In this document: piece by piece, positions 1 through 47,705 of the stretch | Layout of the letters: each line of letters opens with the position of its first letter | Numbering within the stretch: position 1 is the stretch's first letter | IMG/VR virus record: IMGVR_UViG_3300025110_000026 | Coordinates: 1-47,705 of that record | Length of the DNA: 47,705 bases | From: a virus | Strand: one strand, 5' to 3' | The notes under the pieces: model-generated | Told to the model about the DNA's origin: nothing | The model's database searches: none | The model's input: only the letters and a program-made list of their open reading frames with translations | Program-made: the position numbers and the translations under genes

Positions 1-464
1 TTACAAGTACAGTTACACTCAGTACAACAATCTGTTACACTAATATTTATAATATCAGCATCACACATTTTTTGATACAATCTCTTAAATGCTGGTCCTG
101 AGCTAGTTAGGTTATTTTCTTCATTAAATCTGTTTGATTTAATAGCATCGCCCACCAAAAGACAACCATCAGTATGGTCATCATCATTTCCTACATGAAT
201 ATAAACATATTGAAAATCAGGTACATCTTGAAGCATAAAGTGAAAATCAAACCAAGGGTATTTACTACGATACTTCTCGGTTAATCCACTAAGCACTTCA
301 CGTTTTTCTACCTTATATGTACCAGCAGGTATACGAGTCTCACCTTTAATTTTTTCAGCTCTATATTCATCCTCTAATGTAAAGCATTCAAACTCTCCAT
401 CAACAAACATTAAACCAAGTGTTGAGTCTTTACCTGCGCTAAATCTTTTTAGTTCTAGTTTCAT
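1..464 (-). CDS. DUF5675-like protein, 3' end cut by window
   Basis: I translated this myself: it opens with MKLELKRFSAGKDSTLG at 464 and stays open to the window edge, about 154 codons with no stop. The pattern of a short N-terminal strand, FECFTLEDEYR, then GETRIPAGTYKVEKRE, and later YVYIHVGNDDDHTDGCLLVG matches my recollection of the DUF5675 family, small phage proteins often near lysis genes. A peptidoglycan-related role has been suggested for such proteins but I cannot show it here. The visible C-terminus is cysteine-rich (VTDCCTECNCTC), with CC, C and CxC spacing. The start overlaps the upstream stop as TAATG, so translation is probably coupled to the membrane protein before it. Family assignment is moderate; function unknown. 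Confidence 0.65.
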   Translation of the reverse strand, partial: MKLELKRFSAGKDSTLGLMFVDGEFECFTLEDEYRAEKIKGETRIPAGTYKVEKREVLSGLTEKYRSKYPWFDFHFMLQDVPDFQYVYIHVGNDDDHTDGCLLVGDAIKSNRFNEENNLTSSGPAFKRLYQKMCDADIINISVTDCCTECNCTC

Positions 465-781
465 TATCTGTCTTTTTTCTTGTATAGATCTTTCTGTAAA
501 TCTTCAATGTGTTTTCTGAGATCCTTAACATCCTCCTCTAAATCACTAACATGATCCAACATCCAAGCATGATTTAAATCATATTCTTTTCTGTCTATAG
601 CGGCTGGCGGAAGTGCTTTTGCATCTTCAATATCCATCTGTAGCTTTACGTACATACTACCTAGTGTAAACACCGCTGCAATGATTAAACCTATTGACTT
701 TAATGTTAAGTGAAAGTCAGGTTTCCCATCTCCGTCTACATCAACTCCCATGTTAGTACCACTTCCTAATTCTTGTGCCAT
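464..781 (-). CDS. Small single-span membrane protein with coiled coil
   Basis: This 105-aa protein has three visible parts. Residues 11-20 carry an acidic DVDGDGKPDF loop like an EF-hand or dockerin calcium loop (DxDGDGxxD). Residues about 28-46 (SIGLIIAAVFTLGSMYVKL) form one hydrophobic span. The rest is charged and heptad-like, ending in DLRKHIEDLQKDLYKKKDR. A holin, inner-membrane spanin component or virion-associated membrane protein are all possible. It lies between the giant ejection protein and a DUF5675-like gene, which would suit a lysis cassette, but no catalytic motif is present. The start at 781 follows an A-rich leader, and its stop overlaps the next start as TAATG. The gene is secure, the function is not. 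Confidence 0.8.
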   Translation of the reverse strand: MAQELGSGTNMGVDVDGDGKPDFHLTLKSIGLIIAAVFTLGSMYVKLQMDIEDAKALPPAAIDRKEYDLNHAWMLDHVSDLEEDVKDLRKHIEDLQKDLYKKKDR

Positions 782-821
782 ATTTTTACTTTTTGTATAT
801 TCTTATTATTACTTGTTTATA

Positions 822-3800
822 TTAATTATTAGCCTTTAATATTTTTTTTCTATATGCCTCTCGTTTTTTCTCTATATATTCTGCTGAATTTTTATATTCT
901 ATCTCCTCAATAGCTGATCTTTTCTTTGTTTTAGAGTTTTTCTTTCTAGTTTCAGCTGCTTTTTTATAACCTTCTTTTCTTCTTTGATCTTGAGCTCTTT
1001 CTTTTATAATAAGACCATCGGCATTTTTTAAGTCAAGATCCCATGTACTAAAACCAAACATCAAGGCTGTTTTTTGCCAACCTTTAGTTGTATTATCTAA
1101 AGCATAACTAGCATTACTCACTTTCTTTATTACTCTATCTAAAGGTATGTTTACAACAGAAAGACCATAACCAGCCATCATATAAGCAGGATTGTCAATA
1201 ATGTTTTTTGTTCCCTTAAAACCAAAACTTTGTTTTTTACCAAAACTCTTTGGATTTAAAGTACCAGGATAAAATCCTCTTTCTTTTATAAGATCCTTTT
1301 GAAACTCATATGTTTTTTGTATTTTATATCCCTTTGAAAACTTAGAACCTACAGCTGGCGCAACATTTAGCATTGATAAAAGAACATATACATAATCTTT
1401 GCCCCAACTCTTACTTTCTTGTTTATGTATTTCAAAAGCAGTGTTTTTCAACATTGCAACTATAGCTCCATGATAACCAGCACCTTTTAATATAGTGTCT
1501 GCCATACCATTAGCAGTTCTTAGAATTTTTTGCTGATCTTTCTCATCATCATCACTACTACCAAGTGCTACTGCAAATAGTGCGCTAGATAATGCATTAA
1601 AAGTAAAGTTTTGAACAAATGAATAATAGAGTATTTTTGATACATTTTCTTTAGTATTACCTCTATTGTTTGATATATCTAACGCAGCCTTCTTTATAAG
1701 TCTATTGTATTGCATAGATGTATTTTGAAATGATAATACCCATCTACTAAATTTATTAGCTTGTTGCTCAGATACCATAGCTGGATCTGATGACTGCTGA
1801 CTTTGATCAGTAATTTCTGAAAAGTCTTCAAAAGCTTTTGCTTCAGCTTCTTTTAGACTAAGTCCTTGCTCTTGATAAGTTTTGGTTCTGTTTCTATAAA
1901 AACTAGCGCCACCAGTTGCTATAGCTAAACTATCAACAGCTTGAGTTGGTGTAAAACCAAGTTTAAGTAAATATCTTAATGCTGCTTTAAATTTATTTTT
2001 TTGGCCTTCTATTGATTTAACTAGCTCAGCTTGATTAACATCCATTTTAAAACCTTTTCTTCTTTGTTTTAATTTGTCAGAGTTAAACAATGTAACAACA
2101 TCAGCATAATACTGTGGTATATTAGCAAATGCTTTGCCAGCCGCATATATATTGTTATCACTCCAATTAACATAGTTAGCAGCTGATAGAGTTTGAAGTG
2201 CTGCTGATCTCATATTAAAAAACATTATAGATCCAACAGAACCATTTAGAAAATCAGCAAAAGCGTTAGCTCTAGCATCTTCAGATCCAAAGTTTCTATT
2301 AGTACCTTTTTCCATCCTAAAAAGAATATCTTCTAAAGAATGTCTAAACCTGCTACCATATATAGCTTCTATCTTATTTAAGTTTTGCTTGTTAAATATT
2401 TCTTTATAGTTGTCTGTAAATTCTTGTAAAAATTCTTTTCTACTTATTTTATCTGATATGTTATTTAAATCACTAGCTATATTATCAATAATCCAATCTC
2501 TACTAGGATCAATCCAACCTTTTTCTTGACCAGATATAAGTCCAACACCTCTTGCAAATTGTTGTAAGTCACGATCTTTAGCTACAGCAAAAAAAGCATC
2601 ATTTATTAATTTTCTACCTTCTGCTGTTTCTGGTTCTAAACCAGTTTCTGTCATATCAAAACCACCGCTTTTCCAAAGAAATATTCTTATAGCTTGATCA
2701 TATGTAAAATCAGTACCAGGTATTTTTTTACTTAACTTTTTATATACTTTAGGATATTTTTTTCTAAGCTCTCTATAATCTGTTTCTATTTTTTGCTTAG
2801 CAGATTCTAACTGTGCTATACCTTTTTTGTACGGTTTATTTAATGTTTCTTCAAAAAACTGTTTATGTAAATCACCTTGAGTACCTTTACCCATAAAAGA
2901 ATACATAAGACCCATGAAATCCTCTGCTGATGGAGGTACAAAAAACTTGTATTTACCTATACTTGCGCCTTGCTGTCTAGCTATAACTTCTGGTATAACT
3001 TTATCAGCCGCTGCTAACGCGGTTTTACCACCTTTTGTTTCCTCTATTATACTATTAAATCTACCACTTAAATCAGCATCACTCTTAGAAAGTTCGTCTT
3101 GCTTTGTTTCTTGTTTTTTTACTTCTACTATTTTAAGAGGAGGTAATCCTGCTTTTTCTATTTCTTCAACAACCCTTTTATCATTGTATCTAGCAGCTAA
3201 ATATTCACCATCAACCATCTTAGCTTTTATAGCTTTGTTATTAGCGTCTTTAGGCAAATGTGATTTAAAATATTTACTTATTATTTTATCATATGTTTTA
3301 GGTATAATAGCAACTCTAAAATCTTCCATTATTTGATCAAACGTAGTATTGTTACCGTCTTTATTTAATATATAAAGACCAAGTATTTCTTGTATAACTT
3401 GCCTAGCAGGTTTAACATGCTCATAAACATAATCCTTAGGGTTATTTGAATTTAAGTTTTCAATTTGTAAATTTGGTATTGCAGCTGTTCTAACTAAAGC
3501 ATCTACGTTAGAATTAAATGTCATTAGTATCATACCAAGATCATTTTTGCTTATTTTATTTTTTTCATATAAATCTTTTAAAGTATCAACTATTTGTCTA
3601 AATCCTTCTCTTTGATCTTCTGCTTGACGAATTCTATCTTGTTGTTGTTCACCGAACTCAACTTCATATCGTTGCCTAAAAACAGTAGGTAATGTTATTT
3701 CAACACGGTTTATAGTTGCCGATTGCGAACCTGATTCATAAGATGCATCAGGTATAAAATTTTTGAAAAAATCAAGTCTACCTCCTATTAAAAAATACCT

Positions 3801-6800
3801 TAAAGAACCTTTTGCTATATCAAATCCACCTGTTTCTAAATTTAATTTAAACCCACCTGATCTAAGTCCATAAGCTCCTTTAACTGTAGGTCCTACATAT
3901 TTTAAAGCTGAATCAAGACCTATTTCGTTAATTAAAAGTTGAAATCCTTCTCTAGCAGATTTTATTTGTTTTTCATTTCTAAAATCTAAACTTCTTTTTT
4001 CTAAACCTAATATACCTTGAAAAGTTCTCTTAAAAGTTCTACCTAAAGTTTCTTCGTATATATACTTTCCTAAAGTAAGTTTACTATTGCTTTTCTCCCA
4101 AGCTTTAGCAGATTTTTCCATCTGCTCTAATATAAGATCTTCATATTCAAAGTTATAGGTTGCAAACGCTTCTTTGTATGCTTTTTTTATATCTTTTGGA
4201 TTATTTAATGTTATAAAACTATCAGAACCTTCTTTAAAACCATCGTATTTTTTTCCATACATTTGATCAGCAATAGCTTGACTCAACATTAATTCACTTT
4301 TGCCAGCGCCAATATCAGCTATTTGCTGACTACTTCCTTCATCAGGTTTCAATTGTTCTCTAACTGTAGTGTTAGTAACTAACTTACCAAACATTATAGC
4401 TAAACCCTTGGCTGTTTGAGCTTGTGGTGATTGTACAAATACTTTGTCAGGTATAGTTCCATCAGGAAGTATACCAAGCTCTTGTCTAAACTGTTCTTTA
4501 GTAACTGGAGCTAAGTCATATATAGGTAAACCTGATGCTGTATCTATTCTATCACCTTTTTTATAAAAAGCAGTTAATACATTAGTAGGCAAGCCAGTAG
4601 ATGTACCATATAACTTTTGAGTTACTGCTTTATCTACTACGGCACCTTTAGGAAATATCTTTACAAAATCATCAAACATTTCATCAAGATTTCTCATTGT
4701 ATTCTTGAGTTCACCTTGAGTAAAATTGTTTTTAGGAATTAATTTTTTTGCTGGTATCTGAAATCTTTCAGCTGTTGTTTCTGGAGATAAATCAGGTAAT
4801 GATTTAAAGCTTGTTTTTTCAGAACCAAAATCAGGCATATTATTACTTATTGTTTCCGTGGCTTTGCTAGATAAATCATCATCCATTAAAGTTCTTGGAT
4901 CAATTAAACTTCCAATTCTCTGCGCTTCAGCTTCGGCATCTTCTTTTGTTTTTGTAGTTTCTTCTTGAGTAGTTTGAAAATCAATATTTGATTCAACTAA
5001 AAATTGAGAATCTATATCTGAATAACTTGGTTCAAATTTATCTTTAAATAGTGGCTTAAATAAATCAAATGATCTGCGTGGAAGTAGGGTTTCAACATAA
5101 GCAGCCATTGGTGACTTACCATTGTATGTTCTAAATAAATCAAAAAGACCACCTTCGCTAAATTTTAATTGAGAAATCATTTCCTCTCGTTTATCTGCTG
5201 GTACTATTTCTTGTTTAAATCTATTTTTATAATAAAGATTAACAGTTTTATTTATTATACCATCAAATAATCCTTTATCAATAGCTGTCCATACACCATC
5301 AACGCCTTCTTGATCATATATGTCTTGTATATCATTTGATCTTTTTATCATCTCAGGTGTAACTTTAGACTCACTAACACCTTCTTTTACTTTACCTTTT
5401 GATTTAGTAAATATTTCTTTATTTCCTCTAATAGCATCTAAGTCTTCTTTACTTAAACTACCATCTCCAAGTTTTTTAGCAATACCACCAATAAATTGTA
5501 TTACATCTGTTTCACCTTGAAAATCTATCTTGGCCTTATTACCTCTTTTACCAATCATCATTTTATTTACCAATGATGAAAATAACCCAGTAAAACCTCT
5601 TGACTTTTTAGATTTAAGATCTATAGTTCCATCAGCTACTCTTTCAATAAAATTAGCAACAATTTCACTTGATTTTTTATCAGCTGTCTGATTACCAAAT
5701 AAACCACTAAACATTTTGTCGTAAGCTGCTCTATTTGTCTCTCCAGTCCATCTAATTATAACGTCAGCCAACTCTTTCATTTGTTCAGAGTTGTTATCTA
5801 TTTTTAATAATTCAGTAAAAATACCATGACCTATTTCGTGTACACCAGTTCTGGTTCTACGATTATTTACCATTTGATCTCTTATAAGAACTACTTCATT
5901 TTTTTGATTAGGATCAGCTGTTTGTAAATTATAACCGTTAGAATTTTTTATAACGTTTAGTTTGATTTTTAATGGTTGTCTTTTTTCTTTTTCAGCTTTT
6001 TTATTCTCTGCTTCTTGAGATTCATCTCTTCTTTTATCTTCATAAGCCTGAGCTTCTTCAGCTGTTTGAAATTCAATTACTTTAGCGTTTAAGTAATCAA
6101 CAGAACCTAAACCAGTTTCTATTATTAATGCTTTTGTATTAGCTATATCGGCTGTAACTTGTCTTTCTATATATACATCAAAAGACTTCTTTTTTAAATC
6201 TTTATCACTAACTTGATCTTCTGGTGAAAGACCCTTTTCTTCTCTAATTAATATCTCAGCTTCTTTTCTTATTTCGTCATATTGCTTAGGGTCTGATTGT
6301 TGTAGATAATGATATTTATTACCAAAGTCTTTTGGGTTTTTAAACAAATCAACAGCTTGTTGATAACGATCAAATCTTTCTTTTAATGGTTTTAATTTTT
6401 CATTTTTAGATTTTTGACTTTCATCACTGTTTATTATTTTTTCAGCTTCAATTCTTAATTTTTCCTGTGTATCTATAGCGTTAACATGAAGTTTATAGCT
6501 TTCTTCTGATAGCTTATCTCTCATGTTACCATCTAACTCATATAAAATATCGTCGTTTTGTTCTTTTAATTCTTTTATTTTTAAGTCTAATACTTTTTTG
6601 TCTTCCTTAAAATCAGTTCGTTCTTTTACTTTTTCACCTTTTAAAGCTGATACTTTTTCAAAGAAAGGTACTTCAGGATGCTTACTTTTAAATTCAGCAT
6701 TTAACTTACCCATCTCTAATATGTTTTTCCTATATGTAGAGTAAGAATCATAATCAGCAAACTTACTAGCTGCTGCTGCTCCAAGTACAGGTGCTGCAGA

Positions 6801-8579
6801 CATACTAAACCCAAATAAGCCTCCAGAGAAAACTGCATGATCTACATTTTCTAATACTGGTCTACCAGTTATTAAGTTTTGGGCTATTGAAGTTAAACCT
6901 TCTGTTGAAGACTCCATAAAAGTAGGTACTACAACTCCGTTCCATGAATTTTCTTTTATGTATTTTCTAAATCCAACTTTAGCTACCTCTCTTTTTCCAG
7001 CTTTACTAAATAATGTAGCTCCTTGTTTTAATATTTTAGCTGTTGGTAAACTACCTAATACACCTTCAGCTAATCCAAAACCAGTTCCAATTAAAAACTT
7101 TTCAGTATTACTATATTCAATATCATTAAACTTATATTTATCTTTTTTGGACATCATCTCCTCGTATTCCATGTCTGATATTTGATTACCAGCAGAAGAC
7201 ACACCAATAATACCTACACCAATACTACCCGTAGCCATCATAGTAGCTATTATAGGTGCCTGTGTACTTATTTCTTGCATTAGAAACTCACCAAAGTTAC
7301 CATCTTTAAAAGCATCTTTAAACTGAACATCAGGAGCGTAGTTAAATCTTTCTTTCTCCATATCAATTCTATGCTGTAGTTGTGCGTATTTAGCTGCAAC
7401 ACCTTGTATTGATGAAAACCCTACAACTGCATCTTGAATTCCATATATATAAGAAGCTCCTCCTAATATTATTCCCTTAGTAACATTATAAGCTGAGTTT
7501 GCATTTTTACCTAAAGAATCATAGTCTCTTCTAAGTAAATCAAACTCTAATTCTAAATCAAATTTATCCTCTAAATTATTATTGTAGTTTTCTTTATTTT
7601 CTTCGTAAGCATTATACATACCAGAGATTACATTAGATTCTTTTTTTACAAAATCAAATGCCATAGTATACTTATCAACTACTGATTTAGGTATTTTTTT
7701 ACCATTAAAAATAAATTGTTCTTCACCTTCTTCTCCAGAGCCAAATATAAAATTAGGATCATTTAAGTCTTTTTCAATTTTTTCTTTATACTTAAATTGC
7801 TCAGACTCTTCAAGTAACGTTTTTCTAGCTATAAAAGCATTATAATCATTATTTATTTTTACTTGATTTTCATTAAAGTTATAGTTATCATTTAAAGTTT
7901 TATAATCTAACCTATTCTTACTTAAAAATTCTTTTTGTTTTTTTGGTGTTAATGATTTTATGAATTGATCTGTTTCATAATTTTTTAGTTCTATTATTTC
8001 TTTATCAGCAAGTCTTCTTCTTAATGTAGCTTCAAGCACTTCATTAGATGGTACTTCATTATTTACTTCAGATAATTCTATTTTAAGATTTTTAAGTTCC
8101 TCTTTGTATGGAGTTTCTACTATTTCTTCATCTGGAAGATAAACACCCATGCCTAAATATTGCCCAGTTTTATAAGTTTTTACTTCATCAAAAAGAGATT
8201 GATCACTGTATTTGTCTTCTATTTCTTGTATACTTTTTTTTATTTCTGAATTTTCATTAGCCTTATCTAATTGTTGATATGTAAATTCTTGATCAACAAA
8301 ATCTTTTTTAGGTACATAGACACCCATACCAGCATAACTAGGTAAAGAACTTTCTTGTTTTTTTGTTTTTAACTTTTTTACTTCAGGTTTTTTTTCTTTT
8401 ATATTACTTATTGCCGAGTCAAAATTAGTATCAAACTCTTGATTATCATTTGGTTTTAAAGCTTCTGAGGTTATATTATTTGATTTAATATAATCTTCAA
8501 CACTCAACCCTTCGGATTCAGCATTAGTTTTTATTTGCTCAAAAGAAATTTCAGAACCGTTTAAATAAAATTTATTCAT
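822..8579 (-). CDS. Giant ejection/internal virion protein with zinc-protease motif
   Basis: This 2585-aa protein is the largest in the window and the last of three probable internal virion proteins. Residues 1-330 are charged and contain two GMGVYxP repeats. Hydrophobic Gly/Ala segments lie near residues 366-385, 441-465 and 586-600, suggesting membrane insertion. Residues 914-918 read HEIGH, the zinc-peptidase signature, with E972 in SSEIVANF as a plausible third ligand (gluzincin-like). Residues 1421-1428, ADIGAGKS, match the loose [AG]x4GK[ST] pattern. The C-terminal third (for example SRWVLSFQNTSMQYNR) resembles the large polyvalent/internal proteins of marine phages, and another hydrophobic stretch sits near 2320-2340. 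T7 gp16, the functional analogue, is about half as long and carries a transglycosylase, which I do not see. The ejection role is inferred from size, position and hydrophobic segments. Confidence 0.85.
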   Translation of the reverse strand: MNKFYLNGSEISFEQIKTNAESEGLSVEDYIKSNNITSEALKPNDNQEFDTNFDSAISNIKEKKPEVKKLKTKKQESSLPSYAGMGVYVPKKDFVDQEFTYQQLDKANENSEIKKSIQEIEDKYSDQSLFDEVKTYKTGQYLGMGVYLPDEEIVETPYKEELKNLKIELSEVNNEVPSNEVLEATLRRRLADKEIIELKNYETDQFIKSLTPKKQKEFLSKNRLDYKTLNDNYNFNENQVKINNDYNAFIARKTLLEESEQFKYKEKIEKDLNDPNFIFGSGEEGEEQFIFNGKKIPKSVVDKYTMAFDFVKKESNVISGMYNAYEENKENYNNNLEDKFDLELEFDLLRRDYDSLGKNANSAYNVTKGIILGGASYIYGIQDAVVGFSSIQGVAAKYAQLQHRIDMEKERFNYAPDVQFKDAFKDGNFGEFLMQEISTQAPIIATMMATGSIGVGIIGVSSAGNQISDMEYEEMMSKKDKYKFNDIEYSNTEKFLIGTGFGLAEGVLGSLPTAKILKQGATLFSKAGKREVAKVGFRKYIKENSWNGVVVPTFMESSTEGLTSIAQNLITGRPVLENVDHAVFSGGLFGFSMSAAPVLGAAAASKFADYDSYSTYRKNILEMGKLNAEFKSKHPEVPFFEKVSALKGEKVKERTDFKEDKKVLDLKIKELKEQNDDILYELDGNMRDKLSEESYKLHVNAIDTQEKLRIEAEKIINSDESQKSKNEKLKPLKERFDRYQQAVDLFKNPKDFGNKYHYLQQSDPKQYDEIRKEAEILIREEKGLSPEDQVSDKDLKKKSFDVYIERQVTADIANTKALIIETGLGSVDYLNAKVIEFQTAEEAQAYEDKRRDESQEAENKKAEKEKRQPLKIKLNVIKNSNGYNLQTADPNQKNEVVLIRDQMVNNRRTRTGVHEIGHGIFTELLKIDNNSEQMKELADVIIRWTGETNRAAYDKMFSGLFGNQTADKKSSEIVANFIERVADGTIDLKSKKSRGFTGLFSSLVNKMMIGKRGNKAKIDFQGETDVIQFIGGIAKKLGDGSLSKEDLDAIRGNKEIFTKSKGKVKEGVSESKVTPEMIKRSNDIQDIYDQEGVDGVWTAIDKGLFDGIINKTVNLYYKNRFKQEIVPADKREEMISQLKFSEGGLFDLFRTYNGKSPMAAYVETLLPRRSFDLFKPLFKDKFEPSYSDIDSQFLVESNIDFQTTQEETTKTKEDAEAEAQRIGSLIDPRTLMDDDLSSKATETISNNMPDFGSEKTSFKSLPDLSPETTAERFQIPAKKLIPKNNFTQGELKNTMRNLDEMFDDFVKIFPKGAVVDKAVTQKLYGTSTGLPTNVLTAFYKKGDRIDTASGLPIYDLAPVTKEQFRQELGILPDGTIPDKVFVQSPQAQTAKGLAIMFGKLVTNTTVREQLKPDEGSSQQIADIGAGKSELMLSQAIADQMYGKKYDGFKEGSDSFITLNNPKDIKKAYKEAFATYNFEYEDLILEQMEKSAKAWEKSNSKLTLGKYIYEETLGRTFKRTFQGILGLEKRSLDFRNEKQIKSAREGFQLLINEIGLDSALKYVGPTVKGAYGLRSGGFKLNLETGGFDIAKGSLRYFLIGGRLDFFKNFIPDASYESGSQSATINRVEITLPTVFRQRYEVEFGEQQQDRIRQAEDQREGFRQIVDTLKDLYEKNKISKNDLGMILMTFNSNVDALVRTAAIPNLQIENLNSNNPKDYVYEHVKPARQVIQEILGLYILNKDGNNTTFDQIMEDFRVAIIPKTYDKIISKYFKSHLPKDANNKAIKAKMVDGEYLAARYNDKRVVEEIEKAGLPPLKIVEVKKQETKQDELSKSDADLSGRFNSIIEETKGGKTALAAADKVIPEVIARQQGASIGKYKFFVPPSAEDFMGLMYSFMGKGTQGDLHKQFFEETLNKPYKKGIAQLESAKQKIETDYRELRKKYPKVYKKLSKKIPGTDFTYDQAIRIFLWKSGGFDMTETGLEPETAEGRKLINDAFFAVAKDRDLQQFARGVGLISGQEKGWIDPSRDWIIDNIASDLNNISDKISRKEFLQEFTDNYKEIFNKQNLNKIEAIYGSRFRHSLEDILFRMEKGTNRNFGSEDARANAFADFLNGSVGSIMFFNMRSAALQTLSAANYVNWSDNNIYAAGKAFANIPQYYADVVTLFNSDKLKQRRKGFKMDVNQAELVKSIEGQKNKFKAALRYLLKLGFTPTQAVDSLAIATGGASFYRNRTKTYQEQGLSLKEAEAKAFEDFSEITDQSQQSSDPAMVSEQQANKFSRWVLSFQNTSMQYNRLIKKAALDISNNRGNTKENVSKILYYSFVQNFTFNALSSALFAVALGSSDDDEKDQQKILRTANGMADTILKGAGYHGAIVAMLKNTAFEIHKQESKSWGKDYVYVLLSMLNVAPAVGSKFSKGYKIQKTYEFQKDLIKERGFYPGTLNPKSFGKKQSFGFKGTKNIIDNPAYMMAGYGLSVVNIPLDRVIKKVSNASYALDNTTKGWQKTALMFGFSTWDLDLKNADGLIIKERAQDQRRKEGYKKAAETRKKNSKTKKRSAIEEIEYKNSAEYIEKKREAYRKKILKANN

Positions 8580-8591
8580 ATGTTGTTTTGA

Positions 8592-10112
8592 TTATTCTTT
8601 TCCTAAAACTTGACTAAGTGTAGCATATTTGTAAGCTAATCCATTTGGATCTGTTACTGGAGCAAACAATTCTTCTATTGTATAGTCACCACTTGATCTA
8701 CCATCAGTACCTGATAACATAAATTTTGTTACACCATTATCATCAATTTTTGTATTTACCGTGAGTTTATTATCTCCTAAGTGTTTTCTTAAGTCATTGG
8801 TTAAATTATTTTTTGATATTTCTAACATTTTATCTGCTTTTGATTTGTCAAGCATTTCACCATTAAAATCAATAGGATACTTGTTAGGTTTAGCAAGTGT
8901 TCTTAATACATTTAGGTTGCTTGCAGGTTGTTGAGATTTTTTAAATAATACATCCAAAGCATTTATAACTTTCTGATCTTTTTCTTGTGCACCACTAAAA
9001 CTGCTTTTACCTGCTTTAGCTTTTTCAATTTCTAATTTTAAGTTGTGTTCATTTTCTTTTTTCTTATTATATATGTCAAGTTTACCTTTGTGTAATTGTT
9101 CAGCTACTTGATATAATCTACCATTACCTTTGTCTGTTTCTCCAAAAAGATAATCAACAGCTTGTTTTTTAGCTTTTGTTCTTACTTCAATATCTTTACT
9201 TTGAAGATTTCTTATCAATTCTTCATTACCTTCTTTTAATGAAACACCTGGTATTGGATTATCTGTAAAAAAAGTTAACAATTGATCTGTTTTATCTTGT
9301 CCTGGTTTAACCAACCGTTCTCTTTGAATATTAAAATTATGCTCAAGATCTACCTTATCCATTGGATCACCCTTAGCGCCTTGTTTTTGTAAATCATCAG
9401 TTATAGCTGTGAAAGCAGTTGCAACACTAGCGTCAGCAACTCTTGCTAATGTAGAATCGTAATCACTAATACTAACATAATTAGCAGTACCATCTTCATT
9501 TTGTCCGTCTGATATTCTTAAAAAGCCATTGTCATCAAATGCGTAGTCAACATCTTCACGTACAAAAGCTTCAGTTTTACCTAATATAGTATTGTCATCT
9601 ACTCCGTCAACACCTTCAACTGTATTAAAATCTGCATAACCATTATTTTTTGCTATATCAGATCTAGTAAGTCTTATAGCATTTAGTTCATCAAAACTAT
9701 CTACTGTGTTTTGCATGCCAGTTCTTATTTTCAATAAACCTTCTTGGGCTTCAGCATACTCAGGTGAATCAACTGATGACTCTTCCATTATTTTAAAATA
9801 TTCATTAGATTGTGATCTCCATTCTTTAGCTTGATTAAGAACTAATGATGTTTGTTTATCTGTTTTAGCATGACCAGATACTTCTACTATGCTATTTTGA
9901 AAAACATCAGCTGATCTCTTTAAAGAAGCAGCTTGTTTTTCTTTACGAAGGTTTTCTTTTTCTTCTTGAGCTCTTTTTATTTCTTGACCCTTAGTTATAC
10001 CTTGCGATATCTTATCAAAGCCATACCTTAAGCTTTCACCAAGTTTAAAATTTGGATCTTGACTTCTATATGCTTGACTTGCACTTTTTATTAATCCTGC
10101 GTCTGCTGCCAT
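8592..10112 (-). CDS. Probable internal virion/ejection protein (gp15-like position)
   Basis: This 506-aa protein has no motif I can name. It is soluble-looking and rich in charged and helical stretches: the N-terminus (ITKGQEIKRAQEEKENLRK) and residues about 350-385 are strongly coiled-coil-like. It starts at 10112 after an A-rich leader. It lies between the Ala/Gln-rich 297-aa protein and the 2585-aa protein, with gaps of about a dozen bases on each side. That arrangement of a small membrane-tethered protein, a mid-size helical protein and a giant protein parallels T7 gp14-gp15-gp16, the ejectosome. The role is therefore inferred from position only. Confidence 0.75.
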   Translation of the reverse strand: MAADAGLIKSASQAYRSQDPNFKLGESLRYGFDKISQGITKGQEIKRAQEEKENLRKEKQAASLKRSADVFQNSIVEVSGHAKTDKQTSLVLNQAKEWRSQSNEYFKIMEESSVDSPEYAEAQEGLLKIRTGMQNTVDSFDELNAIRLTRSDIAKNNGYADFNTVEGVDGVDDNTILGKTEAFVREDVDYAFDDNGFLRISDGQNEDGTANYVSISDYDSTLARVADASVATAFTAITDDLQKQGAKGDPMDKVDLEHNFNIQRERLVKPGQDKTDQLLTFFTDNPIPGVSLKEGNEELIRNLQSKDIEVRTKAKKQAVDYLFGETDKGNGRLYQVAEQLHKGKLDIYNKKKENEHNLKLEIEKAKAGKSSFSGAQEKDQKVINALDVLFKKSQQPASNLNVLRTLAKPNKYPIDFNGEMLDKSKADKMLEISKNNLTNDLRKHLGDNKLTVNTKIDDNGVTKFMLSGTDGRSSGDYTIEELFAPVTDPNGLAYKYATLSQVLGKE

Positions 10113-10123
10113 AATTTTATTAT

Positions 10124-11017
10124 TTAATCCATTTTTTCTTGAATACCAGGTATTGCTGATCCTACCATACCCATACCACCACTTACTAATCCTGAAAATG
10201 CATCAGCTTGCATCTGACGCGCTGCTTGCATTTGTGCATTAGCTGCTCCTTGTTGTTCTCCAGCAAGCCCAAACATTGTTGCTCTTCTATCAAATTCCAT
10301 ACCTTGAACAGCCATAGCCCCTTGTCTTTGTTGCATTTGATTTTGAGCTGCTTGACTAATAAACATTTCTTGATTTCTAGTTTGTGCATCAACTGATGCC
10401 ATTTGGTTAGCTTGAGCCATTTGTGCTTGAAACTGAGAAGCTTGTAAACCAGCTGCTTGATTAGCACTTGATTCTTGAGCAATAGCTTGTTGTATTTGTG
10501 ATGCTTGTGCTGCAGCCGCTTGAGCGTTCTGTGCTTCTTGCATACCTATAGATGCTGATGCTTGTTGTAAATTTTGAGTTTGTTGATTTGATAAAGCTTG
10601 TGCTAAAGCAGCTACTCCACTGCCACCCGCAGCACCTCTCATACTTCCAAGAGTGTTTGCTAATCCTTGTTGCTGTTGTTGAGCTAAAAATTCTGCTTGT
10701 TGAGTATTGACTGTTAAGTCTTCAGCAGTATTTTCCATTCTAGAAGCAAAGTTTTGCATGTTGTCAGCTCTTTGCTGAACACCAACACCAAAATTTTCTA
10801 AATTAGCTGCAAAGTTTTGAGCATCAGCGGCAGTGTTTCTTAAATTATCAAATTTATTTTCAAATGTAAAGCTTTCATAAGCCCTTTGTTGCCTTCTAAA
10901 GTTAGCATCAGCTTTTCTTTGAGCATCTGTTGCTCTTTTTTTAGCTTTAGAACTTCCAATTAAACCCGCTGTTGTACCTATAACAGCTAAGGATCCTCCT
11001 ATTATTGCAAACGCCAT
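10124..11017 (-). CDS. Ala/Gln-rich internal virion protein (gp14-like)
   Basis: This 297-aa protein begins with a glycine-rich hydrophobic segment, MAFAIIGGSLAVIGTTAGL, followed by a basic stretch (SSKAKKRATDAQRK). The rest is an unusually Ala- and Gln-rich helix-forming region containing a QQQQQ run, and it ends in another Gly/Met-rich hydrophobic patch (SGLVSGGMGMVGSAIPG). The composition and layout match small ejection proteins of podoviruses, such as T7 gp14 and P22 gp7, which enter the cell envelope and start a channel. Its place upstream of the 506-aa and 2585-aa proteins supports this. A parallel frame is open over part of it because of the repetitive Gln/Ala codons; I treat that as a shadow. 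Confidence 0.8.
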   Translation of the reverse strand: MAFAIIGGSLAVIGTTAGLIGSSKAKKRATDAQRKADANFRRQQRAYESFTFENKFDNLRNTAADAQNFAANLENFGVGVQQRADNMQNFASRMENTAEDLTVNTQQAEFLAQQQQQGLANTLGSMRGAAGGSGVAALAQALSNQQTQNLQQASASIGMQEAQNAQAAAAQASQIQQAIAQESSANQAAGLQASQFQAQMAQANQMASVDAQTRNQEMFISQAAQNQMQQRQGAMAVQGMEFDRRATMFGLAGEQQGAANAQMQAARQMQADAFSGLVSGGMGMVGSAIPGIQEKMD

Positions 11018-11023
11018 ATTTTT

Positions 11024-11506
11024 TTATTTTTCATTTTTTAATAACTCTAAATCAGCTTTAGTTATTAGTGGATCTTGAAAATCCTTTGCTATAACCTCAT
11101 CTTCAATTTCTTTTAAATCTGTTTTATCTGTTACTGATACAGTTATAAAAACAGTATCTTCATGCATATATAAAACTCTTTTAGTGCCAGGTTTAGTAAT
11201 ACCGCTGTAAGGAGCTTGAATATGTTGAACTCCTTCATCCGTTAATATAGAAACCTTACCTCTCATTATAAAATATGGATGTAATTTTTTGTGTATTTTA
11301 CTTATTATAACTTGACCAGCCGGCATAAATATTTCTCTAATATAACACCCATCACCAAAGCTGTGCTTTAGTGGATTTATTTTATCTAGTTCATCACCAG
11401 TATAACAAACGCCAGAATCAAGTAATTCTTGTTCAAGATCTAATACTTTATTTCTATATTCATTTATTTGTTTTAGTGAATTTTCTTTTTGTTTTTCTAA
11501 TTCCAT
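11024..11506 (-). CDS. Cupin-like small protein
   Basis: This 160-aa protein has an N-terminal coiled coil (residues about 1-30, KQINEYRNKVLDLEQELL). A beta-rich core follows with a cupin-like order: GCYIREIFMPAGQVIISKIH, then HPYFIMRGKVSILTDEG, then IQAPYSGITKPGTKRVLYMHED. The histidine in KIHKKLHPYF and the G-x-V-x-I pattern fit a RmlC-like jelly roll. In marine phages such proteins sit among tail genes and may be structural instead of enzymatic. Its neighbours here are a small tail protein and the ejection proteins. I see no substrate clue. The upstream gap (11507-11539) contains a short dyad and an 11-base motif also found near 43511. Confidence 0.75.
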   Translation of the reverse strand: MELEKQKENSLKQINEYRNKVLDLEQELLDSGVCYTGDELDKINPLKHSFGDGCYIREIFMPAGQVIISKIHKKLHPYFIMRGKVSILTDEGVQHIQAPYSGITKPGTKRVLYMHEDTVFITVSVTDKTDLKEIEDEVIAKDFQDPLITKADLELLKNEK

Positions 11507-11539
11507 TAAATTTAATATTATAGTTACACTATTGTATTA

Positions 11540-11875
11540 TTATTTACTACTTTCTGAAACATCTGATCCAACTTGATATAATTCTATTTTATCTGTAGAA
11601 TCATTTTTCATTTCAACTTCAGCAAAATAACCATTTAATGATGATAAATTTGCTTTATTATTTTTGCTAAACAATATGAAATCTGTTCCGCCAGGTCTTG
11701 CTAAGGTAGTAGGTATCTCACAAGTTATCACGGTAGAAGTTAATGCTGTGCATTTTCCTAACTCTACAGGTGCAGCACCTACTCCAGATGTTACTGCACT
11801 TTTATAAATAGTATCACCAATTTGTAGTGACGTATTTATAGGATTGCTAAATGTCATTTGTATTGAATCTGGCAT
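11540..11875 (-). CDS. Small structural protein between nozzle and ejection genes
   Basis: This 111-aa protein is beta-rich and ends with YFAEVEMKNDSTDKIELYQV followed by a short acidic/serine tail. It starts MPDSIQM, with the same MPD opening as the adjacent nozzle gene, and its leader is A-rich (AATAAAAT before ATG). Small proteins with a comparable tail (xxAEVxxxNxSTxKxELF) occur among tail genes of marine phages, so a minor tail or decoration role is likely. This rests on resemblance and context; no enzymatic motif is visible. The spacing to the nozzle gene is only 11 bases, so they are almost certainly co-transcribed. Confidence 0.75.
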   Translation of the reverse strand: MPDSIQMTFSNPINTSLQIGDTIYKSAVTSGVGAAPVELGKCTALTSTVITCEIPTTLARPGGTDFILFSKNNKANLSSLNGYFAEVEMKNDSTDKIELYQVGSDVSESSK

Positions 11876-11886
11876 ATTTTATTTAT

Positions 11887-14800
11887 TTAAGCTATTGAAC
11901 CGCTTTTTGTTACTGTAAATGTAATATCTAAATCGTCTGTTGTATCAATACCTGCTTTTAGAGTTGCTGCCCATGAAAAACCTAATTTAGAAGCGGATGT
12001 TCCTTGATACTTACCATTAGATAAAGATGTCCAAGTATCGGTGTAATCAGGACTAGTAACTTTTAAAGAAGATATTTGTAATGCAGTAATATTACTAGTA
12101 TCATCAGCAACAGCATTTATAACTATTTGATTTTCACCACCTTGAGTTGTGTTAGCACCTTCTTTCAAATTATTACCTATTAATTCAGCTATTATATAAC
12201 CAGTACCGTTATATGTTGCAGCACTTCCACTATTTACAGCAACTCTATTATGACCACTAATTAGTACGGCTTCTGAAACATCACCACTTATTTTAGTTTT
12301 AATTGCTTTTTTAGTTGTTACTGTGGGTGGTGTATAAACCGTAGCTGAACCTTCTATTGTATGGGATAATAATTTATCTAAATCTAACTCTAAAGTAACA
12401 TCTGCTAATCCATACTTAGATATTTCAATATCACCAGTTACTGTATACTTATTACCTGCGTTAGTATTATTAATTGTACCATTAATATTTTTAAGATCAA
12501 AATCCCAGTTTTCTGGTGTTGTTTTATTAAATAAGAAAACTGTACCAGTTGTTATTATACTAGAACCTGTAGCAGCTGTACCAAGCGTTATTACAGTTCT
12601 ATCTGTATTTATAGCAGATACTGTATTTGTATGAGAACTTGCAACAGTACCATCTGAATTATATATGTTATAATCAATACTACTACCAACATAAACTGCA
12701 TCAGGTATTGTAGTGGTTGGAGTACGTGTAAATGTTAAAGCAACATTATCACTTAATGATTCACTTTCTGATAAAGTTAGTGTTGTATGATCTGAAGGAG
12801 TGTCTAGAGCAACCGCTGTAACTGTAGGAGTACCAGATATACCACTTCCTGAAACAACATCACCTATCAATATATCACCAACTTCATTATCAACTACTAA
12901 AGTATCACTATTAATTGCACCATCCACATTAGCCGTAGAAGTTACTGCAGCAGCAAAACTTAAAGTAGTACCACTGTTTATGCTAGCAGTACCAGTGTAT
13001 GTTAAAGTTGCTTTTTCATACTTAAAATCATCAGCACTTATTTCTTTAATTTCACTTAATATGAAGCTTTCATCATTAGCAGATGCATCAACAGCTTGCA
13101 TTATACTACTTATATTAGCTATATATTTACTTGATCCACTAACAGGCTCATGTTCTGCATAAGAACTAATTATATCATAAGTAGCAGAAGTAGTTACAGC
13201 TGAAAAAGTTAAATCAACATTGTCCGATATACTTTGTGCAGAAGATAAAACCAAAGTATTTTGATCAGTAACTGTTTTAATGGTAACATTGTTATCAACA
13301 CCACTACCAGTAACCCTATCTCCAACAGCAATTGTTCCAGAATTGTTATCTACTACTAAAGCTGTAGTGCTACTTATTGTACCATTAACCTTAGCTGTAG
13401 CAGTTCCTGTTCTTGAACTTGTAGTTGCTACACTACTACCTGGAAAAGCATATACTTGATCAGGTATAGATTTTTTTAATTTTAATTTAATTTTAGCATC
13501 TGGTAATTGCTTTAAAACAATATCTCCATATGTATTAGCATTAACCTTAGAAAAAGTTATTACTGTACCTGATGCCAATTGACTTATTGAAGATGGTTGT
13601 ATTCTAGGAGCTGAAATAGATGTACCTAAAGTATCAGAAGTTTGACCTGGTACAACAAATCTATATGTATTAAATCCAGCTGAAGAACCTGTGTTAACAT
13701 TAAAAATTTGTTCTTTTAGATTTATCTCTGTTCCACTGTTAGCTGTTGATGAAACTATAAATCTTCTACCTCCAGGCATTCCATTCCAAGTAACATCTGT
13801 ACTCCAATCACCATCACTTAATACTGGAGGAGCGCTAGCAAATGTCAATTTAAATCCACTAGCCCAAGTTGCTGATTGAGTGGATAATGGTAAAAAATTA
13901 GCTTTAGTGGATGTGTGATCAGCAATATTTGCGCCTGGAAACTCATCACCAGCAATAGTGCCGTCGGCATTAAACTTTGTTCTTTTTATTATAGTAAGTG
14001 GTTGGTTACTAAGGACTTGACCTCCATTACCTGAATCATCATATTGATTTATACCTGGATCTATTCTATAATAAATATATTTCTCATTAGAGTTTGTTAA
14101 TGCTGGAATTACCTCATCAAACTCATATACACCACTTGCTGGAATAGCATGATGGCCAATGTATGGATAGTCTTGCCAAGCATAATCTGCAGCCTTACCT
14201 GTCGCTATTGTACCATGCCACCACGATATATTATTACCTACGCTATTAGATGATGTACCATAATCTGTTACAACAGTATAGCTTGCAGCATCCACTGTTT
14301 TTGTTTGTTCTAATTCTCTTCTTGTTATATTAAACTTAGCACCAGGTGTTCCAAATATTTTAAAACTTCTAGTTTCTCCAGTTGCTAGCACAGTTCTTTT
14401 TGATACCTCTGCACCAGTTATAGACGTTGGTACTGCCGTTACTTCTTTAATTGCTTTAGCAACAAATGTTATTTTATCACCAGTAGGATTTTTAGATCCA
14501 AAAGTATATCTAACAGTAAAAGTAACCTTAGCATCTTTATCTGATGAACTCCAATTGTTAGTTATCCTGTACATGTTTTTACCACCACCACCGTTGCTAT
14601 ACACAACCGTAGCCACAGGAGCTTCATCAAATTCAAAACCTGAGTCTGGAGTAAATGCTATAGTAAATACTGTAGATTCAACGTCAACAACACCTCCCGT
14701 ATAAGTATTTGTACCAATTATGTTTGAACCAGTAACAATACTACCCTCTGTTGTTGCAAGTGTATTTTCTTCAAAAGTTTCATGAGTTATACCTACACTA

Positions 14801-17800
14801 TACGTAGTAGTTGTTAATGCTCCAGAATGAGATATATTAACAGTATGGCTTATATCATCAGTAAGAGAACTATCTGTAGATGCTAAAGAGCATGTTACAT
14901 TTGCTCCGCTTTGAGAAAAATTACAATTAGAACCACTAAAATTACCAGCAACTAAGGTATAACCCGTAAGCGGTGTTATTGTAAATACACTAGTATTAGA
15001 TACGTCAGATGTATTTATGTTTTGTACAAAAGATACAGGATCAGATATTGTAATTTTACCAGAAACATTAGCTCCAGTTGCTGTTAAAGTTTTAGTTATA
15101 GTTATTTGTGTTCTTGCTGTATCTCCAGCTATTGAAGCATAAGTTCCAACACCTTGTACTGTAAACTCTTTTTCATCAATATTACTTAATGTTGTAGTAT
15201 CTCCAAGTATGTTATTACTCCATAATCCTTCTTTTTCCACAAACTCCTTAACATTACCCGTTTGTTTTTCTGTTAATACAGAGTTAGCATACCAACCTTT
15301 TTTGGCTAATGTTTGACTAGCACCATTATATGTATATTTTCTAGAATCACTTCCTTCATAATTTATAGTTTTAAAACTTTTAACAGAAGATGGTGCATCA
15401 TTCATTATAACATTAACAGAAGATTCATAACCTGTACTATAAAATTTATTTCTTATAGGATTATTATGAGAATATAATAAACCTTGATTAAATGTATAAT
15501 ACAAACCATTTAATGAAGTTCCAAATTGTGGTATAAAAGACCTAAACGAAGTCCAACCATCAACTCTTTCATCAAATGATATAGTATAATTGTTTAATGT
15601 TAAATTATAGCACTTTTTGTTTTCATCAAACGTACCTATAAAACCGTTAGACAGTGGTATATTATCATTAAACCAATCACCCATACCCTTTTCAGATATA
15701 TTAGTTATACCGTCTCTAGATAGTCTTAAAACACACGATCTGGCTTTGTCTAAAAAATACATTCTAAAACCATAATGACAAATAGATTCAGGAAACTTAC
15801 CACAACCGTAAGTACCTAAATAAGGTATTGTTTGACCTAAAACATTATTACTAGCAGTTAACTGAGGATTACCATCAGCATTGAATAAAGCATCTTTATT
15901 TGCTAGTATTCTTAATACTCTATCTTCACAAAACGTAACTAAATCTGTGTCTCTAGCAACTATTCTCTGTATACTACCATACTCTGGGTTTAACTCTTTA
16001 GTTATATTTTCAGCTTGTATAAATTGATTTAAATCATTAACACCACTTATGGAGTTTATTATACCAGAAAATATTAAACCACTTTTCTTATTATCTTCTT
16101 TATAACGAGTATCTATTGTTGATGAAACAATTGGGCCTTTGTCTATAAAAACAGCATTAAAGTCATCTTGTATCCTATTTGATTCTACGCCATTACCAAA
16201 AGAAAAGCAGTTGAACCAATCAATAGAATTTTCAAAGCCATGTATTTTATTATCTTGACTTAATGTTATACTTGTTGTAGTGTTTGTACCAGTAGCTGTT
16301 ATATCTTTATAATACAATTCATCACTAGACCATATTCTATATGTATATCCAGCATTGACAGTACTATTTATAGTGCCTGACCAAGATATAGAAGTTTTCT
16401 TATCACCATTAGTATCAACAGAATTATCAATACCTGTTATTACTTGTTTAGTTGTATGCTCTGTATTTTGTATTTTCATACCAGGCTTTAGTATAAATAA
16501 CTGATCTGAAGCCTCATAAAATAAATCTAAATCAACAGAAGTTATAGGTTCTGTTTCAAATACAGCTGGATTAGTAGATGTTAAGTTATCATTTTCAAAA
16601 TCTATTTCTCTTTTTACTATAGCTATCTCTGTTATTATACCAGTAGTACCACTACCTGATACAGTGAAATTATCAAAATAACCTCCTCCATCTTTTATAC
16701 TTTCAAATTCAACATTATATCTTCTTCTTTTACCTGATAATTTCTTTTTCTTGCTTGTAGTATCAGATCTATATGATGTAGTAATAGCACAACTTGTAAT
16801 CTTATATACACCACCAGCAAATCCACTAGAATTTGAAAACTGTATTAGAGTACCTGCTGTATTTATTTTTGATAAAAAATCACTTATTTCATTACTTAAA
16901 TTATGATCTACAGTGTTTTCTCCAGTGTCAACCCCTGATAAAATAAAAGAAAATGTTTTGTTATCTGATTTAGGATGTTCATTATCTAATATCCTAAGAT
17001 CTGAGAATTCGTTATTATCAGCTTTTGAATCTTTCCAAGATATTCCAGAGTTTTCACTATTATCCTCTGTAAAATCATTTGTTGAATCTAAAGATATATT
17101 TTGTCTTTCTTTTACACTATACTTTATTTTATTCAATTTAAATGCATCAATAACATTTTCATCTAAAATAGTGTCTCTATTTACTTTAACAAAAAATCTT
17201 CCAGAAAATTCAGATTTATAAGAGCTTGTTTCTTGATATATATTTATTTTAAAATATTCGTTTGCTTCAAAATTAGTTGAAGCTAGTATGGTGGATTCTT
17301 TTGATTCAAAACCATCTTCAAGATTCACTTCATAAACAGTAGTAACTCCCATAGTGCCAGCACTACCATTTGTTTCTCCATTTATACCACCACTTTCTAT
17401 TTTGTATTTGTCTGTAGTACCTATTTCATTTCCAGAAGAGTCATACGATGTTATACTAACATAACCCAAAGAATTAAAGGATCTAGCAAACTCCGGATTT
17501 TCAGCATCAGTAGGTCCTCTAAATTTAAAATAAGAAGAGTTTACTGTTGGTTTATTGCTAGCATCTGACAATATAATAGCTCTATAGCTTGATTTTAAAT
17601 TAATATCAACCGTTAGTGACCTAGGTGCCTCGTTTTGTATATCTAATATTCTATATTTTGCTTCTTCTTTAACAAAATCGTCAGAATCATGTTTCTTTTT
17701 TAATGTTATATATCTTTCCTCTTGTATTTTATTTCTTTCAGATGATGGGAATGATAACCACACACTATCATCTTTAGCTATATAAAATCTATCTAGAGCA

Positions 17801-19482
17801 AGATTATAGTATTCATTTGAAGTTTCTTTTATAAAATATTTATAGTGAGTTGCCCAGTCCGGAGGTATACTATCAATTCTTGCTGATAAATAATTAATAG
17901 AATCAGCTTGAATTTTATTTATAATAGCAGATGATTTTTTACTAGAGAAGACTGGTGTTTCTCTTTGAAAATAATCAGAGTAAACAACACCAACTTGGTA
18001 TGTTCTTTCTGATTTTATAGATTTTTCACCAACACCTATAGAAGAAGTCCTATTAGTTATACTAGATGTTACTGATATTTCAGGTATGTTATTATCTTCT
18101 ATGTCATATCCTTGAGTATAATTAGCATAAACTAATCTATTACCAATTGTTTCTTGAGCTTTAGCTTTTAAAGGAACATTATCCCAAGGTCTTAATAATT
18201 GATTTGAAGGTATTACTAAACCCAATGTTTCAGATTCAACAGTATAACTAGTTGACTCATCAGTTATAGTATGTGTTACATAAACTAAATTATTATTAGA
18301 CTCTTTAAGTAATACTTCAATTTTTTCTACATCAAGAGGTTTTTCAAAACCACTAACAACTATTGATTTAACAGTATTTAACATACCGTCATTATACCCA
18401 TCATCAGATTTGTACGTAAATGTTCCAGGTAAAAATGCAATATCAGAAAAAGGTGAAAACGTAGAGTATTCACCATCATTGTATTTCCATCTATATGCAA
18501 ACCTTATTAACTTTTTTTCAAATAAAGCTTTACCCTCATCCAACAAACAAGTAAATAATAACGAGTTATCTGGTAAATTACTAGGCTTTGTTAATAGTAT
18601 AGCTCTTACACTATTAGCTTCATTTAATAATTCTGTTATTTTTATTGTTAGCTTGTATGTTGTTGTTGATTTATCTGAATTATCTTGAGTGGTAGTTAAT
18701 GTTATTACATCATCTTTTAAGAAGTTAGGAGTAGGTGCAAAGCCTATAGTAAAAGCTCCTCCAATACTTATATCAGAAAAATCATAAGAAACAAAAACGC
18801 TATTGTTATCAGCACTAGTTCCTATTCCAGATCTTTTAGAAGAACTTAATGTTAATGTAGGTGCATTTCTAGGAGCTAACTTTATAGTTGTTACGTGCTC
18901 ATTTTTAAAATTATTAGCAGCTGCTCTTTGAGTGGCATTCATTACCGTGCCATCATATTTTGTAGTAGTTGCAAAATCTACAGAACCTGACTTAAATTTT
19001 TCTATATTTATTTTTTTAGGATCAGTTTGATTGTCTGTCCAAGCTAACAACCCTTCTATAACATTAATACCTGTGACTAAATAGTCTTTACTAAAATTTA
19101 GTATACTTCCAGTATCCACTAACACTGGTAACACTTCTTTAGTTACATCATCATATTCAGCAATACAACTAGCTTCATCAGAAGCTACTAACCAATATAT
19201 TTTATTGTTTTCATTGTCTACAACATGACCTATACATTCAGCATTAGTTAAGTTAGATATAAAACTAGAGCTCCAATTAGAAACTGTATTTGTAACAGCA
19301 TCTAATTTTTTACCATTAATTAAAGTATTACCTAAGCTGTTTTGAATAGAACCTATGTCAGAGCCTTCAGAAGTAACTATTTCTATGTTTTGTGCATCTC
19401 TGTACTCACCATTAGGTATTAATCTCTCATCAAGATCCTTATTCATCCGACCAGCTCGGAAATGATGTTTTATGTCTGGCAT
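11887..19482 (-). CDS. Giant tail nozzle (muzzle/stabilisation) protein with C-terminal extension
   Basis: This 2531-aa protein opens with HHFRAGRMNKDLDERLIPNG, then EYRDAQNIEI and GSDIGSIQNSLGN. I associate this pattern with nozzle/stabilisation proteins of T7-like and crAss-like podoviruses, where early residues form the hub below the portal rings. The part up to about residue 1435 looks like the canonical beta-propeller/nozzle core, ending around FVEKEGLWSNNILGD and FTVQGVG. The remaining roughly 1100 residues are Ser/Thr/Asn-rich, Ig-like beta modules and include two copies of a roughly 65-aa module also present in a ring protein. Family members I know of are about 800-1500 aa, so the extension is unusual. 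A surface adhesion role is inferred. The start at 19482 is just after the stop of the 388-aa ring protein. Confidence 0.85.
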   Translation of the reverse strand: MPDIKHHFRAGRMNKDLDERLIPNGEYRDAQNIEIVTSEGSDIGSIQNSLGNTLINGKKLDAVTNTVSNWSSSFISNLTNAECIGHVVDNENNKIYWLVASDEASCIAEYDDVTKEVLPVLVDTGSILNFSKDYLVTGINVIEGLLAWTDNQTDPKKINIEKFKSGSVDFATTTKYDGTVMNATQRAAANNFKNEHVTTIKLAPRNAPTLTLSSSKRSGIGTSADNNSVFVSYDFSDISIGGAFTIGFAPTPNFLKDDVITLTTTQDNSDKSTTTYKLTIKITELLNEANSVRAILLTKPSNLPDNSLLFTCLLDEGKALFEKKLIRFAYRWKYNDGEYSTFSPFSDIAFLPGTFTYKSDDGYNDGMLNTVKSIVVSGFEKPLDVEKIEVLLKESNNNLVYVTHTITDESTSYTVESETLGLVIPSNQLLRPWDNVPLKAKAQETIGNRLVYANYTQGYDIEDNNIPEISVTSSITNRTSSIGVGEKSIKSERTYQVGVVYSDYFQRETPVFSSKKSSAIINKIQADSINYLSARIDSIPPDWATHYKYFIKETSNEYYNLALDRFYIAKDDSVWLSFPSSERNKIQEERYITLKKKHDSDDFVKEEAKYRILDIQNEAPRSLTVDINLKSSYRAIILSDASNKPTVNSSYFKFRGPTDAENPEFARSFNSLGYVSITSYDSSGNEIGTTDKYKIESGGINGETNGSAGTMGVTTVYEVNLEDGFESKESTILASTNFEANEYFKINIYQETSSYKSEFSGRFFVKVNRDTILDENVIDAFKLNKIKYSVKERQNISLDSTNDFTEDNSENSGISWKDSKADNNEFSDLRILDNEHPKSDNKTFSFILSGVDTGENTVDHNLSNEISDFLSKINTAGTLIQFSNSSGFAGGVYKITSCAITTSYRSDTTSKKKKLSGKRRRYNVEFESIKDGGGYFDNFTVSGSGTTGIITEIAIVKREIDFENDNLTSTNPAVFETEPITSVDLDLFYEASDQLFILKPGMKIQNTEHTTKQVITGIDNSVDTNGDKKTSISWSGTINSTVNAGYTYRIWSSDELYYKDITATGTNTTTSITLSQDNKIHGFENSIDWFNCFSFGNGVESNRIQDDFNAVFIDKGPIVSSTIDTRYKEDNKKSGLIFSGIINSISGVNDLNQFIQAENITKELNPEYGSIQRIVARDTDLVTFCEDRVLRILANKDALFNADGNPQLTASNNVLGQTIPYLGTYGCGKFPESICHYGFRMYFLDKARSCVLRLSRDGITNISEKGMGDWFNDNIPLSNGFIGTFDENKKCYNLTLNNYTISFDERVDGWTSFRSFIPQFGTSLNGLYYTFNQGLLYSHNNPIRNKFYSTGYESSVNVIMNDAPSSVKSFKTINYEGSDSRKYTYNGASQTLAKKGWYANSVLTEKQTGNVKEFVEKEGLWSNNILGDTTTLSNIDEKEFTVQGVGTYASIAGDTARTQITITKTLTATGANVSGKITISDPVSFVQNINTSDVSNTSVFTITPLTGYTLVAGNFSGSNCNFSQSGANVTCSLASTDSSLTDDISHTVNISHSGALTTTTYSVGITHETFEENTLATTEGSIVTGSNIIGTNTYTGGVVDVESTVFTIAFTPDSGFEFDEAPVATVVYSNGGGGKNMYRITNNWSSSDKDAKVTFTVRYTFGSKNPTGDKITFVAKAIKEVTAVPTSITGAEVSKRTVLATGETRSFKIFGTPGAKFNITRRELEQTKTVDAASYTVVTDYGTSSNSVGNNISWWHGTIATGKAADYAWQDYPYIGHHAIPASGVYEFDEVIPALTNSNEKYIYYRIDPGINQYDDSGNGGQVLSNQPLTIIKRTKFNADGTIAGDEFPGANIADHTSTKANFLPLSTQSATWASGFKLTFASAPPVLSDGDWSTDVTWNGMPGGRRFIVSSTANSGTEINLKEQIFNVNTGSSAGFNTYRFVVPGQTSDTLGTSISAPRIQPSSISQLASGTVITFSKVNANTYGDIVLKQLPDAKIKLKLKKSIPDQVYAFPGSSVATTSSRTGTATAKVNGTISSTTALVVDNNSGTIAVGDRVTGSGVDNNVTIKTVTDQNTLVLSSAQSISDNVDLTFSAVTTSATYDIISSYAEHEPVSGSSKYIANISSIMQAVDASANDESFILSEIKEISADDFKYEKATLTYTGTASINSGTTLSFAAAVTSTANVDGAINSDTLVVDNEVGDILIGDVVSGSGISGTPTVTAVALDTPSDHTTLTLSESESLSDNVALTFTRTPTTTIPDAVYVGSSIDYNIYNSDGTVASSHTNTVSAINTDRTVITLGTAATGSSIITTGTVFLFNKTTPENWDFDLKNINGTINNTNAGNKYTVTGDIEISKYGLADVTLELDLDKLLSHTIEGSATVYTPPTVTTKKAIKTKISGDVSEAVLISGHNRVAVNSGSAATYNGTGYIIAELIGNNLKEGANTTQGGENQIVINAVADDTSNITALQISSLKVTSPDYTDTWTSLSNGKYQGTSASKLGFSWAATLKAGIDTTDDLDITFTVTKSGSIA
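12730..12927 (-). repeat. Shared beta module, copy B (in nozzle protein)
   Basis: This 66-aa module covers nozzle residues 2186-2251, reading VDGAINSDTLVVDNEVGD to SDNVALTF. It resembles copy C in the ring protein more closely than copy A next to it. Confidence 0.85.
13204..13389 (-). repeat. Shared beta module, copy A (in nozzle protein)
   Basis: This 62-aa module covers nozzle residues 2032-2093, reading VNGTISSTTALVVDNNSGT to SDNVDLTF. It shares the VxGSGVxxxVTI core and ISDNVxLTF end with the other two copies but is more diverged. Confidence 0.8.
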
Positions 19483-19485
19483 ATC

Positions 19486-20652
19486 TTAATGTTTAATTTG
19501 CTTAGATTTATTTCTCATTATTTGGGTAAGTTCCTCGGATTTGAGGTTAGATAATCTTAGTTTTGCTTTTCTTTTTTCAGCAAATCTTTCTTTTTTAAAC
19601 CTGTTAATTATGTATTCAGGTACTTTAGTTTTACTAGCTAAAACAGCGTGGGCTATATGTTTATATATGGCTTCTTCAGCAAATTTATGAACGACCATTT
19701 CTGAGTCTTGTGCAAGTCCATCACTAATATATTTAAGTGTTACTAACCTGCTTGATATATTAGAACTAAAATATATAATACCTTTTATCTCATCAATAAA
19801 AAAAGATCCATTATTTTGAGCATACTCTGGAGTTATACCAAATCTTCTTCCAGCAGCTTTTAAATCTAATTCATCTAGATCTTGCTTGGACTCTTTATTT
19901 TGTTCTATGTTTGACGATGTAGAATATTTATCCCAAGTCAAAGAATTGAAAGATGTTTGTAATTTTCCATTAACATCAAATAAATATCTATAATCTGAAT
20001 CCTGCAATATACCCGTGGGATTACTAGTGTTTCTAGTTGGATATATAATTCTTTCAATACCATCCCCATCCGACCAACTCAACTTAACGTAGTTAACATA
20101 GTCTTGAGGTAAAATCATATTTAATGTTGGAGGAATTTCTATTTCTTGAGATTTAATTGATTTTAATGTATCATAACTTAACTCTTGTATACCTCTCTGA
20201 GCATGAAAAGCAACATCTGCTTTTTTTACTCTATCTATTATTTTATCATTACCTACATAAGAAACCATGAAGTTATCTATTATATCACCAATACTTATAT
20301 GTTGATAATTACCATATTCCTCTGTAGATGTACTTTCAATAAATACAATTTTTAAACCAGATTTTGGTGCACCACTAGATTCTTGAAGATCTGAATTTAC
20401 CCCAGAAGTATTATGAAAAACTATATTATAAGAATCATCAGCAGAAGTGTCTGATGGAGCTGTACCATTATAAGTATACGTACTTTTGTTTATAATTTTA
20501 TTATTTATATAAACATTTATATCAGCTTGTTGAGTTGGTCTTGTAGTAAAATATGACGTAGTTATATTAAAACTAGTTGTACTTCCATTTCCAGTAAAAC
20601 TTTGAGACTGATTATAATATGCTTCCTCAGTTCTTGTTCCTAGTAGTCCCAT
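19486..20652 (-). CDS. Head-to-tail connector/ring protein
   Basis: This 388-aa protein has an N-terminal beta domain starting FTGNGSTTSFNITTSY and VYINNKI. A helical/beta core follows (DRVKKADVAFHAQRGIQELS, then IEIPPTLNMILPQDYVNYVK), and then a C-terminal helical tail ending in basic residues (ERFAEKRKAKLRLSNLK). The core pattern, with an early helix followed by an IPPTLxMxLPxDYVxYVxL strand, is typical of tail-tube adaptor proteins located between portal and nozzle (T7 gp11-like, crAss ring proteins). It is three bases downstream of the 315-aa protein and three upstream of the nozzle gene. The first domain resembles one in the 1708-aa fibre, an unusual addition to an adaptor. Confidence 0.8.
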   Translation of the reverse strand: MGLLGTRTEEAYYNQSQSFTGNGSTTSFNITTSYFTTRPTQQADINVYINNKIINKSTYTYNGTAPSDTSADDSYNIVFHNTSGVNSDLQESSGAPKSGLKIVFIESTSTEEYGNYQHISIGDIIDNFMVSYVGNDKIIDRVKKADVAFHAQRGIQELSYDTLKSIKSQEIEIPPTLNMILPQDYVNYVKLSWSDGDGIERIIYPTRNTSNPTGILQDSDYRYLFDVNGKLQTSFNSLTWDKYSTSSNIEQNKESKQDLDELDLKAAGRRFGITPEYAQNNGSFFIDEIKGIIYFSSNISSRLVTLKYISDGLAQDSEMVVHKFAEEAIYKHIAHAVLASKTKVPEYIINRFKKERFAEKRKAKLRLSNLKSEELTQIMRNKSKQIKH

Positions 20653-20655
20653 TTA

Positions 20656-21603
20656 TTATGCTTTTTCTTGTTGAACTTTTTTAATTTCTTCTTGAGAAGA
20701 TACCTGATACAATTGAGGATCTTCAAGTAATATACCAGCTAAAGCCAATATTTTTATCACTAAATTTGTTTCTTCTGATTCGTGTAATTCAAAGTTTGTG
20801 GATGTTGTACTGTTATAAAGAGAAACATCATTAACTACAGTACCAGTCCAACTAACTGCTGCTGGTTTTTTTATATAGTTATATGTTATATCAGATGATA
20901 TAGTGCTTGGATAAATCTCTATTCTATTACCAGAGTTGGTTTTTCTTATAAAAACAGGTCTTTTAGTTGTTGGAACTGCTAAAGGTGAAAGGTTATATTG
21001 TATTAATTCTTTTCTTGTTATTTCTTCAACCTCATAATCTACTCCAGATAAAGTATAATAAACATTACCTAATTGATATATTTCAGGATTATTGAAATCA
21101 AAAGTTAATGCTACATTATCAGATATTGATGATGCACTTGATAAGGTTAATGTTGTATGATTAGAGGGAGTGTTTAAAGCAACTGCATCTATTGTTACCC
21201 CTGAAGACACACCACTTCCAGTGACTGTCATACCTGGTAAAACACTACCGGTTGTAGCATCTAAAACAACAGAAGTTGAACTTGAAATGGATCCATCAAC
21301 GGTACCTGTACCAGTCTCTGAACTATCAAGTCTAACTAAATTATTAGTTATGGATAAAGGAGTTTGACTAAAAACTTCAAATATAGACATCTTTTCTTCA
21401 AGAAAAGCAACTGAATCTGAATATTCTAAGTCGTATTTAGGTAATCTATTGAATTGACCTAAATCATAAAAATATTGATTAAAAATATCAAGTTGAGCTT
21501 GGTTAGCGAAAAGATTAAACTCAAGAGGTGTTACATAACCTCTTTTTTCTTTATTTGATATACTTAAAACTCTTTGATATACAGTATCTACGTTTACAGC
21601 CAT
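20656..21603 (-). CDS. Head-to-tail adaptor/ring protein with inserted beta module
   Basis: This 315-aa protein begins VNVDTVYQRVLSISNKEKRG, then FNLFANQAQLDIFNQYFYDL. This helical start resembles adaptor proteins that bind the portal (gp4/gp11-like position). The N-terminal (1-95) and C-terminal (175-315) parts look like one continuous adaptor. Between them, residues about 102-168 hold a Ser/Thr/Val-rich beta module that is closely repeated twice in the nozzle protein. The module therefore looks inserted. The C-terminus, EEIKKVQQEKA, is charged. The gene is immediately upstream of the second ring protein. An adaptor role is inferred from position and from the LFANQAQ-type N-terminus. Confidence 0.75.
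   Translation of the reverse strand: MAVNVDTVYQRVLSISNKEKRGYVTPLEFNLFANQAQLDIFNQYFYDLGQFNRLPKYDLEYSDSVAFLEEKMSIFEVFSQTPLSITNNLVRLDSSETGTGTVDGSISSSTSVVLDATTGSVLPGMTVTGSGVSSGVTIDAVALNTPSNHTTLTLSSASSISDNVALTFDFNNPEIYQLGNVYYTLSGVDYEVEEITRKELIQYNLSPLAVPTTKRPVFIRKTNSGNRIEIYPSTISSDITYNYIKKPAAVSWTGTVVNDVSLYNSTTSTNFELHESEETNLVIKILALAGILLEDPQLYQVSSQEEIKKVQQEKA
21100..21300 (-). repeat. Shared beta module, copy C (in 315-aa ring protein)
   Basis: A 67-aa module (residues 102-168) opens VDGSISSSTSVVLDATTGS and closes SNHTTLTLSSASSISDNVAL. It matches copies A and B inside the nozzle protein, with the phrases TPS(N/D)HTTLTLS and SDNVALTF nearly identical to copy B. It interrupts what otherwise looks like a plain adaptor. 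Confidence 0.85.
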
Positions 21604-21623
21604 AATTTTTTATTTTGTAGTAG

Positions 21624-21648
21624 TTAAGCCACCAAGTTGATGGCCTAA
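21624..21648. other. Imperfect 25-bp palindrome
   Basis: TTA-GCCA-CAA arms face TTG-TGGC-TAA around a central G, with two mismatched pairs. It lies in the 59-base gap after the 269-aa gene and before the 315-aa ring gene. It could be a protein-binding dyad or a weak hairpin; there is no U-tract strong enough to call it a terminator. Confidence 0.45.
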
Positions 21649-21662
21649 CATCTACATGGAAC

Positions 21663-22472
21663 TTAATCCTTTAATCGTTTTTCAATATTAGAGTATATTT
21701 CCATACCCTCATCTGTTTTGAAGAAAGCCGCTAATGCAGAATATGGATGTTCATCAAAAGGAACAGTCATAACTTTTCTTCCATTGCTACCCCAAGTGAA
21801 GTTTCTTTGATCTTGTGATAGTTTAACTATACCAGCTTCTACGGCTTTAATACCAAAGTTTCTTAATTGAACATTATCATCAGAGACTAATTCTAAGAAC
21901 AATCCTGGGTTTGATCTAGCAAATAGTAATAAATCTCTTTTAAGCTCCTTAGAACTCATCTTAGATACCTCAGATCCAATTTCTACACGCATCACTGCTT
22001 CTGCAACATCTATGTCTAGATTTTTTGCTGCATTTAAAGCATCGATTTGTGCTTCTAGATTAACTAATTGATCTTGAGCTATCTGAGCAGGTATATGTTC
22101 TTGATACAAGTTGTTTAACTTTGGATGATAAATTGAAAGTAATTTTTGTAACACTGTTTTTTCTCTAGGAACAAATAATCCTCCATTTTCAAAAACAACT
22201 CTACCTAGTATTTGATCACCTTTCATTTCATCTACAAAAACTGTTTTTTGATTTGTAGTGTATTTTAATTCTCTCTCATATCCTTTTTCTTCATCAAACC
22301 AGTATATACCGCTTGTTTTTATTGAATAAGTGAGTGGACGTAGTTCATCTTTTAATGTGTACATCCTGTCTTTTATAATCCAGTCGTTTTTCTTTTCAAC
22401 AACTGGTCTTTCCATTGTTGTTGTTGACACTGTTTCTTCAACAATATCTACTTTTTTTTGTTTTTTTGCCAT
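21663..22472 (-). CDS. Head-associated protein of unknown function
   Basis: This 269-aa protein has a Lys-rich start (MAKKQKKVDIVEE), then a beta-rich part (residues about 33-105, for example IIKDRMYTLKDELRPLTY and VFVDEMKGDQILGRVVFENG). A helical part follows (KELKRDLLLFARSNPGLFLE) with a C-terminal NFTWGSNGRKVMTVPFDEHP. I do not recognise the family by name. It lies directly after the major capsid gene and before the ring proteins, the usual place for a head completion or decoration protein. It is separated from the capsid gene by a terminator-like hairpin and an ATAAT tandem repeat, so it probably has its own expression level. Confidence 0.75.
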   Translation of the reverse strand: MAKKQKKVDIVEETVSTTTMERPVVEKKNDWIIKDRMYTLKDELRPLTYSIKTSGIYWFDEEKGYERELKYTTNQKTVFVDEMKGDQILGRVVFENGGLFVPREKTVLQKLLSIYHPKLNNLYQEHIPAQIAQDQLVNLEAQIDALNAAKNLDIDVAEAVMRVEIGSEVSKMSSKELKRDLLLFARSNPGLFLELVSDDNVQLRNFGIKAVEAGIVKLSQDQRNFTWGSNGRKVMTVPFDEHPYSALAAFFKTDEGMEIYSNIEKRLKD

Positions 22473-22475
22473 GAT

Positions 22476-22495
22476 ATAATATAATATAATATAAT
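22476..22495. repeat. ATAAT x4 tandem repeat in gene leader
   Basis: Four perfect ATAAT units sit directly upstream of the 269-aa gene start at 22472, just after the capsid terminator. It may act as an unstructured AT-rich leader or a promoter element (it contains TATAAT-like strings). A similar unit precedes the scaffold gene. Confidence 0.6.
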
Positions 22496-22500
22496 AAGTG

Positions 22501-22536
22501 TAAAAATTACCCCCATCTATAAGACGAGGGTAATTA
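22501..22536 (-). terminator. Terminator-like hairpin after the major capsid gene
   Basis: Between the capsid stop and the next gene an 8-bp inverted repeat (AATTACCC with GGGTAATT, loop about 15 bases) is followed on the minus strand by TTTTT. This is the usual form of an intrinsic terminator or attenuator for leftward transcription. It would limit read-through from the highly expressed capsid gene into the head-associated gene downstream. Confidence 0.65.
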
Positions 22537-22549
22537 TTAAATAAATGTA

Positions 22550-23989
22550 TTAACCTTTGATTAACATGAAGTTATTAGCTCCTTGAGTAACTAAACATCT
22601 TTCAGAAAGGTAATGTACTTCCATTACATCTTTTCCAGAAGTTTGTGCCCCAACAGAACCAGTAACCCAAGTCTTCATTTTACGATCATCAGTTTCAGAA
22701 GATCTGTAACGAACATGCAAGAAAGGACGAGTTAAGTTCTTTCCTAATTGCTCATCATAAACAGATGAAACACCAGCAGGAACAATAACTCCTCTGATAG
22801 CATTCGTATTAGAAGTGTTAATAAATCCTCTTGTTCCTTGATCATTTAAGTATTTCCAATCAGACTTATAAAAATCATAAGATCCTCTTCGGAAACCTGA
22901 AAAACCAAGATTCAAAGCCATATCTTCGCTATTGCTAAATACTCCATAAGAACTACCAGTAGCATAAGCACTGTTAATACTTCCTAGCATGTCATCAATT
23001 TTAAGAGCTGTTGATCTATTTAAGAATAACATGTTCTCCTCAATTGCACCATTTTTATCAAATGTAGCTAGAATATTATCAAACTCAGTAAAGTTAGTAG
23101 CAGGAGTTCCAGAATCAAGACCATCTGTTACATGACCACGAGCTGTAATAGCAGCAAATAATCCTTCACTACCAAAGTCCTCAGCAGCACCATTAATAGA
23201 ACCATCAGCAGTTGAAGAACCTGCAACACCTTTTACAGATTCCATCATTGACATTTCCAAGTAATCAGCGAATCTTGCTCGAGTGTCTCCTTCAGCTTTC
23301 AAATACCATAAGTATCCTGATTGTCCTTCTTCTCCAGTAACTTCCACCCAGCCAACAGCTGAAGTATCAGATCCAGAAACTTCGTAATAATCTTTCAAGA
23401 TAATATGCTTGTTAGTTTGAGTTTTGAACTGAGGAGCGTTAGCAGCATCTCTACCATCTTTTCCTTTTCCAAACTCAGAACCATAAACTAATATTGAATA
23501 TGCACCTGCACCTGCACTATCTGAAAAAGCAAAGAATTGAGTTGTATAAGAAAGAATAGTAACAGAAGCACCACTTACAGCTGAAACATAACCGTTAAAC
23601 TGCTTATTTTGACCTGCAGCTGCTACAAGAACTTGATCTCCTACTCTTATTCCATGCTCTGATCCAATGGAGTTACCATCTACATCATTTACAATAGTCC
23701 AAACATTAGCATCCTCAGCAGTTTCATTAGTAGCTGTGTAAGCTAAATGTAATCTACCCTGCTCAGACCAAACTACTTGATCAGACTGTGAAGCTTCTTC
23801 TGCTCCAACTTGAGATAAGAAACCTGAAATTGACCTATTTCCATAAATTTCAGCTTCTTTTTCCATTAAATCAGGTAGGTACTGTTGTGCCCAACCTTTA
23901 GTTGCACTTGCTGTAAAGTCAATATAATTGCTTGACAGCGTTTGTTTAGCCGGTGCCGCATCGGGTCCAGCTGCGCTTGTTATTGCCAT
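22550..23989 (-). CDS. Major capsid protein
   Basis: This 479-aa protein follows the portal and scaffold genes in the standard head-gene order and has the length of HK97-fold capsid proteins of large podoviruses. It starts MAITSAAGPDAAPAKQTLSS, continues WAQQYLPDLMEKEAEIYGNR (a long N-arm-like helix), and ends HYLSERCLVTQGANNFMLIK. Middle segments such as RFADYLEMSMMESVKG and NGAIEENMLFLNR fit the long spine helix and P-domain. The gene has a locally higher G+C content than its neighbours, about 43% in lines I counted, as expected for a highly expressed gene. A strong hairpin follows its stop. The assignment rests on context and general features, as no search was possible. Confidence 0.85.
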   Translation of the reverse strand: MAITSAAGPDAAPAKQTLSSNYIDFTASATKGWAQQYLPDLMEKEAEIYGNRSISGFLSQVGAEEASQSDQVVWSEQGRLHLAYTATNETAEDANVWTIVNDVDGNSIGSEHGIRVGDQVLVAAAGQNKQFNGYVSAVSGASVTILSYTTQFFAFSDSAGAGAYSILVYGSEFGKGKDGRDAANAPQFKTQTNKHIILKDYYEVSGSDTSAVGWVEVTGEEGQSGYLWYLKAEGDTRARFADYLEMSMMESVKGVAGSSTADGSINGAAEDFGSEGLFAAITARGHVTDGLDSGTPATNFTEFDNILATFDKNGAIEENMLFLNRSTALKIDDMLGSINSAYATGSSYGVFSNSEDMALNLGFSGFRRGSYDFYKSDWKYLNDQGTRGFINTSNTNAIRGVIVPAGVSSVYDEQLGKNLTRPFLHVRYRSSETDDRKMKTWVTGSVGAQTSGKDVMEVHYLSERCLVTQGANNFMLIKG

Positions 23990-24001
23990 AATTGTTTTGT
24001 T

Positions 24002-25255
24002 TTATTTTTTAATTTTAAATTTTAATTTTGAAGAATCATCACCTAAAACCTTAAACTTAAATCCATCCTCATTAGTAGAACCAGAAAGACCTTGTCTTGG
24101 GTTCATGTCTATATTCTTAGACTTTGAGATACTTTCTTTTAAAGCATCTGCTTTACCTTGCTGATAGAAATGACTTGCGATAGCGTCGGGATTCATTGCT
24201 GTAAACATTGATTTATGATAACCTTTAGCATCTGATATTTCGTTGTTTTCATTTAGAAACCTTCCAATGAAATTAGTAATATCACTTTGATTACTTTTAA
24301 CTTTGTCTACTTCTTTGATATTATATCTGTATTTTTTATCTCCAACATCATATTCAAAACCTTTGAAATTGTTAGAAAAAACTTCGTTAGTTCTTTTATT
24401 AAATACTGATTTTTGTCTTTCAGCTATCTTGTTTTTTTGCTCAGACTCTTTATTGTAACGATTAAAAAAATCAATTGCTTTTTTTTGCTCAGGCGCTAAC
24501 TTAGAACCCATTTTGATCTCTTCATAATATTTAGACTTTTGCCCGTCTAAGTGGACTCTAGCATTAGCAACTTGCTCTTTAAATGCTAGTTTTTTTCTTT
24601 TAACCTCTCTTTCATCATCTAATTCTTCATCATAAAGAAAAGTATCTTCAATTAAAAAATTGATTTCATCATTTGATAAATGAGGTTTTGTTTGTTTATA
24701 GTAATCCAATAATAACGAATTATCATCAATCTTACTGTAATCTTGATTTAGTCTAACATAATCTTCTAGACTTCCTCCAGTTTCATCCATAAAGTCAACC
24801 ACCTTTTGTATATTTTCAGGTAAATCAACTCCTGTTTCTTTTTGTTCTTCTACAGCTTCTTTAACTTCTTCAGTTAAATCTTCTGTTTTTTCTTGAACTT
24901 CTTCTTCAGTTACCTCCTCGAGAATGCTGTCTTGCTCATCCTTGGAAACTTGTTCTTTATTTTCTTCTGGGATTGAATCTTTGGTTGTGGTGTCTTCGAC
25001 CACTGGCTGTTCTTGTGATATTGGTTGTTCATCTTGTTTTTCTTCTTCTTTAGTAATCACCTCTTCTTGAGATTTATTAACTTCTCTAAGATCTATTTTA
25101 ACAACTTCATCTTTTTGTTGTTTCATAGAAGGTTTTTTCTTAACCTTAAATTCAGGTTCTTTTTTAACTGATTCTTTTTTAACTTCTACTTTTTCTTGTT
25201 TGTTTTCAGTTGTAGCTTCTACAACCTCTTCTAATTGTTCTTTTTTCTTAGCCAT
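24002..25255 (-). CDS. Probable capsid scaffolding protein
   Basis: This 417-aa protein is extremely charged. Residues 1-140 are a Glu/Lys/Gln-rich disordered run, followed by helical segments (VVDFMDETGGSLEDYVRLN, EINFLIEDTFLYDEELDDER). A basic C-terminus ends in SSKLKFKIKK. Low complexity, strong acidity and a basic capsid-binding tail are the usual signs of a phage scaffold, and the gene is directly upstream of the capsid gene. A maturation protease domain is not evident. The start at 25255 sits within an ATAAT repeat leader. Scaffold is an inference from composition and gene order, but a good one. Confidence 0.8.
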   Translation of the reverse strand: MAKKKEQLEEVVEATTENKQEKVEVKKESVKKEPEFKVKKKPSMKQQKDEVVKIDLREVNKSQEEVITKEEEKQDEQPISQEQPVVEDTTTKDSIPEENKEQVSKDEQDSILEEVTEEEVQEKTEDLTEEVKEAVEEQKETGVDLPENIQKVVDFMDETGGSLEDYVRLNQDYSKIDDNSLLLDYYKQTKPHLSNDEINFLIEDTFLYDEELDDEREVKRKKLAFKEQVANARVHLDGQKSKYYEEIKMGSKLAPEQKKAIDFFNRYNKESEQKNKIAERQKSVFNKRTNEVFSNNFKGFEYDVGDKKYRYNIKEVDKVKSNQSDITNFIGRFLNENNEISDAKGYHKSMFTAMNPDAIASHFYQQGKADALKESISKSKNIDMNPRQGLSGSTNEDGFKFKVLGDDSSKLKFKIKK

Positions 25256-25268
25256 AATATAATATAAT
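25254..25268. repeat. ATAAT x3 tandem repeat in scaffold leader
   Basis: Three ATAAT units overlap and precede the start of the scaffold gene at 25255. This is the same pentamer as the leader of the 269-aa gene, so the leaders may be related by duplication or share a regulatory role. Confidence 0.5.
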
Positions 25269-25285
25269 AAAAAAATTAAAAATAA

Positions 25286-27709
25286 TTACCTAGGTTCAAA
25301 TGAACCTAAGTCAAAACCACCCATTGTATCATTACCTGCAGATTCAAAGTTTTTAGGTGGTTTTTCGTTTTTTCTTTGATCAATCAATTCAGATTGTTGA
25401 CTTGCTTGTATTTTAGTTCTTTGATCTTTACGATCTTCTTTTTCTTTTTCTTTGCCCTTAACGGCTTGAACTTCCATCTGCTTCAATTGCATGTTCATTT
25501 GAAACTCAAGTTGCATTAACTCTTTTTTAGCAGCTACTTCTTGTTGCATTTTTTGTGATTCTAGCTGTGCTTTAAGTTGTTCTAATTGACTATCAACTTG
25601 AACTAAAGCTTGTTGTTTTTGAACTTCTGATTCTGCAGCTGCTTGTTGTTGTTGAGCATTAGCCTGAGCTTGAGCCTGTATATTCTGTTGTGATATTTCT
25701 TGATCTTTCTTTTGTTTTTTCTGTCTTCTTAACTTAAGTAATTGATTTGCTAACTTAATGCTATTTATTTCTCTTAAATCTATAGCATCTTCTAGATCAA
25801 TGGTTTTTTGTTGAACAGCTACTTGAATATTGTTTTCAAGCATTTGTTTTTCCTCTTCATCTGGTTTTAATTCTATAAATATACCAAAATCATGAATATG
25901 TAAATTAGCCATCTCCTCTAGTGTTGCCACATTATGAACACCTATACTTTGTATAAAAGCATCTCTTGTAGGAGAATACTCTATTATATCTGATATTCTC
26001 AAAGATAGACACTCTGCTAACTGTGAAGTTAAATCAACACCACCTTGAAGTATATGTCTTGTTGCAGTGTTTGAGTTTGCAGCAGCTAATTTCTGTACAC
26101 CAACCAACGCTTTAGGATCAGGTGTGCTACCATCTCTTGCTTCGTTTAATCCAGTTACATCTCTTATCATTTGTAAATAATAATTGTATGTCTGAATAAG
26201 TGTTTGCATTTTTTGACCACCACTACCACTAGATATTTCTTGAATAGGTACTTTACCTGGGTTCATATCACCATCAGAAGTGAGTGATCTACCTATAATA
26301 CTACCAGTTTGGAAGAACATGTTAAGAGCTTCTTGCGGATTATAGTTTGTACCATTACCAAGATCAACTTCAGCTATACCATCAGCATCTAAGTACACGC
26401 CATCAGGTATCATTCTAGACATTACTTGCTGCAGTTTCAAATGAGTTAACTGAATCATATCAGCAAATCCAGTTATTCTACTAACTAAAGATTCTACTCT
26501 ACCATTATATATTCTAGGGGCTACGATACTATAATTCATTTTAACTTTAGTGTTATCGCTTTTTGGCCTCATCATATTTTTAGCCATCTCCCACTTTAAT
26601 AATTTTTTAGTACCTACTATTAATGCACCTTCATATAATACCTCTAGTGATCTAGATACTTTTTCAAAATTTTCATCCAATATTTCTACAGGCGGATTAA
26701 AAGTATCATCTTTTATTATGATTTTACTAGCACCAGATGCCGTAGACTTTATTTTATATACTTCATTCATATAAGTTTTATAATTAAAATATAAAACTTC
26801 TATTTGATTAGAATCAGAGTTATTGTTACTCAAATTCGTTCTACTATATCCTCGTTTTTTAGAACTTGGTTGATTTGTTATTTCTTCTAAATCTTCAGTA
26901 GTTAATTCAGGAAATTGTTTTTTTAATTCATTAATAGGTATTGTCTTAACCTCACCAACATAATATATGTCTTCAAAATCTGGTGATTCAGTGTATGAAT
27001 AAACTAAATTAGCTGGATCTACATATTCTATTTTAACACCTTCTGATTTAGAAAATGTATTTTTAACAGCACCTATACCTATAACGGTTAAATCATAATT
27101 GACTCTTTTTCTTATTGAATCATATTTATTTTGATTAAGCAGTACATTAATAGCTTGTTCCTCAGCTAACTCAACATTTTGTTTGTATGATAGTTGCATG
27201 TGAAGTTCTAACTCTTCCTTAGAATCAGGTAGTTCTTCTTTTGGTGTTGCTGAAAGATTTAAGTTAAAGTTTTCTCTAAAAAAATCATCAAAGTTTTTTA
27301 ACCTCATATCAGCTAATACGCCTTCCATATACTCAGTTCTTTTACTAACACCGTAAGGATCTTGAGAATAAGCTTTTATATCAAATGTTCTTTCAGATAT
27401 ACCATTAACAACTATATCAACAAATTTAGGTATAATAGGTACTGGTTTCCAGTCTAAATTAAGATAAGATAAATCACCATTTATAGATAACTCATCTTTG
27501 TATTTTTGTATAGATTGTTCTCCTCTAGCATAGAGTCTAAGTCTATGATAACTTGTTTCGTTGCTTTTGAATCTATTAGCTCCAGATTCAGTATCTAACC
27601 ATTCAGCTTCTATAGCTTGGCCTACTTTTAGACCATACTCCATACTTACTTTTTCTAAATCGCTAACTACTTGACTAGGAAATAAATCCTTACTAATTGA
27701 ATGAGCCAT
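25286..27709 (-). CDS. Portal protein
   Basis: This 807-aa protein directly follows the large terminase. The body carries portal-like segments: YARGEQSIQKYKD near residue 60, WKPVPIIPKFVDIVVNGI near residues 88-105, EYVDPANLVYSYTESPDFED in the middle, and GLNEARDGSTPDPKALVG in the stem/crown region. Residues about 650-770 form a long Gln/Ala-rich coiled coil (QAQANAQQQQAAAESEVQKQ), as expected for a C-terminal barrel extending into the head. The length fits long-barrel portals such as those of P22 and crAss-like phages. The protein forms the dodecameric ring through which DNA is packaged. The start at 27709 follows an A-rich leader four bases after the terminase stop. Confidence 0.9.
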   Translation of the reverse strand: MAHSISKDLFPSQVVSDLEKVSMEYGLKVGQAIEAEWLDTESGANRFKSNETSYHRLRLYARGEQSIQKYKDELSINGDLSYLNLDWKPVPIIPKFVDIVVNGISERTFDIKAYSQDPYGVSKRTEYMEGVLADMRLKNFDDFFRENFNLNLSATPKEELPDSKEELELHMQLSYKQNVELAEEQAINVLLNQNKYDSIRKRVNYDLTVIGIGAVKNTFSKSEGVKIEYVDPANLVYSYTESPDFEDIYYVGEVKTIPINELKKQFPELTTEDLEEITNQPSSKKRGYSRTNLSNNNSDSNQIEVLYFNYKTYMNEVYKIKSTASGASKIIIKDDTFNPPVEILDENFEKVSRSLEVLYEGALIVGTKKLLKWEMAKNMMRPKSDNTKVKMNYSIVAPRIYNGRVESLVSRITGFADMIQLTHLKLQQVMSRMIPDGVYLDADGIAEVDLGNGTNYNPQEALNMFFQTGSIIGRSLTSDGDMNPGKVPIQEISSGSGGQKMQTLIQTYNYYLQMIRDVTGLNEARDGSTPDPKALVGVQKLAAANSNTATRHILQGGVDLTSQLAECLSLRISDIIEYSPTRDAFIQSIGVHNVATLEEMANLHIHDFGIFIELKPDEEEKQMLENNIQVAVQQKTIDLEDAIDLREINSIKLANQLLKLRRQKKQKKDQEISQQNIQAQAQANAQQQQAAAESEVQKQQALVQVDSQLEQLKAQLESQKMQQEVAAKKELMQLEFQMNMQLKQMEVQAVKGKEKEKEDRKDQRTKIQASQQSELIDQRKNEKPPKNFESAGNDTMGGFDLGSFEPR

Positions 27710-27713
27710 ATTT

Positions 27714-29924
27714 TTATTTTATTATTATTGATGAGCTTCCTTCGTTTTGATACTTTGAGAAACTAATATTTATATTTTGTTTTTCTTTTTTAACATTAGG
27801 TGCATATAAATTTCTATTACAAGCCATAACCGCTAAACCTGAGCTTATTGCAGCATCAAATCTTGTTCTATTATTTATATCAAATCTAGACCAATCATTT
27901 AATGTTCTATTAAAATACATATCACCATAGTTACCATTGGTTTTTAAACCAACATGTTCTTGTATATACATTTCAATAGCTGCTGCGTGTGCTTGTCTAA
28001 TATCTTCGCTAGAGTTAGGTATACCACCAATCTCTTTTTCCGTAGTAGATAATTTGTTCCAACTTCTATCTGGTCTGTTCATAGAATAACCTCTATAACC
28101 TCTACGCCTTAAGTAGTATAAAAGTCTAGGTTTATTATTCTCTGCTAGTATTGGCATACCATAAAATATTAATGCCATCAAAACATCTTCAAAAAACATC
28201 TCAGCAGTCTGAGGTCTAGCAATGTATTCTAAGAAGAAGTGATTAGGAGGAGCATCTTCCATAGAGAATTTGGTGAGTCCATGAAGAGCTCCTTTGGAAC
28301 CTAGCCCGTCGACCGTCCCCGAAATATCATAACTATCACATCCAAATGCTCCTATATGCTCGTTACCTGGTGTTTTATAACCATTACGTTCAATGACTTT
28401 ATTTTGCAAATGAGCAGGTGGTATCCAACTTATTTTAAACCTACCTTTTGGATCTGGATAAAATATAACTTGTGAATCTTTAATACCATTAACCCATTGA
28501 AAACTGCCAGTGTTAACTGATAAAGATCCTGATATATCCTCGTTATAATCTATTTGTTCGTATATTTTAGTTAAGTTAAATATACTATTCTTAGTTTCAT
28601 CTCTAAATGCATGCTCCTCTGTTCTAGGAAATTGCCTATAAAATTCATTTAAAGCATCAGGATCATTTTTTAATCCATCAACTTCATTCTGCCAATGCTC
28701 TAATATACCTATGTCTATGTATTCACCAAAAGGTCCTTTAACCTCTTCATCTGGTGTGTCAAATACCGGCTGACCGTACTCATCAATAAACCCTTCGTAA
28801 TTCCATTCCATAGGAATAAAAAGACTATAAAGACCAGAACTAGTTTGCCCATTTTTGTTTCTTTTAGTTATATCGGAATCTCTGTATAGTTTCTTAAAAT
28901 TTTCACCACCTTTGTCTAAAGCATTAGACGTAGATCCCATCATGCATTTACCAATAATTCTGCTACCTAACCTTAAGGTTGTTTTTGTGACCCTCCAATT
29001 GTTGAGGATATTGTTTGGCCTCTCCCACTTCCCTGATTCATCATGTACAAGGAGTTTAAGTTTCTCCCCATCGTAGGAGTTATCTCCTGTATTTTTCCAG
29101 TCGATTGTGGTGTCCAAGCCTTGTAAATCTTCTGGTTTGTCCGTGCTCGTGATACTCCGTCTGGTAAGCTTCGATGCTGGTACTCTGAAAGCGAGTTCTG
29201 TTTTAGGTCTATCCATACCGTCTTGGATTGGTTTAAAGAAGAACGGGTAGTTGACGGATATTGGCACCACTTTGTCGGTGAACATTTTCTTAGCATCGGG
29301 ACCGGACTTGGACAAAATCCCATAGCGTGCATCACTGGATATTGTTGCCAAGTTAACGGTTTCACCACTCGCCATGAAAGAGAACCCTGACCGTCTATTC
29401 TTAAGGTAACACATTCCATAAGATCGTATATCGGCCTTACAGGCTTCCCAAAAGATATAGAATAATCTATTGGCCTCACGGAAGTCTGGCTTGCCGACGT
29501 CAATTTTACTCCACTGCAAGTACATGTAATGAGTGCCAGTAATATAAGTAGGATTACTGTTGTTATAATACCATAAGCCTTCCTCTCTAATTTTGAACTC
29601 ATTTTCTATATATTCTATGTACCTCTCTTTAAACTCATTTGGATATTCTTTCCAGTCAAATATTGTTTTAATTTTATTTAATTCTTTGGGATATTCTTTT
29701 TGCTCAAACTTATTACTTTTAAACTTTACTACATTTTCAGCTTTAGGCAAGGCAACCTTTAATCCTTGTATGCTATACACATCGCCAATTTTACCAGTCT
29801 TGCTGATTACAATAACATCGTGCTCTTTGTTATAACCGTAATCCCATTTTTTGGTTTTATTAAGTCTAGATATAGTACTCTTCTTTATTGGTTCTATAAC
29901 CTTATATAAAGTTTGTTCGTACAT
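27714..29924 (-). CDS. terL: Terminase large subunit
   Basis: This 736-aa DNA-packaging motor has an ATPase and a nuclease domain. A Walker A-like loop reads KNRRSGFSF at residues 175-183, in the RRxGxS form common in terminases. LLVHDESGKW at 291-300 supplies the Walker B aspartate and catalytic glutamate. GSTSN at 330-334 fits the coupling motif. The nuclease begins near HIGAFGCDSYDISG, with an acidic metal ligand. Start and stop are coupled to the upstream gene by TAATG. The segment coding residues about 137-333 (29515-28925) is clearly more GC-rich (about 46%) than the rest, and an alternative frame is open through it. The family resemblance is to large Bacteroidota podovirus terminases. 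Confidence 0.92.
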   Translation of the reverse strand: MYEQTLYKVIEPIKKSTISRLNKTKKWDYGYNKEHDVIVISKTGKIGDVYSIQGLKVALPKAENVVKFKSNKFEQKEYPKELNKIKTIFDWKEYPNEFKERYIEYIENEFKIREEGLWYYNNSNPTYITGTHYMYLQWSKIDVGKPDFREANRLFYIFWEACKADIRSYGMCYLKNRRSGFSFMASGETVNLATISSDARYGILSKSGPDAKKMFTDKVVPISVNYPFFFKPIQDGMDRPKTELAFRVPASKLTRRSITSTDKPEDLQGLDTTIDWKNTGDNSYDGEKLKLLVHDESGKWERPNNILNNWRVTKTTLRLGSRIIGKCMMGSTSNALDKGGENFKKLYRDSDITKRNKNGQTSSGLYSLFIPMEWNYEGFIDEYGQPVFDTPDEEVKGPFGEYIDIGILEHWQNEVDGLKNDPDALNEFYRQFPRTEEHAFRDETKNSIFNLTKIYEQIDYNEDISGSLSVNTGSFQWVNGIKDSQVIFYPDPKGRFKISWIPPAHLQNKVIERNGYKTPGNEHIGAFGCDSYDISGTVDGLGSKGALHGLTKFSMEDAPPNHFFLEYIARPQTAEMFFEDVLMALIFYGMPILAENNKPRLLYYLRRRGYRGYSMNRPDRSWNKLSTTEKEIGGIPNSSEDIRQAHAAAIEMYIQEHVGLKTNGNYGDMYFNRTLNDWSRFDINNRTRFDAAISSGLAVMACNRNLYAPNVKKEKQNINISFSKYQNEGSSSIIIK
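28925..29515. other. GC-shifted island in terminase ATPase region
   Basis: Lines I counted here reach 47-48% G+C (28/60 and 29/60), while a typical neighbouring line is 27% (16/60). The segment encodes terminase residues about 137-333, the motor core, and another minus-strand frame stays open from 29602 to 28973. A smaller GC-rich patch (32/60) occurs at 28261-28320 near the nuclease motif. Confidence 0.8.
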
Positions 29925-30202
29925 TATTTAGATCTCTTTTCAGCAAAACCACCAAATGAAACATCTTTAGTTGTATCAACTGGTATTTTGTTTTCTAATA
30001 TATTCTCTTCTTCTTGTATGCGATTAAGTATTTCAAAAGCATCAAATATAGCTAGCTTTTTAGTTGCTGCTGCATTCTTTAATCTATCAGCAGATATATC
30101 ATCATCTGAATCAACTATAGCTTCTTTAGCTACTTTAATTAATTCCTCAACTGCCACTTGCCCAGCTTGGATTATACTCTTCTTCGTTTCCTTGATATTC
30201 AT
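29924..30202 (-). CDS. terS: Probable terminase small subunit
   Basis: This 92-aa protein is almost all helix: VAVEELIKVAKEAIVDSDDD, then RLKNAAATKKLAIFDAFEIL, then a short acidic tail. It sits immediately before the large terminase and shares a TAATG junction with it, the normal place for the small subunit that recognises the packaging site. I see no clear helix-turn-helix, so DNA binding is not proven. Its start at 30202 overlaps the end of the upstream tandem GroES-like gene by 56 bases, and the overlapped segment encodes well-formed helix sequence, so the overlap is likely real. No alternative internal Met exists. Confidence 0.7.
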   Translation of the reverse strand: MNIKETKKSIIQAGQVAVEELIKVAKEAIVDSDDDISADRLKNAAATKKLAIFDAFEILNRIQEEENILENKIPVDTTKDVSFGGFAEKRSK

Positions 30203-30752
30203 ATTTGATTGAAATAAAATTAGTCATAACTCTATATAGTTTTTCACCATCTATTACAAACTCATATTCACTGTTAGGTAAAAAACCCACAAGATCGCCA
30301 TTATTTATACCATAACTAATTAACTCATCATTAGTTAATTTCATTATACCTGTTAGTGGCTTTTCTTTATCAGTATCAAATTTATTGTCTTGGTGTATAG
30401 GCTTTACAAAGCAAAACCCTTTCATAGCAGACCACTTTTTATTTCTTTTGTAAGAAAATATTTGATCTTCTCTAACACAATAAGTGTTTTCGTCTATAAA
30501 GCTTCTACTGTTTTTTTCTTCACCTCTAACATTATGCCATCTTCTAAACACATTATGATGAATTATAACTTCATCACCTATTTGTAATTCAGTATCTATG
30601 GCTAAAGGTAAATGCTTTATAACAGCTTCTCTACTAACGTATTGATGATTAAAAATTTCAGTATTTAATACAAGTTCTTTATCACCAACCTTTTTAGTAT
30701 TATTATATCTAGTATCCTTTGGTTCAATTATAAAGTCATAAATACTTTTCAT
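30147..30752 (-). CDS. Tandem GroES-like protein (two chaperonin-10-like halves)
   Basis: This 201-aa protein reads as two GroES-like units. First half: strand KELVLNTEIF, VIKHLPLA, then LQIGDEVIIHHN and NTYCVREDQIFSYKR. Second half: FCFVKPIHQD, LTGIMKL, then INNGDLVGFLPNSEYEFVID and KLYRVMTNFISIKY. Each half has the GroES order of a base strand, G-x-V-type strand, xxxGDxVxF, a turn, and a final (E)xxxVxxxDIxxI strand. Classical GroES is about 97 aa with one unit. I do not see an obvious mobile loop with the GGIVL-type contact in either half, so it may be a structural or scaffold-type variant that does not cap GroEL. It lies just before the terminase genes, with TAATG coupling upstream. The assignment is my reading and was not searched. 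Confidence 0.7.
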   Translation of the reverse strand: MKSIYDFIIEPKDTRYNNTKKVGDKELVLNTEIFNHQYVSREAVIKHLPLAIDTELQIGDEVIIHHNVFRRWHNVRGEEKNSRSFIDENTYCVREDQIFSYKRNKKWSAMKGFCFVKPIHQDNKFDTDKEKPLTGIMKLTNDELISYGINNGDLVGFLPNSEYEFVIDGEKLYRVMTNFISIKYEYQGNEEEYNPSWASGS

Positions 30753-30976
30753 TAATACTGTAGATTATATTCAACAGATACAGCCATATTTTTGTTAAAA
30801 TCTTTCCATATCAAAACATCTTTTTCTTTTTTGATATAGATACTGTATTTATCGTCTTCTTCTATAATATTACAAATTGTATGCCCTCCGTAGACCTCTT
30901 GGCCCACGGAGTAATGCATAGCTTCATTTTTATAATCTTTACCAATACTAATCTTACGTATTAGCTTGCTGCTCAT
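30752..30976 (-). CDS. Small unknown protein
   Basis: I place the start at 30976 (MSSKLIRKISIGKDYKNE), giving 74 aa. A frame open from 31030 adds 18 residues, but these run through the coding region of the upstream 86-aa gene. The chosen start overlaps that gene by 23 bases. The protein is beta-rich (YSVGQEVYGGHTICNIIEED, YSIYIKKEKDVLIWKDF) and ends VSVEYNLQY. It could be a small OB-like or SH3-like binding protein, but nothing is diagnostic. The stop TAA overlaps the next start as TAATG, so it is translationally coupled to the tandem GroES-like gene. Confidence 0.65.
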   Translation of the reverse strand: MSSKLIRKISIGKDYKNEAMHYSVGQEVYGGHTICNIIEEDDKYSIYIKKEKDVLIWKDFNKNMAVSVEYNLQY

Positions 30977-31214
30977 CTTCTTTGATTGGTTCATAGGTAC
31001 CATCAACGATATTGATGCTAACTTTACCATATTCCTTTTCTAGCTTATCTTGTATTTCTTTTAACACAGTTTGGCTAGTTGCTAACTCATGAAGCATATT
31101 ATGCTTTTGAGTTTCAAGTTGTCCAATTTGCAATTGAGCTTGATTAATTATATTAACCCTTCCTTGCAACTCTTTTAACTCTTCGTCTTTGATTTTTAAT
31201 ACTATATCTTCCAT
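30954..31214 (-). CDS. Small coiled-coil protein
   Basis: This 86-aa protein is a helical hairpin-like sequence. Residues 1-60 have a strong heptad pattern (QLQIGQLETQKHNMLHELAT, VLKEIQDKLEKEYGK). A beta strand follows (VSINIVDGTY) and the protein ends in an acidic tail. Prefoldin-like small chaperones and phage assembly factors look like this, and comparable proteins are common in marine phages next to tail or head genes. Here it lies between the fibre-associated 110-aa gene and the tandem GroES-like gene, which suits an assembly-chaperone role. That role is inference only. Confidence 0.7.
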   Translation of the reverse strand: MEDIVLKIKDEELKELQGRVNIINQAQLQIGQLETQKHNMLHELATSQTVLKEIQDKLEKEYGKVSINIVDGTYEPIKEDEQQANT

Positions 31215-31261
31215 TTTACTTTGTTTTATATGATTAAATTTAATTTACTTATAAATAGGTA

Positions 31262-31594
31262 TTACACACCAATTGTTTTTGTTACTACTGTTGGTGTAAT
31301 TTTCTCAGCTATCTGATTGTCAAGAGCACTTTTTAACTCTTTAACTTTTTCTTCACCTAATCCTGATTCAACCCAACCAATTATATCTGATTCTTTAAGA
31401 TCAGCGAAAGCAGTAAAGGTACTTAAATCATCTGTATTAATAGATTCTACGCCATAAATAGTTCCTGAATTTTTATCTTTAGTATCATCTTCAGCATTTA
31501 ATCTCCAGTGAACATTAAATATTACGTCAGACTTTTTGTCTTTAGTTGGATATGTATCGACTGTCTTACAGTCCCATGTATATGTTATTGCCAT
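31262..31594 (-). CDS. Small tail-fibre-linked protein (DUF7936-like)
   Basis: This 110-aa protein starts MAITYTWDCKTVDTYPTKDK and continues SDVIFNVHWRLNAED, a pattern I have seen in small proteins located beside tail-fibre genes in marine phages (DUF7936, if I recall correctly). The C-terminus, QIAEKITPTVVTKTIGV, is also characteristic. It directly follows the 640-aa S74 fibre with only four bases between them. A tail-fibre accessory or connector role is likely. There are no catalytic residues or membrane segments. The upstream leader is A-rich without a Shine-Dalgarno sequence. Confidence 0.75.
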   Translation of the reverse strand: MAITYTWDCKTVDTYPTKDKKSDVIFNVHWRLNAEDDTKDKNSGTIYGVESINTDDLSTFTAFADLKESDIIGWVESGLGEEKVKELKSALDNQIAEKITPTVVTKTIGV

Positions 31595-31598
31595 TGTT

Positions 31599-33521
31599 TT
31601 ATTGTTTTAACGATTCTACTTCTTGTTTTAATAATTCTATTTGAGCTTGTTGTTCTTGCAGTGCTTTTGTTAAAAGAGGTACAAGTTTACTTTGATCTAT
31701 GCCTTGATGTTCAGGATTTCCTTTACTATCAACTGCATCTTTTTCACCTGAAATAGCTTCTGGAACTACATCTTGAACTTCGTGGGCTAAGAAACCATCT
31801 ACAAGTGTGTCGGTTTCATCAGCTATAAAATTAAATCTAACTGGTTTTAATTTCTTTAATCTTGTTGTTGCATCCCAAGTATATTCTAAGTTTTCTTTCA
31901 ATCTATAATCCGAAGATGTAGCATAGACCGTTGCACTTCCTGTGCTTGTGATTTTTCCTACTTCAGTATTACTAATTCTAAAACTCATGAAATAACGAGT
32001 ACCGCTACTACCTCCATTATCAGCTATAATAGCTGCATAACCTGTTGAGCCACTTTTAGCAACAAGAGCGTGTTCAGAAGCATTTACATATAATTTAACA
32101 CCAGTTACTGTTGAAGTTCCTATACCTATTTGCCCAGATGCATCAATACTCATACGTTCAGCACCATTAGTGTAAAAGTAATAAGCTCCATTAGATTCAT
32201 TATTATAAAAAACACAACCACCACCAGAGCTATATATTTGAAATTTAGCTGTATTATCTTGCTCTCTTAGTGTTAAATTATGAGTATATAATCTACCTGT
32301 ACCTTGAGTATATAAAGAAAGACCACTAGCCAATGTCATATTACCACCCGATTCAATAGTAAGTCTTGTAGAATATGCTGCACCTGTACCTGTTAAAAAA
32401 AGCAAATCGTCTTGACTACCATATATGGCAGACGTTCCTCCCGATTCTGCAACATCTGTTATAAATCTTAAGATTGCTAATCCATTAGAACCCCCATTTG
32501 ACTTAATATCGACATAACAATGTTGTCCACCCGCAGTATTTGTATTTTCAAATAATGCTGCAAATTCTCCACTTGGTGTAAATGTAGCCAAGCCATTTGA
32601 TGCAATATTGAGTTGAGTCGTTCCTCCATTTCTGAATCTTGTAAAACCTCCGTTTGTAGATATATAATTATCATTATCTGAACCGAGTCCAAAATATGTA
32701 TCTGCTGTTCCGTCAGTTTGATGTATTGTTCCTGAAATATGTAGTTTTTGATCTGGTGAAGTCGTTCCAATACCTACTTTACCGTCTGACTTAATACAAA
32801 AAGGTTCAGTAAAAGTAATAGCAGAACCTGCTGAACCAGTGTCACTTTGATAAAACGAAATACCGTTATTATCATTGCCTAATCTAAACATATTAACGTA
32901 ACCGCTTATACGTCTTTTCCATGTGCCATCAAAATATGCATTGTATGATAGATATGTGCTATTAATTCCATTTAACTGAAATAAAGAAGTAGCATCTTTT
33001 ATTTGTAATTGTCTATCATCTGCCCTCTGAGCAGTTGGGGTTGCTCCAATGCCCACATCACCACTAAAATTTGAAATACCTCCCGCCGCTGTACTTAATG
33101 CTAATGTTCCATTGTGATATAAGTCAACAGCACCATTTGGTGTTAATTTTAACATATCAGCACCACCAGCGTCTATAAAACTCACAGGTAAATCTGTCTG
33201 TGTTTTTATATAAGTTACATTTGAACTATGATAAATATCTACGTCGTTACCAGTTCCTACACGTATTACAGCATTATCTGCAAACTGCAATAAATTAGCT
33301 GAAGTATCCCATACAGCATTATAACTAGCACCAGTGAAAGTGACATCACCTGAAATAGTTAATCCTGTAAGTGTGCCAAGGGATGTAATATTGCTCTGTG
33401 ATGCACCCGTAACTGTGGCCGCTGTACCAGTGGTGTTTTGATTCCAAGTTGGAACAGTTCCAGTTAATTTAGAATAATCTAAACCTCCAATAAGATCGCT
33501 TGTTACTAACGTTAATGCCAT
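31599..33521 (-). CDS. Tail fibre with S74 intramolecular chaperone (short)
   Basis: This 640-aa protein starts MALTLVTSDLIGGLDYSKLT, followed by Gly/Ser/Thr-rich beta repeats (residues about 40-510) typical of trimeric tail fibres. The last roughly 110 residues are a peptidase S74 chaperone: SSDYRLKENL places the catalytic Ser and Lys five residues apart, followed by PVRFNFI and GFLAHEVQDVVPEA, then a coiled coil, TKALQEQQAQIELLKQEVES. In this family the domain trimerises the fibre and then cleaves itself off. The start shares a TAATG junction with the 1708-aa fibre, so the two are probably made together. An N-terminal segment (ATVTGASQSNITSLGTLT) is nearly duplicated within the longer fibre. 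Confidence 0.88.
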   Translation of the reverse strand: MALTLVTSDLIGGLDYSKLTGTVPTWNQNTTGTAATVTGASQSNITSLGTLTGLTISGDVTFTGASYNAVWDTSANLLQFADNAVIRVGTGNDVDIYHSSNVTYIKTQTDLPVSFIDAGGADMLKLTPNGAVDLYHNGTLALSTAAGGISNFSGDVGIGATPTAQRADDRQLQIKDATSLFQLNGINSTYLSYNAYFDGTWKRRISGYVNMFRLGNDNNGISFYQSDTGSAGSAITFTEPFCIKSDGKVGIGTTSPDQKLHISGTIHQTDGTADTYFGLGSDNDNYISTNGGFTRFRNGGTTQLNIASNGLATFTPSGEFAALFENTNTAGGQHCYVDIKSNGGSNGLAILRFITDVAESGGTSAIYGSQDDLLFLTGTGAAYSTRLTIESGGNMTLASGLSLYTQGTGRLYTHNLTLREQDNTAKFQIYSSGGGCVFYNNESNGAYYFYTNGAERMSIDASGQIGIGTSTVTGVKLYVNASEHALVAKSGSTGYAAIIADNGGSSGTRYFMSFRISNTEVGKITSTGSATVYATSSDYRLKENLEYTWDATTRLKKLKPVRFNFIADETDTLVDGFLAHEVQDVVPEAISGEKDAVDSKGNPEHQGIDQSKLVPLLTKALQEQQAQIELLKQEVESLKQ

Positions 33522-36500
33522 TATCCTTCTAGTGTTTGAATTCTTGATTTAAGGTCTTCTATAATGGTTTGTTGTTCTTGGATTGCTTTAACGAGTGTTG
33601 GTATCATATCACCCATTTTAAGGAATTTTTTATTTTCTGTTTCATTATATTTTTGCTCACTAACTAAATCAGGCAAAATCTCTTCAACTTCTTGAGCAAC
33701 AAAACCCGCTATATTTTTTCCATCGTCATTCTTCCAGTCAAACCTTCTTGGTTGTAGTTTTATTACTTCATCTAATCCTGTTTCTAATGGTTTAATATTT
33801 TCTTTTAAAGAAATATCACTAAGGCTATTAATAGAAGTTGATTGAGCAACTATTTGTCCAGCTCCAGTTACATAAAATCTCCATGCACCATTTGTAGTAT
33901 CATAGAGATAGTAACTAGCAAGATTATTAGCAATTGAAGTATACATTTCTCCATTAGTATCAAATCTATACCCAGCTGAACCAACTGCGATGGCGCTTCT
34001 TGCAATTGTCAAAATACCGTCATCGTTTATACGCATGCGCTCTGTTATAGCACCTCCATGAAGTCTTGTCCAAAACGACATATTACCTCCGTAATGACCA
34101 TCAGTGCTAGTTTCATCTCTTCCTACATGTATTTCTCCAAGTGAAGTTGTATCATTAGCAGTTGATCTGTATCTTCCTTCAAAAATTAATTTGTTAGCAT
34201 TTCCAGAGTTCCAAGCAGATTGATTACTTAGATATGTTTGATTATCACTATAACTTACAAATCTATTGCCACTTGTATTTGCAAATGTTATATCACCACT
34301 ACTACCAAGAGTTATCCAGTCATATCCTGCATTTCCACCAAGTTTCATGGTATTATCTCCATGATCAAACGATATATGACCAGCAAGTTCTTGAGCATGA
34401 CCGCTGGTTCCATCTGCAAAACAAAGCCAAAATTTTTCACCCGAACCACTTAAAAATGTTACACCATCTTCATCAGGCGCTTTAACAACTAATCTATTAG
34501 CATAATAATTAAATGCAGAATCACCTATACCTAAATTACCACCATTAGAGAGTCTCATTTTTTCAGAACCAGAAACATTAATTCTTAAATCAGCACCAGC
34601 ACCCCCACTATCATCATCATCTACTCCTATGAATAAACCATCTCCTTGATTCCGTATTACATGATAATAACTTTGACCTGTTTGGGCAATTTTAAGTCCT
34701 GTTACATCTGATGCAGTTATTGTAGTTTCACCTGTTGATGCGATGGTAACACGCTGAACACCAGCAGTTCTAAAAGACATAGCATCACCATTGTGATTAT
34801 ATTCAACACCTCCCATATACATTTGGGTACTGCTAGTACCATCTGAAAATCTTAATGCTCCTCTACCTGTTGCTTTAGTATCCCCAAGACACGCTATTGT
34901 TATACCCGGTGTTGGTACAGAACCATCAACTCCACTAGCAACAACTAAATCATCGGATTCACCGTCATAAGAGCCAGGCGAAGTAGTTCCAATACCTACT
35001 TTACCATTAGCTAATGCTGTAATTACAGGTGTATAATTACCTGCGGTTGTATCAGATCCTGTTCCAGTTGCTCCATCAACACTTATCTCAAAAGCCGTTG
35101 AAACGTTTTCTTGTACACCAATCATCCAGTTATAATGATTTCCTGTAGTATGGAAAAATATATCTGGAGAACCATTACTTATTTCAAGGTTGCCACTAGT
35201 ATTAATTGAACCTGCGAAAGTTGCATTTTGACTAGCGTCTAAAGTTAATGCTGTTGTAGTTCCATTTGTTCTTATTAAAGCAGATGCTGAGGTATCTAAA
35301 TATAAATTACCTGATTTTGCTTGTGCTCTAAGTGAAGATGCACCTGAAATATGATTAGCTCCTGTAAATTCTACTTCTCCACCACTTGCTATTGTCATTG
35401 CATTAGTTGCACTAGTATGACCAATAGTGGTACCATTTATAATTACATTGTCTACTGTTAATGTTGTTAATGTACCTAGTGAAGTAATATTACTTTGTGC
35501 TGCACCAGTTACTGTAGCCGCTGTTCCAGACGTATTACCCGTGACATTGCCTGTTAAATTACCAGAAAATGCCGTAGCTGTTACTGTTCCTGTTGATGGG
35601 TTATAAGTAAGATTACCATCCATCTCAAGACCCACATTACCTGTAGAGGATGTTGCTCCTTCAACAAAAGTAATTAAGTTATTTTCACTTGTACTTTCAT
35701 TATCAGTAACTAAGACATGAGAAGAATTTGTAGCATTTGTCACAGTAACACCAGCTATAACTGTATTTAAAGCTGTACCATTTACTGTAATTGCATCTGC
35801 TTCTAAAGTACCATCAATATCAGCATCACCACTTATATCTAAAGTAGCTGCATCAAGTTCACCACTAATGGTTATATTTCTACCACCAGTAATGTCTTTA
35901 TTTGAATCTGTTATAATAGCTTTACTAGCTATTACTGTTCCGTTTGTTATTCCATCAATAAGGTTAATATCTGCAGCACTTGCTGTAATTGCTGTACCAT
36001 TTATTGATAAAGCATCAGTTTCAAGTGTGCCATCTATATCAACATCACCTGATATATCAAGTGAACTTGCTGATATTGCACCACCACTATTGTTTAATAC
36101 TGTGAAAGAAATAACTTCAACATTGGATAAATTAGGGGGAGCTTCTGAGAATGTTAATGTTGTACCACTTGTAGAATATGTGGATTTTAATTGATAAACA
36201 CCGTTTATATAAACCTGTGTAGTGTTTTCGTGTGTTGGGGTGTGATCTAGAGTAAATGCAGTTGTACTGCCATTACCAGTAAAGTTTTTTAGTTTAATAA
36301 CTGAATTAGCACTATCACCACTAACCCAATTAGTACCTGAACCAGTAGATGACAACAATTGACCGTTAGTACCTAAATCACCACTAGAATCTTTAAAACC
36401 ACCTGAAACACTAATAGAACCAGCAATTAGTTGGTCTACTTGTAAGTCTTCATGGTTTGATCCAAGCTTTAATTCAAACTTAGGACCTGTTGTACTATAT

Positions 36501-38647
36501 GTAAAAGTAGCATCATCGCCACTACCACCTTCAAGTGTAATACCAGCGCCATTAACTACAGCTGATGTACTATTACCACTGTCTAAAACTATGTTATGAT
36601 CATTGAGACTTACTGTTGTAGAATTTACAGTTGTGGTTGTACCAGATACTTGTAGATTACCTGTTATGACTATTGTATCGCCACTATCAGTACCAATTAC
36701 GATGTTTTCATCACCTGATCCACCTGAAGATTCTAGTGCAGCTAATCTAGTTAATAAGTTAGCATTTGATACGTCATTATTAGCTGTCATATCGTCAACA
36801 ACTAAATCTATAGTACCATCACCGTCTTCATATGTCGCAGCAATACGTGTTTCAGTATTTCCAGTAAACATTGCACCAACTATATCTTGTACTTCTTCAG
36901 TACTTAATGTTTGAGATGAAGAAATAGTTAAAGTATCGCCTGACATAGCTGTGGTAACGTTAGTTCCACCTGCAATCGTAAGTGTATCACCTGGTGTTAT
37001 ACCAGTAGAACCTGAATCACCAGCTACTGTTGTGTCAGAAACAACAAAATCAATATCATTTGTTGAATCTTGATATGTAATTGTTACACCAGTTTTAGTG
37101 CCACCACTAGCAACTAATGGGCCAGCAATATCTTGTATCTCTTCAGTACTTAATTGAGCTGTGGAAGCAAATGTAAAGTGACCAGTTGTACCATCTTCAG
37201 TAATTGTTACATTGGAACCAGCTATAAGTTCTATTGTACCTGCTCTTTGAGTTGAATTCGTTTTACCAACAGTGGTTGACGCACCAGCATTAATAGTTAC
37301 TACACCGGCAGATTCAGTTAGTGTTATATTCGTACCACCTATTAACTGTAGTTCTTCACTAGACCCAATTGTTTCATTAGCTGAACCATCATTATTTGTA
37401 TCAACTTTAACTGTTCTAAAGGTGTTAGTATCTGGTGTGGTTACTGAACCACCTAATGAAATAGCTGAACCATTAATAGTTATAGAACTATTAACTAATT
37501 TACTATTAGCAATTTGACCTGTTAATTGACTGTTTGTAATTGTACCAGTTAGACTTGAGGTTGGATAACCTGTTGCATCTTGTAAGTTAAAAGCAGGTGT
37601 ATCGTCTACACTACCTAACGATAATGTTATACCACCATAAGATACAGAGCTATTAGCTAGTTTATCATTAGCAATAGAACCTGCAAGTTTATCATTTGAT
37701 ATTGATCCTGCTAATTTATCATTAGCAATAGAACCAGCTAGCATTGCATTTGTAATACCACTAGCTTTAACACTAATTGTTCTAGCAGCAGAACCATCAA
37801 AAGTTGTACCGCTATTCAATTGTATTGATGAATCATCAACTGTTAATGCATTAGTGTTTGTACCAATCGTTGTAGACGTAAATGCATTTGATCCAAATAT
37901 CTCAGATGAAAGTTTTCTTTTTTGTGAACCATTATCTAATACAACAAACTCATCTTCACCAGTAACCCATGATTGAGTCATGTCTGTTAATTCAGATAAA
38001 TCAACATCCACTTGATCTGCTTGTACATCTATAAGATTACCTGCACCTATATTTAAAGTTACTGCTTGAGTTGTACCACCACCGGTTAATCCTGCACCTG
38101 CAGTTACAGATGTTATATCACCTGAAAGACCAACCGTAGTAGCACTTATGGAATAAGATTTTAAGTTATTGAGATTTCCATTAGATAGAGAACCTATCAA
38201 TGTTACTGATAAATCATAAAAATTATTTTCATCAGAATCTTGAGCTATAGCCGTAACTTCATACACACCAAATTGATCTTGATCTTCAGTGTCGGCTATT
38301 ATTATATTTTTATTTAAAAAAGTGTTTATTAAGTTTACAACAGAATTATCTGCAGTATTTGGAAACTTACTTATTTTTATAGTTGTTATGCCTGAAAATG
38401 CTACAGTAGAACCACCGCCAGAATCAAAAGTTATAGTACCTGGTTGTCTTATACCTGTTCCGTTAAAAGAACTATCATGATAAATATAAACTAGTTGTCC
38501 TCCAACTCCACCTGAATTAGTGGCACGTAAGTGTTTACTTATATCACTAACTTGAAAGTTTTTTGTAGTACCTCCAGCATTAGATCCTAAGAACTTATCC
38601 GTTGATTCAACTGTGGTGTCTGATACATAAGTGGATATTCTAGCCAT
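33521..38647 (-). CDS. Large tail fibre with S74 intramolecular chaperone
   Basis: This 1708-aa protein is a long beta-repeat fibre. The N-terminus (MARISTYVSDTTVESTDKFL) resembles the start of the 1211-aa fibre and may be the particle-attachment end. Residues about 300-330 hold a nine-residue LAGSIANDK repeat (27-base unit at 37656-37763). Repeated STEEVQDI units follow, and mid-protein there is an NFTGNGSTTAFTL domain. The C-terminus is peptidase S74: LSDISLKENI (Ser and Lys five apart), PRRFDWK, GFVAQEVEEILPDLV, then AIQEQQTIIEDLKSRIQTLE. Receptor binding is inferred from class. It is the largest fibre in the window and is followed directly by a second fibre. Confidence 0.88.
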   Translation of the reverse strand: MARISTYVSDTTVESTDKFLGSNAGGTTKNFQVSDISKHLRATNSGGVGGQLVYIYHDSSFNGTGIRQPGTITFDSGGGSTVAFSGITTIKISKFPNTADNSVVNLINTFLNKNIIIADTEDQDQFGVYEVTAIAQDSDENNFYDLSVTLIGSLSNGNLNNLKSYSISATTVGLSGDITSVTAGAGLTGGGTTQAVTLNIGAGNLIDVQADQVDVDLSELTDMTQSWVTGEDEFVVLDNGSQKRKLSSEIFGSNAFTSTTIGTNTNALTVDDSSIQLNSGTTFDGSAARTISVKASGITNAMLAGSIANDKLAGSISNDKLAGSIANDKLANSSVSYGGITLSLGSVDDTPAFNLQDATGYPTSSLTGTITNSQLTGQIANSKLVNSSITINGSAISLGGSVTTPDTNTFRTVKVDTNNDGSANETIGSSEELQLIGGTNITLTESAGVVTINAGASTTVGKTNSTQRAGTIELIAGSNVTITEDGTTGHFTFASTAQLSTEEIQDIAGPLVASGGTKTGVTITYQDSTNDIDFVVSDTTVAGDSGSTGITPGDTLTIAGGTNVTTAMSGDTLTISSSQTLSTEEVQDIVGAMFTGNTETRIAATYEDGDGTIDLVVDDMTANNDVSNANLLTRLAALESSGGSGDENIVIGTDSGDTIVITGNLQVSGTTTTVNSTTVSLNDHNIVLDSGNSTSAVVNGAGITLEGGSGDDATFTYSTTGPKFELKLGSNHEDLQVDQLIAGSISVSGGFKDSSGDLGTNGQLLSSTGSGTNWVSGDSANSVIKLKNFTGNGSTTAFTLDHTPTHENTTQVYINGVYQLKSTYSTSGTTLTFSEAPPNLSNVEVISFTVLNNSGGAISASSLDISGDVDIDGTLETDALSINGTAITASAADINLIDGITNGTVIASKAIITDSNKDITGGRNITISGELDAATLDISGDADIDGTLEADAITVNGTALNTVIAGVTVTNATNSSHVLVTDNESTSENNLITFVEGATSSTGNVGLEMDGNLTYNPSTGTVTATAFSGNLTGNVTGNTSGTAATVTGAAQSNITSLGTLTTLTVDNVIINGTTIGHTSATNAMTIASGGEVEFTGANHISGASSLRAQAKSGNLYLDTSASALIRTNGTTTALTLDASQNATFAGSINTSGNLEISNGSPDIFFHTTGNHYNWMIGVQENVSTAFEISVDGATGTGSDTTAGNYTPVITALANGKVGIGTTSPGSYDGESDDLVVASGVDGSVPTPGITIACLGDTKATGRGALRFSDGTSSTQMYMGGVEYNHNGDAMSFRTAGVQRVTIASTGETTITASDVTGLKIAQTGQSYYHVIRNQGDGLFIGVDDDDSGGAGADLRINVSGSEKMRLSNGGNLGIGDSAFNYYANRLVVKAPDEDGVTFLSGSGEKFWLCFADGTSGHAQELAGHISFDHGDNTMKLGGNAGYDWITLGSSGDITFANTSGNRFVSYSDNQTYLSNQSAWNSGNANKLIFEGRYRSTANDTTSLGEIHVGRDETSTDGHYGGNMSFWTRLHGGAITERMRINDDGILTIARSAIAVGSAGYRFDTNGEMYTSIANNLASYYLYDTTNGAWRFYVTGAGQIVAQSTSINSLSDISLKENIKPLETGLDEVIKLQPRRFDWKNDDGKNIAGFVAQEVEEILPDLVSEQKYNETENKKFLKMGDMIPTLVKAIQEQQTIIEDLKSRIQTLEG
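37656..37763 (-). repeat. 27-bp direct repeat in large fibre
   Basis: About 3.5 units of 27 bases begin at 37656, 37683, 37710 and 37737 and encode LAGSIANDK-type nonapeptides. The first and third units are almost identical. Such a repeat can change copy number by slippage and alter fibre length. Confidence 0.75.
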
Positions 38648-38653
38648 TTAGTT

Positions 38654-39100
38654 TTATTTAGCGCTTGTTCCGTAGTAGTATGCAAATATGTTACTTATAA
38701 CAACACCTTCAACCATACCCATTAAGTGTACAAATAAATCATTATCAGTTACAGATGGTACATATACCACTGCATATATTATAAAAGCAAATGACATCAA
38801 CCCAACTACTCCGGTTAATGTCATCATAAAGTCTTTCTTACCAGTTTTAGCAACTTCAATCTCTCTATTTCTAGCAGAGTCTCTATCAGCTACTTCTAGT
38901 TTATACATTTCAGCATGTTGTTTATGCAATATTTTCTTATCTTCAGGTGATATTTTGGGATCATCATCAATCATTTTACCTACCATGCTAAGAACTCCAG
39001 CGTCTGGTAATAGATCACCTGCAACATTTAATATCTTAGGTGCTAAGCTCTTAAGTAAACCACCTAGCTTAGTGTCTTTAAATTTCTTTTTTTCACTCAT
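38654..39100 (-). CDS. Probable holin (3TM GTA-holin-like)
   Basis: This 148-aa protein has an N-terminal amphipathic part (KLGGLLKSLAPKILNVAGDL) and a charged middle reading ILHKQHAEMYKLEVADRDSA, then RNREIEVAKTGKKDF. Two hydrophobic spans follow: MMTLTGVVGLMSFAFIIYAV, and VHLMGMVEGVVISNIFAYYY. The charged helix before two hydrophobic spans is characteristic of holins of the gene-transfer-agent 3TM type. Holins make the membrane lesion that lets lytic enzymes out, or triggers them. It overlaps the upstream mini zinc peptidase by four bases (ATGA) and is followed by the fibre genes, an unusual placement away from any endolysin. Confidence 0.75.
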   Translation of the reverse strand: MSEKKKFKDTKLGGLLKSLAPKILNVAGDLLPDAGVLSMVGKMIDDDPKISPEDKKILHKQHAEMYKLEVADRDSARNREIEVAKTGKKDFMMTLTGVVGLMSFAFIIYAVVYVPSVTDNDLFVHLMGMVEGVVISNIFAYYYGTSAK

Positions 39101-39447
39101 CTTCTCTTTCTTCTATTTTTTTTCTTTTTACTTGTCTTAAAATAAGCCTCTTCTTCCCAAGGTAAGTTATGAGCACCTTCTTTCATTTTACTTCTAGAAT
39201 ACTTTTTATCTTTCCAATAAACATTTTCATCATCATAATCAAGGTCACCTCTTCTCATTTGATCTAAGTGAACTTTTTCATGCTTAACTGCTTCAATACC
39301 TTTAGCACTACTTAATGACGTTGATTTATCTACAAATATAGTACCATCACGGTTAGCTTCAGCAACTATATTTTTACCTAAATCTTTTTTAAAAATAGGT
39401 GTACCAGAGCTATGAAACCCTGGTAAACCTTTCATTTTAAATCCCAT
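39097..39447 (-). CDS. Small zinc metallopeptidase-like protein
   Basis: This 116-aa protein contains HEKVH at residues 56-60 (AVKHEKVHLDQMRRGD), a full HExxH zinc motif. About 38 residues later LPWEEEAYFKT offers a glutamate that could be the third ligand. The C-terminus is very basic (SKKKKNRRKRR). The protein is far shorter than normal metallopeptidases. A role in virion maturation or wall digestion is possible, but nothing besides the motif shows activity. It overlaps the Lys-rich 344-aa gene by one base (TAATG) and the holin gene by four bases, so these three are probably translated together. Confidence 0.7.
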   Translation of the reverse strand: MGFKMKGLPGFHSSGTPIFKKDLGKNIVAEANRDGTIFVDKSTSLSSAKGIEAVKHEKVHLDQMRRGDLDYDDENVYWKDKKYSRSKMKEGAHNLPWEEEAYFKTSKKKKNRRKRR

Positions 39448-40481
39448 TATTTTATTCCGTAATATCCTTTTTTATAATTCTTAGCTGGTGAATTTTTATT
39501 TTTCATTTTGGTTGGTGATTTTTCAACTGCGGCTTTAAACTTAGGATTTTTATCTAATTTACCTGCAGCGGCAGCTTTCTTTAATCCAGCATTAAATTTG
39601 TTTGGTGATTTTGTACTTTTATACATTTTCATCGCACTATTCTTTTCTGCTTTAGAAGCATGAACTGCTTTTCTTTGAGCATTAGATGTATACTTTTTAG
39701 CTGGAGAATTTTTATCTTTTTTAACTTTAGCAACCTCTAAAGCATTAGGATCTCTTTTGTATTTTCTAATTGCTCTACGTTTATTTCTTTTTTCTTCTCT
39801 TTTCTTTTTTATCAAATCTTGATCTGTTAATGATTGACCTGCTTCTTGCTTTGTGCTTCTTGTTGTATTTAAATTTTCCTTTCTTTTTTTTCTTGTACCA
39901 GTTTCTTTAAGATCCTTTATCTCTTGTTTAAGCTTAATCTTATCTTTCATTCTTTGCTCTTGAGTAGCCGCTGCTGCTTTTTTCTTATCCATTGCGGCTT
40001 TGGCTTTATCCGCTATCATTTTATTTTTAGTTCTTTTAGCGTTAGCTGCTGATTCCTCTTTTGTTATTTTTTTAATTGTTTTATCACCAGGTTTTTTTAT
40101 GTCAGATGTCATTAATTCAGGCATTGGTTTTCTATTCTGTATTCTATCAGCTGTTACTGTTACTGGATCTAAAACTATTGGTTTTGTTGCTGCTTTTGTT
40201 GCATCTTGCTTTGCCCACCAATCTTCAGCTTTTTTAACAAAACCTTCCTTATTTCCAAAAGTCTTTCGCTTTTCTTCACTCATTTTATTCCAGGCCTGGT
40301 TATACGTTGTGTTAGTCCTGTTTTTCTTTACTTCTTCTTTTTTTTGTCCTCCAGGATCTTGCATTCCTTTCAAAGGAGGATTCTTATACATCTTTAATAC
40401 TGAAGGTTTAGCTGCAGCACCATTAAGTTTAAACGGTGGATTGTTTAGGAATTTCCTAACCTGTTTTATGAATTTAGGCAT
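39447..40481 (-). CDS. Lysine-rich protein with SPAK-type repeats
   Basis: This 344-aa protein is strongly basic. Recurring short motifs include KNSPAKKYTS, KSTKSPNKF, EKSPTKMKNK and KNSPAKNYKKG, with NPPFK and NPPLK near the start. These SP-x-K elements resemble minor-groove-binding SPKK motifs of histone-like proteins. Most of the middle is Lys/Arg/Glu/Ala-rich and probably disordered or helical (residues about 130-240). A packaged DNA-condensing or virion protein is my inference, and I recall comparable SPAK-repeat proteins in marine phages, but no family is certain. The TAA of this gene overlaps the start of the mini zinc peptidase (TAATG). Confidence 0.7.
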   Translation of the reverse strand: MPKFIKQVRKFLNNPPFKLNGAAAKPSVLKMYKNPPLKGMQDPGGQKKEEVKKNRTNTTYNQAWNKMSEEKRKTFGNKEGFVKKAEDWWAKQDATKAATKPIVLDPVTVTADRIQNRKPMPELMTSDIKKPGDKTIKKITKEESAANAKRTKNKMIADKAKAAMDKKKAAAATQEQRMKDKIKLKQEIKDLKETGTRKKRKENLNTTRSTKQEAGQSLTDQDLIKKKREEKRNKRRAIRKYKRDPNALEVAKVKKDKNSPAKKYTSNAQRKAVHASKAEKNSAMKMYKSTKSPNKFNAGLKKAAAAGKLDKNPKFKAAVEKSPTKMKNKNSPAKNYKKGYYGIK

Positions 40482-40502
40482 TTTTTTGTTTTTTAGTTTA
40501 AA

Positions 40503-40943
40503 TTATCGTTCATTATCTTTTATCATATCATCTATGGCTTTATTCATAACCTTATCTGTATATGATTTGTTTTTATGAAAAACACTTCTGTCTGAAAAAG
40601 GTAAATCCTCTTCACCTAGTAGTATTCTATATATTCTACTTATTAATTGACTACATTTAAATGAAGTTTTAAATATACTATATTTTATAGTAGTCCTATT
40701 TCTTTGTCTCCAAACCTCTATCCAACCCTCACGCTTTAATCTTTCCCATCTATGCTTATCCCATGTATAAGTATAAACACCATTTATAAAATCATTACGT
40801 GTAAATCTTTTTTTACAATCTAAATATATTAGTAATTCTAGATCAGCATCATTAAAACCATAAGTTTTACAAGCCCACTTACGTGTGAGCCTGTAATACT
40901 TAAGGATATTTAAATCACGCAAATCATGCGCTGTTAGTCTCAA
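40503..40943 (-). CDS. Winged-helix-like DNA-binding protein
   Basis: This 146-aa protein has the helical start LNILKYYRLTRKWACKTYGF, then DLELLIYLDCKKRFTRNDFI, and then a wing-like strand pair with basic residues (RWERLKREGWIEVWRQRNRT, TIKYSIFK). This fits a winged helix-turn-helix of the MarR type, where the segment LKREGWIEV is the usual recognition-helix-to-wing boundary. The C-terminal 50 residues are helical and basic. A transcription regulator of late genes is the obvious guess. Dimerisation and target are unknown. It lies between a small beta-rich protein (stop at 40947) and the SPAK protein. Confidence 0.7.
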   Translation of the reverse strand: MRLTAHDLRDLNILKYYRLTRKWACKTYGFNDADLELLIYLDCKKRFTRNDFINGVYTYTWDKHRWERLKREGWIEVWRQRNRTTIKYSIFKTSFKCSQLISRIYRILLGEEDLPFSDRSVFHKNKSYTDKVMNKAIDDMIKDNER

Positions 40944-40946
40944 TTA

Positions 40947-41273
40947 TTAAGTATCAATAGTAATTGCAGTAGCAGTAATATTTGAATCAACAAATACGCT
41001 ATTAACACCGTCAGCCACAACTACATATCCTTCATGGACACCAGCTGGACTAGCTATAGCAGAAGCAATAGCTTTAAATACAGTTAATTCAGTATTAGAA
41101 GTACAAGTTACAGTAACTAAGTCAGTTTCATTTGTAGTCCCACCTCCAAGTGAACTTTTAAACTTCATCAGTATTGTAGCATCTGCAGCAACAGTCATGC
41201 TTAAAAGAGATGACAATGGATAAGCTGCCGCATCATCTGCAGCATCTATAAAAATTAATAATGGGTTATTCAT
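40947..41273 (-). CDS. Small beta-rich structural protein
   Basis: This 108-aa protein has alternating small and hydrophobic residues (LSMTVAADATILMKFKSSLG, VTVTCTSNTELTVFKAIASA) and ends NITATAITIDT. It looks like a small decoration or fibre-associated protein, with no enzymatic or membrane motif. It follows the GroES gene after a 43-base AT-rich gap, and its leader contains a run of AAAC units before ATG at 41273. Function cannot be assigned from sequence alone. Confidence 0.7.
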   Translation of the reverse strand: MNNPLLIFIDAADDAAAYPLSSLLSMTVAADATILMKFKSSLGGGTTNETDLVTVTCTSNTELTVFKAIASAIASPAGVHEGYVVVADGVNSVFVDSNITATAITIDT

Positions 41274-41316
41274 GTTTGTTTGTTTTTAAATTTAAAAAAT
41301 TGTTTTAATAAAGATT

Positions 41317-41574
41317 TTATTCAACTAAAATGACATCGCTTACTTTAATTACTTTATAAAAATTATCTCCATAAGCAATTCCATGTCCAGCGTGTTTATC
41401 ATAGTAAACTATATCGTTCTTTTTAACTCCTTCCGCAAGTTCACCTTTACTTATTATTTTGGCTTTAACGTATCTATTATCTACATCTGTTTTTTCTGTA
41501 AATATAAGACCAGCAATTTTCTTTTGCTCTTCTTTTATGTCATCTACTATAAGATAATGATTAATTGCTTTCAT
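41317..41574 (-). CDS. groES: Co-chaperonin GroES
   Basis: This 85-aa protein has the GroES layout: strand AINHYLIVDDI, a mobile-loop-like stretch EEQKKIAGLIFTEKTDVDNR with a hydrophobic LIF contact tripeptide (E. coli GGIVL region), then VKAKIISKGELAEGVKKNDI and VYYDKHAGHGIAY, ending YKVIKVSDVILVE. The bacterial protein is about 97 aa, so this one is slightly short. It would cap the GroEL ring and help fold phage proteins. It starts inside the end of the groEL gene (14-base overlap), so the order is groEL then groES, opposite to the usual bacterial operon. Confidence is high. Confidence 0.87.
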   Translation of the reverse strand: MKAINHYLIVDDIKEEQKKIAGLIFTEKTDVDNRYVKAKIISKGELAEGVKKNDIVYYDKHAGHGIAYGDNFYKVIKVSDVILVE

Positions 41575-43123
41575 TTGTTCTCATATTAGATACAACACAA
41601 TCAGCAGATACAATGGTGGATACAACACTTACCGCGTTTTTTAAAGCAGTTTTAGTGACAAGAACTGGATCGATAATACCAGCTTTTATCATATCAACTG
41701 CGCCACCTGAAACAACATCAATACCAAAACCTTTTTTAATTGGTACTACTGAGTCAGCAATACCAGCATTATCAAGTATTGTGTAGTGAGGTGCTTTAAT
41801 TGCTTTTAATATAACTCTCTCACCTTCGTTTTTTGGTTCTATGTTTTGAGATGCATTAAGTAATGCTATTCCTCCACCAGGCACAATGCCTTCTTTTAAG
41901 GCTGCTTTAACAGCATATATTGCATCTTCAACTCTATCTTTCTTTTCTTTTAATTCAACCTTAGAATCAGCACCTACTTTTATAACTCCTACAGAGCCTG
42001 ATAGCATAGCTAATCTTTGATTTAACTTCTTTTTTATAAAACCATCTTTTTCTTTTTTAATTAATGATTTTATATTCTTAAGCCTTTCTTTTACATCTAA
42101 ATCTTCTAAAGTAGTTATAACGGTTGATTTGTCATCTGTCACTGACTTGGTAACTCTACCTAACACACTAGGATTTATAAAATCCATATCATCGCCAAGC
42201 TCTTCATTTATAACTTGAGCACCAGTCAAAAAAGCTAAATCATCAATAGTATCTTGCTTAGTAGGTCCGAAGCCTGGTAAATCAACGATATTAACATTAA
42301 TATTACCTTTAACTTTATTCATTAACAAAGCTGATTTTACTTGTTGTTCTACTTGTGCTACTATTAATAAGCTTTTATTACCCTTTATAATAAACTCTAA
42401 GACGTTTTGTATCTTTCTTATGTTACTTATCTCTGATGAGACAATTAACACCATAGGGTTGTCTAAAACAGCTCTATGTTTGTCTTTATCTGTTATGAAG
42501 TGCGGTGATGTTAAACCACTATCAAATTGCACTCCATCTACAACTTCCACGTAAGTTTGATCTGTCTCAGATCCTTCCATAAGTACAACACCATCTGCAC
42601 CAACTTTATTATATGCTTCAGATATTATGTCACCTAACTCAGGGTCGTTGTTGCAAGATATAGATGCAACACTATTAAGCATTGAATCTTTTACCTTTAT
42701 AGATTTATTATTTAAATACTCATTTATCTTAGATAAACCCGTATTCATACCATTTTTTATATCTCTTATAGATACATTACTATCAGCATTATTGACACTA
42801 TTTAACAGTGATTCAGCAAGGACGATGGCAGTTGTTGTGCCATCCCCTGCTTCCTTCACTGTATTCCTAGAAGCCTCTTTAATAAGAGTTGCTCCTATGT
42901 TTTCCACTGGATCAAACAAGACAACCGATTCAGCTACGGTTACTCCGTCTTTTGTAATCACTGGATTTCCTCTTGCATCTTCGTAAATAACACATTTACC
43001 AGATGCGCCAAGTGTAGATTTAACTGCTTTAGCTAGTTTATCCACACCTGCTGATATTCTTTGTTTAGCTGAGTCACCAAAGTTTAAATCTTTGACGATC
43101 TCACTAGGTTGATTGTATTCCAT
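41561..43123 (-). CDS. groEL: Chaperonin GroEL
   Basis: This 520-aa protein is a group I chaperonin. The ATP site is intact: ITKDGVTV carries D59, the E. coli D52 equivalent, and AGDGTTTA at 92-99 gives the second aspartate. RVEDAIYAVKAALKEG provides the conserved aspartate near the C-terminal domain, followed by IVPGGGIALLNAS. The apical domain includes VQFDSGLTSPHFITD and LLIVAQVE. It is about 25 residues shorter than E. coli GroEL and lacks the GGM tail, ending VVSNMRTNESN. The product should form ring complexes in the host cytoplasm and fold large structural proteins. The leader carries a TTAAA tandem repeat, and the overlapping groES follows. Confidence 0.95.
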   Translation of the reverse strand: MEYNQPSEIVKDLNFGDSAKQRISAGVDKLAKAVKSTLGASGKCVIYEDARGNPVITKDGVTVAESVVLFDPVENIGATLIKEASRNTVKEAGDGTTTAIVLAESLLNSVNNADSNVSIRDIKNGMNTGLSKINEYLNNKSIKVKDSMLNSVASISCNNDPELGDIISEAYNKVGADGVVLMEGSETDQTYVEVVDGVQFDSGLTSPHFITDKDKHRAVLDNPMVLIVSSEISNIRKIQNVLEFIIKGNKSLLIVAQVEQQVKSALLMNKVKGNINVNIVDLPGFGPTKQDTIDDLAFLTGAQVINEELGDDMDFINPSVLGRVTKSVTDDKSTVITTLEDLDVKERLKNIKSLIKKEKDGFIKKKLNQRLAMLSGSVGVIKVGADSKVELKEKKDRVEDAIYAVKAALKEGIVPGGGIALLNASQNIEPKNEGERVILKAIKAPHYTILDNAGIADSVVPIKKGFGIDVVSGGAVDMIKAGIIDPVLVTKTALKNAVSVVSTIVSADCVVSNMRTNESN

Positions 43124-43137
43124 TAAATTAAATTAAA
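43123..43137. repeat. TTAAA x3 tandem repeat in GroEL leader
   Basis: Three TTAAA units (TTTAA on the sense strand) directly abut the groEL start. It is a different pentamer from the ATAAT leaders but has the same period and position relative to the start codon. Confidence 0.5.
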
Positions 43138-43158
43138 TTGATTATATATTGTTTTTTA

Positions 43159-43461
43159 TCAAAAAGTTTTAACTACTCTAGGACCTTCTAAAAAAGAAAG
43201 TTTTTTCTTATAATGCTCTATGCTACCATCAATAGCAGCCTCTGCACTCTCTAGTGTTTCCCTTCTTGTTACATCATGCCAAAACTTATCGTTCTGCATG
43301 TCTTTGTACTCGGTTTGATAAAATCCGTTTGGTAGTTGAACTATCCTCCAGTTTTTCTTATCTGAAATATATTCCAACTGCTCTTTAACAGTTTCATCGG
43401 TCATTTGTGTTTGTCGGTTGTTGCTCCATGTATTAGAGCTATAGTGTATTGCGTATGTCAT
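43159..43461 (-). CDS. Small unknown protein before GroEL
   Basis: This 100-aa protein starts MTYAIHYSSNTWSNNRQTQM. It has an alpha/beta pattern: helix TVKEQLEYISDKKNWRIVQL, strand FYQTEYKDM, and helix TLESAEAAIDGSIEHYKKKL. I do not recognise a family, and no motif or membrane segment is visible. It lies between the 1211-aa fibre and groEL and is preceded by a GC-rich hairpin (43484-43499). Its downstream gap to groEL is 35 bases. It may be a chaperonin-linked accessory protein, but that is only suggested by position. Confidence 0.65.
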   Translation of the reverse strand: MTYAIHYSSNTWSNNRQTQMTDETVKEQLEYISDKKNWRIVQLPNGFYQTEYKDMQNDKFWHDVTRRETLESAEAAIDGSIEHYKKKLSFLEGPRVVKTF

Positions 43462-43483
43462 TGTTTTATTGGTTTTGGTTATT

Positions 43484-43499
43484 CCCGCAACATCGCGGG
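43484..43499. terminator. GC-rich hairpin after the 1211-aa fibre
   Basis: A 5-bp CCCGC/GCGGG stem with a six-base AACATC loop lies in the 74-base gap between the fibre and the 100-aa gene. The T-rich run (TTTCTT) follows on the plus strand, opposite to the direction of transcription of all genes, so a leftward intrinsic terminator is not clear. An mRNA-stabilising 3' or 5' hairpin is an alternative. Confidence 0.4.
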
Positions 43500-43535
43500 G
43501 TTTCTTAGAGTATAGTTACACACTCATTTAGTTTT

Positions 43536-46500
43536 TTAACTTTCAAGAGCAGTTACTCTTGCAGTTAAGTCTTCTATTAATGTTTTTTGTGATTGTATTA
43601 TTGCTTGCTGCTCTTGTATTGCTTTAGTAAGTATTGCAAACTCCATGCCAACATATAATCCTTTTTGATCTTCATATCCTGAGATTACATTGTTGTCTTC
43701 ATCGTACTCTCTAGTATCTGTGTCAAACACTAAAGAAGGAAATACTTTTTCAAACTCTTGAGCTTTAAAACCTATTTTTTTACCAGGATTTTCATCACTA
43801 ATAAATTCATAATTTATAACTTTTAATAAAAGTAAATCTTCTAGTTTACCTGTAGCATCTGTTATGTTTTTCTTTAATCTTTCATCTGAACTTATTGTTC
43901 CATAACTACCATTACTGTTTAGTATATTTCCATTAGATTCAAAGTTTATTTTAACACCTCCTCCAGAACTAGTATTTCTCCATTGTAAAGTACCGCCTGT
44001 ATAATCTATATAAGGAACTCCACTAGAAGTAAAAATTCTAATACTTCCATTACTTGATGAAGTTGGAGATGTCTGACCTATTAAAAGATCTCCGCTGATA
44101 CCAACTCCAGAACCATTAAATTCATCAACGACAGCTAATCTACCTTCATGTCTCCATGCATACATTTTACTATGTATAAAATTACTACTCCATGCAGCAC
44201 TGCTACTTACTTTTCTGTTTACTCTTAGAAAATTACTAGTATCTTTAGCTATTAACAAACCACCAGGTACTAACTCGCATTTTGATATAGTTAATGTTAT
44301 ATTACCAGTAGCTGGTGTTGCTACAGGTGTTTTAAAGGTTATTGCGGAAGTCTGGGGTCCAGATGGTGGTTCTCCACTGTAGTTTGTACCAGAAATATTA
44401 ACATTTTTATTCCATCCAAATATATATACTGTATTTTGATTTGGCCATACAAATGTTCCAGTAACAGTGGTGTTTGATATACTTGCAGATCCACCATCAG
44501 ATCTAGAAGCAGTGGCACTACTAGTGTAGTGAAATATATCACTAGTGTTAGTTGATGTACTGAATGCTAGCCCAGCAACACAACTCATGCTACCTACAAA
44601 ATCACCACTACCATCAGTAACTTGTATCGTGTAACCATCAGCAGACATAGCTATACTATATTGAACTGTTTTGTTAGGTAAAGTGCTACCTGTCCAAGAT
44701 CCAGTATCACTAGAATATATATAAACATTTTTTCCAGAACTATAAGATATATTTCCGCTTTGAGTTGAAGGCGTTGTTGTTGTTGCTGTTAATGAATTAA
44801 CACTTGTAACACTACCTGTTTGTTCTGGATCAGATACGTTTTCATTAGAGTTTATATCAACCCTAACATCTGAACCTTCAAATATCTGAATAGAGTTTGT
44901 AGCTGGATTCATAGTCATTTCACCATCTGAAGATGACAAGTTACTACCTATAGACCATCCTCCAATCAAACCACTACTTGCTTCTATTCCAGTTGACGTT
45001 AATTCAAAACCTTGACCTGTTAATCCATTAGAACTAAGAACTACTGAGTTACCAAGGTTTATAACGGAACTAGCATTGTCTAATTGTAAACCACTATTAT
45101 TTAAAGTATATCCAGTTCCAGATATACCACCAGTAAATGTACCTGTAGCAGATGATATATTACCAGCAAAAGATCCGCTAGTAGCGTTTACTACTCCTGT
45201 AAAAGAACCACTTGTAGCTGTTAATCCACTAGAATTTAAAGTAAAACCAGTTCCTGATATTCCATTAGAGTTTATTGTAACACCGGCAAAAGTACCAGTT
45301 GCACCAGTTATACTTCCAGCAAAAGAACCACTTGTGGCTGTTAAAACTCCTGCTGCAGTAACTCTAAAGGGTGCACTACCAAAAGTAGCATGCCCTAATT
45401 GTATACCATCTGTGGTTGCTTTAAATATAGTATTACTACTACCTACTGATAAATTTCCTGTAAATGTACCAGAAGCTGATGATATATCTCCTGCAAACGA
45501 ACCACTAGCTGCGGATAAAGCTCCTGAAAAAGTACCATTACCATTTATTGTTAATGTTGTACCATTCCAAGATAGTTTATCTTTTAGTGAAAATGTTCCA
45601 TTTGATCCTAAATAAAAACCAGTATCGGCATTATTAAAATTTCCTGCGCCTTGATATAGTTCTGATCCTGATATACTAATACCGGCTATAGTTCCTGACG
45701 TGGCTGCTCCAACAGCTCTTATGTCAGCAGTAGATGTTTGATTTGCAGTGGCACCAGATGCAGCACCACTAGCAACTGTACTAGCTGCTGTTCCACCTAT
45801 AGTAACACCATTAGCTATAGTTCCTGATGTTGCGCTTATAGCTCCAGCAATACTTAAATCACCAGTACTTCCATTAAAAACTAATTTATCTCTTAATGAA
45901 AAATTACCTCCATTATCTAAGTAGAAACCAGTATTAGCGTTACCAAAAGTACCTGTACCTTGAAATATTTTTGTTGAATTTATAGTAGTTCCACCAACAG
46001 CACCACCTATTACATTACCATTTGAATCAAAGTTACTATTAACAACATTAGCAAGTCCTACATTAGCTGCGGTTGTTCCTGCTTGAATACTAGCATGATC
46101 GCTAGATTGAGTTGCACTGTTAGCTTTAGTAGTAACATCAGTTAAGCTTGTGTTACCTATTTTAAGTGATCCATCTATACTTACAACGTTTGATCCATTA
46201 GCACCACTAACAGTAAAAGGTGCAACAGGTGAAACATTGCCACTACCATCTATTGTTTTTATCTTAAAGTTAGTTGCTGTAAATATTATGTCACTAACTG
46301 CACCTGTGGCATCACTATTAGACATTAGTTCCATACCAGCAAAAACATTGCCAGTAGCTACTTTAATACCATACCTAGCTGACAACTTACCGTTTACCAA
46401 TGCTACAGCATCACTCACCGTTGTTACACTTGCCGATGTTGCTAGTGTAGGATCATTAACTGCTGTCCAAACTCTAGGTGTACCAGTAACTAATACATAA

Positions 46501-47171
46501 GGTTTATTGTTGTCATCTGTGTCGTACCATATAGAGTTAACAGGTTCTGTGACTGCAGGTGCACTTGTTTGCCTAAACACCTTAGATATAGTTGCCACTA
46601 AAGCTGTTTCAGCTGCTGCTCTAGCTGCATTAGCTGTTGATACCGCACTTGTCTCCGCAGTTGCTATTGCTGTTGATATTGTCGTACCACTAGCTAATCC
46701 ATTTATATCACTTCCACTATACGTAAACTGACTCTTTATTTCAGTAACATCAGTTGCTGCAGCAAAATCTGAGTTTGTAGTAGTAGTGAATACCTGGTTA
46801 GCAAATGCCTGTGACACACTAGAACCACCTGAACCCAATATTATGTCTACTCTAGAGTTTACCGCTGTTACAGAGCTAGAAGTAGCAAAGCCAGCAGCTG
46901 TAGTCGCTGTGTTTATTAAACTTACAGTGGCATTTTGCAATGAAGCTACACTACCATCAGCATTAAAAGTAGCTAAACTCGTTAATTTAGTTGTATTTAA
47001 CGTTACATTATCACCACTTAACCCGAAAAAATTAGATAAATCACCTATTCTGTAGTTTTTAGTTACATATATGGGTTGACCGTTAGCTCCAATACCATTA
47101 TTTTCAGATCCAAATAAAATATCGTTTAATCCTATATTATCATCTAAAGGAAAACTACTAATTCTTGCCAT
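43536..47171 (-). CDS. Tail fibre with S74 intramolecular chaperone
   Basis: This 1211-aa protein begins MARISSFPLDDNIGLNDILF, resembling the N-terminus of the 1708-aa fibre, which suggests the same attachment site. The body is a long series of Gly/Ser/Thr beta repeats such as SGSFAGNISSATGTFTGGIS at residues about 520-690. The C-terminus is peptidase S74: SSDERLKKNI (Ser and Lys five residues apart), VINYEFI, GFKAQEFEKVFPSLV and a final coiled coil, AIQEQQAIIQSQKTLIEDL. The fibre probably recognises the host surface. Its start directly follows the 36-aa membrane peptide, with the stop TAA touching ATG. Confidence 0.88.
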   Translation of the reverse strand: MARISSFPLDDNIGLNDILFGSENNGIGANGQPIYVTKNYRIGDLSNFFGLSGDNVTLNTTKLTSLATFNADGSVASLQNATVSLINTATTAAGFATSSSVTAVNSRVDIILGSGGSSVSQAFANQVFTTTTNSDFAAATDVTEIKSQFTYSGSDINGLASGTTISTAIATAETSAVSTANAARAAAETALVATISKVFRQTSAPAVTEPVNSIWYDTDDNNKPYVLVTGTPRVWTAVNDPTLATSASVTTVSDAVALVNGKLSARYGIKVATGNVFAGMELMSNSDATGAVSDIIFTATNFKIKTIDGSGNVSPVAPFTVSGANGSNVVSIDGSLKIGNTSLTDVTTKANSATQSSDHASIQAGTTAANVGLANVVNSNFDSNGNVIGGAVGGTTINSTKIFQGTGTFGNANTGFYLDNGGNFSLRDKLVFNGSTGDLSIAGAISATSGTIANGVTIGGTAASTVASGAASGATANQTSTADIRAVGAATSGTIAGISISGSELYQGAGNFNNADTGFYLGSNGTFSLKDKLSWNGTTLTINGNGTFSGALSAASGSFAGDISSASGTFTGNLSVGSSNTIFKATTDGIQLGHATFGSAPFRVTAAGVLTATSGSFAGSITGATGTFAGVTINSNGISGTGFTLNSSGLTATSGSFTGVVNATSGSFAGNISSATGTFTGGISGTGYTLNNSGLQLDNASSVINLGNSVVLSSNGLTGQGFELTSTGIEASSGLIGGWSIGSNLSSSDGEMTMNPATNSIQIFEGSDVRVDINSNENVSDPEQTGSVTSVNSLTATTTTPSTQSGNISYSSGKNVYIYSSDTGSWTGSTLPNKTVQYSIAMSADGYTIQVTDGSGDFVGSMSCVAGLAFSTSTNTSDIFHYTSSATASRSDGGSASISNTTVTGTFVWPNQNTVYIFGWNKNVNISGTNYSGEPPSGPQTSAITFKTPVATPATGNITLTISKCELVPGGLLIAKDTSNFLRVNRKVSSSAAWSSNFIHSKMYAWRHEGRLAVVDEFNGSGVGISGDLLIGQTSPTSSSNGSIRIFTSSGVPYIDYTGGTLQWRNTSSGGGVKINFESNGNILNSNGSYGTISSDERLKKNITDATGKLEDLLLLKVINYEFISDENPGKKIGFKAQEFEKVFPSLVFDTDTREYDEDNNVISGYEDQKGLYVGMEFAILTKAIQEQQAIIQSQKTLIEDLTARVTALES

Positions 47172-47282
47172 TTACTTTTTTTTATCGTTAATCATTAACC
47201 ACAAAGTGGTTACTCCGGCTAATAATATGATTAATACCGCTACCATAGCTATAAAATCATCCATATCCATTAAAGCTGTCAT
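47172..47282 (-). CDS. 36-aa single-span membrane microprotein
   Basis: I found this by translating the gap between the fibre and the basic protein. It reads MTALMDMDDFIAMVAVLIIL, continues LAGVTTLWLMIND and ends KKK. There is one hydrophobic span, a negative N-terminus and a positive C-terminus. Its ATG overlaps the upstream stop as ATGA (47279-47282), and its stop touches the next ATG, so it fits the operon exactly. It could be a tiny holin, antiholin or membrane anchor. The overlap with clean junctions and the membrane pattern make a real gene likely, though very short proteins can be chance. Confidence 0.6.
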   Translation of the reverse strand: MTALMDMDDFIAMVAVLIILLAGVTTLWLMINDKKK

Positions 47283-47563
47283 TTTCTTTTCTTTGTTTTT
47301 ATTCTATACTTTCTTTTACCTTCTTTAATAGTGCCTTCTCCGTCGTTTCCACGGTTATTTTTCTCACTTTTAAACTTTTTATCTTTATGATCGTAATCCT
47401 TACCCTTCATAGATGGATTATCTCGATGCTTTTTCTGTGAATCAGCCTTTTTTGCCTTCCTGTCTTTTCTCATCGCCCTCTTCTTATCACGTTCCGCCTT
47501 TTTCTTAGCCGCAAACGCACTTAGTTTTTGTATAGGGCCACCTACTTTCCTGGGTTTTGCCAT
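47279..47563 (-). CDS. Small highly basic protein
   Basis: I place the start at 47563 (MAKPRKVGGPIQKLSAFAAK), giving 94 aa. A longer frame opening at 47632 adds 23 non-basic residues (including MSYCFNNRYFH) that do not match the rest, and an A-rich leader precedes the inner ATG. The protein is mostly Lys, Arg, Asp and Gly (KKKAERDKKRAMRKDRKAKK, KEGKRKYRIKTKKRK) and is probably disordered and nucleic-acid-binding. It may be a virion-packaged basic protein, like the SPAK-motif protein. The stop overlaps the start of the 36-aa peptide (ATGA). Confidence 0.65.
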   Translation of the reverse strand: MAKPRKVGGPIQKLSAFAAKKKAERDKKRAMRKDRKAKKADSQKKHRDNPSMKGKDYDHKDKKFKSEKNNRGNDGEGTIKEGKRKYRIKTKKRK

Positions 47564-47705
47564 AATGTTTTTACATTTTTGTCTATAAGATACTATCACA
47601 TGGAAATATCTGTTATTAAAACAGTATGACAATAGCCTGTTACTCTATACTATAACTAGCTAATGTCACAGTTATTAATTTTTGTTAGATATATGGATAT
47701 TTTGT
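47564..47705 (-). promoter_or_regulatory. Possible leader/promoter region at right edge
   Basis: These 142 bases hold no supported gene start other than a rejected 23-codon extension of the basic protein. They are AT-rich and contain a short inverted repeat (CTGTT/AACAG at 47610-47624) about 50 bases upstream of the basic protein's start. A promoter is plausible because this is the only sizeable gap, but I see no clear -33/-7 pair, and an upstream gene may begin outside the window. Confidence 0.3.

Follow-up and report, generated by a model that had tools for sequence, protein, structure and literature searches.

A predicted all-beta module repeated in the tail-barrel ring and muzzle of a crAss-like phage, with a ring copy that may have arrived by recombination between sister phages

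The window, by which we mean the whole stretch of DNA that was analysed, is virus record IMGVR_UViG_3300025110_000026, with a length of 47,705 bases. Its structural genes lie on the minus strand. Two of them, a ring/adaptor of the tail barrel and a muzzle (or nozzle) protein, carry copies of one module, referred to below as the ring copy, N1, and N2.

27714-29924, minus strand: terminase
25286-27709, minus strand: portal
22550-23989, minus strand: major capsid protein, named by its position and by a match to phrog_13704 (virion structural)
Between the major capsid protein and the ring/adaptor, minus strand: gene of 269 aa
20656-21603, minus strand: ring/adaptor of the tail barrel, 315 aa, with the module at site 1; phrog_14543 (virion structural), E 4.5e-35
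About 21082-21321, minus strand: whole ring insert with its linkers, 79 aa
21100-21300, minus strand: ring module copy, aa 102-168, in frame
Between the ring/adaptor and the muzzle, minus strand: gene of 388 aa
11887-19482, minus strand: muzzle/nozzle, 2531 aa, with two module copies in a C-terminal extension; phrog_14478, E 8.5e-129
15208-15456, minus strand: crAss muzzle C-terminal domain, muzzle aa 1343-1425; PF25729 (crAss_MUZ_C), 37 bits against a cut-off of 27
13204-13389, minus strand: muzzle module copy N1, aa 2032-2093, in frame; orthologous copy in contig L012, 82% nucleotide identity
12730-12927, minus strand: muzzle module copy N2, aa 2186-2251, in frame, with a longer loop as in the ring copy; orthologous copy in L012, 84% nucleotide identity

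The locus resembles that of crAss001 in its muzzle family, its gene order, and probably its ring family. The PF25729 score above cut-off places the muzzle among crAss-like muzzles. Its best profile match stops near residue 1462, and N1 and N2 sit in the long extension beyond this point, both past the PF25729 domain. The ring gene is the second after the capsid gene and lies upstream of the muzzle, which agrees with the position of a gp34/gp35-type gene in crAss001, where we take gp32 to be the capsid protein. When the ring family profile was compared with crAss001 proteins, the best alignment was a moderate match to gp34 (probability 55, E 1e-4, 172 columns); the match to gp35 was weaker, and gp40 and gp43 gave none. 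The 388-aa neighbour had no match to gp43 by BLASTP. In crAss001, gp34 forms R4 and R5, two rings located where the barrel meets the muzzle (PMC10172136), so the original placement of the ring module near the neck is uncertain.

Both carrier proteins are longer than their crAss001 counterparts. The window ring has 315 aa because of the module, compared with 225–238 aa for the rings of crAss001, while the muzzle has 2531 aa, compared with 1371 aa in crAss001. Variation of muzzle length through insertions is already known from work on crAss001 (PMC10172136). A small gene downstream of the muzzle (11540-11875) matches phrog_18548, the same PHROG as muzzle residues 1300–1512, and the two products may have a domain in common.

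The three copies had been predicted from the letters of the window, and all were found in frame at the positions listed above. When the ring protein was used as query against the record of the window itself, both nozzle copies were recovered at E values well beyond chance (2e-16 and 5e-12). The unit spans 62–67 aa across the three copies. In pairwise alignments, N1 and N2 were 54% identical in amino acids and 59% in nucleotides, N1 and the ring copy 56% and 56%, and N2 and the ring copy, the closest pair, 61% and 62%. The claim that the ring copy is closer to N2 than N1 is to N2 was thus confirmed, by a small margin. The likeness is ordinary against background: in a comparison with 181 other family copies, 20% of pairs from unrelated genomes and unrelated host proteins were at least as close.

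Comparison of related rings shows that the insertion is optional, with near relatives that lack it. The site-1 insert is present in ring orthologues L004-L010 and absent from L011-L017, L020-L023, and a Flavobacterium elemo phage, such that homologous adaptors do not all carry it. Insert-free orthologues have 236–255 aa, in comparison with 315 aa for the window ring. Overall, the module was found in 16 of 116 ring ORFs (roughly eight distinct sequences once duplicates are considered), a fraction that is not a population frequency, as ring carriers were located partly through the module itself. These results agree with the original description of a discrete module that is inserted in a head-to-tail ring protein and repeated in the nozzle; most related rings lack it. 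Since insert-bearing rings are a minority, the module is dispensable in the ring, a point that speaks against the adhesive role discussed below.

A second insertion site (site 2) was present in the rings of L037, L046, L184, and L191, at a hairpin ahead of a conserved NYxxKP motif. Both ring flanks are intact in the three complete site-2 rings, while L184 ends at the contig end. In a tree of 75 rings built with the inserts removed (a quick method with SH-aLRT support only), site-1 and site-2 carriers fell in two separate places among insert-free rings. This separation implies that rings gained the module at least twice. Module insertions mark ring loops that are tolerant of insertion. In a distant ring relative (L092:683-1690, 336 aa), a beta-type insertion of another kind, unrelated to the module (GGSGYATGDVITIP), lies near site 1, which suggests that the site-1 loop tolerates several domain types.

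To gauge the extent of the family, a profile of 44 module copies was searched against the fetched viral contigs, with all counts to be read as floors. At least 333 copies were found in at least 205 ORFs, which form at least 26 clusters of otherwise dissimilar host proteins; the copy count includes some duplicate records and some of the clusters are fragments. The largest carrier set comprised at least 111 nozzle-like proteins, four tested members of which matched phrog_5107. Across 77 complete nozzle-like proteins, the module occupied five or more separate positions. Among the matches listed, other carriers included muzzles that hold as many as seven copies and a protein of the fibre type that bears PF23140. 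The module is common in marine viral contigs, where it has repeatedly entered tail proteins of crAss-like and other phages, and it was inserted into the barrel ring on two or more independent occasions.

The module is not described by any Pfam family. Among the 44 copies, Big_2, I-set, and FN3 gave no match at curated cut-off, Big_1 gave weak matches to only two, and the BACON model was absent from the Pfam matches. Weak PHROG matches included phrog_460, which is labelled head closure. A tblastn search of a phage collection with single modules returned nothing, probably through low-complexity masking and divergence, and a 12-module profile proved too heterogeneous to scan the contigs with. The sequence motif of the module was not found in the literature searched. 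The family is uncatalogued and promiscuous. The least probable reading of this spread, an in-frame mobile DNA element as opposed to a selected protein domain, would suit the sharp ends (TATAxVNGA ... LTF) that copies have in common across numerous sites and numerous unrelated proteins, and was rejected on the grounds that similarity is confined to the protein level with between-host codon identity at or below expectation (observed/expected 0.90), that the DNA forms no stable hairpin (z-scores -1.3 to +2.1) and shows no unusual folding, and that the unit starts at the first predicted strand and stops at the last one.

AlphaFold modelling of the ring copy with 44 relatives (pLDDT 91.4) gave six strands, and the module is predicted to adopt a compact, small all-beta, barrel-like fold. 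Foldseek returned no PDB match to this model at E below 0.001. The best PDB matches were T5 pb9, the Chi tail tip, the Mystique tail tube, and the N-terminal region of the F1-ATPase beta subunit (TM roughly 0.44–0.64), with barrels and phage tail barrels listed ahead of Ig folds by probability. Predicted viral structural proteins, including proteins from Synechococcus phage S-PM2, gave many matches at probability 1.00 and TM up to 0.7–0.8. We read this as a small barrel-like fold that is widespread in marine phage virions. The model of the whole ring was poor (pLDDT 47), and its weak match to the F1-ATPase barrel probably comes from the module. Sequence searches of the PDB with the ring and module profiles found nothing.

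The endosialidase beta-barrel (PF12195), a sugar-binding domain, is likewise a small barrel inserted in a tail protein, in that case of the propeller type. Its resemblance to the module is limited to a weak profile match in four of the 44 copies (best E 0.0015) and an hhalign alignment onto K1F residues 449–493 (probability 6.6), both below usual cut-offs. As this resemblance is the only hint of sugar binding, and yet falls below every cut-off, it counts against a role in adhesion.

The module is also present in bacteria. When bacterial and archaeal genomes were scanned, it was located in at least three MAGs of marine Cytophagales, in one of which the copies lie within large proteins on contigs of 400–870 kb, while in another the carrier also bears SprB repeats. 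The large Cytophagales MAG proteins (L277, L278, L279, and L289-L291) contain one to five copies each and are probably secreted. When translations were read by eye, two bacterial carriers started with a signal-peptide-like segment and one ended in a sequence readable as a T9SS sorting tail. Among 194 genomes drawn from the same order, strong matches were confined to a single, already-known carrier genome, so that the module is rare in that order.

The origin of the ring copy was examined at the level of codons, by comparing the fraction of identical codons among residues common to two copies with the expectation from codon usage. Identical codons numbered 17 of 34 for N1 and N2 (expected 16.3), 15 of 37 for N1 and the ring copy (expected 16.4), and 24 of 41 for N2 and the ring copy (expected 18.5; P 0.054, not significant). 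The descent controls gave 49 of 57 for the window ring and the L009 ring (expected 25.5) and 47 of 55 for N2 of the window and of L012 (expected 26). Across the survey, none of 117 within-genome copy pairs reached P<0.001. Synonymous codons are saturated between the window copies. Among the copies listed, the nearest relatives of the window ring copy were ring copies of other phages (77–83% nucleotide identity), and that of N2 was its L012 orthologue, from a phage whose ring has no insert.

The ring gene itself is a mosaic. Informative sites were defined as those at which the carriers L006, L007, and L009 differ from the insert-free L011-L013. One tract, about 600 bp in length, matched the insert-bearing sister phages throughout:

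20864-21470, minus strand: ring-gene tract comprising the insert and its flanks; 39 of 39 informative sites carrier-like

At 20624-20863 the window instead matches the insert-free phages, at 12 of 14 informative sites, and the upstream flank of the tract is mixed (4 to 6). None of 200 permutations produced a pattern as extreme. The simplest reading of a carrier-like tract with mixed or opposite flanks is that the ring insert arrived by allelic recombination. From these comparisons, the window copies appear to be old relatives, and not the product of recent self-copying. Close relatives thus show a phage accessory domain that was moved by allelic recombination between sister phages, not by copying within a genome.

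An old exchange between ring and muzzle, in either direction, is a plausible if less favoured source of the site-1 and site-2 insertions, with later spread through inheritance and the exchange of alleles. Among the copies listed, the window site-1 copy has N2 as its closest non-ring relative (rank 6, 55% amino acid identity in the family alignment), the two have in common the TPxxHTTL loop described below, and the nearest non-ring relatives of site-2 copies, again among those listed, are mostly the muzzle copies of L041 and L184. Nevertheless, the 65 residues available have saturated synonymous sites, no ring-muzzle pair stands out after many comparisons, and the copies of unrelated phages in nozzle-like proteins come almost as close.

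The original proposal, in which N2 and the ring gene recently exchanged sequence within this genome by transfer or gene conversion, is very unlikely: codon identity between the two is not significantly above expectation, no within-genome pair passed the survey threshold, ring copies group with the ring copies of other phages, and the ring tract was inherited from carrier phages. These results outweigh the rank of N2 as closest non-ring copy by amino acid among the copies listed, a TPxxHTTL loop that is confined to site-1 ring copies and the window N2 among the 182 distinct copies listed, and a best N2-ring block of 48 nt with 83% identity, which was chosen post hoc and is equalled by 1.8% of unrelated pairs.

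Our preferred reading, which we hold to be modestly probable as a whole, combines a promiscuous domain spread by recombination, a ring copy acquired through a sister-phage allele, and an accessory adhesive role on tails. The repeated unit would be a domain of ~70 aa that spreads by recombination into permissive loops of tail proteins. In the phage group of the window, it occupies the muzzle extension and, for some lineages, also the tail-barrel ring. The ring copy would have entered the ancestors of the window phage long ago, and would have come into this genome as part of an allele exchanged with a sister phage that bears the insert, not from its own nozzle. By analogy with crAss001, twelve ring subunits would form a belt of modules around the barrel, while six muzzle subunits would each present two or more modules toward the tip. 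Arrayed in this manner, the modules may bind weakly and multivalently to polysaccharide or protein on the cell surface of a host among the marine Bacteroidota prior to irreversible attachment. Here we infer both the outward display of the module and the host group. For function, the reading we favour, if only slightly on the likely side, is that the module adheres weakly and multivalently to the envelope of the host, since most carriers are nozzle, muzzle, fibre, or secreted surface proteins. The module is a testable candidate adhesion domain, common to phages and bacterial surface proteins.

The main alternative, possible but rather doubtful, is that the module is structural, with no binding role, and would stiffen the barrel and muzzle, help to pack them, or cap loops that are exposed. 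In a related case, the Ig-like domain on the adaptor of R4C was interpreted as a local stabiliser and not as an aid to adsorption (PMC10276861), and the module has many S, T, V, and G residues but no obvious patch of aromatic residues for binding, both of which are consistent with such a role; that closely related rings manage without the module, and that it occurs at unrelated places in unrelated proteins, argue against it. A more sweeping idea, which we consider unlikely, is that the barrel domain is a common currency of marine phage tail machines (ring, muzzle, nozzle, and fibres) and the surface proteins secreted by their Bacteroidota hosts, inserted time and again at exposed loops for adhesion to or mimicry of the host surface layer, including as a 12-fold belt on the barrel.

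In its behaviour, the module resembles other promiscuous phage domains, namely those of the Ig-like and BACON types (PMC6949934, PMC10276861, PMC10684548), while membership in those families was not found. BACON repeats are small beta domains of crAss-like phage tail-associated proteins that spread by transfer and duplication, recur in Bacteroidota surface proteins, and have been proposed to bind cell surfaces (PMC6949934). The module is alike in being a small beta domain in crAss-like tail proteins that also occurs in Bacteroidota surface proteins. However, BACON has an Ig-like beta-sandwich fold and is covered by a Pfam model, whereas the module has no Pfam family and is found in marine phages as single copies in the barrel ring and muzzle. 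Phage Ig-like domains are likewise accessory parts of head-to-tail and tail proteins, which some relatives have and others lack, and they are presumed to have spread through recombination, but differ in that the module has no curated match to the Ig-type families named above. Phages are already known to carry promiscuous beta domains, but the present family has neither a Pfam entry nor a clear match to a solved structure.

Several other genes of the window were also assigned. A GroES-like co-chaperonin (30147-30752; phrog_13932, E 7.5e-24) lies far from a GroEL chaperonin (41561-43123; phrog_5725, E 2.9e-132). The end of the structural block holds a protein of 2585 aa (822-8579) with no PHROG match, possibly a large ejected or cargo protein. 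Three tail-fibre-like proteins of 640, 1708, and 1211 aa (31599-38647 and 43536-47171) have similar C-terminal ends, in which LKENI or LKKNI is followed by GFxAxE, and these ends resemble the intramolecular chaperones of fibres.
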